Assembly: GCA_963082975.1 (NCBI GenBank)
Contig: OY720347.1
Coordinates: forward strand, 43,723,155-43,787,154
Source of the DNA: Labia minor
Lineage: Eukaryota; Arthropoda; Insecta; Dermaptera; Spongiphoridae
Direction: 5' to 3'
DNA length: 64,000 bases
The notes beneath the pieces are model-generated. The model made no database searches, was not told the DNA's origin, and saw only the letters and a program-made list of their open reading frames with translations. Below are positions 1 to 64,000 of the stretch, one piece after another. Numbering within the stretch: the stretch's first letter is position 1; each line of letters opens with the position of its first letter. Position numbers and translations under genes: made by a program.

Positions 1-2195
1 GTTTATTTATATTTTATAAAATATATATATATATATATATATATTGTTTACCTATATATTTATTGCATATTATATTTACTTACATATATTCATGTTAAAT
101 ATACTTATGTTTCTATTCGTAACTATAAAATCACAACATGCAATTCATAAATATATATCTTTACTGAAATTCAATAAAAGGGTAGAATTGCTGTTTTAAA
201 ATCTAGAAGTTAACGCATTTATTTTTATTTTTAGAGAGGGAGAATAATTTTTCATCTAAAATCGTATTATTGTAACATAATATCATTTTTTAAAAATAAT
301 TAATATTTTCTTATTCAAGGACTAATGATGTATATACATTTAAGAAAAATTGAACATTCCAAAAATTAACCTTGGCGTGCCAAACATCCATTTAAAAAAT
401 ATATTAAATTACAACTATTTTGTTTTATAAATGATTAAAGCATTAACCCCGTCTGCTTAATTAGAAATGGATAATGGGATAGAAATGATTTCATCAATAC
501 ATTAAAATGCTGTCGTTTCGATAGATCTTGATAAGATAAAGAAGGCGCCATTTGATAAAGCCCTTTTTGTAGGACGGATAATTTCAGATCTCTCCCTCCC
601 CTTCTTTGATTGAATGCACGCTATCGCTATCAGCTCCAGATTGTGGTTGATTTTTTTTTTCGTTTTTGTGTTCGGGATGATAAACGTTTCTATTCTATCC
701 CCGTGTATTTCTTTTTTATTATTTTTTTTTTTTATTCAATTCGTAATCGTCACATTTTAATTGGATTCGACAGCTGCACTGTCCGCCATGGCACGTGGAT
801 TCATTTTTTGATTGCTACGCGTCGGCTCACTCGCGGATAGATTTCTGCTTTTTTTTATTTTCTTCTCATCAAACCTGTCGCCTGTCGTTCCACTTGATCA
901 CGTGGCGTTTCTTTGTTCTAATTCTAAAATATATTAAAGTTCAATTAGACAGGTTAGACAACTTGCTTCCAGGGTGGCTACAATTATAACGAAACCAATC
1001 ACTTTCATAATTCACTGAAAGATTTACTTATCTTAGTGGAAGTTGACTCTCTAATACCTATTAATTGATTTCTATAATATCCATATTTATTTTTTTAAAT
1101 TTTAATAATATGACAATGAATAATAATAATGAATGACTAAAGAAATAATTAACTAATTTTTTTAGGTCTTTTATTAAAAAAAATCATCTAATCATGTATA
1201 TATACATATATGTAAATATATAAGATTTAGTACAAGATTTATAATGAATTAATCTTAAATAAATAGAAATATTTTAGAAAAAAATTTCAAAAATTTTAAT
1301 TAATTTTCATATATCATAATTGATAATTTTTTTATTTTTGCCTTAATCATTTAGAAGTTACTTAAAAAATTAATTATAATAAAATTAATAAAAAATTAAT
1401 TCATGAATTAATTTATATATAAATATATAATATAATGAAAATTATTTCACTTAAAATTTTTTATTGATTTGCAGTTTATATCAAATGTGTTAAGAAATAA
1501 AATAAATAAGTAATTAAATAAAAAATATAAATAAAAACCGAGTTCAATATTTAAAGCTTACCTCGTGTTTTAACAAATTCATAATTATAATATAAATGCA
1601 GCGATTGGTCTCTGTTCATTGTTAGGCAATCCGGAAGAGACTCTTCTTGATATTTATAGATATCTCGAGTTTAATTTGAAATTAAAAAGCTTATTTTAAT
1701 GAAAAATTTATTAAATGGTCAATTACTGGCACAGTGGCCCACGACTGGTACGTTTATCTTATTACATATTTGTTTATGTATTCCTTAGGTTGCATAACTT
1801 TACGGCGCAGTAAAGATATTTCTTATAACTTATAACTAATCAAATAAAGCACATCTATGACATCAAATAAAGAATATAATATATTATTAAAAAATTTACA
1901 AAATAGGGCATTTAATTTATAGACAATTATTAAATATTTTTATTTGATTATACCCATAAAGTTTATTTTATATTTAGATATAAATATAAAAATTAATTAA
2001 TAGTTAACACATTAAAATTAATTTAATTTTTTTAAAATTATTTATTATTTATTTGTTTATATTTCAAAAAATGAATTATTAACCGAACAAAAATCATTTA
2101 AATGAATCCTCATTTGTTGTGTAATTTTTAGAATAGTAGAAGTATAGTTTTACTGTTTCTGCTTAAATAACTTAATTTTTATTAATTTACTACTC
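1..2195. other. AT-rich intergenic DNA
   Basis: Mostly A/T homopolymer-rich and TA-rich sequence, with a short (TA)n tract at about 25-44. I find no convincing exon. The only departure in composition is the GC-richer patch at about 540-990, listed separately. Confidence 0.7.
520..990. other. GC-richer island in AT-rich DNA, function unknown
   Basis: About 450 bases with many C- and G-containing words (CTCTCCCTCCCC, CGCTATCGCTATCAG, CGCGTCGGCTCACTCGCGG), interrupted by T-runs, inside sequence that is otherwise nearly all A and T. Short open frames overlap on the plus strand, but none shows a recognisable domain, and T-runs give them poly-Phe composition, so I do not call a gene. It could be a conserved regulatory element, an untranslated exon or an old insertion. 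Comparison with a related genome would decide. Confidence 0.35.
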
Positions 2196-3550
2196 TTAAT
2201 TAGGTTGCGTCTATAACCGTCATGGGGTCAGCGGACTCTCGACACTAAGTAATGGGACGATGACGGCTATAGCAGCAAACATTTAAAAACGTAATTGATA
2301 GGTTTAATGACTCAAATAAGCATTTTTTTGTGTTCAACAAAGTATTTTTTGGGGTTTTACACGAAATGTTAGTTCATAATCAAACAAAAATAAATAAATG
2401 ACAAAAAAAATTATTATAATTTTATAATTATTATACATTAGTTTCGATATGCCATGTTTTTTAAGCATGGTGCAGGACACAGTGCAGGTTTTGACATGCA
2501 ATTCTTGCAGCAATACGATGTTTCTAATGCTGGATAATTTTAGCTGGGACTGAAGCAAACACAAACCTAAAAAATTTCTTATTTCAATCGTATCAGTATT
2601 TTTGAAATTTGCCTTCCTACTATGCCTTGTATGTGGCCGTGTTTGATTGCAAAGTTTTATGCCGTAATCATTTGTAGATTTGATAATCATTTCCATTACC
2701 TGATCATCCCATATTTTATCAAAAACCTGAATTGGAGAAACATTTTCGTCTATATCCAAAAGAATCCCAACGGCATCTGCATCAAAAGAAAAGTTTCTTA
2801 TAGGTATTGTATTGGTATGCCATGTTTAATCATTTTCTGGTGCTTCTAGTTCTTCATATTCCTCATCTGTAGTTGATTCATTATCTTCACAACTCGAACT
2901 ATCATATTCAGCACTGTCAGCATCAGATTCAGATGCACTGCTGCTTGACCCCTATCTATTTCCTCAAAAAGCCTCAGCAGCCTAGCTTCTCCCCTTCCCA
3001 ACTGGCTATTTTCTTTAAATATTGAATAAACATTTAAATTTTATTTTATATTATTAATTATTGTATATTATATATATATTTATTATTAACATTATTATTA
3101 TTTATTTATATTTCAAATATTCAAATTATAAAAAAAAAAAAAAATAAACAGTTAATGTTATACTGTTTACTTTTTAACACTAATATATCAAAAAATGCAA
3201 AATTTTCATTTTTTTATTTTCTCATTACATTGTAAATTCAATAATAAACAAATACTTACCAGTATAAACAATAAATATTGTTAAATGTATCAATAACAAC
3301 TATTATATAAATTCAAGAGATCGCGTTACTTTAACAATCTCGTGCATACATATCCAAAAAAATTTTTAAAAAGATTTTTTTCAAAAATGTGCCACTAGGT
3401 TTATACTTTTATGTAGGTAAATGCAAATTTGTGGTGCTATAATCGCAGGGTCTAAAAATGACCGTTTCCTTTTGGACGGCTATAGCCGTCATGTCACATT
3501 GTGAATTTCGCTTTGACGGCTATAGACGCAAGTGTCCGTCAACGTGTTAA
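2196..3550 (-). mobile_element. piggyBac-family element, decayed
   Basis: TTAA occurs at both edges (2196-2199 and 3547-3550), the piggyBac target. Just inside each edge lie inverted copies of TTGCGTCTATARCCGTCA (from 2205 on the plus strand and near 3534 on the minus strand), and a 16-bp palindrome GACGGCTATAGCCGTC lies near 3476. The left copy sits closer to its TTAA than the right, so the left tip may be shortened. The interior encodes a decayed DDE_Tnp_1_7 transposase N-terminus on the minus strand. The element is non-autonomous as it stands. Confidence 0.7.
2430..2965 (-). pseudogene. piggyBac transposase N-terminal remnant
   Basis: On the minus strand the reading begins with a Ser/Asp/Glu-rich acidic stretch (about 2965-2840), as is usual at piggyBac N-termini. 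After an in-frame stop (near 2827) it continues through a block with the family pattern: an FDKIWDDQVMEMI-like start, a conserved TRPHTRHSR region, then IEIRNFLGLCLLQSQLKL, matching the first helices of DDE_Tnp_1_7 (about 2760-2510). The three catalytic Asp regions are absent: the frame runs from the SLRNI-type region almost directly into unrelated AT-rich sequence. Family assignment is from memory of the family pattern; the stop and the missing core are seen directly. Confidence 0.65.
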
Positions 3551-5285
3551 GAAGTAGTTGCTCGGTTTTTTATGTTCATGTTTTATTGACCGCGTAAGTT
3601 CAATTAAAGAAATGAAAACCTAATCATTATTTTAAATTTTAATAAAATAATTTTTCAGTGAAATATAGTTTATGTTCTTTATTTAAACCTTTAATATTAA
3701 TAATCTTTTTATAATTAATTAAATAGTTGGTTTAATTTGATCAAAAGTATATATGATTGATTAGTCTATGAATGAATATATTTATATTCATTCTTTATGG
3801 GTAGAAGTCAAAGTAGAAAATTATTGTTATAAATTCCATCATTCATGCCATTTATATAAAAACATGAACAAAAAAAACTTCACAACTAAAAGCGTCCGTG
3901 AATAAAATCATTTCGTAAATCAGATATTGGGATTTGAATTAAAGGGGTGGTCTTTACTACACTACTCTATAGAAAATTATGATTTTTCATAAGAAATTTA
4001 TTACATATTCGTTTTATTCTTATTTCACTAGTTGTGATATGTAAATTACTTTTATTTATGATACTTATTCTCTTCACCCTTAAGAAGAAAAGTTTTTTTT
4101 TTCAAATAACAAATTACATTTGTTCATAATATAGATTTTAAGGAATGACTTAGAAGATGAGCGATTAACACGCAGTAGCAGTGCCTTTTATTTAAAGATA
4201 ATAAATGTAAATAACAGACATCTTCTTTAATTAAATAAAAATAACAATATCAATATCAGATTTCATTTATTATATTTTTTAATTTTTAAAATATATTAAA
4301 TTATATCTATCTATCTCTGTGGCTCTACGGAACTCGAAAGTTCTTGTCCGCAGCAACCACAACTCTCCAGTCCCTATCCTCTCCCATCTCTCTCACGTCC
4401 TTTTCCACAAGTTTCTGACGATTCACCCATCTTACTCTTCCTTTACTACCCTCAAGATAAATTTGAATCATAAGTACTAGTTTTTTTTGGAATTCCAATT
4501 AAGATCAAGATTTGAAAAAGTTTTTCCCGATCTATTGAGTCATATTAAATTATAATGAAACAATATCCAACTTTCCAAAAATTTCAATTTTCGTCTATTA
4601 TCAAAATTTATGTTTAATAATTAAATTATATTTTTTTAATTTTGGATTCGACAAATCTCTCATTCATTATATTTTCCTTTCTATCAAAATATTTTTAAAA
4701 ATTTCCAAATTATATACAAAATAGCGAAACATTTTCTGTTAATTAACTACCATATCTTCAATGAATTCATTCCTAAAGAAAAGATCGATAGAAATTCTAT
4801 CCACATGTTATTAAACTAAACATATTTTAGATTAGATCAAATAAAAATTAATCCGAAATTGAGAAACACGAAAGAACGAATTTAAACCCTAATGAGTAAA
4901 TATTTATACAGTTTTTATTTTGATAAATTATCAAGATGACGATAAAGATTAATTTTCATATTCCAAATAAAAAATGTTATAAAAACATGAAAGAAAAATA
5001 TCAAAATTTTTGAAAGTATTATAATCTATATCTTTATTCACAAAACACATATTTTTATAATATTCAAATTTAATTTTATAACGATATATTTGTATTTTAA
5101 TTTTAATAATTCATTTAAAATATTGATAAGTACAGACTTTGTAAAAAAAATTAATTAAATATTAAACACTATAATTATTAGTTATAGATTTTTATAAAAA
5201 TAACATATTGTTTTAGATTATATATAATTTAAAATTACTAAATGAATATATTCAAAACTATATCTTAATTAAATCTTAAAAAAAA
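3551..5285. other. AT-rich intergenic DNA
   Basis: Low-complexity A/T sequence between the piggyBac relic and the next repeat. The only recognisable content is a decayed LINE 3' end at about 4316-4446. No exon is seen. Confidence 0.7.
4316..4446 (-). mobile_element. LINE 3' end, C-terminal tail
   Basis: Read on the minus strand this gives a short frame with the same ending as the other LINE copies in the window (VREMGEDRDW...AADKNFRVP, stop), followed by a tandem TAGATAGATA tail on the minus strand. The order 'DVREMG...WR.V..A..NFR' recurs at about 12.8 and 19.7 kb, which identifies the family. Only the last ~40 codons are left. Confidence 0.6.
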
Positions 5286-6275
5286 CTGGAGTGTCTCCAT
5301 TCGACTATCTCGCAAATTTGAATTTGATTAATTTACATATATTATATTTAAATTAAATTTAATTAAATAAATTATAAATTAAAATTAATAAATAATATTT
5401 ATTAATCCAACGCGTGTTTTACTTTTTGTTAATGTCACCACGTCACGTACTGGCGCGTGATTGCCATTCAACGTGTTGAAAAATTAATTCCAGTACTTTC
5501 AGCGATTCAATCAAGCTGAAATTCTATATATAGCAGTTTTATTCAAATTTTATACATGTGAAAAACTATCAAACATATATCTTTATTATTACGATCACTT
5601 TAGAGGAAAAAAAATTAAAACGTTATAGGTAATGACCCTCTTTCGGTTGAGGTAGCTCAAAAGTTGATAGAAAACTACGAATTTTGTAAAATGCCCATGT
5701 ACCAAATTTCATAATTCTAGCTCAAACCGTTTTTGAGTAATCTTGTCTACACACACACATACACACATTTTTCTCAACCTTAGTGAAAATGATTCAGGAA
5801 CCTTCAAAACGTATAAAAACATCAAAATCTCAACATCGAAAATTTTCGTGATCGCAATAATATCTCTGGCGATAGTAAAAATGAAGAATGTAAGTTTGGA
5901 TATCAGAGGAAAAAAATGAAAACGTCGTAGGTAATGACTTTCTTCCGAAAGAGCTAAATTTCTCAAAAATTAATAAAAAAGTGAAAATGATTCAGGAACC
6001 TTCAAAACGTATAAAAACATCAAAATCTCAACATCGAAAATTTTCGTGATCGCAATACTATCTCTGGCGATAGTAAAAATGAAGAATGTAAGTTTGGATA
6101 TCAGAGGAAAAAAATGAAAACGTCGTAGGTAATGACTTTCTTCCGAAAGAGCTAAATTTCTCAAAAATTAATAAAAAACTACGAATTTTGAATAATGCCC
6201 AAATTACCAAATTTTATTATTTTAGCTCAACCGTTTTTGCGCAATCTTGTCTATATACACTCTGGCGAGATATTA
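5286..6275 (-). mobile_element. Repeat family 2 (GCGAGATAGT subterminal repeats), with internal tandem duplication
   Basis: A nearly complete copy in minus orientation. On the minus strand it opens in a T-run with the ACTATC... end, has a (CA)n-type microsatellite at about 5750-5766, and closes with GCGAGATAGT plus a short hairpin (TGGAG/CTCCA, 5286-5298 on the plus strand) next to a T-run. One part is tandemly repeated with a 198-bp period (GTGAAAATGATTCAGG at 5783 and 5981), and the two units differ at very few bases. The short frames that track the duplication on the minus strand are by-products of the repeat, not genes. Confidence 0.7.
5783..6178. repeat. 198-bp tandem duplication
   Basis: Two head-to-tail copies of 198 bp (5783-5980 and 5981-6178) inside the family-2 repeat. 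They are almost identical, so the duplication is younger than the element around it. Confidence 0.8.
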
Positions 6276-8675
6276 AAAATTACCATTTTCTATTTAGAGC
6301 ATAAACATCATAGATAATGAAATTTTTCAATGAAAAAATGTATTTAATTTATTTTTTATAGTCAACAATAAATCAATGATTTATATTTTTAGAAAAAAAA
6401 AACATATGAATACTCCACATATTAGATATTTAATATTTTTGAATTAAAAAAAAATATTAGATATTTATAGCAATTTTAATGCATCCTTCCAACCCTTTTC
6501 GGCTCCTTGTGAAATAGATAATGAGAACTAAATTTAACGTAGTATAAGCATTTGGCCGATCAATCTCCACCTTTGATCCATTTTGATGAGGAGAGTTGGG
6601 AGTAAGACGACCGCCCTGGCGCCAGCGAGTCGGTTCTGCCTCTCCATCCAATTGAAAGCAACTCAGCTAATAGGGCAGAGCGGATGCAACGCCTGGAAAG
6701 GACTATTAGGTCACCTTCTTCGGCACGTTTCTTATTTTTCTTTAAACCATTCAAATAATTTTATTGTTCTTTCGGATAAAAGTGGTATACCGCAAACGAT
6801 CATCCCAATAATACTGCAATCGGTGATATCTTTTTCAATTTTTTTTATTCTGTGTAACTGATTAACTCTTCGTCTTCTTTGAATTTTATTTTTTTAAAGA
6901 ATACCCTATATACCTAGTTATATATATATATATATATATTTCAAAGAGCCAGATACAAATTGATACTGAAATATTACTTCAAAAAATTTAAGATAGAAAA
7001 TCTAAAAAATATTTATTTGAAAATTATTTAATATATTTAAAAATTGCTCCCTTCCTCCTCAAGGGACTTAGAATATAAAATGTAAAAAATTTAAGTTAAC
7101 AAAATAATTTTATAACTGTGCTACTCAAAAATCAAAACGATTAACTCCATATATAAACAAACCTAGAAAATGAAGCCCAAAGTTCACAGCTTGTAGGAAA
7201 TTCAGGTTTATTGATTACAGAAATTGCATTGCAATATTAAGATTATCAAGTTCATTATTTACTTCATATGTTACAGATTTTAAAAATTAACAAAATTTTA
7301 AAAATTGGAGTTGATCGGTTTGGATTCTGAGTGGCACAACTTATAATGGATTTGGAACATTTATTAGGGCAACCAGCAGAAAAATAGAAGGATTAGAAAT
7401 GAAATTATTTTTGAATTAATGTGTTGACTTTTCGGACCCCTATCAGGACCTTTTCCAAGACTTTGGATAAATTATTTTTTCATCAAGAGTACGATAATAA
7501 ATTATAAATATATAATATATAAGTGACCCGTATATTAGATCTTTCTCATTCTCATAAATATTTAATGACTAAACTTATGAACTTAACACTTTGGATAAAG
7601 AATATTAACTATTTTTATAAAAAACTAAATTAAGCATTTGTACAAATATTATCTTTTACAAGGATCTATATTTTAGGATTTAATAACAGAAATCTAATAC
7701 CAATGCCAAATTTTTCATTATTAAAATATGGTTTTTGATGGAGACTATTGCTGCTAGTTCAGAGTTGCGTTTTTTGTTATCTTTAATACTTACCTAATTT
7801 GGATATAAGCTTCTGTCAAGTGACCATACCAAGTTTATATATCTATTTATTTATTAATAAATTCTTATATGAATATGTTTACTTAAATAAAGGAGTGTGA
7901 CGCTCATATCCTGAGGCGATTATACGCCTTGTCTCTAATATAATAATAATAATAAAATATTTATATTATAAATAATTTAAATTATATTATATTTATAATT
8001 ATTTTCCTTTATTTAGAGTGGTTCAATATGATTTATAGAGATGCAAAAATATTCATATTTTGATGATCTTCAAAAAATTTATTTAAATGAAAGAGTTTAA
8101 GGAAATCACAAAATATTTTAAAATCACAAGAGGAAACCAGTACTATTTTAGCAAGTAATAAAGTAAATTTGTTAGTAAATTTTCTTAATTAATTGTAATT
8201 TGATAAGTTTTATTTTTAATTAATCCAATTATGTTTTATTTTTATATATTTAATGGACATGTATTATTTAACTCTTTTATTTGAAATTGAAACTGTTCAT
8301 CTGTGTAATTTCCAAATACAATTATTAAATCTTGACCACAATGTTTATTTATACAGATCCGCTTAGAAACATACATGAGATAAAAAGCCCATTCAAAGCA
8401 AGTTGTTGGATTCGTTTCATGTCAACTGGCATTGTGTGCTAAAATCTCAGGCAATTTATGAAAACTATGCTGACTTGAATTTTTTCCCCTTTTGCTTTAC
8501 TGCGCCGTTACTTCAATCTGCTCTTATCTGAAATTGAAAAAAAGCGGTTTTCTTTATAGATCTCGGATCTATTTCTAAAATATTCTGCACTTTATTAATA
8601 GAGAAGAATTGATTGCTAAGTTAAAAGTTTCAAGTCCAGTTGGAGAATTTATTTTACAATAGCTCAACGTTTGCA

Positions 8676-8677
<2 letters not shown>

Positions 8678-8724
<47 letters not shown>
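8678..8724. repeat. (TA)n microsatellite
   Basis: Uninterrupted alternating T and A over about 47 bases, the longest such tract in the window. Confidence 0.9.
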
Positions 8725-8725
<1 letters not shown>

Positions 8726-8924
8726 CAACTTCTTTTCACTTTCTGGTACATAAATTTTTATTTGCAGTCGCGACTAATGTTAATAAAGAGTCTTTTTTTC
8801 TATGACGAGCCTAGAAAAAAAAATTCAAAGTTCGTTTTCCAAAAGCGATTGTGTTTCTATACATCAAATTTACATCTCGATAAATAACTGCATAACATAA
8901 GCCCAATTATCAGGCTTAATTAAA

Positions 8925-9180
8925 TGTTCGCCTGCTACGCCTGTCACAATTGCATCGTTTATTATTGGATTCAATTAATTAATTAATTTCAAAGGAATGA
9001 TCGCATTCCGGCACGTTGACTGCTGTTGATCCGGTTTATAGCACCGGCTCATGGATTCCATTAAGGGGAATATCCGATCACTTGCATTCGCTTTTCGATA
9101 CAGTCCCTCTGTCCCTACAAGGGAAAACAATCTCTCAATCGAAGTCGGAGATAGGATGCTTTAGATAAAACATCCTGGAT
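8925..9180. other. GC-richer island with homeodomain-type core sites
   Basis: Mixed-composition sequence in an A/T background, with repeated ATTA/TAAT cores (about 8970-8985) next to G/C-containing blocks such as GCATTCCGGCACGTTGAC. No reading frame of interest. The look is that of a conserved non-coding element, but this is only inference from composition. Confidence 0.3.
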
Positions 9181-9427
9181 GTTTTTTTTAATCAATTCAT
9201 TTAAATACACCTCGTGATTAAATTTCATGATAATCCTTTTTTATATGATAATTTTTTACTTTTCATACGTTTTTATAAAAAGCTTTTTAATAAACGAATA
9301 AAGTACATAAGTGTACATATATTTTTTTTTGATTCTTAATAATTATCATAAAAAATATTTTATTTTTATTATAAAAATGTTTAAAAGAATAAATCTTATC
9401 TTAATATACTAGCAAAAATTGTATATA

Positions 9428-10004
9428 CGAGGGTGGGGTGAAAAGTTTCCGGCCTGATCAAGAAAAACTATGTTTTAATAAAATTTTTTTTTTCTTTATT
9501 TTTCAATATAATCTCCATCAACACTGATACATTTCTCATAACGGTGTTCTAATTTAGTTATGCCAGTTTTTAACGTAGATTCGTCAAGCTCCTCAAAATA
9601 CTGATTTACAGCTTGTATTAACTGTTCTTTATTTTCAGGAGTGTAGTGGTGGACCCAAGTCACATCAACAATTATGAATCGACGCGAGGCTCGTCAGAGG
9701 TGCTCACATGATCCATTTTAAATTCAAAAACCCACTGCTTAATAGTTGAATTTGATGGGAAGGAGTCTCCTAGTGTTGAATCCATCTTTTTTTTTGTTTT
9801 GGTGTAAAAACTTTCAAATAGAAGTATTTGATCACAGCACGTTTTTCCAATTTTTCCATTTTCACGAAACGCAAACTAACGTAGCGATTGGGCTGAAACT
9901 GTACACACAAACTCGGTAGGAATGATAATGTAGGACGCCACTCCAAAAGTAGACCTAATGGGGCCATTTCTTGGTCAGGCCGGAAACTTTTCACCCCACC
10001 TTTG
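9428..10004 (-). mobile_element. mariner-family element, internally deleted (577 bp)
   Basis: Flanked by TA on both sides (9426-9427, 10005-10006). The first and last ~35 bases are inverted repeats differing at about three positions (common core GGTGGGGTGAAAAGTTTCC). On the minus strand it encodes both ends of a mariner transposase but not the middle, so it is a non-autonomous deletion derivative. Confidence 0.85.
9486..9859 (-). pseudogene. mariner transposase, ends only
   Basis: Starting at the ATG at 9859 on the minus strand, the product begins MEKLEKRAVIKYFYLK, the usual first helix of mariner transposases (helix-turn-helix DNA-binding domain). It runs into stops after about 29 codons. 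Further on, the minus strand resumes with a stretch ending LEHRYEKCISVDGDYIEK, matching the typical mariner C-terminus (…KLxxRWxKCIxxxGDYVEK). The catalytic D,D34D core that should lie between is missing apart from a possible trace near 9680. Non-functional. Confidence 0.8.
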
Positions 10005-10019
10005 TATATATTTGTATTT

Positions 10020-10625
10020 GGGGTATATTAAACTGCTCTAAGGATTTTTTTGAAATTCATACGATAGATAATTTTTAGAAAGAAAAATCGATCTATATTG
10101 GTTTCAACCTCAGGAAAAATCATCTTCATTAGTTTTTTCTTAATTTAAATTTATATGACTTCAGCAACTACATCATCCAGGGCTTCCTTATATATAAAAT
10201 ATATTATAAATAAAATAAAATCAAAAATATTTATGTTATAACCATATCTGTTTTTTATTGCATTAATACATACATTAAATTATTTGAAATTGTTTCATAA
10301 CGTTTATTAGTTTTTTCTTTATTTAAAATAGGAAATTTAAATGACGTCATCAACTACGTCAGACAGCGCTTCCTCAAATACAAAATATATTATATTAAAT
10401 CAAATTACGAAATATAAATTATCTTATATCAACAGACCATACTTTTCTGTCTTTCAGAAAGCATTAGTACATACGTTTAAGGTGTATATGTTTTATTACT
10501 ATTTTATGTTCTTTTAAATTATTTGAACGGTGACTCGGTGAACCAGTTATTAATATTCTAGCCAAACCCAATAATAAGAAATAATTTTTTTTAATGAACG
10601 AGGGGCGTCTCGGTGAACCAGGTAC
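10020..10625. mobile_element. Repeat fragments with CTCGGTGAACC-type ends
   Basis: Two successive segments share the block 'ATCTTCATTAGTTTTTTCTT...ATGACGTCA...' with the family-1 repeats (10130-10440) but end differently, with CTCGGTGAACCAG near 10550 and again near 10610. The same ending occurs at 44265-44287. I interpret them as truncated members of a rolling-circle-type family; the exact borders are not determinable. Confidence 0.45.
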
Positions 10626-11155
10626 TATAATATATTATGAAAACAGAAATTTGATCTAATTTTATGTCTCATTTAGAATTATATATATATATATTATAGT
10701 AATATTTTTTTAATAAAATATAATATAATAATTTCCATCTTTCTACTATCAAAATAATATTTCGGATTGTCGAAATGTTCCTTATCTCATTTATCATATA
10801 AATAATTCATTTAAAAATTTAGTATAATTGTTTATATTTATATAAATATGAATTGGTGTTTTATAGAAAAATTCTCTTATATATTTAAGAAATCTGATTG
10901 ATTGTTTATTTTTATATTACTTAAATAAATTAATATATTTCTATAACATATTAAATATTGATTTATAAAAATAAATTATTTTCTAAATTTTGTAAAATAT
11001 TATTGTAAATTATTTTTTATACAAGTTCTATGTATAAACTACAATTAATTTTTAGGTCTTGATTTCTATAATTTATTAAACTAAATAATTTCATAAATAC
11101 TATTTTACTTATAGGTATTTTTAAATATTAAGTTTATAAAAAATAATAATAATAG

Positions 11156-11194
<39 letters not shown>

Positions 11195-11584
11195 TACAAA
11201 TGCAATTGTTTTATTCTTTACTTTCTCATTTTATTAGTCAACCACAATATATTATTCTAATAAAAAGAGAGACATTCATAATAATTGAATATTATTTGAT
11301 GTGATCATTTTTTAATATTTTAAAAGAAAAAAAATAACTAGGAACATGAGCTCTATTAGTTTTAAATCTCTTTAACAATAAGTTTAATAACATTTTATTA
11401 ATTTATTACTTGTGGTATAAATTGTGTTTCATTTAAATTTACACATTCATTAAAGCACAATAGAATCTTTATATATAATCTTTGTATCTTTGAATTGGAT
11501 CTGTAATACATAAAACATTACTCTTTCAATAAGTTATATTTAATTGTATATTTGTAAACTTATATCCAAACTTACATTCTTCAT
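10626..11584. other. AT-rich intergenic DNA
   Basis: Nearly pure A/T sequence with a (TA)n tract at about 11159-11186. No gene or recognisable element. Confidence 0.7.
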
Positions 11585-11677
11585 ATTTACTATCTCGCCA
11601 TAAAATTCGTAGTTTTCTATCAACTTTTGAGCTACCTCAACCGAAAGAGGGTCATTACCTATAACGTTTTAATTTTT
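11585..11677 (+). mobile_element. Family-2 repeat, 5' part, interrupted
   Basis: Begins with the TACTATCTCGCC end in plus orientation and continues through the 'GTAGTTTTCTATCAACTTTTGAG' block to a T-run, where a family-1 element (11678-12330) begins. The rest of the family-2 element does not follow in the same orientation, so the locus was rearranged after or during insertion. Confidence 0.65.
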
Positions 11678-12330
11678 ACCGACCGACGATAGTAAGGGAG
11701 GTATTGTTTTCACACCAAATTTCACATGTGGAGATTTTTACATATCTCCACGAATCATGCATTTTCTAAACAGAAAAAAGTATTTTTAGCATGATGTCTG
11801 TCCGTCCGTCCGTCCGTCTGTCCGTCTGTCCGTCCGTCCGTCCGTATAGATGTGTACAGCCTGAACGGCTTAACCGATTTTGATGAAATTTGGTATATTT
11901 ACTTAATGCATCAGTGGGATGAATTGATCAACTTTTGGTGCAATTCCGGAAACCGGAAGTGGTAGTATTAGCGATCGACGATAGGAAGGAAAGGGTTATT
12001 TTCACACCAAAGGAGATTTTTTTATATATCACCACGAATCATGCACTTTGTATTGGTTTTATCCTCGAGAAAAATCATATTTATTAGTTTTTTCTTGATT
12101 TAAAATTATATGACGTCATCCAGCCATTCATGACGTCACAGCCTGGACTTGCATATATATTATAAATAAAATAAAATTAAAAATGTTTATATTTATTATT
12201 TATGTATCCATATCTGTTTTTTATTACATTAATAGATATATTAAAATTATTTGAAATTGTTTCTGTAGCTGGAAATTAATTTATTTCAAACAGTCGGTCG
12301 GTTCGGACCTGGCCACAGGTCAACTTATTT
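11678..12330 (+). mobile_element. Repeat family 1 (ACCGACCGACG subterminal repeats), full-length copy
   Basis: About 653 bp. It starts ACCGACCGACGATAG directly after TTTTT and ends with the inverted copy CGTCGGTCGGT (here with one change), then a hairpin GACCTG-GCCA-CAGGTC and AACTTATTT. An internal (TCCG/TCTG)n microsatellite lies at about 11796-11845. The first ~90 bases are repeated in diverged form further in ('GCGATCGACGATAGGAAGG...'), so the element is itself a partial tandem. No protein is encoded. The set of features (T-tract target, subterminal inverted repeats, microsatellite, 3' hairpin) fits non-autonomous Helentron-type elements, by inference. Confidence 0.75.
11796..11845. repeat. 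(TCCG/TCTG)n microsatellite
   Basis: Tetranucleotide tract inside the family-1 repeat. The same tract, with a different repeat number, occurs at the equivalent point of the other family-1 copies. Confidence 0.85.
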
Positions 12331-12344
12331 TTATTTTAATTTCA

Positions 12345-12470
12345 TTATTATAAACCGTTTTTGCGTAATCTTGTCTACACACACACACACACACACACAA
12401 ACGTTTTTCTCAACCTTAGTGAAAATGTATCAAGGACCTTCAAAACGTATAAAACCATAAAAATAAAAAT
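12345..12470 (-). mobile_element. Family-2 repeat fragment
   Basis: Contains the family-2 blocks 'ACCGTTTTTGCGTAATCTTGTCTAC', a (CA)n tract (12378-12398) and 'CTCAACCTTAGTGAAAATG...CCTTCAAAACGTATAAAA', in the orientation seen at 5.7 kb. Confidence 0.7.
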
Positions 12471-12749
12471 TTCTCCATATTACTCAATTTTTTTGTTATT
12501 TTTTAGCAATTACACTTCTAAAAAATTAAAATAAGGATCGGTCTTAAATATATACCAGCTGGTCAGAGCGCCTTCGGCGCTCTTCACACCTGGACGGGTG
12601 CTCCGCCCCCTGTACCCCCGAGTGGTACATCGTATTTGGTTAAAAGTAGTAAAAGGTTTTCATCCATTTTGTTTCAATCATTATATTACATAAAACATTC
12701 ATTTCTTTTTGTGTTCTTATTTAAAATATATTTTAATTTAATCAGTAAA

Positions 12750-12787
<38 letters not shown>

Positions 12788-12789
12788 AT

Positions 12790-13250
12790 ATGTTATATCT
12801 ATCTATTTATATGGCTCAAAGATTCTCGAAAGTTCTTGGCCACATTTCTCCAAATGTCCCTATCCTGAGCCCTTGTCCCATCTCTCTTACGTCCCTTCCT
12901 ATGCGTCCATGGTCTTGATTCCCTTTGATAATAATTTTGATGAGATAAGCCTCTTTACTGCATGATAACAGGCGTTTCCCGATTGTTACCTCGATTTTAA
13001 TTCTTCTCAAATATTATTATCCTTCGTGATTACATTCAATTTTTTTACATATTCAAATTTTACATTTTGTATATTAAGATTTTGTATGTTAATACTGTTC
13101 CTCTTTGTCACTAAATATTTTTTCTTATCACTATTAATTTCAAACCTCCATTAATTTTTCCTCGCTATCTGTAATTGCAATTGCCGAATCTCTTATAATA
13201 TTTAAGACTACTGCTTAGCCTAACTTTTCAATTTTTTTGTTTAATTGCAT
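12790..13250 (-). pseudogene. LINE reverse transcriptase / C-terminal fragment
   Basis: On the minus strand, fragments match the LINE at 18.8-19.7 kb and 46.2-46.7 kb: a RT-motif remnant near 13220, 'GDSAIAI..DSEE' (about 13195-13150), 'EVTIGKRLLSCSKEAYL'-region shifted frames, and the C-terminal 'GRDVREMGQGLRIGTFGEMW' ending before an (AGATAGATATA) tail. Multiple frame changes make it dead. Confidence 0.7.
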
Positions 13251-13261
13251 TTCGAGTGATT

Positions 13262-13415
13262 TTTTCCCAATTTGTGTAATCACATACTCACAACATGCAA
13301 CATATAATTGGCCGTGGGAAAAACATAGGGATTGCAAATGAATTCCGCAGCACTTGAGTGTGTGGCCTTGAGCTTGGAACATGGTTAAATCGGCGGTCAA
13401 AGTTGAAAATTCCCC
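13262..13415 (-). pseudogene. Helitron Rep/helicase C-terminus remnant (Pif1-like)
   Basis: The minus strand reads FSTLTADLTMFQAQGHTLK, then CCGIHLQSLCFSHGQLYVACC. This corresponds to the last conserved motifs of the superfamily-1B (Pif1-like) helicase at the end of Helitron Rep-Hel proteins, normally of the form FAMTINKxQGQTL..VGIxLxxPxFSHGQLYVAxSR. The QGHTLK and FSHGQLYVA matches are strong; the terminal SR is replaced. About 50 codons survive. The usual nuclease domain of Rep is not in this window. Confidence 0.75.
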
Positions 13416-13589
13416 ATATATTATATAACTACTGTAATTAGTATTATTATAATATAAAATTATAAAGAAAAAATGTTTAGATATTATTGTAGACATTTTC
13501 ATTCTGTAAATTAAATAATTTTATTTCATTTAAATAAATATCTATTTTTATTTTCATTCAAAGAATATGTATATTTGTTTATGTTAGGA

Positions 13590-14190
13590 AAACATATCAA
13601 AAAAGAGAATTTACAGATTAAATTAAAATATATTAAAAATAAGAACACAAAATTCAAGATTATAAGAATAAATAATTTTAAATAATTGATCTCATAATTG
13701 GATTTTCATTTTCAAGTATGTATAAGATATTATTGGGTGGATTCAAAATGTATGAAGGGACACACATAATAATAATAATATATAATTAATTTACTGATTA
13801 AATTAAAAAATATTTAAAGTAAGAACACAAAAACAAATAAATGTTTTATCTAATATACTGATTGAATATTTAGTATATATTATTACAATTACAATTTTTT
13901 TACTCTCTACTGACTGTTCATTTCATAACTGAAAATAGTGTCGAATAGAAATAGACGATATTACTTGGATTAATCTTATAATGCTAGCTAAAATTGTTTG
14001 TTTGATTATTGAGGACCCCAGATCCATTCATTTTAATCAGATTGATGCAATGATGCAACAACATTTAATAATTGTAATAAATAATTAAAGAAATGTATAT
14101 CAATATTTTTTAATTCAAACACAATAATAATAAAATATTTTTTTTTTAACTTATGTACCGAGTCGAGCCTCGGGGTCCCAGTACTAAAAT
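13590..14190. repeat. Helitron-type repeat fragments ending in a GC hairpin
   Basis: Three copies of 'ACTGATTAAATTAAAATATATT..AAGTAAGAACACAAA' (about 13610, 13785 and 14250) match the segment just before the Helitron 3' end at 19.8 kb. A block at 13900-14100 (ACTGACTGTTCATTTCATAAC...) is repeated at 41690-41890. At 14157-14185 the sequence CCGAG-TCGAGC-CTCGG precedes GGTCCCAGTACTAA, a hairpin followed by CTAA, compatible with a Helitron 3' end. Confidence 0.55.
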
Positions 14191-15240
14191 ATTATTATGG
14201 GTGGAATTACAATATATGAAGGGACACATAACATTTACAATATAAATATATATTTAATTTACTGATTAAATTAAAATGGATTAAAAGTAAGAACACAAAA
14301 ACAAATAAATGTTTTATCTAATATACTGAACAGCTTATTAGTATAGTATAATAATATTTACACAGTATAATAAATTGATGATGTCATTAAATTCTCCTAC
14401 TATATATCGAATCGAATATAAAGATAAATCTTCTTTTAAACGTTGTGTGAAACAATTTCAAATAATTTAAATGTATATCTATTAATGAAATAAAAAAAAT
14501 CAAATATATGAATATAATATGAATATTTTTAATTTTATTTTAAGAATAGATATGTATATATTTCACAGGCGGTGGTTGTGACGTCACATATATACATTTA
14601 AATTTAGAAGAAAAAAACTAATAAAGATGTAGATGTAGAAAGTAATATTATCGGAGGAAAATACAAGAAAATAATCTTGATCTCGTAAATGAAAACAATT
14701 AAATTAAAATGTGATATATCGATTTTTACTTGTGCAACAATAATTCACTCTCCTGAAGATGCAGAGAAACTTGAACATTCCTTTTCAAAATAAACTCATT
14801 AGTTTAAGTATATTATAAGGACTTCCGATTTCAAAATTATCATTTTTCTAAATAAAAATTAATTAAGAATTATTTACGAACAACATTTTATTATAGGGAT
14901 TTTAGGGATAGTTTGTGGGTTTGTGACACAACTGGGGGGATGATAAGGGTGTGTTAAGGAAATTCCCTTTTAAATTTTTTGCTCTGCAGCAGTGCGATCT
15001 CTTGAGCGATTGCAGAGTTAAAAATTGGGTGCCTGCAGCGTCATCTCTTATTTTTGTACAAAAAACTAAACAAAGATTCAGAGGTGTCATATTCAAATAA
15101 ATTCAGGGAATTCGGAAGGCCTTTGGGGGGGGGGGGGCTGATCTGCGGTCATTTTTTGCGCTGCCCTTATTGGGCGCCTGAAGAGTCAACCGTTTTCGCC
15201 TGCAACACCATCAAGCTTTCGAGGTTTACACCGTCCCATT
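14191..15240. other. Intergenic DNA with GC-rich patch and 13-G run
   Basis: AT-rich with another helitron-type fragment (14245-14340). It becomes GC-richer after about 14900, with a run of 13 G at about 15125-15137 and blocks such as GCGCTGCCCTTATTGGGCGCC. Short open frames on both strands have no recognisable domain. Confidence 0.5.
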
Positions 15241-15324
15241 GAGCTGGACACCCCCTGGATTCGAGCAACTAAACTCACAATTTAAAAATTAACGAATCAG
15301 AATGGTCGTTTTAGTTCGTAACGG

Positions 15325-15385
15325 TAATGGTGATTGGTTTTAAAATATCCAATGGCAAGAGATTTTATAAGAAAGGCCAATTATC
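15325..15385 (+). promoter_or_regulatory. Three CCAAT/ATTGG boxes upstream of the importin-alpha-like gene
   Basis: GATTGG at 15332-15337, CCAAT at 15349-15353 and CCAAT at 15377-15381 lie about 250-300 bp upstream of the first ATG. Clustered CCAAT boxes in both orientations are typical of NF-Y-bound promoters. A 3' splice site (TTTCATAG, ending 15623) just before the ATG suggests a 5' untranslated exon, which would place the promoter further upstream, in this region. Inference only. Confidence 0.4.
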
Positions 15386-15631
15386 CTTGTTCGTGGTTGC
15401 TACCAGCATTTTATTTCAATTCAATTTTCCTTCACCAAGGTCCAAGGTTCAATAACATATTCAATAACTTTAAAATTCTATTTTGCTTTAACTATTTATA
15501 ACAATTTTCATAGATTTTTATAAATTATTATATCAAAAGTAAGTAATCCTGAAAATAACTTTTTCATTTATTTTAAATTTAAAACATTATTAATTTATAA
15601 TAAATATATAATTTATTTCATAGCATTCATC

Positions 15632-16508
15632 ATGTCTACCCAAGAAAATGATTTTTCACTATTTAACGCTAATAAAAATGAACCCAGACAGGTAAATTAT
15701 TTATAATAGTTTTAAAAAAATCTTGAAATTATCAAATTATATTTAATGTTTTCTATTATAGTCAAATAAAACAACCTGGTTTGATGTAGAAGAGAAGTGG
15801 AAAAACGAGATAGTTAAAAAGAGGAGGCTTTCTCCTTTACAAGAGACAAATACTCAAAATATTAATTATTCATTTGAAGATATAGTATCTGGTAAATAAA
15901 CAATTTGGAAATTGAAAAAGATTAATTAAGAATATAATATATTAATACTTTTTGATCTCTAAGAAAAGAAATATCCTTATATAATTAAATTAAAAATCCA
16001 TCTCTCTATTTTTAATAACTATTTTTAGGAATGAACAGTAGTGATGAAAATGAAATTTTTAATGCCACTCAAGCAGCTCGAAAAACATTATCAATGGAAA
16101 CAAGTCCTCCAATTGATGAAATGATTAAATATGGAGTTGTTCCAAAATGTGTTGAATTTCTTACATACTCCAAAAAGTAATTAATAAATGTTAATATCGT
16201 TTTATAAAAATCTGGTTTTAAATACTAATTTATTTTATAGTTCATCACTTCAATTTGAAGCTGCATGGGTCTTAACAAATATTGCTTCCGGAACCCCTGA
16301 TCAGACTGCAGCTGTGATAGATTGTGGTGCCATTCCAAAACTTGTTGCTCTTTTAGCTTCTCCTAACAAACAAGTAAATGGACAAGCAGTTTGGGCCCTT
16401 GTTAATCTTGCCGGAGATAGCTACGGTGCTAGTCAACTGATTCTCGAAACCAACGTCCCTTTACTATTACTTGAATTAATATATTCTTATGCTGAGGGTA
16501 CTAAATGA
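15632..16508 (+). CDS. Truncated importin-alpha-like protein (201 aa, 4 exons)
   Basis: Exons 15632-15691, 15762-15891, 16029-16176 and 16241-16508 all have GT-AG borders and join in frame to 201 codons. Importin alpha carries NLS cargo through the nuclear pore with importin beta. Here residues 24-50 are a weak remnant of the N-terminal importin-beta-binding region, with one basic cluster (KKRR, 39-42). Residues 64-130 match the first armadillo repeat region ([35 protein letters not shown] with W122 and N126). Residues 131-201 match the second ([12 protein letters not shown]164 and N168). The usual protein is about 500-550 residues with ten ARM repeats; here a stop follows the second. AATAAA occurs near 16600. 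The Gly of the normal WALGN is Val. It could be a young pseudogene of a larger gene, or a short paralogue. Confidence 0.8.
15692..16240 (+). other. Introns of the importin-alpha-like gene
   Basis: Three short GT...AG introns: 15692-15761 (70 bp, phase 0), 15892-16028 (137 bp, phase 1) and 16177-16240 (64 bp, phase 2). All are A/T-rich and show clean borders (GTAAAT..TATAG, GTAAAT..TTTAG, GTAATT..TATAG). Their retention shows the copy was not made by reverse transcription. Confidence 0.85.
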
Positions 16509-16746
16509 ATAAATGAATTTTAGATAATAGTGTCTGCTTGTCTTTTTCTTATATCTGTGACTTATCTGAAATATTGCAACAATTTTTAAAACTATTTATT
16601 AATAAAAAAAGAAAGAAAAATGAATTAAAGTTGATAAAGATGTGATTTTATTTGTATAAAAAATGAAAATAAGTGATTAATTCTAATATGATTATATATT
16701 TTTTAGAGATTAATTTAAAAGAGTAACTTTATATAGATTTATTGAA

Positions 16747-17105
16747 ATCTATATATATAAAAAAAGGTTTTTGTCTGCACATTGCTCAGAATTTAAAAAT
16801 TTTTGCATATCTTCGCGTTTCATGACCTCTAGAATCCAAAAGTGACTTTAGAATTTTTCACGTCTGTCTGTCTGTCTGTCTGTCCGGAAAATTACTATTT
16901 TATAGACTCAGAATTGGCTGAACCGATTTCTTTGAAATTACATCACAATATTCTTATATACCTCTAGAGTAACATAGGCTATAAATTTTATTAATATCTT
17001 ATCAATAACCGCAGAAATTAATTTTTTAAAGTTTATATAATTCTCCGTGTTGTTCATTCAAGAGCAGCTCGCGGCTCACTGCCGGCCTAGCGGAATCATT
17101 TCAAA
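16747..17105 (+). mobile_element. Helitron-like element fragment
   Basis: Begins TCTATATATATAAAAAAAGG then TTTTTGTCTGCACATTGCTCAG, the TC + TATATA style of many arthropod Helitron 5' ends. It has a (GTCT)n tract at 16862-16883. A GC-rich possible hairpin (GCAG...CTGC) followed by CGGCCTAG lies near 17065-17091, and CTAG would satisfy CTRR. The first ~50 bases are repeated in diverged form at 32045-32096. The 3' border is less sure than the 5' one. Confidence 0.5.
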
Positions 17106-18780
17106 CAATGAATTATCATAGCGATTCCCAATCGAAGAATTATTATAATATTTCACTTTTATTTTAAATCTAATATACAAATATCAATTCAATTAAATAA
17201 TTTATTCTAAAAGTTCTCAATTTAATTAAAATATTTATTAGATCATATTTTTATCTTAAATTATTTTTTATTTAATTGAATATTTCTTCTTTTCTATAAT
17301 ATATATATAATAATATATAAATTTTAATATTGAATAATAAAAAAAAAATATTATTTAACCTGAATTAAAATGACTGAATTATATTATCTTTGTTTTTTAT
17401 TTTAATTTAATTACTCTATTATTAATTACTAAATATATATATATATTATATAAAAATTAAAATATGATGATATAAAGTTGTTTTAAATTTTTGACATTTT
17501 TAAATTGGATATATTTTTTAAATTTATTAAAATGTTTTTTTTATTTATTATGTTTAAAAGATTCATTTTTATCATGTGATATTAATAAAAAATAACGATG
17601 CTCTGTGCAAGTCGAATCATGTTGCACATAATTAAATAACAATTGCCAAACAAAGAATATAATATTTTTTTAAATTCTTATATTTAAATATCATTTCAAT
17701 TAAATAATTCATTCTAAAAGGTCTCATTTTAATTAATTTAATAAAATAATTAAATCACCATTCAATTTTTTATTAATAGGCTTATTTTTTTATTTTTAAT
17801 TTTTAATAAATTCTCTTTTTTTGATATGATATTAATAAAAAATAATATTAAATTGTATATAAATATAAAAATTAGAATATTTGAATTTTTTTAAATTTTA
17901 ACACATGTAATCAATCATATGCATTAAGAATGGAAAATTTTTAAAATCAACTTGCTATTAAATTCAGAAAAAAAATACTGATATATAGAATATATAGACT
18001 ATTCGAATATAATTTAAAACTCTTTCTCTCCTTCTATTTTAAATTAAAAAAAACGGAGTTTTAAGAAATTTAGATGCCATATGCAACATGGGTGGGTAAA
18101 TGAATTGGGCTGGAAGAGGAGGCAATTTATAATTTTCTTCTAATTCAGATTTAGGACAAATCGTACAACATTATATCAAATCTCGCTAAGAACATTCAAT
18201 ATTTTTGTACACAAATTATTCAGAGTATTGGCTAAGCGTATCACTCACAATCAGTTTATATTGAAATTTATATAAATTAACAAAGTAAAAATTTTTATTT
18301 GTTTAAATTTTATTATAATGAATCAAAAAAAATTAAATATATAGATCACATGATTAAGAGAAGCAAAAAACTTAACAGAAAATAACTGTTGGATGGAGGT
18401 CGGACATGACAGAAACTGTAAGCGAAATCTTCATATTACAAAGAATAATTTTCAAATCCCCTAGCACCACAGAATTAGATAAGTTTCTTTTAAGGGAGGA
18501 AATTAACTAAAATCTAGAAAAATTAATAAATGAACTTAATAATAAAAAAAACAAATAAATCAATTAATTTAAATTAATACTATTAATGAATGTATATATT
18601 GGTCATTTATCTATAGTTTTATACCGTTAATTTTTATAAATTGTCTCAAGTCTCTATTTTTGCATTTTCTCAAGTTTCATTATAATTAAAAATATTCAAT
18701 AATAATCTAGCAATGAAAATAAAATACCAAAATGTAATGATCAAGAAATATTATACTCTATTTCACTATTATAACATATA
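17106..18780. other. AT-rich intergenic DNA
   Basis: Long A/T-rich sequence. The only shared content is a block at about 18060-18110 (CAACATGGGTGGGTAAATGAATTGGGCT) that reappears at 41500-41530. No exon is seen. Confidence 0.65.
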
Positions 18781-18789
18781 CAATACTTA

Positions 18790-19760
18790 AGAACCATAGG
18801 CGGAGGAAATATTAGGAGATATCATTGCGGGTTCAGGCCAAATCGACCAACATTAATTAAGATATTTTCATTATGACAGATATTAGGAAAAAAACCGCGA
18901 ATTCAATATTCAATCTGTTCACTAATTATTTGTAGACTTTAGTAAAACATACGCATGACTCAATAGATCCAATCAATCTTCAAATTTGTCTTGAAGGTAG
19001 TAAAGAAAGAATAAGATGCGGAAATCAATTGTAAAATATTAGGTTACCCAGACGACTTAAATATAATAGGAGATTCGGCAATTGCGATTACAGATAGCGA
19101 GGAAAATTTAATGGAGGTTTGAAATTAATAGGGATAAGAAAAAATATTTAGTAACAAAGAGGAAGAGTATTAACATACAAAATCTTAAGATACAAAATGT
19201 AGAATTTGAATATGTAGAAAAATTGAATGTAATCACGAAGGATAATAATATTTGAGAAGAATTTAAATCGGGGTTGCAATCGGGAAACGCCTGTTATCTG
19301 CAATAAAGAGGCTTATCTCTTCAAAATTATTATCAAAGGGAATATATAAAAAGATTATTTTGCCTGTTGCATTATATGGGTGGGAGGCATGGTCTATGAC
19401 CCTTGGAGATGAGAGTAGATTCAGAGTATTTGTGAATAGGATTCTTCCCTGCATTTATTGGCCAAAGAAAGATGAGGTCACCGGGTATGGGGGAGACTGC
19501 ATAACAAGAAATTGCATGGCCTCTCTGCATCTTCAGAAATAGTTAGGGTTATAAAAGGGAAAAAACTGCGATAGGCAGGGCACGTGGCTAGAATGGGAGA
19601 GGAAAAAGATATTGGTGGGAACGTCCGCTTGGAAAACCAATGACGCGTAGGAAGGGACGTAAGAGAGATGGAACAAGGGCTCAGGATAGGGACACTTGGA
19701 GAAATGTGGTTGTTGCGGCTAAGAACTTTCGAGTATCTTTGAGCCACATAGGTAGATAGA
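18790..19760 (+). pseudogene. LINE (non-LTR retrotransposon) RT and C-terminal region, decayed
   Basis: The plus strand in three frames shows RT landmarks in order: CGFRPNR (about 18825), a decayed 'IF..QIL.K.R.FN' stretch, YPDDLNIIGDS near 19060 (the F/YADD active-site box with A changed to P), then GLQSGNACY (19275), a 'GCEAWSMTLGDESRFR'-type block (19380), LHNKKLHGL, LRxAGHVARMGEE, and VREMEQGLRIGTLGEMW before the stop near 19742. The tail is (GATAGATATA). The C-terminal LHxxELxxLYxSxxIxxxIKxRRLRWAGHVARM pattern is common in arthropod RTE/Jockey-type LINEs. Many frameshifts and stops. Confidence 0.75.
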
Positions 19761-19993
19761 TATAACATATACAATAATAATATATATAATTAATATAGTG
19801 ATTAAATTAAAATATATTTTTTAAATAAGAACACAAAAAGAAATGAATGTTTTATGTAATATACTGATTGAAACAAAATGGATGAAAACCTTTTACTACT
19901 TTCAACCACCAAATACTATGTACCACTCGGGGGTACAGGGGGCGGAGCCCCCGTCTAGGTGTGAAGAGCGCCGAAGGCGCTCTGAGCAGCTAG
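19761..19993 (+). mobile_element. Helitron 3' terminus
   Basis: Follows directly on the LINE tail. It contains a GC-rich hairpin GGGGGC-GGA-GCCCCC (19938-19952), then the terminal hairpin AGAGCGCC-GAA-GGCGCTCT (19965-19983), GAGCAG and CTAG (19990-19993) before T. Its counterpart on the minus strand at 12555-12785 is joined to the same LINE tail, so LINE and Helitron end were together before this piece was copied. Confidence 0.8.
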
Positions 19994-21216
19994 TTAGATA
20001 TAAAAATTAATATTTAAAAGAATTTATTATTAAGTTCATTTATTTATTAATTTTTTTAGGGCATAGTTAATTCCCTCCCTTAAACTACAATGACTGTCAC
20101 GAAGGTACATTTCATATGATTAAATGATATCTATCTGATGTTGTAAGGTAGAGTAAGTAATGAACATATATTTATACTTTTTAATTGTTAAATTTAAATG
20201 ACAATATTTAACTAAAAAGTCAATTCTAATCTCAACAATATATACATATATAATTATATGTGTGTGTAAAATATATGAATATATTGATAGAGGTGTAAAG
20301 ATAATAATTATATTAATTGTAACTTCTTTATATTTAAATAAATCATGTGTTTTCTTAAATTGTTTTTCATATTTCTATTATTTTTTTTACAATTAGCAAC
20401 ATGTGTTGAAAAAAATAATTAAATACCCTGATAACCTATTCTGATCTTAAAATCAACATTTATTTTTGCTAATTTTTTATACACACACATAATTGTATCA
20501 ATTAGTTAATATTACCTAATGAATCAATTTTATTTACATAGAAATAATTATTATATTTTTTCTGAAAAAAATAAATATGATTTTTATTTTAATATTTCTT
20601 TTATTTTTATTTAATAATAAGATATTTAATTCTGCAAATCAATATTTTTTTATAAGATAATATTTTAAGTTGTCGAACTTAATTTTTATATTTCTTTATA
20701 AACATGGTAAAATAAAAAAAGATCTAATCTTAGGTTAGTACTTTTTAAACAATAATATTAATATTTATATAGTAAATCTTTCATATTGATGAAATAGTAT
20801 GATTCAAAATTAGTCATATATTAACAAAAACAATTGAAATAATATACATTTTTTAAAATATATAATAATTTAAAAATTAAGTTTTAATTCAATAGTTCAA
20901 TTTCTTTCATATACTTTTACAAGTTTTTAGTATTGATACAAATGATAGAAAAAAAATTAAATATCTTATTGATGTAAGTTAATATAACATAATAGTAGGA
21001 GAGTTTCCTCCCTTCCCTTTTTCTTTAAAAAGTAGATTTTTTTTTGGTTATAATTAAAAATATAAAAATACATTCAATTAAATATTTAATAGACTAGCTG
21101 CTCCGATAATAATAATATACCGTTTAATACGTGAAAATAATAATAATAATAATAATTTATTAAATTAATATAATTGAAATTTTATTTTTTATTATTACAT
21201 TTTTATTTTTATTTTT
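19994..21216. other. AT-rich intergenic DNA
   Basis: A/T sequence with simple ATA repeats (about 21131-21156). No gene. Confidence 0.7.
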
Positions 21217-21525
21217 AGCGACCGACGATAGTAAGGGAGGTATTGTTTTCACACTAAATTTCACATGTGGAGATTTTTACATATCTCCACGAATATTTCT
21301 TAATTTAAAATTATATGAAGTCACCCAGCCATTCATGACGTCACAGCCTGGTCTTACATATATATTACAAATAAAATAAAATTAAAAATATTTATGTTAT
21401 GTCCATATCTGTTTTTTTATTACATTAATAGATATATTAAAATTATTTGAAATTGTTTCTGTAGCTGGAAATTAATTTACTTCAAACCGTCGGTCGGTTC
21501 GGACCTGGCCACAGGTCAACTTATT
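21217..21525 (+). mobile_element. Repeat family 1, internally deleted copy
   Basis: Starts GCGACCGACGATAG after a T-run and ends with CGTCGGTCGGT and the GACCTG-GCCA-CAGGTC hairpin. The middle is missing: the sequence passes from the first 'CTCCACGAAT' to 'TTTCTTAATTTAAAATTATATGA', so the microsatellite is lost. 309 bp instead of about 650. The 3' part of a family-2 element follows directly. Confidence 0.75.
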
Positions 21526-21527
21526 TT

Positions 21528-21843
21528 TCTTCTAAAGTGACCGTAATAATAAAGATATATGTTTGATAGTTTTTCACATGATTAAAAATTGTATAAAACT
21601 GCTATATATAGAATTTCAACTTGATTGAATCGCTGAAAGTACCAGAATTAATTTTTTAACACTGCAAATCTCAAGCGCCAACACGTGAGGTGCCATCAAC
21701 AAAGAGCCAAACATGTATGCACTGGTTTAATAAATATTATTTATTAGTTTTAATTTATAATTAATTAAATTTAATTTAAATATAATGTAAGTATTTATTA
21801 ATTAATCCAATTCAAATTGCGAGATAGTCGAGCTAATTTTCTT
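21528..21843 (+). mobile_element. Repeat family 2, 3' part
   Basis: Runs from 'TTTCTTCTAAAGTGACCGTAA' through the conserved middle ('GAATCGCTGAAAGTACCAGAA') to GCGAGATAGTCGAG at about 21820-21833. The 5' part is absent; family 1 occupies the point where it should join, in the same T-run where family 1 sits at 11.68 kb. Confidence 0.7.
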
Positions 21844-22641
21844 TATTTTATATATATATACATTATAAAATCGGATTCTATAATATTGAAAATATGTAAA
21901 GTAAACAAATATAGATTTAAATATTTATATTTAGTTAAACTGAAAATCATAATGAAAAATATTCAAACTAATTAACTTAACTTTCTTTCAAACTAACTAA
22001 ATTATTGAAATATATATATTATTTCTAATATTAATTATTTATTGTAAGTTAATATAAATATATTTATTAATTGTTATAAATTAATTATTTAACCCAAAGA
22101 GGGAATATAATTAGTTTTTTATAAGGACCTCCTTGTGTAATATTAAATTCAAATTTAGCTTGGCTAAACATAAATCTTTAATAATTAATAATTAATAAAT
22201 TAATTTCTAAATTTATGATTATTTTTTCAAAAGAGGGCTCTTTAAACCCTTCCCCCATCATTTATAGTTTTTAATTATTTATCAACTTTTCCCCTTATTG
22301 GCAGATTTAGTACTACCCAGAGAAAAGCAACTTTATTTTTGTGTAAAATATAGGAGGAGGGAACCTTCATGGAAGTTTTACTGCAAAAGTGTGACCAACT
22401 TTTAACAGACCAGTTTTCAAATTACTCTCACAGAGTCACTCCTAAAGTAAAATAATTCTGAAGTTAATATAAACTAAATGAATTGTGTAATATAAATTGA
22501 TAACAATTTCGTTGAAATAATATTTGAAATAATTTTTATTTATATTTAATTATATTTTTTTCATTGAAATAAAAAATGAAAGAGGTTAATTAACAAAAAT
22601 GAACAATTTTAATGTTACTAAGACTGCTAATCTTCTTCTAG
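21844..22641. other. AT-rich intergenic DNA
   Basis: A/T sequence ending in a pyrimidine tract (TCTTCTTCTAG) that would serve as a 3' splice site for the candidate exon that follows. Confidence 0.6.
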
Positions 22642-22936
22642 TGGCGTGACGCGGGGGATTTCGTTGAGCACGACGACCATCCCGCAGAACCGGTTAAAGA
22701 GTCGGGGCACGCGACTGGCTACCCGCACACCCCGTGCCGTCAATCAATCGTCCACTGTCCTCTGCCCTCTGCCAGCCACTCTCTGCACCCTCCACCTCCT
22801 TCATCACAATGCATGACTGTTTGTCGATAATGAACGTTTCTAAAGAAAATCGCGACGCGTGCTATCGCGTGGTCACTTCTCAAGAAAAAGAACCTAACGA
22901 TAATGTCCAAGTGCAACCATTAGTGACTTCATTCTG
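22642..22936 (+). CDS. Candidate GC-rich terminal exon, unidentified
   Basis: A sharply GC-richer block directly after a good acceptor (TCTTCTTCTAG). The frame opening at 22642 stays open for 62 codons (beginning WRDAGDFVEHDDHPAEPVKE) to a TAA at 22828-22830. An overlapping frame, open from about 22680, runs to a TGA ending at 22937 and finishes QPLVTSF, which would be a class I PDZ-binding terminus. I recognise neither product. Stops are AT-rich, so a GC island is open by chance more often than its surroundings. It may be a last exon of a gene whose other exons I cannot see, a frameshifted one, or a conserved non-coding block. Confidence 0.3.
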
Positions 22937-22939
22937 ATT

Positions 22940-23527
22940 GATTACACTGTCGATTCACAAGATGCTCTCATTTTTCATAGCATCTCTTGTTAAATGAAGG
23001 ACATGGTTTGTTTTTATAATAAGTCATTTGAAAAATGAAAATTGGAAATTATTTTCTTCCTTTTTTTTTCAGCTAATCATAAATTCTCTTAAGTACTCTT
23101 TCATTATATAATTCTTTCAATCAACTGAGCATGGAATTATGAATGGAGCGGTTTCTATCAATATTTCAGTCGCGTCTAGATCAATTGAACATACTTTCAG
23201 ACTAACGAATGTTTATATACCATATTTTATACATTATTGTCACACTTTAGAATACAAAATATACTTAATATTAAACTATAATACTGGAGTATAGTTCATT
23301 ATCTATATTTTATCTTTATAGGTATATATATATATATATATGTGAATATCATAAATGTTTTTCTATTAATCAATCCGAACTGTAGATGAAATAAATGAGA
23401 ATTGGTAAAGTATTAATTCCGATAAAGGAAATTTTGTAACTAACCATTCCCTTAATTTTTCCTTTTAGAATTTTATACTTTTATACTAGTCATCTTATTT
23501 ATCTAATAATTCATCGTTGGTAGTATA
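22940..23527. other. AT-rich intergenic DNA
   Basis: No exon or element recognised. A short (TA)n tract lies at about 23322-23341. Confidence 0.6.
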
Positions 23528-24016
23528 CGAGGGCAGGTCAATAAGTCCGTGACTTTTTGAATGAAACCCAGGTTTTTGGATAAAAAATTATTTTATTTAG
23601 TAGTCTCCTTTGAGCTCTAAACGTGTCTAACATTTCTTCAATTTTTTTTATCCCTTCCAAAAAATAAGATTTGTCGACATAAAAATATCATAGATGTGAT
23701 TTTGAGATGATTTCATCGTTCGAGTCAAATCACTTTCCGTGGAGTCATTTCGTCATGTTTGGAAACAAGATCTGGTCACTGGGGTTAAATCCGGAGAATA
23801 GGGCGGACGAGGGAGCAATTCGTATTCCAATTCATGGTTTTTAATGGAAATTCACTTTTCCATTTTATTCTCAGATCTCGAAGTAGTCTGCTATTAATGA
23901 ATGTCAAACAAAAACTAAAAGACCCGGCTGACTCAAATTTTGACATGAGTCAGCTGATTGTTTCCTGCTGACAGGAGCAGTGTTGTCAAAGTCATGAATT
24001 TATTGATCTGCTCTCG
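23528..24016 (-). mobile_element. Second mariner-family element, deleted (489 bp)
   Basis: Flanked by TA on both sides (23526-23527, 24017-24018). The ends are inverted repeats of about 26 bp (CGAGGGCAGGTCAATAAGTC / CGAGAGCAGATCAATAAATT) with about five differences. They differ from those of the 9.4-kb element, so this is another mariner subfamily. Only a piece of the transposase C-terminal half remains. Confidence 0.8.
23560..23860 (-). pseudogene. mariner transposase C-terminal remnant
   Basis: On the minus strand a frame contains LEYELLPRPPYSPDLTPV (about 23850-23795), the mariner signature HPPYSPDLAPSDY with the third catalytic Asp. It is followed after frame changes by FLEGIKKIEEMLDTF (about 23660-23620), equivalent to FLxGIxKLExRWxKCI. 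The first two-thirds of the protein are absent. Confidence 0.7.
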
Positions 24017-24018
24017 TA

Positions 24019-24714
24019 TTTTAATTACATAAACGTAGATATTTAAATATTTATTTGATTGATTTTAGTGGTTGAAAAAAACCTAATTATTATCAAATAT
24101 CATTAAATTTTTTCAGTTTTTTAACTTTATTTATAATATTTATAATAAGACCTGATAATGATAATAAATTAAAATCTAAAAAATATTCTTCATTCTCAAT
24201 TATGAATTTCTCTATTATATTATTTAAAAGAGAACTGTTTTTAACTCACAAGTTAAACTTAAATTAAATAACATATCTGAAATAGAGAAAAATTAAATTA
24301 TGTTATTAAATTTTAAAATCATAAATTAAAATATAATATATCATATGTTGACAATCAATATTTTTTTAATGAACCATTATATCTAAGACAGTTAACACAT
24401 TTATTTAAGAATTGATGTTATATTTTTTGTGATTTTTGTGATTCATATAGTGTGGTTTGTACTCTTATATTTTATATTTGCAAAAATAAATTTTAATCAA
24501 CTCCAAAATTAAATATTTGCAATTAGTAAAATGAAAATCTTATTAGTCCTCTGATCTTAGCAATCTCCAATATAAATATTCGCGAAGTAGATGAGATTAT
24601 ACATGAAAAAAGTTCACATTGCGTTTTACATGTATTTGAATTATTCTTTCTTTTTTAAATCTTTTTTCTTGTAAATATTATCTACTATTTTAAACAATAT
24701 AATATTATCTTATC
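24019..24714. other. AT-rich intergenic DNA
   Basis: No recognised content. Confidence 0.65.
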
Positions 24715-24930
24715 GAACTATCTATATGGAATTAATGAACTCGAGAGTTTTTGACCACAGAAACCATATTCTTCCAATCGTCCTTATTCCTGAACTATAT
24801 TAATTTAATATACATATATCCTTGTATCTTTTATTACTTCTTTGGTACACTCATTGTCCAATTGGTTTCTCCATAAACAAACCTCCCATTAATCTTTTCT
24901 CACCCATGCGAGAATATTTTTTTTCTTCTT
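24715..24930 (-). mobile_element. LINE 3' end, decayed
   Basis: The minus strand reads ARMGEKRLMGGLFMEKPIG and, after frame changes, TIGRIWFLWSKTLEF before a TAGATA-like tail, matching the C-terminus of the LINE at 19.5-19.7 kb. Confidence 0.6.
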
Positions 24931-27913
24931 TTTCGAGATGATATTTAAAAAAAATATATTAAATATTACTTTTCTGATTTGTCAATTAATAAATTCTTAT
25001 TTGTATATGTAGAAGTTGAATTTATTTATTGATTAATTTCAGATTGCGAAAGTCTAAGCAATTGTCACCGTTAAGTGTTCATCTTCCTGTCGTCTATTAC
25101 ACTTAATGAGATCCTTATTAAATATCAGCAAGCCTAAGCATCGGTTGCGTCACCAGAAAGCAATCATTCCATTGAGACGGCTCAGTGGGTGGAATCGGAT
25201 CTTGCTCCTTTTTTATGCTAATCTGCTAAAAGTGAGCATCCCTGAAGATCATTTGTACACGTGATTCAGAAGTTGAGCCAATCTCATCTCTGATTTGATA
25301 CTTACTTCAATTAGGATAATAGCTTCATAGAAATTCATATTCATATGAGACATTCATTGATAGATGAGTATGAGTAATTCTTACCAATTGTTTGCTCGAG
25401 CTTTGCTGTCAGGATAAATTTATTTATTTTTTTTTAAACATGTTTAATACATATGAGAGACGTAAAAGGAAAAGAGCTTAAATAAAATTGTAATAAAAAA
25501 GATGACGATATTTTTTTCTTTCATTATATACGAGTAAATTAAAAAGATTAATTCTACAAATGATTCTAAATTTTATTTATATTCAATGAATAAATAATTG
25601 ACTAAATTAGTAATTAGAAATTTTTTTCTCTATTTGAAAAGATTATATATTATGATTAAAATTGTCATTTTTATATTTTATTTTATTGTATTATAATCAA
25701 TTGATTGGCTAAATGAGTTAAATTTTAAGCCAATTAATTGAAATCTCTATTAATAAATAACTTGAACTACAATTTTAATTGAACATAAATAATTATAAAC
25801 ATCAATTGGTTAATAAGACGAAAGTTGTTTAATGATATTATATTTACAATTTTTTTTTAAGGATAACAAGCTCCCAATATCAATAATATAATTATAATTT
25901 AGTTACTGGAGTTTGAATTATAAAGATCGGTTAAGAAATTTTCAGATGATAATTGGATTTTATAATCAGATTTAATAACCATATTTAAATATTGGATTTG
26001 TCTTTATACAAAAGGCGAGGATTTCTAAGAATAAACCTGATTTACATATTCTTTAACATCTGAAATTTTACAAGATATTGTTTCCAAAATGTTAAGATAC
26101 TATAATTCGTGGTTGCATATATTTCAGGCGATCCTCTACATATTATAATGTATTTTTTTCATAGATATAAAATCTGGCAAAAATTAACCATTTTAACATT
26201 TTTTATATTTTGGCTATTATATTAAAATATTATTTTCTTTTTAAAATTTTTTTTATTTTTAAAATTTAATCAAAATATTTTTACATTCATTGTAATTTCA
26301 ATAGTAGTGTTATTTCAAAGGGAAAATTAATTAATTAATCATATTGGTTTATTTAAAGAAAGGTTCAATATCGCTTGACAACAAATTAAGATAGCGATTT
26401 TTATTATTTTCAAAACAGAGTATAATTTAATTATTTTTATTAATTGTTAACATTAATTAATCAGTTTTTCAATTTTAAAATCTTTAATTCACTAAGTTAT
26501 ATGTGAAATTGATTTCATTCTAGTAAAATTAAAATTTAGATTAATTAAATTAGAGAAATTAGAGAAATTAGAGTAATATATTTTAAATAAAAAGCATAAA
26601 AAAAAATATAAATATAAATATATATACCATTTATTTAGATCAGAAATTTCAATATTCATATTAAAATTATTATTCAATATTAATTTTATTATAAAAATAG
26701 TAATTTATATATATAATAATAATTCAAAAACTTTTACTGAAATATAAGATTACAATACATAGTTTTACTAAAGAAATCATTTAATTAATAAAATAAGATA
26801 CGATGGAGGGAAGGAGAGATTGATGCAGGTATTTTATAAGCTCTTCCGTAGGCGTTATCGTTGTTTTGTAATCTGTTTAATGATTATTTAAATGAGCGAA
26901 TACAATTAGGTTGAACACACGAACCCACAAATATTTGATGGAGAATCTAATACTAGAATAATTTATTTGATTCCATTAAGGTCAATTACACTTTTAGTCA
27001 TTGAAGAAAATTCGAAAATCTTTTTATGATCCACAAAATATTTAGTACCTCTTAAAAAGCATATCATTAAACTATTTAGTGTTTGAATATGAAATGAGCT
27101 CAGTTGAATGTTATAAAATAAAGATTGAAAAAAACATCGGTTTTAGAATTAAAGGCGCTGTAGAGATAAAAGTCTTAGGGAATATATAATGGTAAAGAAC
27201 CTAAATTAAAATTGAATAATTTTATCTTGATTACAAAAACATATATATATATAAAATTCAATTAATTAATTTTAAGGTTCTTTTGGACTGGGTTGCCAAT
27301 GTTTTCTAACCTGTTTTGAAAATAAATAATACACCAAATTAATTGACAATCTTATAGATTTTATTATATTATTATTTTTTTTAATTGATATTGAATATAA
27401 AAATACAAGTTGAATATTTTATTGAGTTTGAATGTATACTTGTCATCTAACAGATTTTAAATATTTATATGTCATTGGATGATATTTAAAAGGGTGAATA
27501 ATACATAAGTATTAGATATTCATTTAATGATTGAAAACTTTAATGTTAATGAAATAATTATTATTTAATATTACAATTCCATTTCCTGACATTAATTATA
27601 TATTAAATTAATCCCTCTGAAATATTAATTAAATATTCTAATATTCACGCATTTTTCAGTGTCCTTTATGTTTATAATTTAAAATAATAAACCAATGAAA
27701 AAACCTAAGTATATGTTTTTTGCTTTAAAAAAAATATCTAATATTTTTAAGAGAAATTTAAGAAAAAAATTTTAAAATCTAATCTTCATCAAATTTGATT
27801 TTCAAGTTCCTTCAAATTTCATTTTGGTAATTTATAAATAGAGATTTAATAAAATAATTTATATTTAATAATAAAATATTACTGTATTTTGAAAAGACAC
27901 TCGTCAATCTAAC
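24931..27913. other. AT-rich intergenic DNA with one GC-richer patch
   Basis: The patch at about 25060-25280 has mixed composition and contains TTATGCTAATCTGC (25215-25228), close to a POU/octamer site. Everything else is A/T-rich without exons; frames here are short and composed of Asn, Lys, Ile, Phe and Tyr, as expected from base composition. Confidence 0.55.
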
Positions 27914-28303
27914 CATTAAAATAAAATAAATAATTAAAAAAAAATTATATTACAGTGTTTTATTTATAAATGCACTAAAAACTAGAAAATAATCTATCAA
28001 ATAAAACTCTTGCCGTTTATTGCCATTTAATTTTGTCATCATTTTTAATTTAAATGCAAGCGTTTTATTTGAGAGATCCCTAGAAAATTAATTAACTAAA
28101 TCATTTTAATTAGGCTCTTTATTCAAAGTATCTAGACCAGTGTTGTTGAAGTGCTAAGTAGAAGGACCCTTGTAGAACCCCATCATGAAGAAGAATATAC
28201 TTATTGAGGTCAAGAGAAAAAATATTTTCTAGTTTTTAGTGCATTTATAAATAAAACACTGTAACTTAATTTTTTTTAATTATTTATTTTATTTTTAATT
28301 TTT
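27914..28303. mobile_element. MITE with ~80-bp inverted arms
   Basis: Left arm 27914-27993 and right arm 28221-28303 are inverted copies with few differences, separated by about 230 bp. Within the arms TACAGTGTTTTATTTATAAA and its inverse suggest a Tc1-like TA + CAGTG end (27951 and 28263), but the symmetry extends about 35 bp beyond that TA on each side, so the true border is unclear. No coding potential. Confidence 0.6.
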
Positions 28304-29616
28304 TTGTAAATAAATTTTTAAGATTTTAAGTTTTATTTGTATATACTTTGAGATTACTTTGAGATTATCCTAATGATATTCAGTCCTCGGTGCACTACAA
28401 AACCTTGACTTGGGCGGGATCTAAGAAGATTAGATCGATCACCAAAGAAATCAAGGTTGGCACCTTACTAAAATATAGTAACAAATTTATTAAATTACTA
28501 TTTACGAACAATTTTGGTTAAAATTTTTCAAGGAAATACCACTGCTAGGATGGCAAAATTAAAGCTAGGACCCCGTTTTGTTAGACATAAAGTTGACAAT
28601 GAATAAGTTGTCACACTTGTGTGTGTGTGTGTGTCTTTCATGGTACATTTTATTTTACTTTAAACATTTTGTATACAAACCAGCTATTCAATAGCAATTT
28701 GAATAGCCGCTATTGAATAGCTGACATGAAAATGCTATTTCCCAAGTTTTTCAAGAAAATGAAAACTTTATTTCATATTCATGTATTGTCATCTAAATCT
28801 GAAAAGTGTGCAAAGTTTTAGTTCGATTGGTCAACTGCAACTGTGTTAAAAATGAGTTACTAGATTTGAACAATACAGAAGCAAGTTAAATAAAACACTG
28901 TAAAAAAGATATTAACTGAAGTCATTCTTTGTAAATTAATTACTTATATTCTGGGAATCCTTGAAAATATTTTGAAATAATAATTGCATAACATTTCAAC
29001 AGATGTCACTTGTTATCACTAATAATATTATAGTTTTTTTATTTATTACATTAAAAAATAATTGTTTTATTCAATTTTTTCAAAAGCTGAATGATGTTAA
29101 TTTCAAATTATATATATATATATATATGTATAAGTATATTCATTAAAATTTCTCTTAATAATTATTTCTTCAAGTATTTTAATTTTATTTATAGGAATTT
29201 TTATTATTTTTAAATAGAATATTATTAGACAATTTGTAAAGAACCATATATTATGATAATTTATATGTTCATGTTATGTTAGTTATATTTAAAAATTGAT
29301 CCGTTTAAATAAATAATAAATATTAATAATAAATAAACTTTTATTGATTTGTTAATAGGTATACATACATACTTTATAATATTAAAGAAAGAATTAATAT
29401 TTCAATATTCAATTTCCTGGAACTAATTATTAATAAGATAAAAACCTTTGATGTGAGTGTAAAGTTTTGAATTTAAATGTTGTTTTGACATTTTAAATAT
29501 ATTATATATAATCAGTATATTTATATAAATTCTCATTTGTATTATAAAGAGAATATTTTAATCAAATCATCAATTTATTTGATTAAGATTTCTAATCAAT
29601 AAATCAATAAAAAAAT
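28304..29616. other. AT-rich intergenic DNA with a perfect hairpin
   Basis: Contains a (GT)n tract (28618-28634) and a 14-bp perfect stem, AGCTATTCAATAGC at 28682-28695 with its inverse at 28709-28722 (13-base loop). Sequence near 28880-28900 (AAATAAAACACTGTA) matches one end of the MITE at 27.9 kb. No gene. Confidence 0.6.
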
Positions 29617-29945
29617 TAGCTGGAGTTTCTCCACTCGACTATCTCGCAAATTTGAATTGGATTAAATAACATATATTATATTTAAATTAAATTTAATTAA
29701 TTAAATTATAAATTAAAATTAATAAATCATATTTATTAAACCAGCGCATGTTTGGCTCTTTGTTGATGGCACCACGTAACGTGTTGAAGCGTGAGATTTG
29801 CAGTGTTAAAAAATTAATTCTAGTACTTTCAGCAAATAAATCAAGCTGAAATTCTAGATATAGCAGTTTTATACAATTGTTAATCATGTGAAAAATTATC
29901 AAACATATATCTTTATTTTTACGGTCACTTTAGAAGAAAAAAAAA
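29617..29945 (-). mobile_element. Repeat family 2, 3' half
   Basis: Minus orientation. The hairpin end (TGGAG...CTCCA, here with a loop TTT) lies at 29622-29634, followed by ACTATCTCGC and the conserved 'GGCACCACGTAACGTG' and 'TACTTTCAGCAAATAAATCAAGCTG' blocks. It stops at 'AGAAGAAAAAAA', where other copies continue. The minus-strand frame across it is incidental. Confidence 0.7.
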
Positions 29946-30139
29946 GTCGAATTGGCAGTCGTGGGACTGGCCGACAGAAGTGAAAACTTGTGCGTAAGAA
30001 ATTTGAAAGCAGACGGAATGCGCACCAGCTTCACGATAAAAATGAAATTTATATACGTATATATATATATATAAAATTCATAATTATTTTTTTCAGCAAA
30101 CTGATTATTATTACAAAAATATTAAAAATACGATGTGTA

Positions 30140-30350
30140 TGAATATATATATATGTCTGTCTGTCTGTCTGTCTGTGTGTGTCTGTCAAATACTCAAAAA
30201 CTACCCGTCCGATTGCGATGAAACTTTCAGGGATTGTTGTGGGCGTCCCAGGGAAGGTTTTAGTGTAGTTAAATCCAAAATTAATTTATCCAAAATTAAT
30301 TTAAATAGTAATATTTTGGTAAAAGTCTATTTATGGTTACCATGGTTACA
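30140..30350 (+). repeat. (GTCT)n-headed interspersed sequence
   Basis: A (TGTC)n tract (30153-30188) is followed by 'AAATACTCAAAAACTACCCGTCCGATTGCGATGAAACTTTCAGGG', a type of sequence common beside Helitron-like repeats. The open frame across it begins in the microsatellite and is not a gene. Confidence 0.45.
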
Positions 30351-31207
30351 TTGAAAAATTTACAATAAATAAATAAAAATAATTGGAAATCTTTTCAAAT
30401 TATTATTTTGATAAATTTTATTAATATTTTTAATTTTTTTTAAACTGCCAAAAATAACATACCCATAATAATAGTTGTAATAAAAATAAAAATATAAATC
30501 ACAATGTAAGTAAAATATTGAATCGTTTTATTTATATTGTTTCAATTATTGTTTGAATATTTATTAAATTTATATATAGATTAATTTACATGTTTAAATG
30601 TATATTTAATAAATTTATTTATTGATTCTTAATATTAATAATTCCAATTACTTTCTTGAAAATTTTTTTTATTTAAAAGCATATTCAGCATATCTCGCAA
30701 ATTTGAATTGGATTAAATAACATATATTAATTTAAATTAAATTAAATTAATTCAATTATAAATTAAAATTAATAAATAATATTTATTAAACCAGCGAAAG
30801 TTTGGCTCTCTTTTGATGGCACCACGTCACGTGTTGGCGCGTGAGATTTCCAGTGTTAAAAAATTAATTCTGGTACTTTCAGCAATTCAATTTTCGATGT
30901 TGAGATTTTGATGTTTTTGATGTTATAAATAATATTTATTAAATTATAATTTAATTAATTTAATTTAATTTAAATTAATAAATATTATTTAATCAAATTC
31001 AAATTTGCGAGATAGTCGAGTGGATAGTGGAGTGTTTGGCTCTTTGTTGATGGCACCACGTCACGTGTTGGCGCGTGAGATTTCCAGTGTAAAAAAATTA
31101 ATTCTGGTACTTTCAGCGATTCTATCAGGCTGAAATTCTATATATAGCAGTTTTATACAATTATTAATCATGTGAAAAATTATCAAACATATATCTTTAT
31201 TTTTACG

Positions 31208-31650
31208 GTCACACACACACACACACACATATTTAAAAATTAATTTATTAAAATATATATTATATAATATATTATATATAGTATATAATTTAATATATAT
31301 ATATATATATATTCTGAAATTAATTTTAAATTATATAAATATATTAGAAATTAATTTAATATAATTTAACACATAATAATATATTAAAATATTTTATTTT
31401 ATATATACATAATTTAGTAATACTGATTATTAATGTAAATATAAATAATAATATTTAATATGGCAAATATGTAAAATTTCGTAAAGAATGTATCAGAAGT
31501 TTAGTGTCTAACATTCTGGTGTATTGCGCATGCGTATATCGGTCGGCCGGTCGGGTCGGTGTCGTTTTGGAATCTCACGCGAAATCTATATTTTTTCCCC
31601 ATCCCGCAAAAGTGCTCAACGCCGCTAAAGAAGTTTTCACTTCAATAATT
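31208..31650 (+). repeat. Module S, copy 1
   Basis: Starts with (CA)n, passes through an A/T-only stretch with (TA)n, and ends in a GC-rich tip of about 140 bp with TTGCGCATGCGTAT (31524-31537), CGGTCGG-type repeats and 'AACGCCGCTAAAGAAGTTTTCACTTC'. It lies where ordinary family-2 copies have a simple 'GGTCACTTTAGAAG', so S is an insertion or captured segment. Copies 2 and 3 are nearly identical. Confidence 0.75.
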
Positions 31651-31987
31651 TAAAGTTACAACTTGTTGAGAAATGAACATTTCCTTTAAAACTGTTTAAA
31701 ACCCCAGAGTGGACGCTGACAATTTGGGTTTTTCCCTCCCCTGGTTTTCCCCAATAACGAAGTTAAAGAAAATTCCTTTATATGGCCTCCCCTTCCGAGC
31801 CCCTAAGCGGGGTTACTTTAAAGGAACAATCGAAAAATGATTTTAAATGAATGAATGGATGAAAATTCAAATTTTATATATAGTTTTTTATATATGTTTA
31901 TTTATTCACAAAAAATTAATTGACATAATTATCAATTTAATAAAATAAAATAGTATTATTAATAGTATTAAATTATAGCCGTAATGT
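31651..31987 (-). mobile_element. Inverted piece of the hAT 5' region
   Basis: Nearly identical, in reverse orientation, to about 36835-37190 inside the hAT element at 36.7 kb. A stretch of about 170 bp (from AAAGGAACAATCG to AGCCGTAAT) shows no difference that I can see. It lacks the hAT terminal repeats. Either an internal fragment was copied here, or this piece is an independent element that also inserted into the hAT. Confidence 0.8.
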
Positions 31988-32117
31988 GAATGTTTTCAAA
32001 GTTTAAAAGGCCAATAAGATCAATTGAGATATTGTAAATATCATTAGATATATAAAAAGATTTTTATCTGCACATTGCTCAGAATTTAAATTACCAACAT
32101 ATATCTTTATTTTTACG

Positions 32118-32194
32118 ATCACACACACACACACATATTTAAAAATTAATTTATTAAAATATATATTATATAATATATTATATATAGTATATAA

Positions 32195-32226
<32 letters not shown>

Positions 32227-32556
32227 TCTGAAATTAATTTTAAATTATATAAATATATTAGAAATTAATTTAATATAATTTAACACATAATAATATATTA
32301 AAATATTTTATTTTATATATACATAATTTAGTGATACTGATTATTAATGTAAATATAAATAATAATATTTAATATGGCAAATATGTAAAATTTCGTAAAG
32401 AATGTATCAGAAGTTTAGTGTCTAACATTCTGGCGTATTGCGCATGCGTATATCGGTCGACCGGTCGGGTCGGTGTCGTTTTGGAATCTCACGCGAAATC
32501 TATATTTTTTCCCCATCCGCAAAAGTGCTCAACGCCGCTAAAGAAGTTTTCACTTC
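32118..32556 (+). repeat. Module S, copy 2
   Basis: Same layout as copy 1, with the TTGCGCATGCGTA palindrome at about 32438-32450. Flanked on the left by a Helitron-like 5' fragment (32045-32096) and on the right by the family-2 sequence ATTAATTCTGGTACTTTCAG. Confidence 0.75.
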
Positions 32557-32905
32557 AAAAATTAATTCTGGTACTTTCAGCAATTCAATTTTCGATGTTG
32601 AGATTTTGATGTTTTTGATGTTATAAATAATATTTATTAAATTATAATTTAATTAATTTAATTTAATTTAAATTAATAAATATTATTTAATCAAATTCAA
32701 ATTTGCAAGATAGTCGAGTGGATAGTGGAGTGTTTGGCTCTTTGTTGATGGCACCACGTCACGTGTTGGCGCGTGAGATTTCCAGTGTAAAAAAATTAAT
32801 TCTGGTACTTTCAGCGATTCTATCAGGCTGAAATTCTATATATAGCAGTTTTATACAATTATTAATCATGTGAAAAATTATCAAACATATATCTTTATTT
32901 TTACG

Positions 32906-33379
32906 GTCACACACACACACACACACATATTTAAAAATTAATTTATTAAAATATATATTATATAATATATTATATATAGTATATAATTTAATATATATAT
33001 ATATATATATATTCTGAAATTAATTTTAAATTATATAAATATATTAGAAATTAATTTAATATAATTTAACACATAATAATATATTAAAATATTTTATTTT
33101 ATATATACATAATTTAGTAATACTGATTATTAATGTAAATATAAATAATAATATTTAATATGGCAAATATGTAAAATTTCGTAAAGAATGTATCAGAAGT
33201 TTAGTGTCTAACATTCTGGCGTATTGCGCATGCGTATATCGGTCGGTCAGTCGGGTCGGTGTTCAGTCGGGTCGGTGTTCAGTCGGGTCGGTGTCGTTTT
33301 GGAATCTCACGCGAAATCTATATTTTTTCCCCATCCGCAAAAGTGCTCAACGCCGCTAAAGAAGTTTTCACTTCAAAAA
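32906..33379 (+). repeat. Module S, copy 3, with 16-bp triplication
   Basis: Same as copies 1 and 2 but the GC-rich tip contains CAGTCGGGTCGGTGTT three times in tandem (33248-33295), where the others have one. The TTGCGCATGCGTAT palindrome is at 33224-33237. Confidence 0.8.
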
Positions 33380-33640
33380 TCAAAACGTTGTAGGTAATGA
33401 CCCTCTTCCGGTTGAGCTACATTTCTCAAAAGTTGATAGAAAACTATGAATTTTGAATAATGCCCATGTACCAAATTTCATCATTCTAGCTCAAACCGTT
33501 TTTGCGTAATCTTGGTTACATACATACACACACACAGACATTTTTCTCAACCTTAGTGAAAATGATTCAGGAACCTTCAAAACGTATAAAAACATCAAAA
33601 TCTCGACATCGAAAATTTTCGTGATCGCAGTAAAAAACAG

Positions 33641-33825
33641 AAACATCGTCAAATATATTTTAATAAATCAATTGAATTCCTTTAAAAAAATAAAAAAAGT
33701 AAAAAAATAAATAAAGATATTCGTGGGTCATTTGGACAAATCTATCCATTTCGTGATTATTTGTTAGGAGAAAGTTATACCACTTAAAAGGTTTATGTTG
33801 TCCATTGTCGGTGCAAATTAATTAT
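33641..33825. other. AT-rich spacer
   Basis: Short A/T-rich stretch between the repeat cluster and the SINE-like sequence; nothing recognised. Confidence 0.5.
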
Positions 33826-33827
33826 TT

Positions 33828-34130
33828 GTACTTGGGACCAGATGCAGCCGGTTCACTCTGACCAGATGCGAACACTACTATTGGGTTTCGAACCCTTGTG
33901 GTTCTATGACGATGGAGCTCAAGTGGCTGCTACGGCCAGGTGTCGCCTAGGTCAATATACTTCCTCACGGACTAACCAAATTAAAAGATGCTTATCCAAT
34001 TAAGCCGGCGATGAGAGGTCTACTGGGCCAATATGATGGCCAACTGCTACGCGTCTCGTTCACTGAGCGTCAGCCAACCAGAATCAACCTATTCCCGATT
34101 AATTCTCTTCAAAAAGATGGATCTCAATGA
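33828..34130 (-). mobile_element. SINE-like sequence with tRNA-type B box
   Basis: On the minus strand GGGTTCGAAACCC (near 33885-33900) fits the RNA polymerase III B box (GGTTCGANNCC). TGGCCGTAGCAGCC about 45 bases upstream is a plausible, imperfect A box. Composition is much less A/T-rich than the surroundings over about 300 bp. No tRNA cloverleaf can be drawn convincingly, so I do not call a tRNA gene. A tRNA-derived SINE is the best guess. Confidence 0.4.
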
Positions 34131-34515
34131 AAAAACAGCAAAAAATGTACCTAAACAGCTATTCGATGCAGATGCTTACTTAGCGTTCCACCTTGCAAAT
34201 GATTTTTAAACAATAGACTTTTTATTTATACACACAACTATACTCATTGATTAAGTATTTAATAATCAAAATATTTGTTAAAATTGATTTATTACTAATT
34301 TAAAAATAACCTCTCTTTACATTTAAAAAAAAATATTTATTTTTAATTCTTGTTGTAAATACCTAGGCTATAAACCGTGGCTCGAGAGTCACATGTAGGT
34401 AGCTGTTTTCGAGTTTATTGGCTCAATTAAAAAATTTAAAGTCATGACACAAAAAAGTAACATTTTTTATTTTTCAATATGGCTCCGATTTGGCTCTTAA
34501 ACATTTTCGATTTTT
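34131..34515. other. AT-rich DNA and a possible old hAT end
   Basis: At about 34366-34410 the sequence GGCTATAAACCGTGGCTCGAGAGTCACATG resembles the first bases of hAT elements of the 'CAG.GGTTCTCAACC.GTGGCTC' type, and 'TCAATATGGCTC' recurs on both sides of the family-2 repeat that follows (34475 and 35023). No clear partner end is found. Confidence 0.35.
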
Positions 34516-35018
34516 ACTATCTCGCCGTTTTTATACGATTTGAAGGTCTTTGAATCATTTTCACTAAGGTTGAGAAAAATGTTTGTGTGTGTATTATGTG
34601 TATGAAGACAAGATTAGGCTAAAACAGTTTGAGCTAGAATCATGAAATTTGGAATACGGGCATTATTCAAAAGTCGTAGTTTTCTATCAACTTTTGAGAA
34701 ATGTAGCTCATCCGGAAGAGAGTCATTACCTACGACGTTTTTATTTTTATTTTCCTATAAACTGACCGTAAAAATAAAGATATATGTTTAATAGTTTTTC
34801 ACATGATTAAAAATTGTATAAAACTACTATATATAGAATTTCAGCTTAATTGAATAGTTGAAAGTACCGCAATTAATTTTTTAACACGACTGCAAATCAC
34901 GCGGCATCAACAAAGATCCAAACACGCGCTGGTTTAATATATATTTATTAATTTTAATTAAATTTAATTTAAATATAATATATTTTAATTAATCCAATTA
35001 AAGTGGAGAAACTCCAGA
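34516..35018 (+). mobile_element. Repeat family 2, complete copy
   Basis: Plus orientation. It begins ACTATCTCGCCG right after TTTTT, contains a short GT-rich tract (34581-34610) and ends with the hairpin GTGGAG-AAA-CTCCAG followed by ATTTTTC. The 3' GCGAGATAGT has been lost by a small deletion. Both flanks are T-runs, as in the other copies. Confidence 0.75.
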
Positions 35019-35443
35019 TTTTTCAATATGGCTCTATGTATCACCAAGTGTGGCCGTATATACTTATACTAAAATCAACGATTAAAAATAAATGACAATA
35101 CATTCAAAAGAAATTAAATTCAATGTTGCCACATTGTGATAATTTGTTTTGTTTATTTAAATAATTATTTTTTAGTTCTAAAGCTTTATTAATTAAAAAA
35201 AGGTACTTAGAATCAATAAAATGAAAGAATTGTGTGTTATTTTAAGTGATTTTTTGAACGTTCATTTTATTATAATAAAAACATTTATAGTAGATATAAA
35301 TAATATTGTATTTATATGGGTACCATCTCATGTATAAGAAACTGCCAATGGACAGGTTGATTCTCAAGAAAAGAAGGAAACAGATCTTAAAGAGGAATAA
35401 ATAGGTGAGTTTTAAAATTATTTATATCTTCTAGACTCTAGAC
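35019..35443. other. AT-rich intergenic DNA
   Basis: No gene or element recognised between the family-2 copy and the hAT derivative. Confidence 0.6.
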
Positions 35444-36402
35444 CAGTGTTTCTCAACCTTTTTAAGACCCGCTTCTTAATTCGCCCCCCTATAAATTTTT
35501 ATAGATAAAAATTGCATGATAATCCCTAATATAAGGTAGATACACTAGGTGATACTTAGAGCCATATTGAAAAATTGAGTTTCAGAACCTGAATGCAAAA
35601 TCATCTGACCTTTTTTTAGAACCATATCGAAAAAAATTGAAAAAAAGAGGAAATGTTTAAAAAGCCTGTTAGCAAAATCATCTTACCTTTTTTACCGACC
35701 GACGATAGTAAGGGAGGTATTGTTTTCACACCAAATTTCACATGTGGAGATTTTTACATATCTCCACGAATCATGCATTTTCTTAACAGAAAAAAGTATT
35801 TTTAGCATGATGTCTGTCCGTCTGTCCGTCCGTCCGTATAGATGTGTACAGCCTGAACGGCTTAACGGATTTTGATGAAATTTGGTATATTTACTTAATG
35901 CATCAGTGGGATGAATTGATCAACTTTTGGTGCAAATCCGGAAACCGGAAGTGGTAGTATTAGCGATCGACGATAAGAAGGGAAGGGTTATTTTCGCACC
36001 AAATTTCACATAAGGAGATTTTTTTACATATCACCACGAATGTATTGGTTTTATCCTCGGGAAAAATCATCTTCATTATGTTTTTCTTAATTTAAAATTA
36101 TATGACGTCACCCAGCACTTCATGACGTCACAGCCTCGGGTAACGCCGGCAACGCCGGCTTCTTCAGCTATATATTATAAATAAAATAAAATTAAAAATA
36201 TTTATGTTATATCCATATCTGTTTTTTATTACATTAATAGATATATTAAAATTATTTGAAATAGTTTCTGTAGCTGGAAATTAATTTATTTCAAACCGTC
36301 GGTCGGTTCGGACCTGGCCACAGGTCAACTTATTTAGAGTTGAAAATGATTTCGCCCCCCAAAATCGTATAGTCAAATAATCGCCCAGGTTGAGAATCAC
36401 TG
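35444..36402. mobile_element. Non-autonomous hAT element with 8-bp target duplication
   Basis: Perfect 8-bp direct repeats CTCTAGAC at 35436-35443 and 36403-36410. Terminal inverted repeats CAGTGTTTCTCAACCT / CAGTGATTCTCAACCT. Subterminal GCCCCCC / GGGGGGC blocks are also inverted. The target fits nnnTAnnn, the preference reported for Buster-type hATs. No transposase. Internally, two copies of 'GCAAAATCATCT.ACCTTTTTT' are present, and a family-1 repeat (35694-36335) is inserted in the second one. Confidence 0.85.
35694..36335 (+). mobile_element. Repeat family 1, full-length copy nested in hAT derivative
   Basis: Starts ACCGACCGACGATAG after TTTTTT and ends with CGTCGGTCGGT, the GACCTG-GCCA-CAGGTC hairpin and AACTTATTT before AGAG. 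The uninterrupted sister segment in the same host element reads ACCTTTTTTTAGA, so the borders are defined by comparison: insertion in the T-run, with no obvious longer target duplication. (TCTG/TCCG)n is at 35811-35840. Confidence 0.85.
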
Positions 36403-36410
36403 CTCTAGAC

Positions 36411-36666
36411 TATTAATGGTATCATAAAATTTCATAAACACAAAAAAAAATTAAATATATTACAAATGTTATGATCTAATGTATAAGATGTATGAATAAA
36501 TAAAAATATTTTAGTCCATTTAATAATAAAATAGTCATTTTAAGTATATTTACATAAAATAATATATTTTTTATGTAATGTCCCCAAATCCTGATAAAAA
36601 TATACATTTTCTTTATTTTTAGGGATCTAGTAATAACAACTACTTATATCAAGAATTATTTAAATG
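36411..36666. other. AT-rich spacer
   Basis: Short A/T-rich spacer between the two hAT elements, with no recognised content. Confidence 0.6.
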
Positions 36667-37766
36667 ATCTAATACAGTGGTTCTTAAACTGTGGTCCGCG
36701 GACCCCTGGGGGTCCGCGAAGCCTTTACTGGGGGTCCGCGGTCCTCGGAAAAAAATCATCGTAAAAATATATACATATATAAATATTTAAAGTTCATTGT
36801 GTAACTATATCCTCCTAGAGAATTACGGCTATAATTTAATACTATTAATAATACTATTTTATTTTATTAAATTGATAATTATGTCAATTAATTTTTTGTG
36901 AATAAATAAACATATATAAAAAACTATATATAAAATTTGAATTTTCATCCATTCATTCATTTAAAATCATTTTTCGATTGTTCCTTTAAAATAACCCCTC
37001 TTAGGGGCTCGGAAGGGGAGGCATATAAGGGAATTTTCTTTCACTTTGTTATTGGGGAAAACCAGGGGAGGGGACAGTCTTACCCGGAAAAACCCAAATT
37101 GTCAGCGTCCACTCTGGGGTTTTAAACAGTTTTAAAGCAAATGTTAATTATAAGTTCATTTCTCAACGAGTTGTATCTTTAAATTATTTTTATTAATGTT
37201 AATTATAAGTTCATTTCTCAACGAGTTGTATCTTTAAATTATTTTTATTAATTTAATTAATTATAATTAAATTATAGCTAATAATAGTTTATTATAGCTA
37301 ATAATTTTTTTTAATTTTTAGTGTAATTTGCATGATCATTATTTTATAAAAACACTAAACACATTTTGCAATTTCCCAGAAAGGCTGTTTTTGAGAGTAA
37401 GTATAAGTTAGTTTTATGAATAAAAAATATTTATTTTAATAATATTTTAGAATCAAATTACGAAATTAATAATATTTTAGAATCAAATTACGAAATTAAT
37501 AATATTTTAGAATCAAATTACGAAATATATTTATTATATAAATTAATATTCATTTAAAATGATATTAAATCATTTATTTAAAATGATTTAAAACATTTAT
37601 TAAAATGATTTAAAACATTCATTTAAAATGATATTAAAACATTCATTTAAAATCATATTAAAACATAGCTAGTAAATAATAATTCGTTATATTTATATTA
37701 TATTTATATTATATTTATATTATATTTATATTATTGTAGTTCAATGTTAATAAATTACTCCATAAA

Positions 37767-39626
37767 ATGGATCGTTGGCTACAAACTGGTTCAACACAGA
37801 AACGGAAAGAATCAGATGATGAGGCATCAACAGCAAACTCTACCAAGAAACGCAAAACTAGAAAATATTCGGATGATTATTTATCATTTGGATTTACTTA
37901 TATTTGCAACAATGATGTGGAAAGACCAGTCTGCGTTCTATGTCAGGAAAGTTTATCCAATGAAAGTATGAAACCTGCTAATCTCAGACGTCATTTACAA
38001 ACAAAGCACAGCGAGCATGTTAGTAAGTCTATCGAATTTTTTAAAATGAAAAAAGAAGAACTTAATTCAAGTCAGAAATTGATGGTAAAGACGGGATCTG
38101 GTGGTATGAGTAAGAAAGCAGTAATGGCATCATATGAAGTAGCTCTACTTATTGCTAAAGCAGGAAAGCCGCATAATATAGCAGAGCAATTAATTCTTCC
38201 TGCTACAAAAGTAATTACAAATATAATGTTAGGAACTAAAGCAGCAAACGATATAAATTTGATTTCATTATCAAATGATACGGTTAAGAATAGGATTGAA
38301 GACATGTCATGTAATATAAAAGAAGAATTAATATCGAGAGTGCGCAAAAGTCACTATTACTCATTACAATTGGATGAAAGTACTGATGTCACTAATAATG
38401 CCAATTTGTTAGCTTTCATTAGATATGAGTTTGAAAATCAAATACAAGAAGATGTATTGTTTTGTGATTCACTACCTTCACGAACGACAGCTAATGACAT
38501 ATTTAACAGTTTGAATAATTTTATAACCGAAAATGAAATAGAGTGGCCAAAATGTGTTGGAATTTGCACTGATGGTGCTCGTGCAATGTCAGGTACAAGA
38601 ACTGGATTGATTGCTCTTATTAAAAATGTTGCGCCTCAGGTTGTTTGGAATCATTGCTGCATTCACAGAGAATCATTAGCAGCCAAAAATATGTCACCAG
38701 ATTTGAAAAGAACATTAGACGAAGTAGTTAAAATTGTCAATTTCATTAAGGCTCGTCCACTTAATTCCAGAGTTTTTAAAATTTTGTGTGAGGAAATGGG
38801 TAGTCAACATACACATTTATTATTACATACAGATGTACGTTGGTTGTCCCGCGGGAAAGTACTCATTCGCCTTTTTGAGCTTCGAGATGAAATACGATTG
38901 TTTTTAATAGATGCGCATTTTGAACTGACCGAATGTTTCAATGATTTTATCTGGTTAGCTAAGGTGGCTTACTTGACTGATATTTTTACAAAATTGAACG
39001 AACTTAATTTGAGCCTGCAAGGTACTGTTGTAAATATATTTAAAGTTGAAGATAAAATAGAAGCAATGATTAAAAAAATCGACTTGTGGTCGAAACGCAT
39101 CCAGAACGGTGTATATGAGTCTTTTCCAACTCTCAATGATTTCATAGAAAGCTCCAGTGAAAAATTGCTTAATCAAACGCGTCAATTATTTGTTGAACAT
39201 TTAATTACTTTGAAAAGCAACTTCAGGAAGTATTTTTCTACTCCTGATCCTTGCAATAACTGGATCAGAGATCCATTTAATATGGAAATTACAAATGCTA
39301 AACATTTATCTGCACCTGAACAAGATATTCTCGTGGAATTATCATGTGATACAACTTATAAACTAAAATTTAACAAAACTGAATTGAGCAACTTTTGGTT
39401 ACTTCTCAGGTCAGATTATCCTGCGCTTGCGAATAAAGCACTTCAACACTTGATTCCATTCTGCACAACATATTTATGCGAACAAGCTTTTTCGGTACTA
39501 TTTTATATTAAGTCTAAATATAGAAACAAATTAAATGTAGAGCCGGATCTTAGATTAAAAGTTTCCAATATTAAGCCAGATATTGAGATTCTTGTTTCAA
39601 GAAAACAACTGCATACATCTCATTAA
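37767..39626 (+). CDS. hAT-family transposase with BED zinc finger, 619 aa
   Basis: Cut-and-paste DNA transposase acting in the nucleus on its own terminal repeats. A basic N-terminus (KKRKTRK, 27-33) is a likely nuclear signal. Residues about 40-85 form a BED-type zinc finger with C56, C59, H76 and H81. The RNase H-like core shows the expected residues: D203 in LDESTD, D269 in CTDGARAM, the C-x-x-H at 297-300 (CCIH), RWLSRG near residue 360, and E572 in CEQAFSVL at the hAT C-terminal dimerisation region. The protein resembles the ZBED5/SCAND3-like group, descended from Buster hATs. Length is normal for the group and no stop or frameshift is present. With intact ends, the element may be active or very recently so. 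The start is the first ATG of the long frame and precedes the MDRWL motif typical of the group. Confidence 0.92.
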   Translation: MDRWLQTGSTQKRKESDDEASTANSTKKRKTRKYSDDYLSFGFTYICNNDVERPVCVLCQESLSNESMKPANLRRHLQTKHSEHVSKSIEFFKMKKEELNSSQKLMVKTGSGGMSKKAVMASYEVALLIAKAGKPHNIAEQLILPATKVITNIMLGTKAANDINLISLSNDTVKNRIEDMSCNIKEELISRVRKSHYYSLQLDESTDVTNNANLLAFIRYEFENQIQEDVLFCDSLPSRTTANDIFNSLNNFITENEIEWPKCVGICTDGARAMSGTRTGLIALIKNVAPQVVWNHCCIHRESLAAKNMSPDLKRTLDEVVKIVNFIKARPLNSRVFKILCEEMGSQHTHLLLHTDVRWLSRGKVLIRLFELRDEIRLFLIDAHFELTECFNDFIWLAKVAYLTDIFTKLNELNLSLQGTVVNIFKVEDKIEAMIKKIDLWSKRIQNGVYESFPTLNDFIESSSEKLLNQTRQLFVEHLITLKSNFRKYFSTPDPCNNWIRDPFNMEITNAKHLSAPEQDILVELSCDTTYKLKFNKTELSNFWLLLRSDYPALANKALQHLIPFCTTYLCEQAFSVLFYIKSKYRNKLNVEPDLRLKVSNIKPDIEILVSRKQLHTSH

Positions 39627-39659
39627 ATATGTAAGTTATATTTAATGAGATAGATGCAG
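39609..39659. repeat. 22-bp inverted repeat over the hAT stop codon
   Basis: CTGCATACATCTCATTAAAT (39609-39628) faces an inverted partner ending at 39659 with about two mismatches and a loop of 6-8 bases. It covers the last codons, the stop and the first 3' untranslated bases of the transposase. Confidence 0.7.
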
Positions 39660-40020
39660 TTATTTTTTAAAATATTTCTTATTTAATATTTTCTGAAAAA
39701 AATTATAAAATATTTATATGAATTTAATGTAAGTACCCATTATAATTTGTGAGATTTGTTGCTATGACAATGTTTGTATTTTCTTTCTTCAATATTATAA
39801 TTTCTAATAAAATGTGTTCTACAATATGCAAAAAAATCGTTATTCACCAATCACTGTTAGAAATATTCATCATATATCCTTGTCCTTATGAGATCGTAAG
39901 CCAGAAATTAATTAATAAAATGACGTAAAGTACCTAAAGTTGTGATGGGGGTCCGTCAAAAAAAATTTTTTCAAGTGGGGGTCCGTGGAGTACATAAGTT
40001 TAAGAACCTATGATCTAATA

Positions 40021-40174
40021 TTTTATATATGTTAGAAATATCAAGTACGAATTAATTCAATTATTGAATGATGAAACACAAATAAAACATTTAATATTCG
40101 TTTTATGTTCATAGAAAATTCATATTGGAAAAATTTTATGGAATATGAAATTTTGGAATTGATTACTATTACCA

Positions 40175-40210
<36 letters not shown>

Positions 40211-40800
40211 CAATCTAGATTTATTTAATACTAATAAACCTTTAATTTTATAAAATATCTTAACATAACTGTAAAATATATTACAATAATTCAAATATTG
40301 ATTTGAAAATTTTACTTAAATAATAAATAAATAAACAAACAAAACAAAATTCACCTATCTAATTAAATAAAATATGATTAATCTTCATTTCCTGTTATTA
40401 TTATTATCTTCTTTTATCAAAATAATCACTCCTTGCCTAACAGATTATATGCATGTGTCAGCTATAATTTATAAATTATTAAAAAATACTTTTAATTATA
40501 TATATTGCATCAAACACCTGTAAATATGCGTGCATCTAAAAATTTGATATATTAAATTTCCAGTTAGAATTTATCGAATAGAGACATACATAACAAATAA
40601 ATCTAATATTCTATCATTTCGAAAGGCACACTATTGTGAAAATTTTGATATTTTTTTAGTTTTTAAGAGTTCTATATATAATAATTTTATTTATATTGTT
40701 AAGATGATTGTTGTTTTTGTTCAAAAAGTTAGTAAACGTGAGGTTGAAGTTAAAATTGGGTAGTTTTGTTTTAAAACCCTTATTAAAGAATCCCTAATCA
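40021..40800. other. AT-rich intergenic DNA
   Basis: Contains a (TA)n tract at about 40180-40206. No gene. Confidence 0.7.
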
Positions 40801-40807
40801 TATCTTA

Positions 40808-42025
40808 TTATGCTAGCTAAAATTGTTTCTATCTATATATATATAGCCATGGGTTCTCAAAAACCGCTCTAACGATTTTTTTGAAATTAACACTAGATAT
40901 AGTATTTAAAAAGAAAAATTAAGTTTTATTGATCACATCTCTGGAAAAGTATATCTTCATTATTTATTTCTTAATTTAAAATTATATATGGATGACGTCA
41001 CAAATGACATCCATTTTTATTTTTTAACTGAAATTGTATTAATATTTTTTTTTATTTAAAATATTTTAAAATTTATTATTTAATTTCGAAATAAAATTAA
41101 AAATATTTATTTTTAATAAAATATATATATATTTATTAATCTCTCTCAAAAAAAAACAACATCAAAATAAAATACGGTTGGTAAAATTTGGCTTCGGAAG
41201 ATGGTAAAAAAATGTTATATATATTATCTAAATATCTTAGACCAGTGGTTAGAAGGACTGTTTTGACGAGTCAACTTCGCAGGATCGAAACTCACGGAGT
41301 GCATCCATATTTAAAAATAATAAATTTGTTTTTTTAATCTATTTTCATGTTTATTTTTTAATAAATTACTATTTTATATTTATTTATTCATTGTTCTTTT
41401 ATTAAATTTAATATTTATTAATATTATTTATTATTAATTTATATATGGATGACGTGACAAATGACATTCATTAGTTAAGAAATTAAGATTCCTTATACAA
41501 CATGGATGGTTAAATGAATTGGGCTCCCTACCTCCCTGAGAAATTCCCACTGAAAATGTTTATAATATTTTAGTTTATTAAATCAAACTATTATTTTTTA
41601 TTTCAATATTTTTAATGTTAATACAATAATTTTTATTTTATAATCTATAAAATAATTTAATTATTTTAAAAAACGGCGGTGTTCAATTACAATTTTTTTA
41701 CTCTCTACTGACTGTTCATTTCATAACTGAAAATAGTGTCGAATAGAAATAGACGATATTACTTGGATTAATCTTATTATGCTAGCTAAAATTGTTTGTT
41801 TGTATTATTGAGGACCCCAGTTCAATTCATTTTAATTAGATTGATGCAATGATGCAACATTTAATAATTGTAATAAATAATTAAAGAATTGTATATTAAT
41901 ATTTTTTAAAGGGTGAAGCGACAGCTCGGTGTCCCAGGTATTAATATTACCAGCCAAACCCAATAATAATGAATCATTTTTTTTAACTTAAGTACCGAGC
42001 CGAGGCTCGGGGTCCCGGTATTTAC
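40808..42025 (+). mobile_element. Helitron-like repeat assembly with GC hairpin end
   Basis: Begins near ATGCTAGCTAAAATTGTTTC then TCTATATATATATAGCC and 'CAAAAACCGCTCTAACGATTTTTTTGAAATT', like a Helitron 5' region. The block at 41690-41890 repeats 13900-14100. Near the end, CCGAGCC-GA-GGCTCGG (about 41997-42012) forms a perfect 7-bp stem followed by GGTCCCGGTATT; the equivalent at 14.16 kb reads GGTCCCAGTACTAA. No protein is encoded. Borders inside the assembly are uncertain. Confidence 0.5.
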
Positions 42026-42297
42026 AATTATAGATTAGTAAAATGAAGAATCATAGACATATTTTAGATTTGTATAAATAAATAATAAATAAATTAACAT
42101 ATGGATAATAAAATGATAGGATTCTTAAATGTAATAGATAATTAGTAATAATGTATTTATTAATAGAGGAAATAAGATAGTAAATATAAATACTAATTAA
42201 ATAAATCAGATTTTTATTGATTTAAACTACAATTTGTGTTATACAGTATATAAAATTTATTTTAAAAAAATGTTGTTTTCATTATTAAGCCTATTTT

Positions 42298-43705
42298 TCA
42301 AACATTATGTTTTAATAAATGTGTTTTTAAATTTGCTTTCAGATTAAATTTCTTTTTACAATCATTACATTCAAAGGGTTTTTCTCCTGTATGAATTAGT
42401 AAATGTGTTTTTAAATGTGATTTGTGATTAAATTTCTTTTGACAATAATTACATTCAAAAGGTTTTTCTCCTGTATGAATTAATAAATGTGTATTTAAAG
42501 CTGAATTCTGATTAAATTTCTTTTCACAATAATTACATTCAAATGGTTTTTCTCCTGTATGAATTAATAAATGTGTATTTAAAGCTGAATTCTGATTAAA
42601 TTTCTTTTGACAATAATTACATTCAAAAGGTTTTTCTCCTGTATGAATTAATAAATGTACTTTTAAAGCTGAATTCTGATTAAATTTCTTTTTACAATAA
42701 TTACATTCAAAGGGTTTTTCTCCTGTATGAATTAGTAAATGTGTTTTTAAATATGATTTGTAATTAAATTTGTTTTGACAATAATTACATTCAAAAGGTT
42801 TTTCTCCTGTATGAATTAATAAATGTACTTTTAAATTTGATTTCATATTAAATTTCTTTTTACAATAATTACATTCAAAGGGTTTTTCTCCTGTATGAAT
42901 TAGTAAATGTGTTTTTAAATGTGATTTGTGATTAAATTTCTTTTGACAATAATTACATTCAAAAGGTTTTTCTCCTGTATGAATTAATAAATGTACTTTT
43001 AAATTTGATTTCATATTAAATTTCTTTTTACAATAATTACATTCAAAAGGTTTTTCTCCTGTATGAATTAATAAATGTACTTTTAAATTTGATTTCATAT
43101 TAAATTTCTTTTTACAATAATTACATTCAAAGGGTTTTTCTCCTGTATGAATTAGTAAATGTGTTTTTAAATGTGATTTGTGATTAAATTTCTTTTGACA
43201 ATAATTACATTCAAAAGGTTTTTCTCCTGTATGAATTAATAAATGTACTTTTAAATTTGATTTCATATTAAATTTCTTTTTACAATAATTACATTGAAAA
43301 CGTCTATCATCAATATGGTTTGAATCAGTTTCTTCTTTAAATTTTTCGTCTCCAGTATCCTTTTTGAGTTTTAGATCATTTTTGAAAATGGAAAATATTT
43401 TTTTATGAAAACATTTTTTTAGATGTTTCGATAAAAATTCCTCACTTATAAAATTGGTATGACAATATACACAAGGATAGAGAGGACCTAAAAAAAGAAT
43501 TGTTTAGTTATTTTAAATCATTATATTTTTATATATCTAACTTTTATTTTATAATTCAATTTAAGGAATCATATCATTACAAATAATATTAAAAAAAAAA
43601 TAATTTTATTGATGATTAACATTACTTTAGATGAAAAAAACATAGAAATAAAAACTAACCTATATATATTGGATATTTTGTGTCTTCTTGGGAATCAAGA
43701 TCCAT
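42298..43705 (-). CDS. C2H2 zinc-finger protein, 411 aa, 2 exons
   Basis: Probable DNA-binding nuclear protein. Exon 1 (43705-43660) codes MDLDSQEDTKYPIYI; intron 43659-43488 (GTTAGT...TTTTTTTAG); exon 2 (43487-42298). Residues 21-43 are a variant finger (C21, C24; the second half reads HLKKCFH). After an acidic/basic linker come twelve C2H2 fingers joined by perfect TGEKPFECN linkers; the twelfth ends HLLKHNV, stop. Contact positions (-1,2,3,6) fall into few types: M,S,N,V; H,S,H,T; Q,S,A,T/V; Y,S,Y,T; and L,A,N,T. The 84-bp units are nearly identical, so the array grew recently by tandem duplication. AATAAA on the minus strand lies at 42261-42256, 37 bp past the stop. No KRAB, SCAN, BTB or ZAD domain is seen. 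A host gene is most likely. Confidence 0.9.
42310..43310 (-). repeat. 84-bp tandem array coding for zinc fingers
   Basis: Twelve consecutive 84-bp units, each coding 28 residues. Some units are identical over most of their length, e.g. the alternating 'NMKSNLKV' and 'NHKSHLKT' units at 42840-43260 form a higher-order repeat. Confidence 0.9.
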
Positions 43706-43941
43706 TTTTAATTGATCGATGTATTATCAATTATAAAATATATACTAGATAATAAGTAATATAAACCAGATGGTTTGTGAGATAAACGTTTTAAATTTTG
43801 ATTATGATTAAACTAACAACCAAATATTTGTCTTTTTGATAGGAACCAGGTGAGTGACAAGCAAATTTGACTTCCGGAAACCTCATGTGTTTTTACTCTT
43901 ATCATTGTTAGATGGTGCTGCTGTCGACAAATTACATTTTT
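43706..43941. other. Probable promoter region of the zinc-finger gene
   Basis: A/T-rich sequence upstream of the minus-strand ATG at 43705. No distinct TATA or initiator motif can be singled out. A family-1-like repeat starts at 43942. Confidence 0.4.
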
Positions 43942-44287
43942 ACCGACCGACGATAGGATGGGAATGTATTGTTTTCACACCAAGTTTCACATGTGGAGAT
44001 TTTTACATATTTCCACAAATCATCCATTTTGTTAATAGAAATTCTATTTATATCATGATGTCTGTCCTTCTATCTGTCCGTCCGTCCATTGTGTGTCCAA
44101 ATAGGCGTATACAGCTTGAAATAAAATTACGAAATATATATTATATTATATCCACAGGCCATACTTTTGTCTTTTAGTGCATTAATAAGTACGTTTAAAG
44201 TTTGTATATTTTATTACTATTTTTTTTTAATTTATGTTCTTTTAAATTTAAATTATTTGAGCGGCGGCTCGGTGAACCAGGTACTAA
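43942..44287 (+). mobile_element. Chimeric repeat: family-1 5' end, different 3' end
   Basis: The first ~150 bp match family 1 (ACCGACCGACGATAGGATGG after TTTTT, then the TCTG/TCCG tract at 44060-44090). The rest matches the 10.4-10.6 kb repeats and ends GGCGGCTCGGTGAACCAGG then TACTAA before T. A 5' end and a 3' end from two families are thus combined in one copy, as expected from rolling-circle read-through or template switching. Confidence 0.6.
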
Positions 44288-46185
44288 TATCTAAAATAAC
44301 AGTTAATGAATGAACCTAGAAAAATAAATGATACAAATTTACAAATTTGAGGCGGGTAAAGATTCGAAATATTTTTTTAGATAAAATTATAAAAACACAT
44401 CTTTTGTACTATATCACTATACTAAAATTATTAGTAGAAATAACCAAAATTTTCAAAATTATATACAATTATAAAAGAAGCACGAATATTTTCCCAATAG
44501 ATATATTAAATGTAAGAATACACATAATTAGAATTAGAATTATATATATTTCAATAGAGGACTCATGTGTAGATATAATATATATTATATATTATATTAT
44601 ATTTGATGTCCAAATAAGAATGTTTAATAATGGTTTATTCGGAGTATGTATATGGAAAGAGGATTTAATCCCCAGGAGTATTGAATTTATTTTTTCATCA
44701 TCATTGTTTCATTTCAAGTAACTGATCCACCATCCAGTTATCGATCTAGAAATAAGTTTTGAAACAAATGTGTTATGACTGGGCAGCTTCCGGATCTAGC
44801 TTGATCCTAACACTCGCTGGTCATCCTGGGTGCCTTGTGTCACAACATCTGTCTTTCGGCTGTCTCAGGGGGCAAAAGGGCCACGTGCCGTCGGTATCTT
44901 CAAGACAACTCCGGAAACCATCACCTGTGCCGGAAATCCTACCGACAAGAAGGTCAATTTCGTCTAGATCTTAACAAAATCCATTTCACTTTCGATTTTG
45001 TTTCTTTTTCTTGAAAAGATTCTTATCTTATTTTAAAAATCACTTATCTTAATTTTGGCCTTATCAATGAATCTTTAAACCGAAAATAATGATTTCTTAC
45101 ATCACAATATATTATAAATAATATTAAATAACCAATAAACTTGTAATCTTAGACCAATAGTAGATAATTGTCAAATAATGATTGCAGATTGTTTAATAAA
45201 GACAACAATCTTGAAATTATATTAAAGATTTATTAAATTCTATTCTATTCTTGTTTTATTTATTTCAAATACTCTTATAAATCTTAAATATATTTTAAAT
45301 TAAATATTATTATTAAAATATGTATAAGAGATATAGACTATATACTTATTTATATAAATTTACTTCTTTTCAAAATTATAAAAAGGGTATGAAAAAAAAA
45401 TTAATAATTAATAATTTTAAAAATTTTTTATATAATAAAAATTGATAAATAAGTAAATTTATCTATCGATGAAGACATATAATTAACTAAATATTTTTAT
45501 CAAGTACCGTGTTATAATTCGATAATTTGATACGTATCTTTTCGATTATGAAAAATTCGTTAAAAATATTATACCCCACTTAATAAGCAATCTCATAAAA
45601 TCTCTGTGAAAGACATATTAATATAAAGGTGGGGTAGAGTTCATTAAGTTTATCAGAGTTTGAATCGGACGGTCATTCCTGCACGCAGCCCGGCTACTCT
45701 ATAGGAAGCCGAGGGGAGCAGTCCCTCACTACTCTAATGATATGTTGGTCCCTATATGTAATTAAAAGATTCTTGGAGGAGGGCTTGGGAGGGACACATT
45801 GGAATCTAAGGGATAGTTCACAGTGAATTTACATTCGAATTAAATTTAACCCCTACAAAGATAGATTTATAGGAGCTGTAATTTAAAATTGTTTTCAGAA
45901 TTGTAATTACAAAAATAACAAAAAAAAAAAAAGAATTGATTATTAAATAATTTTCTTTTTAACTATATTTTTAAATTTCCGTTATAATTTAATTCAATTT
46001 CAATTAAATAATAAGAAAAGGATTATTATAAAATAATTTTAGTAAAAAAACAATGTTGACTTTAACGGGTATCGAATACTTAAACAAGATCAGATTTTAT
46101 CTAAAACGAAACTTAAATATTAATTTTAAAAGACTTAATGTTTTTTAATTTGATTGCATTGATATTATATTAGTATAATTTTTAA
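44288..46185. other. Intergenic DNA with two GC-rich islands
   Basis: Mostly A/T-rich. Islands at 44760-44990 (listed separately) and 45640-45800 (CACGCAGCCCGGCTACTC, GGAAGCCGAGGGGAGC). The open frame at 44347-44721 consists of A/T-driven codons and shows no domain. Confidence 0.5.
44760..44990. other. GC-rich island, possible exon
   Basis: About 220 bases of balanced composition with three overlapping open frames on the plus strand and one on the minus strand (…GFPAQVMVSGVVLKIPTARG). One plus frame starts with a hydrophobic run (SLVILGALCHNICLSAVSGG) followed by a Cys-containing stretch, as in a secreted peptide, but has no ATG in frame. I recognise none. Openness in all frames argues that composition, not selection, explains it. 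Confidence 0.25.
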
Positions 46186-46189
46186 CAGA

Positions 46190-46760
46190 GATTCGGCAAT
46201 TGCAATTATAGATAGTGTAGAAAAATTAATTGAAGTAGGAAAAGAGGTGGGACTGGAAATTAATAATACTAAGACAAAGTATTTAGTAACAGAGAGGAAT
46301 AGTATTAACACACAAAATCTTAATATACAAGATATAGAATTTGAAAATGTAGAAATATTTAAATACTTAGGTTCTGTGATAACGAAAAATAATAATATTC
46401 GAGATGAGTTTAAAGCGAGGTTACAATCGGGAAACGCCTGTTATCATGCAATAAAGGGGCTTATCGCCTCAAAATTATGATCAAAAGGGATAAAAGTTAA
46501 AATTTATAAAACAATTATTTTACCAGTTGTATTATATGGGTGTGAGGCATGGTCTATGACCTTAGGTGACGAGAGTAGATTTAGAGAATAGGATTCTGCG
46601 AAGCCATAGAAAGATGAGGTCACCGGGGAATGGCAAAGATTGCATAACTAGGAATTGCATGACCTCTATGCATCTTCAGATATAGTTAGAATTATAAAAT
46701 CGAGAAGGCTACGGTAGGCAGAACTCGTGGTTAGAATGGCAGAAGATAGAATGGCGAATT
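46190..46760 (+). pseudogene. LINE RT C-terminal region, decayed
   Basis: The plus strand reads GDSAIAIIDSVEKLIEVGKE, GLEINNTKTKYLVT, then FKYLGSVITKNNNI and GNACYHAIKGLIASKL to a stop at 46480. It continues in frame with KVKIYKTIILPVVLYGCEAW and SMTLGDESRFR, and after frame changes with VTGEWQRLHN, ELHDLYASSDIVRII and RRLR.AELVVRMAEDR. It follows the RT active-site region of the same LINE as at 18.8 kb and is the best-preserved copy of this part, but it is 5'-truncated and cut short at 46760. Confidence 0.8.
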
Positions 46761-48854
46761 TTTAACACTACATAAATTTATTATTTCAAATATAAATTAA
46801 AAAATAAATAGTTACATATAAGTATTACTTGATAGTAATTAATAAAAAAAATGATATATGAATGAAACTTGCATATTCCAAAATAGCTTCTATAATACAT
46901 AATTAAAATTTAGTAAAGCTAGACTAGGGGAAGAAAAATAAAATAAAAAAACGTAATTTTTAAAAAAAAAAATATAAAAATCCAAAAGTCAAACAAATAT
47001 ATATTTTCCTCTCTGTATTTTATACTTAATGAATTTATTTTTTAATATTATAAGAATAATTATAATTTATTGACCAATTTCATTTTTTAATTTGACCACT
47101 TTATAATTTTTTCAGTTGTAAATTTAATACTAATATCTATCATTATTTATTATTTTTATAATTTACTTATTATTATATAATATTATCTTTATTAATTTTA
47201 AATTTCAATATTACCACCCTCATTTATTAAATGTATTTTTAGTTTATTTTATATTAATACAATATCTTCTTGTAAAGAAGAATTATACTATTATTTAAAA
47301 AATTTTCAATTTTCTGGTAGGCAATTATAAAGTATATCTATTCTTTAAAAAACAACCATATTAAAATAACAGATACCCTATAATTATAGGGTCTGCAAGT
47401 CGCACAGGTTGCCCACTTTATCGGGGCGCCCATATTTTAAGATTCTTCCCTTTGAAAATATTCTAATAAATCCTAAGAAATATATATATCTCTTATATTA
47501 TCAATAATTTTCTTTGATTACCTATTTATTTTTTGTCATCTTATGCTGTGATTGGTTTTGTTATGTTATGATTTTTTTACCTTTAATTAATCTTTATTAT
47601 TTTGGATTTTTTTCACTACTTATATCATATAAAATATTAAATTAATTGTTTTTTTTTTGTAAATTTTTTCTTTTTTTTTGTAAAAAACATTTACTATATA
47701 CGTTTCTATTTATTGATCTTTCAGATGGCTAGACTTAAAGAGGAGGTATTATAGTAATATTAAATTGTTTATCATTCTAATTTCATTTATTTTAATAGAA
47801 ATTAAAACTATGTTCAAGGATCCGAAATGAAGATAATAAATAATGATGTAAATTCTAAGCTTGTAAAAAAATAATTAATTTGAATGTAACAGAAAAAATT
47901 TTTTAAAATGAAACAATTTTATATTTTTGATGAGTTTTCTTTTTTATTAGAATAATTAATTAATAATTTATATTATTAATTATAATTTTTTTAATATTAA
48001 AATCAACTGAACCAGTGTGGAATTTGCCTTTCACAGACGAATAAAAATTTTAAAAAGAATTTTATTTTTGGAAGAGGTAGATGAAAAATATGAATACTTA
48101 ATTTAAATCTTTCAACTTTATAATCCAATAACACCGTAGGGCATTACGAGGGATAGAATAACATTTGAATGGTTCAATTCGTTTTAGCGAAATCCATGTT
48201 ACCAAAATTTATTATTATTTTATTTAAATGAAAAAAGTGTCATGATCCTAGTTTATAAAAACAGACATATATGGATACCAATTTCAAGCGAATATAACAT
48301 CATTTACGACATGCATATATTCTAATTTATTGTATAAATAATATAAACGCTCATAAATATCTTAAAAACTATAAACTAAAATAATTAATGTTCATGGAAG
48401 TGACCGGTTTCTTTTATTGTTTTAATGCAAATAACTTAATCGGTTCAATTGATTTTCGTAATTGAACCTTTAAGATACCAATAATAGCATCCTTTCTTAT
48501 TATCTAGTCATTACCAATCCAAAAAGCTTGTCATTATACCTTTTAGCTCTATACTTTAACTCAATTTTATTAATGAATTCTTTTCGTTCAATACTAGTTT
48601 TCTACTAACTTTGTATAATAACAGCTAAACAACTATATAATTTTTGTTATTATATCACTAATTATTTAATTTTCTTTTAAAAAATCATCTAAATGAATTT
48701 GAAGTAATTATTAAATTTAAAAGAAAAAAATATAAATAAAATTAAAATTAAATTTTATAAATTATAAAATATGTGTTAAATTTTAACTTTATGATTTAAA
48801 AATTTTATTGATGAAGCAAATAGGGTATTTTATTTATTTCAATCAATCAAAGGG
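46761..48854. other. AT-rich intergenic DNA
   Basis: Contains an 18-bp perfect palindrome ACCCTATAATTATAGGGT (about 47374-47391) next to a GC-rich patch (TCGGGGCGCCCAT, about 47419-47431). Otherwise A/T with homopolymer runs. No exon recognised. Confidence 0.6.
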
Positions 48855-49337
48855 TTAACCCTTTGGGTACTGAATTATTCAAAGAGTATCATGCATCTGA
48901 AACGTATTTAATTTGTTGCTATCTGAATGATGTATGATAATGCAATATTTTGTATGTAACAAATTGTTTATTTCAATTTAATACATAGTTTAAATAAGAT
49001 ATAAGTTTATAATAATTACAGAATAATAATGATAAATAAAACAAACAAAAATAATAACAAATAGTTTTCAACTAACAACTAAATATATCAAAAAGAAAAT
49101 TACTAATAATTTTGCAAAGTGTGATATTTTTCGAAACATGTTGGTAAATGCAGAGGTACTTGGCATTGTTTGCACTGCCAGGTAGTTTCACTTCTAATTT
49201 TGTTTTTATAACAAACTCGGCATCTTTTTGTAGGGTGTTGTTTGGACTCTGTTGGCGTTATTTGAAATGACGAGTCGGACTCGTCAAATGTTATTACGCC
49301 AAAATTTGCGCATGACGAGCGTGACCCAAAGGGTTAA
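48855..49337 (-). mobile_element. piggyBac-derived short element (475 bp)
   Basis: TTAA at 48855-48858 and 49334-49337, with inverted ends CCCTTTGGGT at both sides: a classic piggyBac layout. The interior keeps only the 3' end of a transposase on the minus strand. The ends differ from those of the 2.2-kb relic, so this is a second piggyBac family. Confidence 0.9.
49103..49290 (-). pseudogene. piggyBac transposase C-terminal zinc-binding domain
   Basis: On the minus strand a frame open from the right terminal repeat reads FDESDSSFQITPTESKQHP, then KRCRVCYKNKIRSETTWQC, KQCQVPLHLPTCFEKYHTLQ, NY, stop at 49103. The CxxC...CxxC...C...H spacing is the cysteine-rich C-terminal domain of piggyBac transposases, which binds the terminal repeats. 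The catalytic domain is deleted and the frame has no stop over about 60 codons. Confidence 0.85.
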
Positions 49338-49344
49338 CTAAAAA

Positions 49345-49850
49345 CTTTGAAATAATTTAATTAAAAAACAGATATGGATATAACATAAATATTTTTAATT
49401 TTATTTTATTTATAATATATAAGTAAGAGCTGGCTGTGACGTCATGAAGTGCTGGGTGACGTCATATAATTTTAAATTAAGAAAAACTAATAAAGATGAT
49501 TTTTCTCGAGGATAAAACCAATACAAAGTACATGATTCGTGGAGATATGTAAAAAATCTCTTCATGTGAAATTTGGTGCAAAAATAACCCTTCCCTTCCT
49601 ATCGTCGATCGCTAATACTACCACTTCCGGTTTCCGGATTTGCACCAAAAGTTGATCAATCCACCATACTGATGCATTAAGTAAATATACCAAATTTCAT
49701 CAAAATCCGTTCAGCCGTTCAAGCTGTACACATCTATATGGACGGACGGACGGACGGACAGACATCATACTAAAAATACATTTTTCTGTTAAGAAAATGC
49801 ATGATTCGTGGAGATATGTAAAAATCTCCACATGTGAAATTTGGTGTGAA
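49345..49850 (-). mobile_element. Repeat family 1, copy lacking both tips
   Basis: Minus orientation. It contains the TGACGTCA...TGACGTCATATAA block (49436-49470), CCGGAAACCGGAAGTGGTAG inverse (near 49621-49640), the CGGACGGACGG tract (49740-49760) and the 'CATGTGGAGATTTTTACATAT' block up to 49850. The CGGTCGG ends and the hairpin are absent. It begins only a few bases after the piggyBac-derived element. Confidence 0.75.
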
Positions 49851-51203
49851 AAAAATAATTGGTTAGGGTTGTTAAATTTTGTAAATATGTTATTTTAATA
49901 AATTTCTTAATAAATAATTATAATTATAAAATTTTTTAAATGTAATTAAGTTGATTTATAAAATATATAATTATCTTTAATTACTTTTTGATTAAAGTAT
50001 ATATATATATATACCTGTAATATAATAGAAGTTATATGATCAAATTATATGATTAATGATTATTATATGATTAAATTTTTAATTAAAGTGATTTGTTAAT
50101 TATTGTTATTATATTAGTTTATATTATTTTTGATTTGTTAATTATTGTTATTATATTAGTTTATATTATTTTTAAAATATCAAACAAGACATGAAAATAC
50201 AATATTTATAATTTTTTAATAAATTTTCATTTTTTTTTATTTTTTTTTATTTTGTTAACTTGGTGAGTCAAAAGTTTGTTTTTAATCAATATTTTCCTAA
50301 ATATCTAAAATTACATTAAAAAAAAAAAATAATCAAAATTATTTAAAAAGATTCCTATCTGGAACTACCTTAAGGTATTACCTCAAGCGGGGAGGCCATA
50401 GTTCACCCAATCATACGTCTCTTTCTTGCCTGATTCTTCTTCACAATCCATCTACTACAACTCATTTGTCAGGATTTCCAATCATATACTCGATCAGATT
50501 ATATATTATCATATCAGTCGCATACAGAATATATATTATGGGTACTATTTAGTTTGTAACTAATACAATAATTTTCCTATTGAAAATTTGAATTATCCAT
50601 GAGTTTAAAGGTTTAAACTATAATAAAATAGCTAATCAGTTGTTTAAACCGTTTAAGAGCTGTATATAACGAATAATTCTTTTCATTCGTTTCCTTAAAA
50701 TAAAATATAACATAACATTAATTAAATATAAGATTAAAAAGAGACGAAATATTTTCCAGCACTTAATTTAAATTATAAGTTATCATTTTATTCAATATAT
50801 TTCCAAATATAATAACAAATAATAGATATTAGATTGAACGAAAATGAAAGCAATTGTAATATTAAAATGTATTATTCAATATTAAAAAGTTTACAATATA
50901 TGTCTAGTATACTATGGAAAAATATTATATTCTCCATGGGGACAAGAACTTTTCAATTCACTAGCACCGTAGAGTTTATAAACTAACAATTCATTCACCA
51001 AAATGTAAAGGTGAATTATTCAATTTATTCCTGCCACGTTTTTGAATGCATATAAAATTTTAATAACATCATTTTTATACCTACCAGGGAGACTATTTGA
51101 AAATTTAATGGGTTAACCGCAACTAGAAGATGGAACAAAATTTAATGAATTTGTTAATAAATAAGATAACTTGGGCATTTACAATTTGATTATTATTATT
51201 TAA

Positions 51204-51243
<40 letters not shown>

Positions 51244-51478
51244 ATAAAAAGGACATTTTAATGCGATATAACAAATAAATCTAGAAACTTATTTTAGATA
51301 ATAGAAAAAAATATTTTAATTAATTTATTAAGAATAACATTTTGAATTAAAAATTATATATTAAAAATTGTTTTATTATTATTAAATTATTATTAAAACT
51401 TTATTTAATTATTTGAATTAAGGATTCTTATATTTATTCATTTAATTTTTTCTGTCTTTTTACTATATCGTCAGGCAC
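49851..51478. other. AT-rich intergenic DNA
   Basis: A direct duplication of about 53 bp at 50085-50180 ('TGATTTGTTAATTATTGTTATTATATTAG' twice). A slightly GC-richer patch lies at 50345-50480. (TA)n at 51209-51240. No exon. Confidence 0.6.
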
Positions 51479-51628
51479 TTGTCATGGTGCCAAACACGCG
51501 CTGGTTTAATAAATATTATTTATTGATTTTAATTTATAATTTAATTAATTAAATTTAATTTAAATATAATATATGTTATTTAATCCAATCAAATTTGCGT
51601 GATAGTCGAGTGGAGACACTCCAGCTTA
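51479..51628 (+). mobile_element. Repeat family 2, 3' end fragment
   Basis: From 'TTGTCATGGTGCCAAACACGCG' to GCGTGATAGTCGAG, the hairpin TGGAG-ACA-CTCCA (51610-51622) and GCTTATTTTC. Useful because the 3' tip is intact. Confidence 0.75.
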
Positions 51629-52573
51629 TTTTCTATTTAGAATTTGACTATAAACACAATTATAATAATAATATTTTATTTTTGTTCTCAAATAACCTGT
51701 AAGAATGGATAGAGATATTAGAAAATCTATTATAATTTTTTAGGTAGTTTATTAAGTAAAGTTGTTCTGATATTTTATTATGGATCTTTCTTAATTGATA
51801 AACCAATGTTCGAAGGTAATCTATTAAAAACGGCCATAAAATAATTGGAGATGTTTATTGGCCCGGTCAGAAGGAAGGTGGGGGGAAGGAGTAGCTCCAC
51901 AACCTTCCTCCATCACATTGCATTCTGATCGGGTAACATTTTAACACATCTCCCAAATATTTCATAATTAAAACAAAAAAGTAATTATTTTCTCATTTTT
52001 GTATTAATGAAAATATGTAAATAGAGGTCAGACCAAGAAGAAAAATGCCCGTTTGAACGAATTAGGAACGGCACAAATCATAAGGAGCCGTTCTCAGGTG
52101 AAATAAATGAGATTGGGACCCGGCAAAGTGGGCGGGGAGCTCATCGCCCAACTTCGCTTTCGTGGCCTCTTTTGATTAAATATTTTTCGATATTGTTTAT
52201 GCACACCCCTAATCTCATCTTTCAAGCTAGGTTCGACCCCTCGGGGGTTTCAGACCCGCCCCCACTTTCGGTTTGGCCTCGGGTCGATTTTCCTCTGGCT
52301 ATTTGTTTGTTGTCCCGAAATCGCGTCTTCTGCGACTAAAAATATTCTTTTCTTTTTCAAAACATTCCGATTAATAACTATTTTTATTATTTTATAATTT
52401 TATCTTAAGAGTAATGTAAAAAAAGAAAAATTTGAATGAAAATTTTTTTTAAACTGTATTACTGACCAATATTAATTATCTAATAGTTGTATAACTATAG
52501 AGTAATAAAATTTTGCACTAATTTTTCTATATTCTTAAATTTAATTTAGTTTCATTGTAAGCTATTTTGATCA

Positions 52574-52607
<34 letters not shown>

Positions 52608-52635
52608 TCAGATATTAATTGGTATATTTTTAGAA
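51629..52635. other. Intergenic DNA with GC-rich islands
   Basis: Islands at about 51860-51925 and 52020-52340 in A/T-rich DNA, then a (TTA)n tract at 52577-52607. Confidence 0.55.
52020..52340. other. GC-rich island, candidate conserved non-coding element
   Basis: About 320 bases of mixed composition (e.g. GGGACCCGGCAAAGTGGGCG, CGACCCCTCGGGGGTTTCAG). Frames in all directions contain stops. A perfect inverted CCCTCGGGGG-type block lies near 52236. No RNA gene or domain is recognised. One of the two strongest GC anomalies in the window, together with 59.58-60.0 kb. Confidence 0.35.
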
Positions 52636-52639
52636 ACTT

Positions 52640-52745
52640 AGAGAACTTTATAGAACATTATCTATCGCTGTGACCGTAGTCAATTTCAAGGTCACAGTAA
52701 CCACATTCCTCCAAATGTACCTATTTTGCATTACCTACCTTCATC
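52640..52745 (-). mobile_element. LINE 3' tail, strongly decayed
   Basis: The minus strand reads RYIWRNVVTVTLKLTTVTAI, comparable to the C-terminal 'RDTWRNVVVAAKNF' region of the LINE at 19.7 kb, before a TAGATA-like tail. Confidence 0.45.
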
Positions 52746-55367
52746 TAAATCACTCATATTATACTTCAATTTAATATATATATATAATATGTACATTTTG
52801 TTAATAACTATTCTGAAAAATATCAAATTAAAAGGAGATAAACTTCAGGCGAAATAAAATATTATAATATCATTAATTTAAATGAGTTTCAGTATCAGGA
52901 AAAATTTCATCTTTACTAATGGAAAAACTTTTTAAAAATTCCTTTTATGAATCATCGTCATCATCACCATTTGTTTGAAAACAAGACAAGATAATTATAT
53001 ATAGAAATAAATTAGACATTTCAAATGGTGATCAGGTAAATTTATTTTTAGAAGTATTAAAAAGAATCCACTATTATTGTAGATTAGATGTAAATAAACC
53101 ATGTTATAGTATTTAAATAATGAATATAATTTGTCGAATAAATGAATTTAAATAGTATTTGAAAAACAATATCACAGAGTATTCTCTTTTAATATTATTA
53201 AGAAAAGAAACTATTATACTAAAACTGTTATACTAAAAAAAATTGTCATTGCTGTTTATTTAAGATTGTTTGTAATATCATCCATCAAAAAATGTATGTC
53301 ATACAAAATAGTCAATGTTTAACTTTAAGAAAAACGGCTGCGCAATTTTCGAAAAATTAATGCGGGGCCACCCATCAGTCCAATTAGTGAAAACTTGATA
53401 ACAATTACTTATAATTCTTATATTCATCAAATCTAGATACTGATTTTTTTCAAAGTATATAAAAAATCAAATTAGAAAGTTTTTACTTCTTAGAAAATTA
53501 AAGAAGTGAATAATATCATCTAAATCTAAAAGTTATGAAAAGATTGATTTATATTCAAATAAAAAATGACTTAAAATAAATCTCTGGAATATAAAATTAA
53601 ACTTAAAACAATATGTACAATAAAATATATTTATTTTAGATGCATTTTGTTGAAAGGCTTATATCTTTAAAATTTAATTAATAAAATTGAAATATGTAAA
53701 AACAATATATATAATAAAAACAATAAATTTTTATGTTACTTTCTCAATAGGTCCCTTGTTTTCTAAGTTTTCTCTCTATTTTCTGCTGGTTGTTTTCTTC
53801 TCCTTTTTCTTTTGAATTTGCGTGACAAAAGAAACTAACCCATTGTTTTTTTTCATTCTGAACTTGTTTTAATACATTAAAATAACGTCACAATCAATCG
53901 GTATTGCTATCCCCATTCCACAGATCGAAATTATTTATTTATTTTTCGATCGATCTTGTGACCTTTAATCTTGTTTATTACTAAACTAAAAGAAGAATAA
54001 TAAATATCTTTCCGCTAGGTAACTTTTCTCAGAAAACATTGATAAATTATTTATATTTTTAAATAAATCTTGCATTTTTATTCTTCTTCTGACATATTAT
54101 AATATTATTTTCTTATTGAAAATTGATCATTTCTTTTATTTCCTTAAATATTTCTAATGAACTATTTAATTCTATGCTATTTAAATTTTTACTGTTAATA
54201 TGCATTCTTTTCATTTATTAATAAAATATTTTTTAATATTTAACACCTGATTCATCAAGGACAAACATTTTAAAATATATTCAATATAGGAAATCTATGA
54301 TATTTTTAATTGGTTTGATTTTATTTATATTTAAAATTATCATATTCAAAAACAAAACAAATCTACACTTTAGGCATCCATTGAAACACAAAAATTAAAA
54401 TTTTAAAATTTTTGATTATAGTTCTAATTATCTTTTTTTCTGTCGTACCAGCTTCAAAGATCATTAATTAATTTTCTAATAAATTTTATATTTTAATCTT
54501 TACTTCTATTTCGAAATGTATTTTAAATTTAATCTAAGTTTTATATATAAATTGAATAAATTTGTTAAAAATGCTTTTTTCATATTAGCATAATATATTG
54601 TGTGATAAATGATATATTATTATTAAATTGTTTAATATTTATAAATTTTTATGATTTTGATTTTAATTTTTTTGTGGTTGTAAATATTCTAAATTATTAT
54701 ACATATATATAGGTATATATATAGATTCTTATACAAAATATCATAATTAAGGGAATATAAATATATAATATATAGAATGATTATTATGAGTTCTAATAAT
54801 TATTTATATTGAAATCAGTTTTTGCTTGCGAATAATTTATATTTATAAATTATTTTTAAATTAAATTAAATAATCTGATATTAAGTTAGCCTCAATTTAT
54901 AGTACTAGTATTATATTTATCTATAGTTCGATTAAATTTATTTTAATTAGTCTATTCAAAAAGAATTAAATCTTCAACTAGAATATTACTATAATATCTA
55001 CTATTATATAAATATATATTCATTGTTTCTCGGTTTCTTGACCTCTTCAGAGTATTTTAATTAATTCATTAAACATTCTCTTATATCATTAGCTAAACAT
55101 GCAACATCAAAAATTTTATAAACTTGACCCCGTAATTAAACGCCATCACTGGAATATCTTTACTTTTCAATCAAATTATTACAATTTATATTTTTCAATA
55201 ATTATAAGTTAATTAAATTCTTTAATATATATATATATATATAAGAAATATTTTTAATAGGAATATACAGGTATTAAATTATTCAGGAGTATGGGTTCAT
55301 CCCTCCTCGAATTAAATCTAATTATATATTTTCTCATTTAGTAGAATTGTATACATAAATTAAAAAA
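52746..55367. other. AT-rich intergenic DNA
   Basis: Long A/T-rich sequence with short TA tracts (e.g. 55226-55242). A small GC-richer spot at 53330-53395 has no recognisable content. No exon seen. Confidence 0.65.
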
Positions 55368-55885
55368 TCTAGAGTGTCTCCACTCGACTATCTCGAAAAT
55401 TTGAATTGGATTAATTAACACTTATATTATATTTAAATTAATAAATAATACTTATTAAACAAGCGCGTGTTTGGCTCTTTGTTGATGGCACCACGTCACG
55501 TGCTGGCGCGTGTTAAAACATTAATTCTGGTACTTTCAGCAATTCACTCAAGCTGTAATTCTATATATAGCAGTTTTATACAATTTTTAATCATGTGGAA
55601 AAACTATGAAACATATATCTTTATTTTTACGGTCAGTTTATAAGAAAAAAAATGAAAACGTAGTAGGTAATGACTTTCTTTCGGATGAGCTACATTTCTC
55701 AAAAGTTGATAGAAAACTACGAATTTTATATACCAAATTTCATTATTCTAGCTCAAACTGTTTTTGCCTAATCTTGTCTACATACACACATACAAACACA
55801 CACATACACACAGATATTTTTCTTCACCTTAGTGAAAATGACTGAAATTTTCGTGATCGCAATACGATCTCTCCCGAGATAGTAA
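55368..55885 (-). mobile_element. Repeat family 2, complete copy
   Basis: Minus orientation. The hairpin end (GAGTGTCTCCACTC, 55371-55384) is next to ACTATCTCG. Then come the 'GGCACCACGTCACGTGCTGGCG' block, the TATATATAGCAG block, a (CACA/TACA)n tract (55780-55812), and CGAGATAG followed by TAAAAATT at 55870-55885. The 'CCTTCAAAACG...CATCGAAA' segment is missing. The plus-strand frame at 55606-55845 lies inside it and is not a gene. Confidence 0.75.
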
Positions 55886-57456
55886 AAATTGACCCCTACA
55901 TTTAAATAACCTAATAATGAAATTTTTTCATTTTTAATTTATTTAAAAATAAACTTAATTTTTTTCAAAATATAATTTGGTAATTAAAAATAACCTTCTT
56001 TCTAAAATTGATAATTAAACATCACATGCCTATATATACATATATATAATATAATATATATATATGAATTTTATTAGTCCATGGACAAACCCTGATAAAA
56101 TTGAAAATCAAATCAGCTGGGAGATGTACTTGTATTAATATTAATTGATTAACTATTTTGAAATTCTTTGGGTGTATTTAAACATCCAAAACAATCTTAA
56201 TGGTTTCTCATTTGATCATGGATGGATTGGTTGATATAACATTCTATAAATTCTCAGACATCCTTTATGTCCTCCAATAACATCAAACAGTTTAATTTTT
56301 ATCACAAACTTTAAACATTATTTTAATTTTTTTACAAATACCACTGAAATGAGAATTTGTTAACTTCTTTTGAGACTTGGATTGGAAATTTGATGAACTT
56401 TTTGGGGTTTTGTACGTTCTTTGGAATGTCGGCGCCATCAATCTTGTCCTGAAGCGTGGAGGGGAGTTCCAATTGACCAGAGACGCCTTCCTTCGATTGC
56501 TCCAGGCGCTACTTACTCCCTTCTGATTTCTTAAAGTGTTAAAATATTTAAATCTATATTTTATACAATATTGCAATATTAATTGATCTACAAATTATTA
56601 TCAGCCATCTGCTGTAGTAAAGCAATTCATTTTTTAAGATAATAAATCTCTTTAAAATTTAAGATTTATCTTTGAGAGGAGTTAATTAATATGGCGTAAG
56701 TATTATTATTGTCTCGGTTGGCCTATTTCTTTCAATAATTCATCTTAAAAAAAACAATTATTCATTAAAATAATATAAAAACTTTGATAACACGCACATA
56801 ATTTCTAAAAAGGATGAGAACAAATGAACGTCTGTCATGAAAATGTAATAAAATTAAATCATTAAAAACTTTTCAAGTTAATTTTAAAAATAAAATTAGA
56901 GTATATATGTAAGGATTGTATATATGTATTTAATGTTGAAATTATTTAAATTCAAAAAATTTAATAATATTATATTTATAATCATATTAATAAAATAATT
57001 TTAATATTATATTTATAATCATATTAATAAAATAATTTTAATATATTTCACTGGAAAAAAAAGAATAAAAATTAATTGGAATTTAATAAATAGTGCCCTT
57101 TGTTTGATATATTTTTCAAAATATCATCAATTACTTTCTTGATATATATATACTGTAAACAAATTTTATATATCACACTGAGTTAATAGATTATAAATCA
57201 TAGTGATGACCGAAGTTTCCTCGAAACTTCAAAATAACAAATTAAAAGATACTCTTCATGGTTTATTTATAGATCTTTATTTAACTTTCTTTGTATGTTT
57301 GGTTGTGAATATTTATTTATATGTTGTATTTTCATAAATCATCACTATCAAATAATTATTCAATAATGAATTCAGAATATTAAATTTTAAATTTAAAAAA
57401 TTTAAAAAGAAAATGATTATATTAGAACAAATTAGAAATGCACTAAAAATTGAAAA
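55886..57456. other. AT-rich intergenic DNA with GC-richer patch at 56.4 kb
   Basis: Patch at about 56395-56525, open in one plus frame (LWNVGAINLVLKRGGEFQLT…) and one minus frame, with no recognisable domain. A 50-bp direct duplication lies at about 56965-57040 (TTATATTTATAATCATATTAATAAAATAAT twice). Otherwise A/T. Confidence 0.5.
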
Positions 57457-57660
57457 AAAATAAGTTGACCTGTGGCCAGGTCCGAACCGACCGACGGACG
57501 GACGGACGGACAGACATCATGCTAAAAATAGCTGAGATGTGTATAGCTGGAACGGCTCAACAGATTTTGATAAAATTGATATATTTACTTCACGCATCAG
57601 TAGCATGAATTCATCAACTTTTGGTGTATATCAGGAAATCGTAGTGTAGTTTACAAAGAA
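57457..57660 (-). mobile_element. Repeat family 1, 3' end and deleted interior
   Basis: Minus orientation. It reads AATAAGTTGACCTG-TGGC-CAGGTC, then ACCGACCGACG, and passes directly into the GGACGGACGG microsatellite. The deletion has therefore joined the two CCG-rich repeats, removing about 400 bp. The remaining part continues to about 57640. Confidence 0.7.
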
Positions 57661-59579
57661 TTTTTTGATACACTCTACCCAAAAATCGATATATATAATA
57701 TTTCTAATTACAATCATAGAATACTAGGGCTCAGAATAAAAATAAAGGATTTAAAAATTTTAAACTCTCGCAAAATACTTAATTCTTCTTGCCCATTGAC
57801 ACAGCCAGTGTGCGAGCTGTGACTATGTACCTGGCGCTCGCTTCCATGCGTCCGAGCGGGACAATAATAATTATATATATATATATATGTATAGGTCGAA
57901 TTAAAAATGATATGAAATTTAAGTCGCCCCCAATCCATTACTATTACATTAAACTAACTGGTGAAATAAAAAATACATACATAAATATATATATATTTAT
58001 TTATTTAACGGATGGTTTAAAAAACATTTATGTTAATAGTTGAAGCTTCTAAATTTTCTAAATCCATATAAATGTTTTAAGATTTTTAAAAATGCATGAC
58101 AATATAGGTGATTGCATGACCACAGAAATTTTATTTTTTATTTGATGTACCTGGCCACAGCTAAATTTTTATTGTTGTTGACATGTATATTAAATAATTT
58201 TATTCGTCTATTTTCAGATTAATGTCATAAATTTAAAATATTTTCACCAAATATTTCTTTAAAAATTCAAAAATAAATTTCAAAATAGATAAAATTTCAT
58301 TAAATAAAGTGCAGAAGGGTATTGAACCTAACTTTTATCTTACTGCAAGTAAATATTTAAGAAAAATATTATAAACAAGAAAATTCTTTTAATTTATATT
58401 AAGATTGAGTAAAATTTTTTTAAAAAAATGACAACTGTTATACAATTATAAATAAAAAAAGTACAATCATTTCTCTAATAGATTCTATGAGCACACCGTG
58501 CATACATCTTTCAAAGAACGAGTTAATTAGACTTTTCATCAAAAAAGGGCATTATTAGAAACTAGTATAATTGAAAGTAGGAATGAGAAACGTTAACTCT
58601 TCTGCGTCTTTCATTAAGTGCTATTGACTGAAAAGAATTAATCCATTTTTTATAAATTTCTTAATGAAATAATTAGAAAATTTATCTAAACTTTCTATAG
58701 ATATAGCCTATAAGGTTTTTATGTTTTCAAAAACTGAAATATTAGGTATCATTAACCCTCTTTGCAGTCCTTTTTAGAGAAAATAAATTAATTAATTGAA
58801 ATAGTAATATTTTAAAATTATTTCTGCACTTATTTAATCTGTAGGGTCTATTAAATATACTAAATTATTATATATCTATTATTATTATCATTACTTAGTT
58901 AAATTAGTCATTTTTGAATTGTAAAATTCAAATTTCAATTACAATATTGAGTGTAGTATACCTTTATTTAAATCAGAAGAATATCTCTTCGTAGTTAAAT
59001 TATTTATTTCTTTTAATCATGAATTTGAATAAAACCAACACATAATAATATTAATATATTAATAATCTTATAATAAAATAATATTATATTTAAATTATTA
59101 TTTTAATATTTATAGAGAGAAATGTTTTTTTCTGAGTGTTCAAAGATAACTTTTGTTTATTATATCATTCTAAAAAAATGCATATTTTTATAAATAAAAT
59201 ATTCTTAAGTTTATTTAGTATATATATTGTGATAATAAATTATTTTATAAAATTTAATAATATTTATTAATTTATGGATAAATTTATGATATGATTAAGA
59301 TTTTGTTTCTCCGTGAATTTTCAGCTTGAGGCAATTTCGACAAATCATTACCTGAATTAATTAAAATTACTTGTTATTTAACATATATTAAATATTAAAA
59401 ATGAGTTTTACCATTTAAAGATGTAATCATTTTGAATTATCTTCAAAAACATAAATAACGTTTTATTTATATTTTTTTCTTTATTAAAATTCCGATTGAT
59501 TTTCAATTCTTCCCTCCTTCTGAAAATGATTATGCTATATTTATAGATGGAGGCAAAGAATTATAAGTCATAAATTTTG
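57661..59579. other. AT-rich intergenic DNA
   Basis: A small GC-richer block at 57790-57865 (CAGTGTGCGAGCTGTGACTATG) has short frames on both strands but no domain. The rest is A/T-rich without recognised content. Confidence 0.6.
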
Positions 59580-60010
59580 AATGTCACTTGAGAAGTTTAA
59601 TGTTACGAATTTCCCGAAAGCCGAGTATCTTGTCTTTGACGCTATCTGAGTATCGCGATAACGCATCATGATTCAAGCTGGGAGGCCATTTTCAACGACC
59701 ACATGCACTCGGCCTACAAATGGTCCAGTTTATTTATTTATTTGAAGTGATTGCTGATTGGCATTGATTAAGCTGGATCAGAGACAGGGACAGACAGCCC
59801 GCCAAGACAATGGAGATGGAGACACGAGAACGAAAGGGAACCGTTACTCGGATCCGGTCCGAGCCCAGGGGCCGTTTCCTTTGCGCCGTTTTTGTGCAAG
59901 AATTGTCCAAACCAAGTCAACATTGTTCATTCCTATAGGCTATTTTTTCACACTGGCAAAGTCTTCCCCGCGGATAATCATTACGACTTCTCAGATCCCA
60001 CCATTCCGAT
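59580..60010. other. GC-rich island, candidate conserved non-coding element
   Basis: About 430 bases of balanced composition in an A/T background. Contains blocks such as CGAAAGCCGAGTATCTTG, GATCCGGTCCGAGCCCAGG and CAGAGACAGGGACAGACAG. A plus-strand frame (59758-60045) ends in poly-Phe from T-runs and shows no domain. I favour a conserved non-coding element or untranslated exon over a coding exon. Confidence 0.35.
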
Positions 60011-60447
60011 TTATGATCAAAAACTTTTTTCCTTTTTTTTTTTAAACGATTTTTTCAGAAATCTTCCATAAAATGATAATTAGTTTCGAGAGGGAAAGGC
60101 ATTTTCTATTGAAATTCTTCAAATGGCAACTGTTTTAATAAATATTTGTATACACTTCGTATATAACATTTCGGACAAAAATATATTTGTTAGAGAATCC
60201 TCTTTGAAGAATTTTTAAAAAAAAGGTGTTTATTTTTTTATTTTATTTTTTATAGGATCATTTTAAAGAGTTTTCCAATTAATTTAGATACTTATAGTGA
60301 ATTTATCTTGTTGTTGATTTTTTAAACTATTATTCAAATAGATTTGAAAAATAAAAATTTTTGCCATTGTGTTTAGATATTCATTTTCAGTCTGGCAGCA
60401 CAGTAAATCTGTTTCAAGTTTTCGCAGCGCCCTCAACATCATATAAC
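60011..60447. other. AT-rich spacer
   Basis: A/T sequence with T-runs before the Penelope-like element. No recognised content. Confidence 0.6.
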
Positions 60448-60636
60448 ATGTATTTATTAAAGCTTTTGTGGTTATTTTGATAATTATTAAGAGAATTTTT
60501 ATTAAAAGACCACATTATTTGTATAAAATTATTTATTAAATTAAAATAATTGTACAACGTTTCAACTGCTTATTCTGCAGTCGTTTTCAAGTAACCGTAC
60601 GCTTGCTCCGATTCAAGCGGACTGATGCATGTCGGG
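60448..60636 (-). repeat. Penelope-like element terminal segment, inverted copy
   Basis: Inverse complement of about 61717-61895. On the minus strand it runs from CCGCTTGAATCGGAGC through GTACGGTTACTTGAAAACG, a hairpin, TTGAAACGTTGTAC, into the first codons of the Penelope reading frame (ATGTGGTCTTTTAATAAA), and breaks off at 60448. It follows the 3' untranslated region of the minus-strand copy, so it represents the start of a next, truncated unit. Confidence 0.8.
60552..60600 (-). ncRNA. Hammerhead-ribozyme-like fold in Penelope terminal segment (copy 1)
   Basis: Minus strand: outer strands GTACGGT and GTTGTAC can pair (with G-U), enclosing CTTGAAAA, a 6-7 bp stem (CGACTGC / GCAGTTG, loop AGAATAA) and GAAA. 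The order core-stem II-GAAA is that of the hammerhead ribozymes reported in Penelope-like elements, but the CUGANGA box is altered (UUGAAAA here), so it is probably degenerate. Confidence 0.4.
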
Positions 60637-60871
60637 ACACGTCACCTCTTATATAGGCAGTGATATTGGCGCCAATTTTTGGCTCCAATTTTTACCGCCA
60701 ATTCTTAATCTCAACATGAAGTCAGCAGCAATTTTCAAAGCAAGCGTTTACAATCAAGAAGTATGATAGTGCATTATGTCTCTAAAATGAAGATACTAAA
60801 TTATTTCCATAATCAAGATATATACACAAATACACATTAGATTAATTATATTTAATTTAATCTGACAAATT

Positions 60872-61715
60872 TTACTCATCCAACACTATGTTCCACATCT
60901 TATTAAGTCTATATCCATCCTCTTTGTTAATATTATTGGGATGATTATCAATTTCTATAGATTCTTTTATTTTTCTTTTCCACCAATTATTTTCAATATG
61001 AAGTGTTTCTACATTATCTAAATTTATTTTATGTCCTGTTGTTAAGGCATGTTCTGCAATTGCTGATTGATTTGGATGTTTCAATCTAATGGCTCTCTCA
61101 TGTTCAGACAGTCTTGTAGAAATCTTTCTACTTGTTTCACCAATGTATACTTTTTTGCATTCACAAGTTACCTTATAAACTCCATTATTTTCGTTTTTAA
61201 TTTTGTCTTTTATATTTGAGGTGAGAGAAGACATTTGTTTATGAGGTTTATATGTTACTCTGATGTTGTGTTTCCTCAATTTTGACGCTATTTTTTCTGT
61301 TGTTCCTTTTATATAAGGTAATGTTATTTGTGATCTGTATATTGGTTTTTCATTTTCATTTTTGATTTCTGTCTTTTTTGTTTTACTGAATTTCTTAATT
61401 TCATATTCCGAGAAGCCATTGTTTATGAAAGCTTCCTTCAATCGTTGTTTTTCTTTTTTAATGTTTTCATTTGAGCATATCTCTTCGGCTCTTTTGTGCA
61501 GTGTTTTTATCACTCCATATTTTTGTGATGGATGGTGGTGGGAATCTGCGTGGATATATCTGTTGGTGTGAGTTGTTTTCCTGAAAATATCAAACCTTAA
61601 TCTATTCTGTTTCTTTTTAATTAATACATCAAGAAACGGTAACTCTTCATTTATTTCCCATTCAACGCTTAGTTTTATATTTTTATGTAAATTATTTGCT
61701 GCTTCTACAAATTCA
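60872..61715 (-). pseudogene. Penelope-like element, 5'-truncated copy (RT end + GIY-YIG)
   Basis: An open minus-strand frame of about 280 codons, starting in the middle of the reverse transcriptase (FVEAANNLHKNIKLSVEWEI, LPFLDVLIKKKQN), then the connecting region and a C-terminal GIY-YIG endonuclease domain: GVYKVTCECKKVYIGETSRK, R..EHERAI, AEHALTTGHKI, ending WNIVLDE. At its 5' end it is joined directly to a terminal segment (61717-61800), in place of the RT fingers and palm. It is nearly identical to the plus-strand copy where they overlap. It has no RT active site, hence non-autonomous, although its frame is intact. Confidence 0.9.
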
Positions 61716-61716
61716 T

Positions 61717-61828
61717 CATCAGTCCGCTTGAATCGGAGCAAGCGTACGGTTACTTGAAAACGACTGCAGAATAAGCAGTTGAAACGTTGTACAATTATTT
61801 TAATTTAATAAATAATTTTATACAAATA
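61717..61828 (+). repeat. Penelope-like element terminal segment (plus copy)
   Basis: The leader of the plus-strand element, containing GTACGGTTACTTGAAAACG, the CTGC-AGAATAA-GCAG hairpin and GAAACGTTGTACAATT, just upstream of the first ATG. Together with 60448-60636 it forms ~170-bp inverted repeats around the minus-strand copy. Confidence 0.8.
61743..61792 (+). ncRNA. Hammerhead-ribozyme-like fold in Penelope terminal segment (copy 2)
   Basis: Same sequence as the fold at 60552-60600, plus orientation: CTTGAAAA, stem CGACTGC/GCAGTTG, GAAAC, enclosed by GTACGGT and GTTGTAC. Same reservation about the altered core. Confidence 0.4.
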
Positions 61829-64000
61829 ATGTGGTCTTTTAATAAAAATTCTCTTAATAATTATCAAAATAACCACAAAAGCTTTAATAAATACATTTAT
61901 GAGAAATATAACCTAAAAATTCAAAAGCAGGTAAGGAGTTATGATGGATTAATTGTTAAAAAAGCAAAATTATTAAGTTCTTTGAATTTCTTAAAAAGAT
62001 GTCGTGATCAAGATATTATACCAAAAGGCTTTTATATTAAGCGAGTTGTATACACAAAAAGAGCGACTAGCATATATAATAATGCTAGTTTGGCTCTGTT
62101 ACGAGAACGCATCACAAATATCAGGCAAGTTTTATTTACATTAGACACTGATTTATTCAATATATATAATAATCTAAAATCTGTTTTAACCCAGGAAGAA
62201 ATTTCTTATTTGCAGCACGTATCCCAGACACACTTTAAATTTACACATAAAAAACAAACCGATATTCAAAAATCAAAATTTGATAAACTTTCATTCAATA
62301 AGACTAAAACATCTATTCAGAATTTTGATAATAACAAATTAGTAGTCAATCTATCAAATAAAAGTCTTGACAAAAATACCATCTCAGTGTTAGCAAAAGG
62401 ACCAAAGTTCTCCATAGCACCGAATAAAATTCCAAAAATTGAGATAGTTAGTTCAATTGAATCATCCTTATATAACTTACCAAACAACATTGCAGAGGAA
62501 ATTAGATTTGATACGATTAACATACTGAAAAATGCTAAACCACCCAAACCAAATTTGACAAAATCTGAGATGCGTGCTCTGAAGGAAATTAGAAACGATG
62601 ACTCTCTAAAGATTATCCCTGCCGACAAAGGTAACGCCACTGTTGTAATGAATACAGTGGATTATAAACAAAAAATGGAAAATATTTTGAATTCTTCTAC
62701 CTACGAAATACAGAAAAAAGATCCAACGGATAAATTCTGTAGAAAACTAAAATCAATAATAAAGAATCTACCTATTGAGGAAAAAGATAAAGATAAATTA
62801 AAACCGAAAGATCCACAAATACCAAAAATATACGGTAATCCCAAAATCCATAAAACCAACAAACCTTTAAGACCAATAGTTAGTCAAATCAATTAAGTGA
62901 CTTACAACTCATCAAAATATCTAGCACATTTGTTAAAACCATTTACAGGTACTAATTTTTCATACGTTAAAAATTCCACCCACTTAGTAGAAATGTTATC
63001 AAAAGTAGAAATTACAAAAAATGATATATTGGTGAGTCTGGATGTGGACTCCTTGTACACAAATGTTCCTATTGACGAGACCATTGAGATTATAAAATCA
63101 AACATTACATTAGATAAAAATACTCTCGAATTAATAGAATTTTGCCAAAAATCTACATACTTTATTTATGATAAAAAGATTTATAAGCAAAAAGAAGGAT
63201 GTGCTATGGGTAGTCCACTAAGCCCAGTATTCGCTAACATATTCATGGAAGAATTTGAATCAAAATTGGTCAATAATGCAATAAAGAAACCAAAACTGTT
63301 TCTTAGATATGTGGATGATATTTTGATGATTTGGCCTCATGGTAAGGATTCTTTAGTTAAATTTGTAGAAGCAGCAAATAATTTACATAAAAATATAAAA
63401 CTAAGCGTTGAATGGGAAATAAATGAAGAGTTACCGTTTCTTGATGTATTAATTAAAAAGAAACAGAATAGATTAAGGTTTGATATTTTCAGGAAAACAA
63501 CTCACACCAACAGATATATCCACGCAGATTCCCACCACCATCCATCACAAAAATATGGAGTGATAAAAACACTGCACAAAAGAGCCGAAGAGATATGCTC
63601 AAATGAAAACATTAAAAAAGAAAAACAACGATTGAAGGAAGCTTTCATAAACAATGGCTTCTCGGAATATGAAATTAAGAAATTCAGTAAAACAAAAAAG
63701 ACAGAAATCAAAAATGAAAATGAAAAACCAATATACAGATCACAAATAACATTACCTTATATAAAAGGAACAACAGAAAAAATAGCGTCAAAATTGAGGA
63801 AACACAACATCAGAGTAACATATAAACCTCATAAACAAATGTCTTCTCTCACCTCAAATATAAAAGACAAAATTAAAAACGAAAATAATGGAGTTTATAA
63901 GGTAACTTGTGAATGCAAAAAAGTATACATTGGTGAAACAAGTAGAAAGATTTCTACAAGACTGTCTGAACATGAGAGAGCCATTAGATTGAAACATCCA
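61829..64000 (+). CDS. Penelope-like retroelement RT/GIY-YIG protein, one stop, cut by window end
   Basis: Start chosen at ATG 61829 (MWSFNKNSL); upstream in-frame sequence has no ATG. The N-terminal ~330 residues are Penelope-type, with PADKGNATVVM near 270 and PKIYGNPKIHKTNKPLRPIV near 340. TAA follows at 62894-62896, after SQIN, in the middle of the conserved SxINxxTYN region. The same frame then stays open to the window end: SLDVDSLYTNVPIDE, GCAMGSPLSPVFANIFMEEF, active site YVDD (residues 494-497), the LPFLDVLI region, and a GIY-YIG domain (VYKV.CECKKVYIGETSRK) interrupted by the window edge. Penelope-like elements retrotranspose using RT plus the endonuclease. The single stop is either one inactivating mutation or sequencing error; everything else looks intact. 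Confidence 0.9.

Follow-up and report, generated by a model that had tools for sequence, protein, structure and literature searches.

The window analysed here, meaning the whole stretch of 64,000 nucleotides from Labia minor (G000:C5:43723155-43787154, from a 604-Mb assembly in 71 contigs), has an A+T content of 74.5% and gave no match in Rfam (gathering threshold) or tRNA searches. Its open frames have a eukaryotic look, and include some that we take to be zinc-finger, hAT-like and Penelope-like. A 401-aa frame on the minus strand (42298-43503) consists of zinc-finger units of 84 bp arranged in tandem; of 11 copies, 9 are 82-92% identical to the reference copy, which suggests that the array recently expanded. 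Oppositely oriented frames at 60872-64000 repeat one same protein stretch, and presumably resemble Penelope-like retroelements with a GIY-YIG end. At 12545-13143 and 19119-20015 there are repeats whose hairpin is GCGCC/GGCGC; these are related to sequence beside two elements discussed below, A and D, and inspection by eye suggests derivatives of canonical Helitrons.

The window also harbors copies and fragments of three repeat families, here called F1, F2 and F3 (Table 1). An earlier note on this DNA had described the first two as dispersed families of one plan, and both are real: the tips, hairpins, microsatellites and T-rich flanks of each were found. Its list of copies requires revision. 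For F1, 11678 and 35694 are complete plus-strand copies, but 57457 marks a minus-strand fragment of the 3' end, for which no 5' tip was found within the window, and the fragments at 43942-44087 and 49353-49857 had been missed. For F2, positions 5286, 29617 and 55368 had been read as 5' ends after TTTTT; because these copies lie on the minus strand, the coordinates are instead 3' (hairpin) ends beside A runs, and 51479, given as the start of a copy, belongs to a 3' fragment. F3, a third family of the same plan, had been overlooked; it sits inside the F2 copy at 29621-33631, inserted into that copy's T tract.

Table 1. Copies and fragments of the three repeat families in the window.
Feature	Positions	Strand	Remarks
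F2 copy	5287..6074	-	one 3' end (hairpin 5287-5299), two 5' tips (5876, 6074) from a 198-bp tandem repeat
F2 5' tip and shortened stretch to the F2 T tract	11589..11677	+	tip after TTT; joined to F1
F1 complete copy	11678..12327	+	TTTTT before; AACTTA, then Ts, after
F1 short copy	21217..21523	+	tip changed to AGCGACCGACG
F2 3' half	21524..21831	+	joined directly to F1 3' end; F2 hairpin missing
F2 3' half with 3' hairpin	29621..29944	-	broken at its T tract by F3
F3	29946..33374	-	3' tip AAGTTTTCACTTC-hairpin-AATTCGAC; 5' tips GAAGTGAAAACTTC at 33374, 32556, 31643
F2 5' half	33375..33631	-	beyond the inserted F3; shortened 5' tip
F2 copy	34516..35017	+	5' tip without inner palindrome arm
F1 complete copy	35694..36332	+	
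F1 5' fragment	43942..44087	+	absent from earlier list
F1 body fragment	49353..49857	-	absent from earlier list
F2 3' fragment with hairpin	51479..51623	+	
F2 copy	55370..55883	-	3' hairpin from 55370; altered 5' tip ends 55883
F1-type 3' end	57461..57641	-	hairpin; subterminal repeat running into TCCG array; internal module order inverted

Copies elsewhere in the genome fix the borders of F1 between TTTTT and ACCGACCGACG on the 5' side and between hairpin-AACTTA and TT on the 3' side. A genome search with F1 returned 50 matches from the best 40 scored of 1,537 candidates, among them a full-length copy at C6:37016820 that is 100% identical to the copy at 11678 over 664 bp. All ten loci L001-L010 (L001 being the window copy), which are the closest F1 relatives because they are the best 10 of the 40 scored, carry a run of 5 or more Ts immediately upstream of ACCGACCGACGATAG and have GACCTGGCCACAGGTCAACTTATT as their end. 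In the copy at 11678 the subterminal repeats are ACCGACCGACG and AGTCGGTCGGT, and their match spans 10 bp rather than the 11 bp first reported; a TCCG/TCTG microsatellite lies at about 11796-11845 and the 3' hairpin at 12306-12321. Inside F1 there is a second copy of the 5' block (roughly the first 90 bases), about 75% identical.

F2 is older and more varied than F1. Its search gave 43 matches from the best 40 scored of 10,485 candidates, and among these 40 the long matches other than the window copy are 82-87% identical. Genome copies place its borders at ACTATCTCGCCAGAGATAGT after a T run and at the 3' hairpin; the fullest 5' end is ACTATCTCGCCAGAGATAGTATTGCGATCACG directly after the T run. 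The fuller 5' end ACTATCTCGCCAGAGATAGT is itself a palindrome, exact in two of 12 loci (L057 and L060); the remaining 10 have it changed, truncated or missing. By eye, the 5' tip follows a T run in 11 of the 12 loci (exact in 2, altered or shortened in 9; not in L052), and the 3' hairpin is present, exact or altered, in 11 (not in L056). The 3' flank is mostly T-rich without being uniform: of 9 distinct flanks beside an exact hairpin, 3 reach a TTTT no more than six bases out, and in 3 the sequence is GCTTAT. The F2 microsatellite is CA/TG only, with no GTCY.

F3 is about 1.7 kb long elsewhere in the genome. The window copy has three 5' tips (33374, 32556 and 31643) and one 3' tip, with a TCTG/TG microsatellite at about 30155-30187 and F2-derived pieces inside. 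The family has 13-bp subterminal repeats and a 3' hairpin; its 3' tip was found in 12 of the 12 best loci and its 5' tip in 11 (L061 being the window copy), the fetched stretch of L070 containing none. The 39 other scored places (best 40 of 1,215 candidates) are 98-99% identical to the 391-base query, and the exact 25-base 3' tip occurs 2,271 times in the assembly, against 0 for a reversed-pattern control. F3 therefore looks young.

The common plan of these families can be compared with chance, for which one copy per family was subjected to 1000 dinucleotide shuffles. The tested copies have subterminal inverted repeats of 10 bp (F1), 10 bp (F2) and 13 bp (F3), the 5' one at the T run and the 3' one inset by 25, 17 and 31 bp, respectively, from the end as set in this analysis; the hairpin stems are 6, 5 and 5 bp. 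Inverted repeat and 3' hairpin together were reached by 0, 1 and 0 of 1000 shuffles for F1, F2 and F3, and the inverted repeat alone by 2, 5 and 0. The hairpins by themselves are weak evidence, since 72, 225 and 398 of 1000 shuffles reach them, and for F2 and F3 they are not beyond chance. Further, 21 of 2000 random 650-bp stretches of the window contain a repeat of at least 10 with a stem of at least 5. The case rests more on recurrent borders than on the shuffle numbers.

Counting exact tips only and dropping the window copy L001, at least 5 Ts stand in 27 of 28 distinct 5' flanks of F1 and 12 of 14 of F3; all four exact-tip 5' flanks of F2 have 4 or 5 Ts. For 35 distinct sites the two flanks were joined and searched for in all the available sequence (at least 85% identity over 70% of the query), and three of the 35 have clean paralogous empty sites: F3 in F3, F3 in F2 and F1 in F1 (24, 13 and 18 matches, counts in which some places figure both in the window and in their own locus). 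No empty site turned up for F2 as the inserted element. Where the F3 of L064 lies in F3's internal site, the empty form has 8 T and the filled form 5 + 8, a net gain of 5. For the window F3 in F2, the empty form has 7-9 T (11 copies counted) and the filled form 5 + 9, a net gain of 5 to 7. For the F1 of L074 in F1, the empty form has mostly 6 T (5-7) and the filled form 5 + 3, a net gain of about 2. The comparison of filled and empty sites that the earlier note had proposed thus bears out, for F1 and F3, that the elements enter T runs and that nothing but Ts is gained.

This pattern bears on whether the families could instead be MITE-like derivatives of a cut-and-paste (DDE) transposon that duplicates TT on insertion. 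The gain of about two Ts by F1 in F1 would suit such an origin, and DINE-1 itself was once so interpreted (PMC2374699). However, F3 gains at least 5 Ts, not two, and the 3' repeat is inset by 17-31 bp and has the hairpin outside it, so that neither terminal inverted repeats at the extreme ends nor a duplication of fixed length is seen. The earlier note had named a fixed-length duplication as one of the observations that would speak against its reading; at the three empty sites (one F1, two F3) no non-T base is duplicated and there is no common fixed length. A duplication of Ts alone is indistinguishable from Ts carried by the element, and the same ambiguity between Ts of the element and duplicated Ts is described for DINE-1 (PMC2374699). 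A MITE-like origin is unlikely.

The families also share an internal feature. F1 and F2 were said to have no common sequence, but both carry ATGAAATTTGG...ATCAACTTTTG with its two parts equally spaced, a score that 0 of 1000 shuffles reach. F1 also has AACGGCT..ACGGATT/ACCGATT..ATGAAATTT in common with a repeat that lies beside element D, is of Helitron type and looks canonical (0 of 1000 shuffles). The module of F3 is alike to that of F1 by eye and not beyond shuffles (494 of 1000); the comparisons of F2 with F3 (906), F2 with the canonical-looking repeat (122) and F3 with that repeat (75 of 1000) likewise do not pass. The module adjoins the microsatellite in F1, F2 and F3. An exact 21-mer of it has 0 matches in viral_contigs and 1 in genome_contigs, which is a chance match because it lies inside an apparently ordinary bacterial open frame.

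Another origin to weigh for the three families is from canonical Helitrons, which start with 5' TC, end in 3' CTRR and insert between A and T; this genome has such elements too. A search of the assembly with PF14214 gave 104 matches from 126 candidates, all scored, and among the 30 Rep loci fetched, 22 read GLPH and 4 read GSPH (L036-L039), the pattern used detecting neither form in the remaining 4; both the 22 GLPH loci and the module shared by F1 and the repeat beside D, which looks canonical by eye, would be consistent with such a derivation. The ends of the elements are at odds with it. Their 5' ends after T runs are ACC, ACT and GAA and their 3' ends AACTTA, CTCCA(G) and TTCGAC (F1, F2 and F3), with no 5' TC or 3' CTRR. 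F1 and F3 insert in T runs, not at the A/T site reported for canonical Helitrons in PMC5148889, and canonical Helitrons lack inverted repeats (PMC3630058). We consider a canonical Helitron origin very improbable. The reading that we prefer, with a probability of roughly 85%, takes F1, F2 and F3 to be three DINE-1-like families of HINEs, which means rolling-circle transposons of the Helentron/Helitron2 class that are non-autonomous. The DINE-1/HINE-type classification proposed earlier is upheld by the borders, the repeats and 3' hairpin, the T-run insertion of F1 and F3, the lack of any stop-to-stop frame of at least 110 aa inside the window copies, and the multiple 5' ends and chimeras described below.

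Rep/helicase elements that could serve such families exist in the same assembly. The GSPH signature is found in elements A, C and D, whose Rep frames match DUF6570, Helitron_like_N and PIF1; these three frames gave no Pfam match to an endonuclease. A further frame, of 2181 aa, lies at C1:47868109. GSPH-type Rep/helicase genes with long open frames are thus present. A, a Helentron-class element at C9:34498524, has four near-identical copies, and comparison with its copy B places the 5' border at ACCACGTTTTTC directly after TTTT, which differs from the 5' tips of F1-F3. The 3' side of A is uncertain because another element abuts there: an element with 164-bp inverted repeats of 98% identity, on the right side of A at C9:34494542-34495401 (9100-9959 in the numbering of the joined stretch). 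For C and D, a search for the borders found none. A locus at C1:36766900-36768020 (L088) is a fusion of D 2740-3463 (99%) with D 7429-7811 (97%), and thus a deletion derivative of D in which the DUF6570 N-terminal region and the 3' part are kept and the Rep and helicase deleted; L088 is one of 17 places that match only the N-terminal part of D, the other 16 lying in frames of 171-420 aa. A cluster of Helitron_like_N matches at G000:C5:46739897-46792979, with several equal scores and spacings of about 5.7 and 9.8 kb, possibly consists of tandem copies.

None of these is tied to the families by its tips. The flanks of four Rep elements were fetched, and the fetched stretches of A, C and D contain no F1, F2 or F3 tip. 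Pieces of F1 lie near Rep matches three times: one is beside B, one precedes a match full of stops (L035) by about 1.3 kb, and one is 2.9 kb away from the 33-residue fragment at C1:60491419; as far as these were read, F1 is never the bounding tip. Places where a tip stands beside foreign sequence were examined as candidate partners. The F1 3' tip has non-F1 upstream bases at 8 places, all F1 variants when the loci are read; the F3 3' tip has non-F3 upstream bases at 3, of which L081 is a truncated F3 relative, and the F3 5' tip has other downstream bases at 2. For the F1 5' tip, there are 16 places with other downstream bases, and among the five read, L083 and L084 are F1 variants, L085 and L086 other sequence, and L087, considered as a Helentron piece, an F1 tip beside another inverted-repeat element (the piece that follows the tip there is related to the 164-bp-repeat element abutting A). 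Of these 29 tip-pattern places of F1 and F3, 0 lie 20 kb or less from any of the 104 Rep matches. The patterns were exact and demanded a mismatch at each of several neighboring bases, so that a partner may have escaped them. Of the scored places, 1 of 40 for F1 and 0 of 40 for F3 lie within 20 kb of a Rep match. The suggestion that one unseen autonomous Helentron drives both F1 and F2 is therefore not borne out: no Rep element bounded by F1, F2 or F3 tips was found in the stretches fetched or, for F1 and F3, by tip pattern, and the 5' end of A and B differs. A single partner is further argued against because three unrelated tip sets would make three families by the 11-bp rule given in PMC4067079. 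The autonomous partners need not be one element.

Structures with several 5' ends and one 3' end are attributed, in PMC5148889, to self-insertion followed by replication from the outer 5' tip to the first 3' tip. Joins between families are also found in the window: 11589-12327 is a chimera that runs from an F2 5' tip to an F1 3' tip, and 21217..21831 is one that runs from an F1 5' tip to an F2 3' end. The junction of the F1 3' end with the F2 3' half recurs at 40 of 40 scored places (best 40 of 828 candidates), 39 of them outside the window with 93-98% identity, and 26 of the 40 show no net length change. The junction of the F2 5' half with the F1 5' tip recurs at 13 of 40 scored places, window included (best 40 of 2,220 candidates), over nearly the whole query at 11 (window included) and in part at 2. 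These multiple 5' ends and repeated F1/F2 chimeric junctions are consistent with rolling-circle transposition. For the chimeras only, and compatibly with the main reading, it is also possible that F1 inserted independently and repeatedly into the T tract of the abundant F2 and that the nested copies were later truncated. With 7-9 T, the T tracts of F2 make good targets for this, and both junctions occur at one place in 2 of the 40 right-junction places, the left one about 650 bp upstream. Against it, the copy at 21217 has no F2 on its left, and the junction recurs at those 39 further places with the identities given, 26 of the 40 at the same length; this is not decisive, because only the best 40 of 828 and the best 40 of 2,220 candidates were scored. 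Independent nesting is thus a serious possibility, if one from which we lean away.

Comparison with described systems places F1-F3 as new families of the known HINE/DINE-1-like kind, and not as a new kind of system. DINE-1/INE-1 of Drosophila (PMC2374699) is alike in its subterminal repeats, in a partial inverted repeat that adjoins the 5' repeat (clearly so in F2), in a GTCY microsatellite (F1 and F3), in a 3' stem-loop after the inner repeat, and in T-rich sites and high copy number; its tips and bodies differ, and F2 has a CA/TG array rather than GTCY. The 90-bp core of DINE-1 lies beside the microsatellite, as does the module of F1-F3, a likeness in placement. The HINEs of the mite Metaseiulus (PMC4067079) have palindromic subterminal repeats (as F2 and partly F3), a palindrome near the 3' end, T-rich targets, varying terminal T numbers and no target modification, and a microsatellite in only some copies. 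Unlike here, the inner repeat is 38-60 bp from the 3' end (17-31 bp in our families) and an autonomous partner was found. The oyster Cg_HINE elements (PMC7492417) have a subterminal and a complementary repeat, a GTCY-type microsatellite in several, a 3' palindrome, oligo-T sites and no duplication, but carry satellite arrays where F3 has F2-derived pieces. Fusarium FoHeli/Helitron2 elements (PMC5148889) also have several 5' termini per 3' terminus, with chimeras explained by self-insertion; the surveyed ones carry a transposase gene, whereas F1, F2 and F3 are gene-less, and FoHeli1/2 use insertion sites with TNAT on one side and A or T on the other. Among the literature titles listed, subscription papers and Repbase being outside the coverage, none names F1-F3, and searching the three tips as letters in paper texts matched 37 papers, of which the 10 listed are by title not about transposons.

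Under a rolling-circle mechanism, a Rep/helicase supplied in trans would nick at the 5' tip after the T run; the strand would be unwound to the 3' hairpin, which would act as terminator; and a single-strand or circular intermediate would be joined into another T run. Where one element lies in another's T tract, a start at the outer 5' tip and a stop at the inner 3' tip would yield an F2-F1 chimera, and a start at the inner 5' tip with reading past its own terminator an F1-F2 chimera. A broader account, which we regard as rather doubtful, would have F1, F2 and F3 trading ends through nested T-tract insertions, with mobile and amplifying F2-5'/F1-3' and F1-5'/F2-3' chimeras and with one machinery reading the tips as equivalent starts and stops; its driver would be endonuclease-lacking GSPH-type Rep/helicases, Helitron2-like and not classical Helentron.

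The three families described above add to the HINE kind a very young member (F3) and a very abundant one (F2), with empty sites for F1 and F3. If the chimeras prove mobile, start and stop signals would be interchangeable between HINE families, and F3 would be a good bait for a currently active partner.
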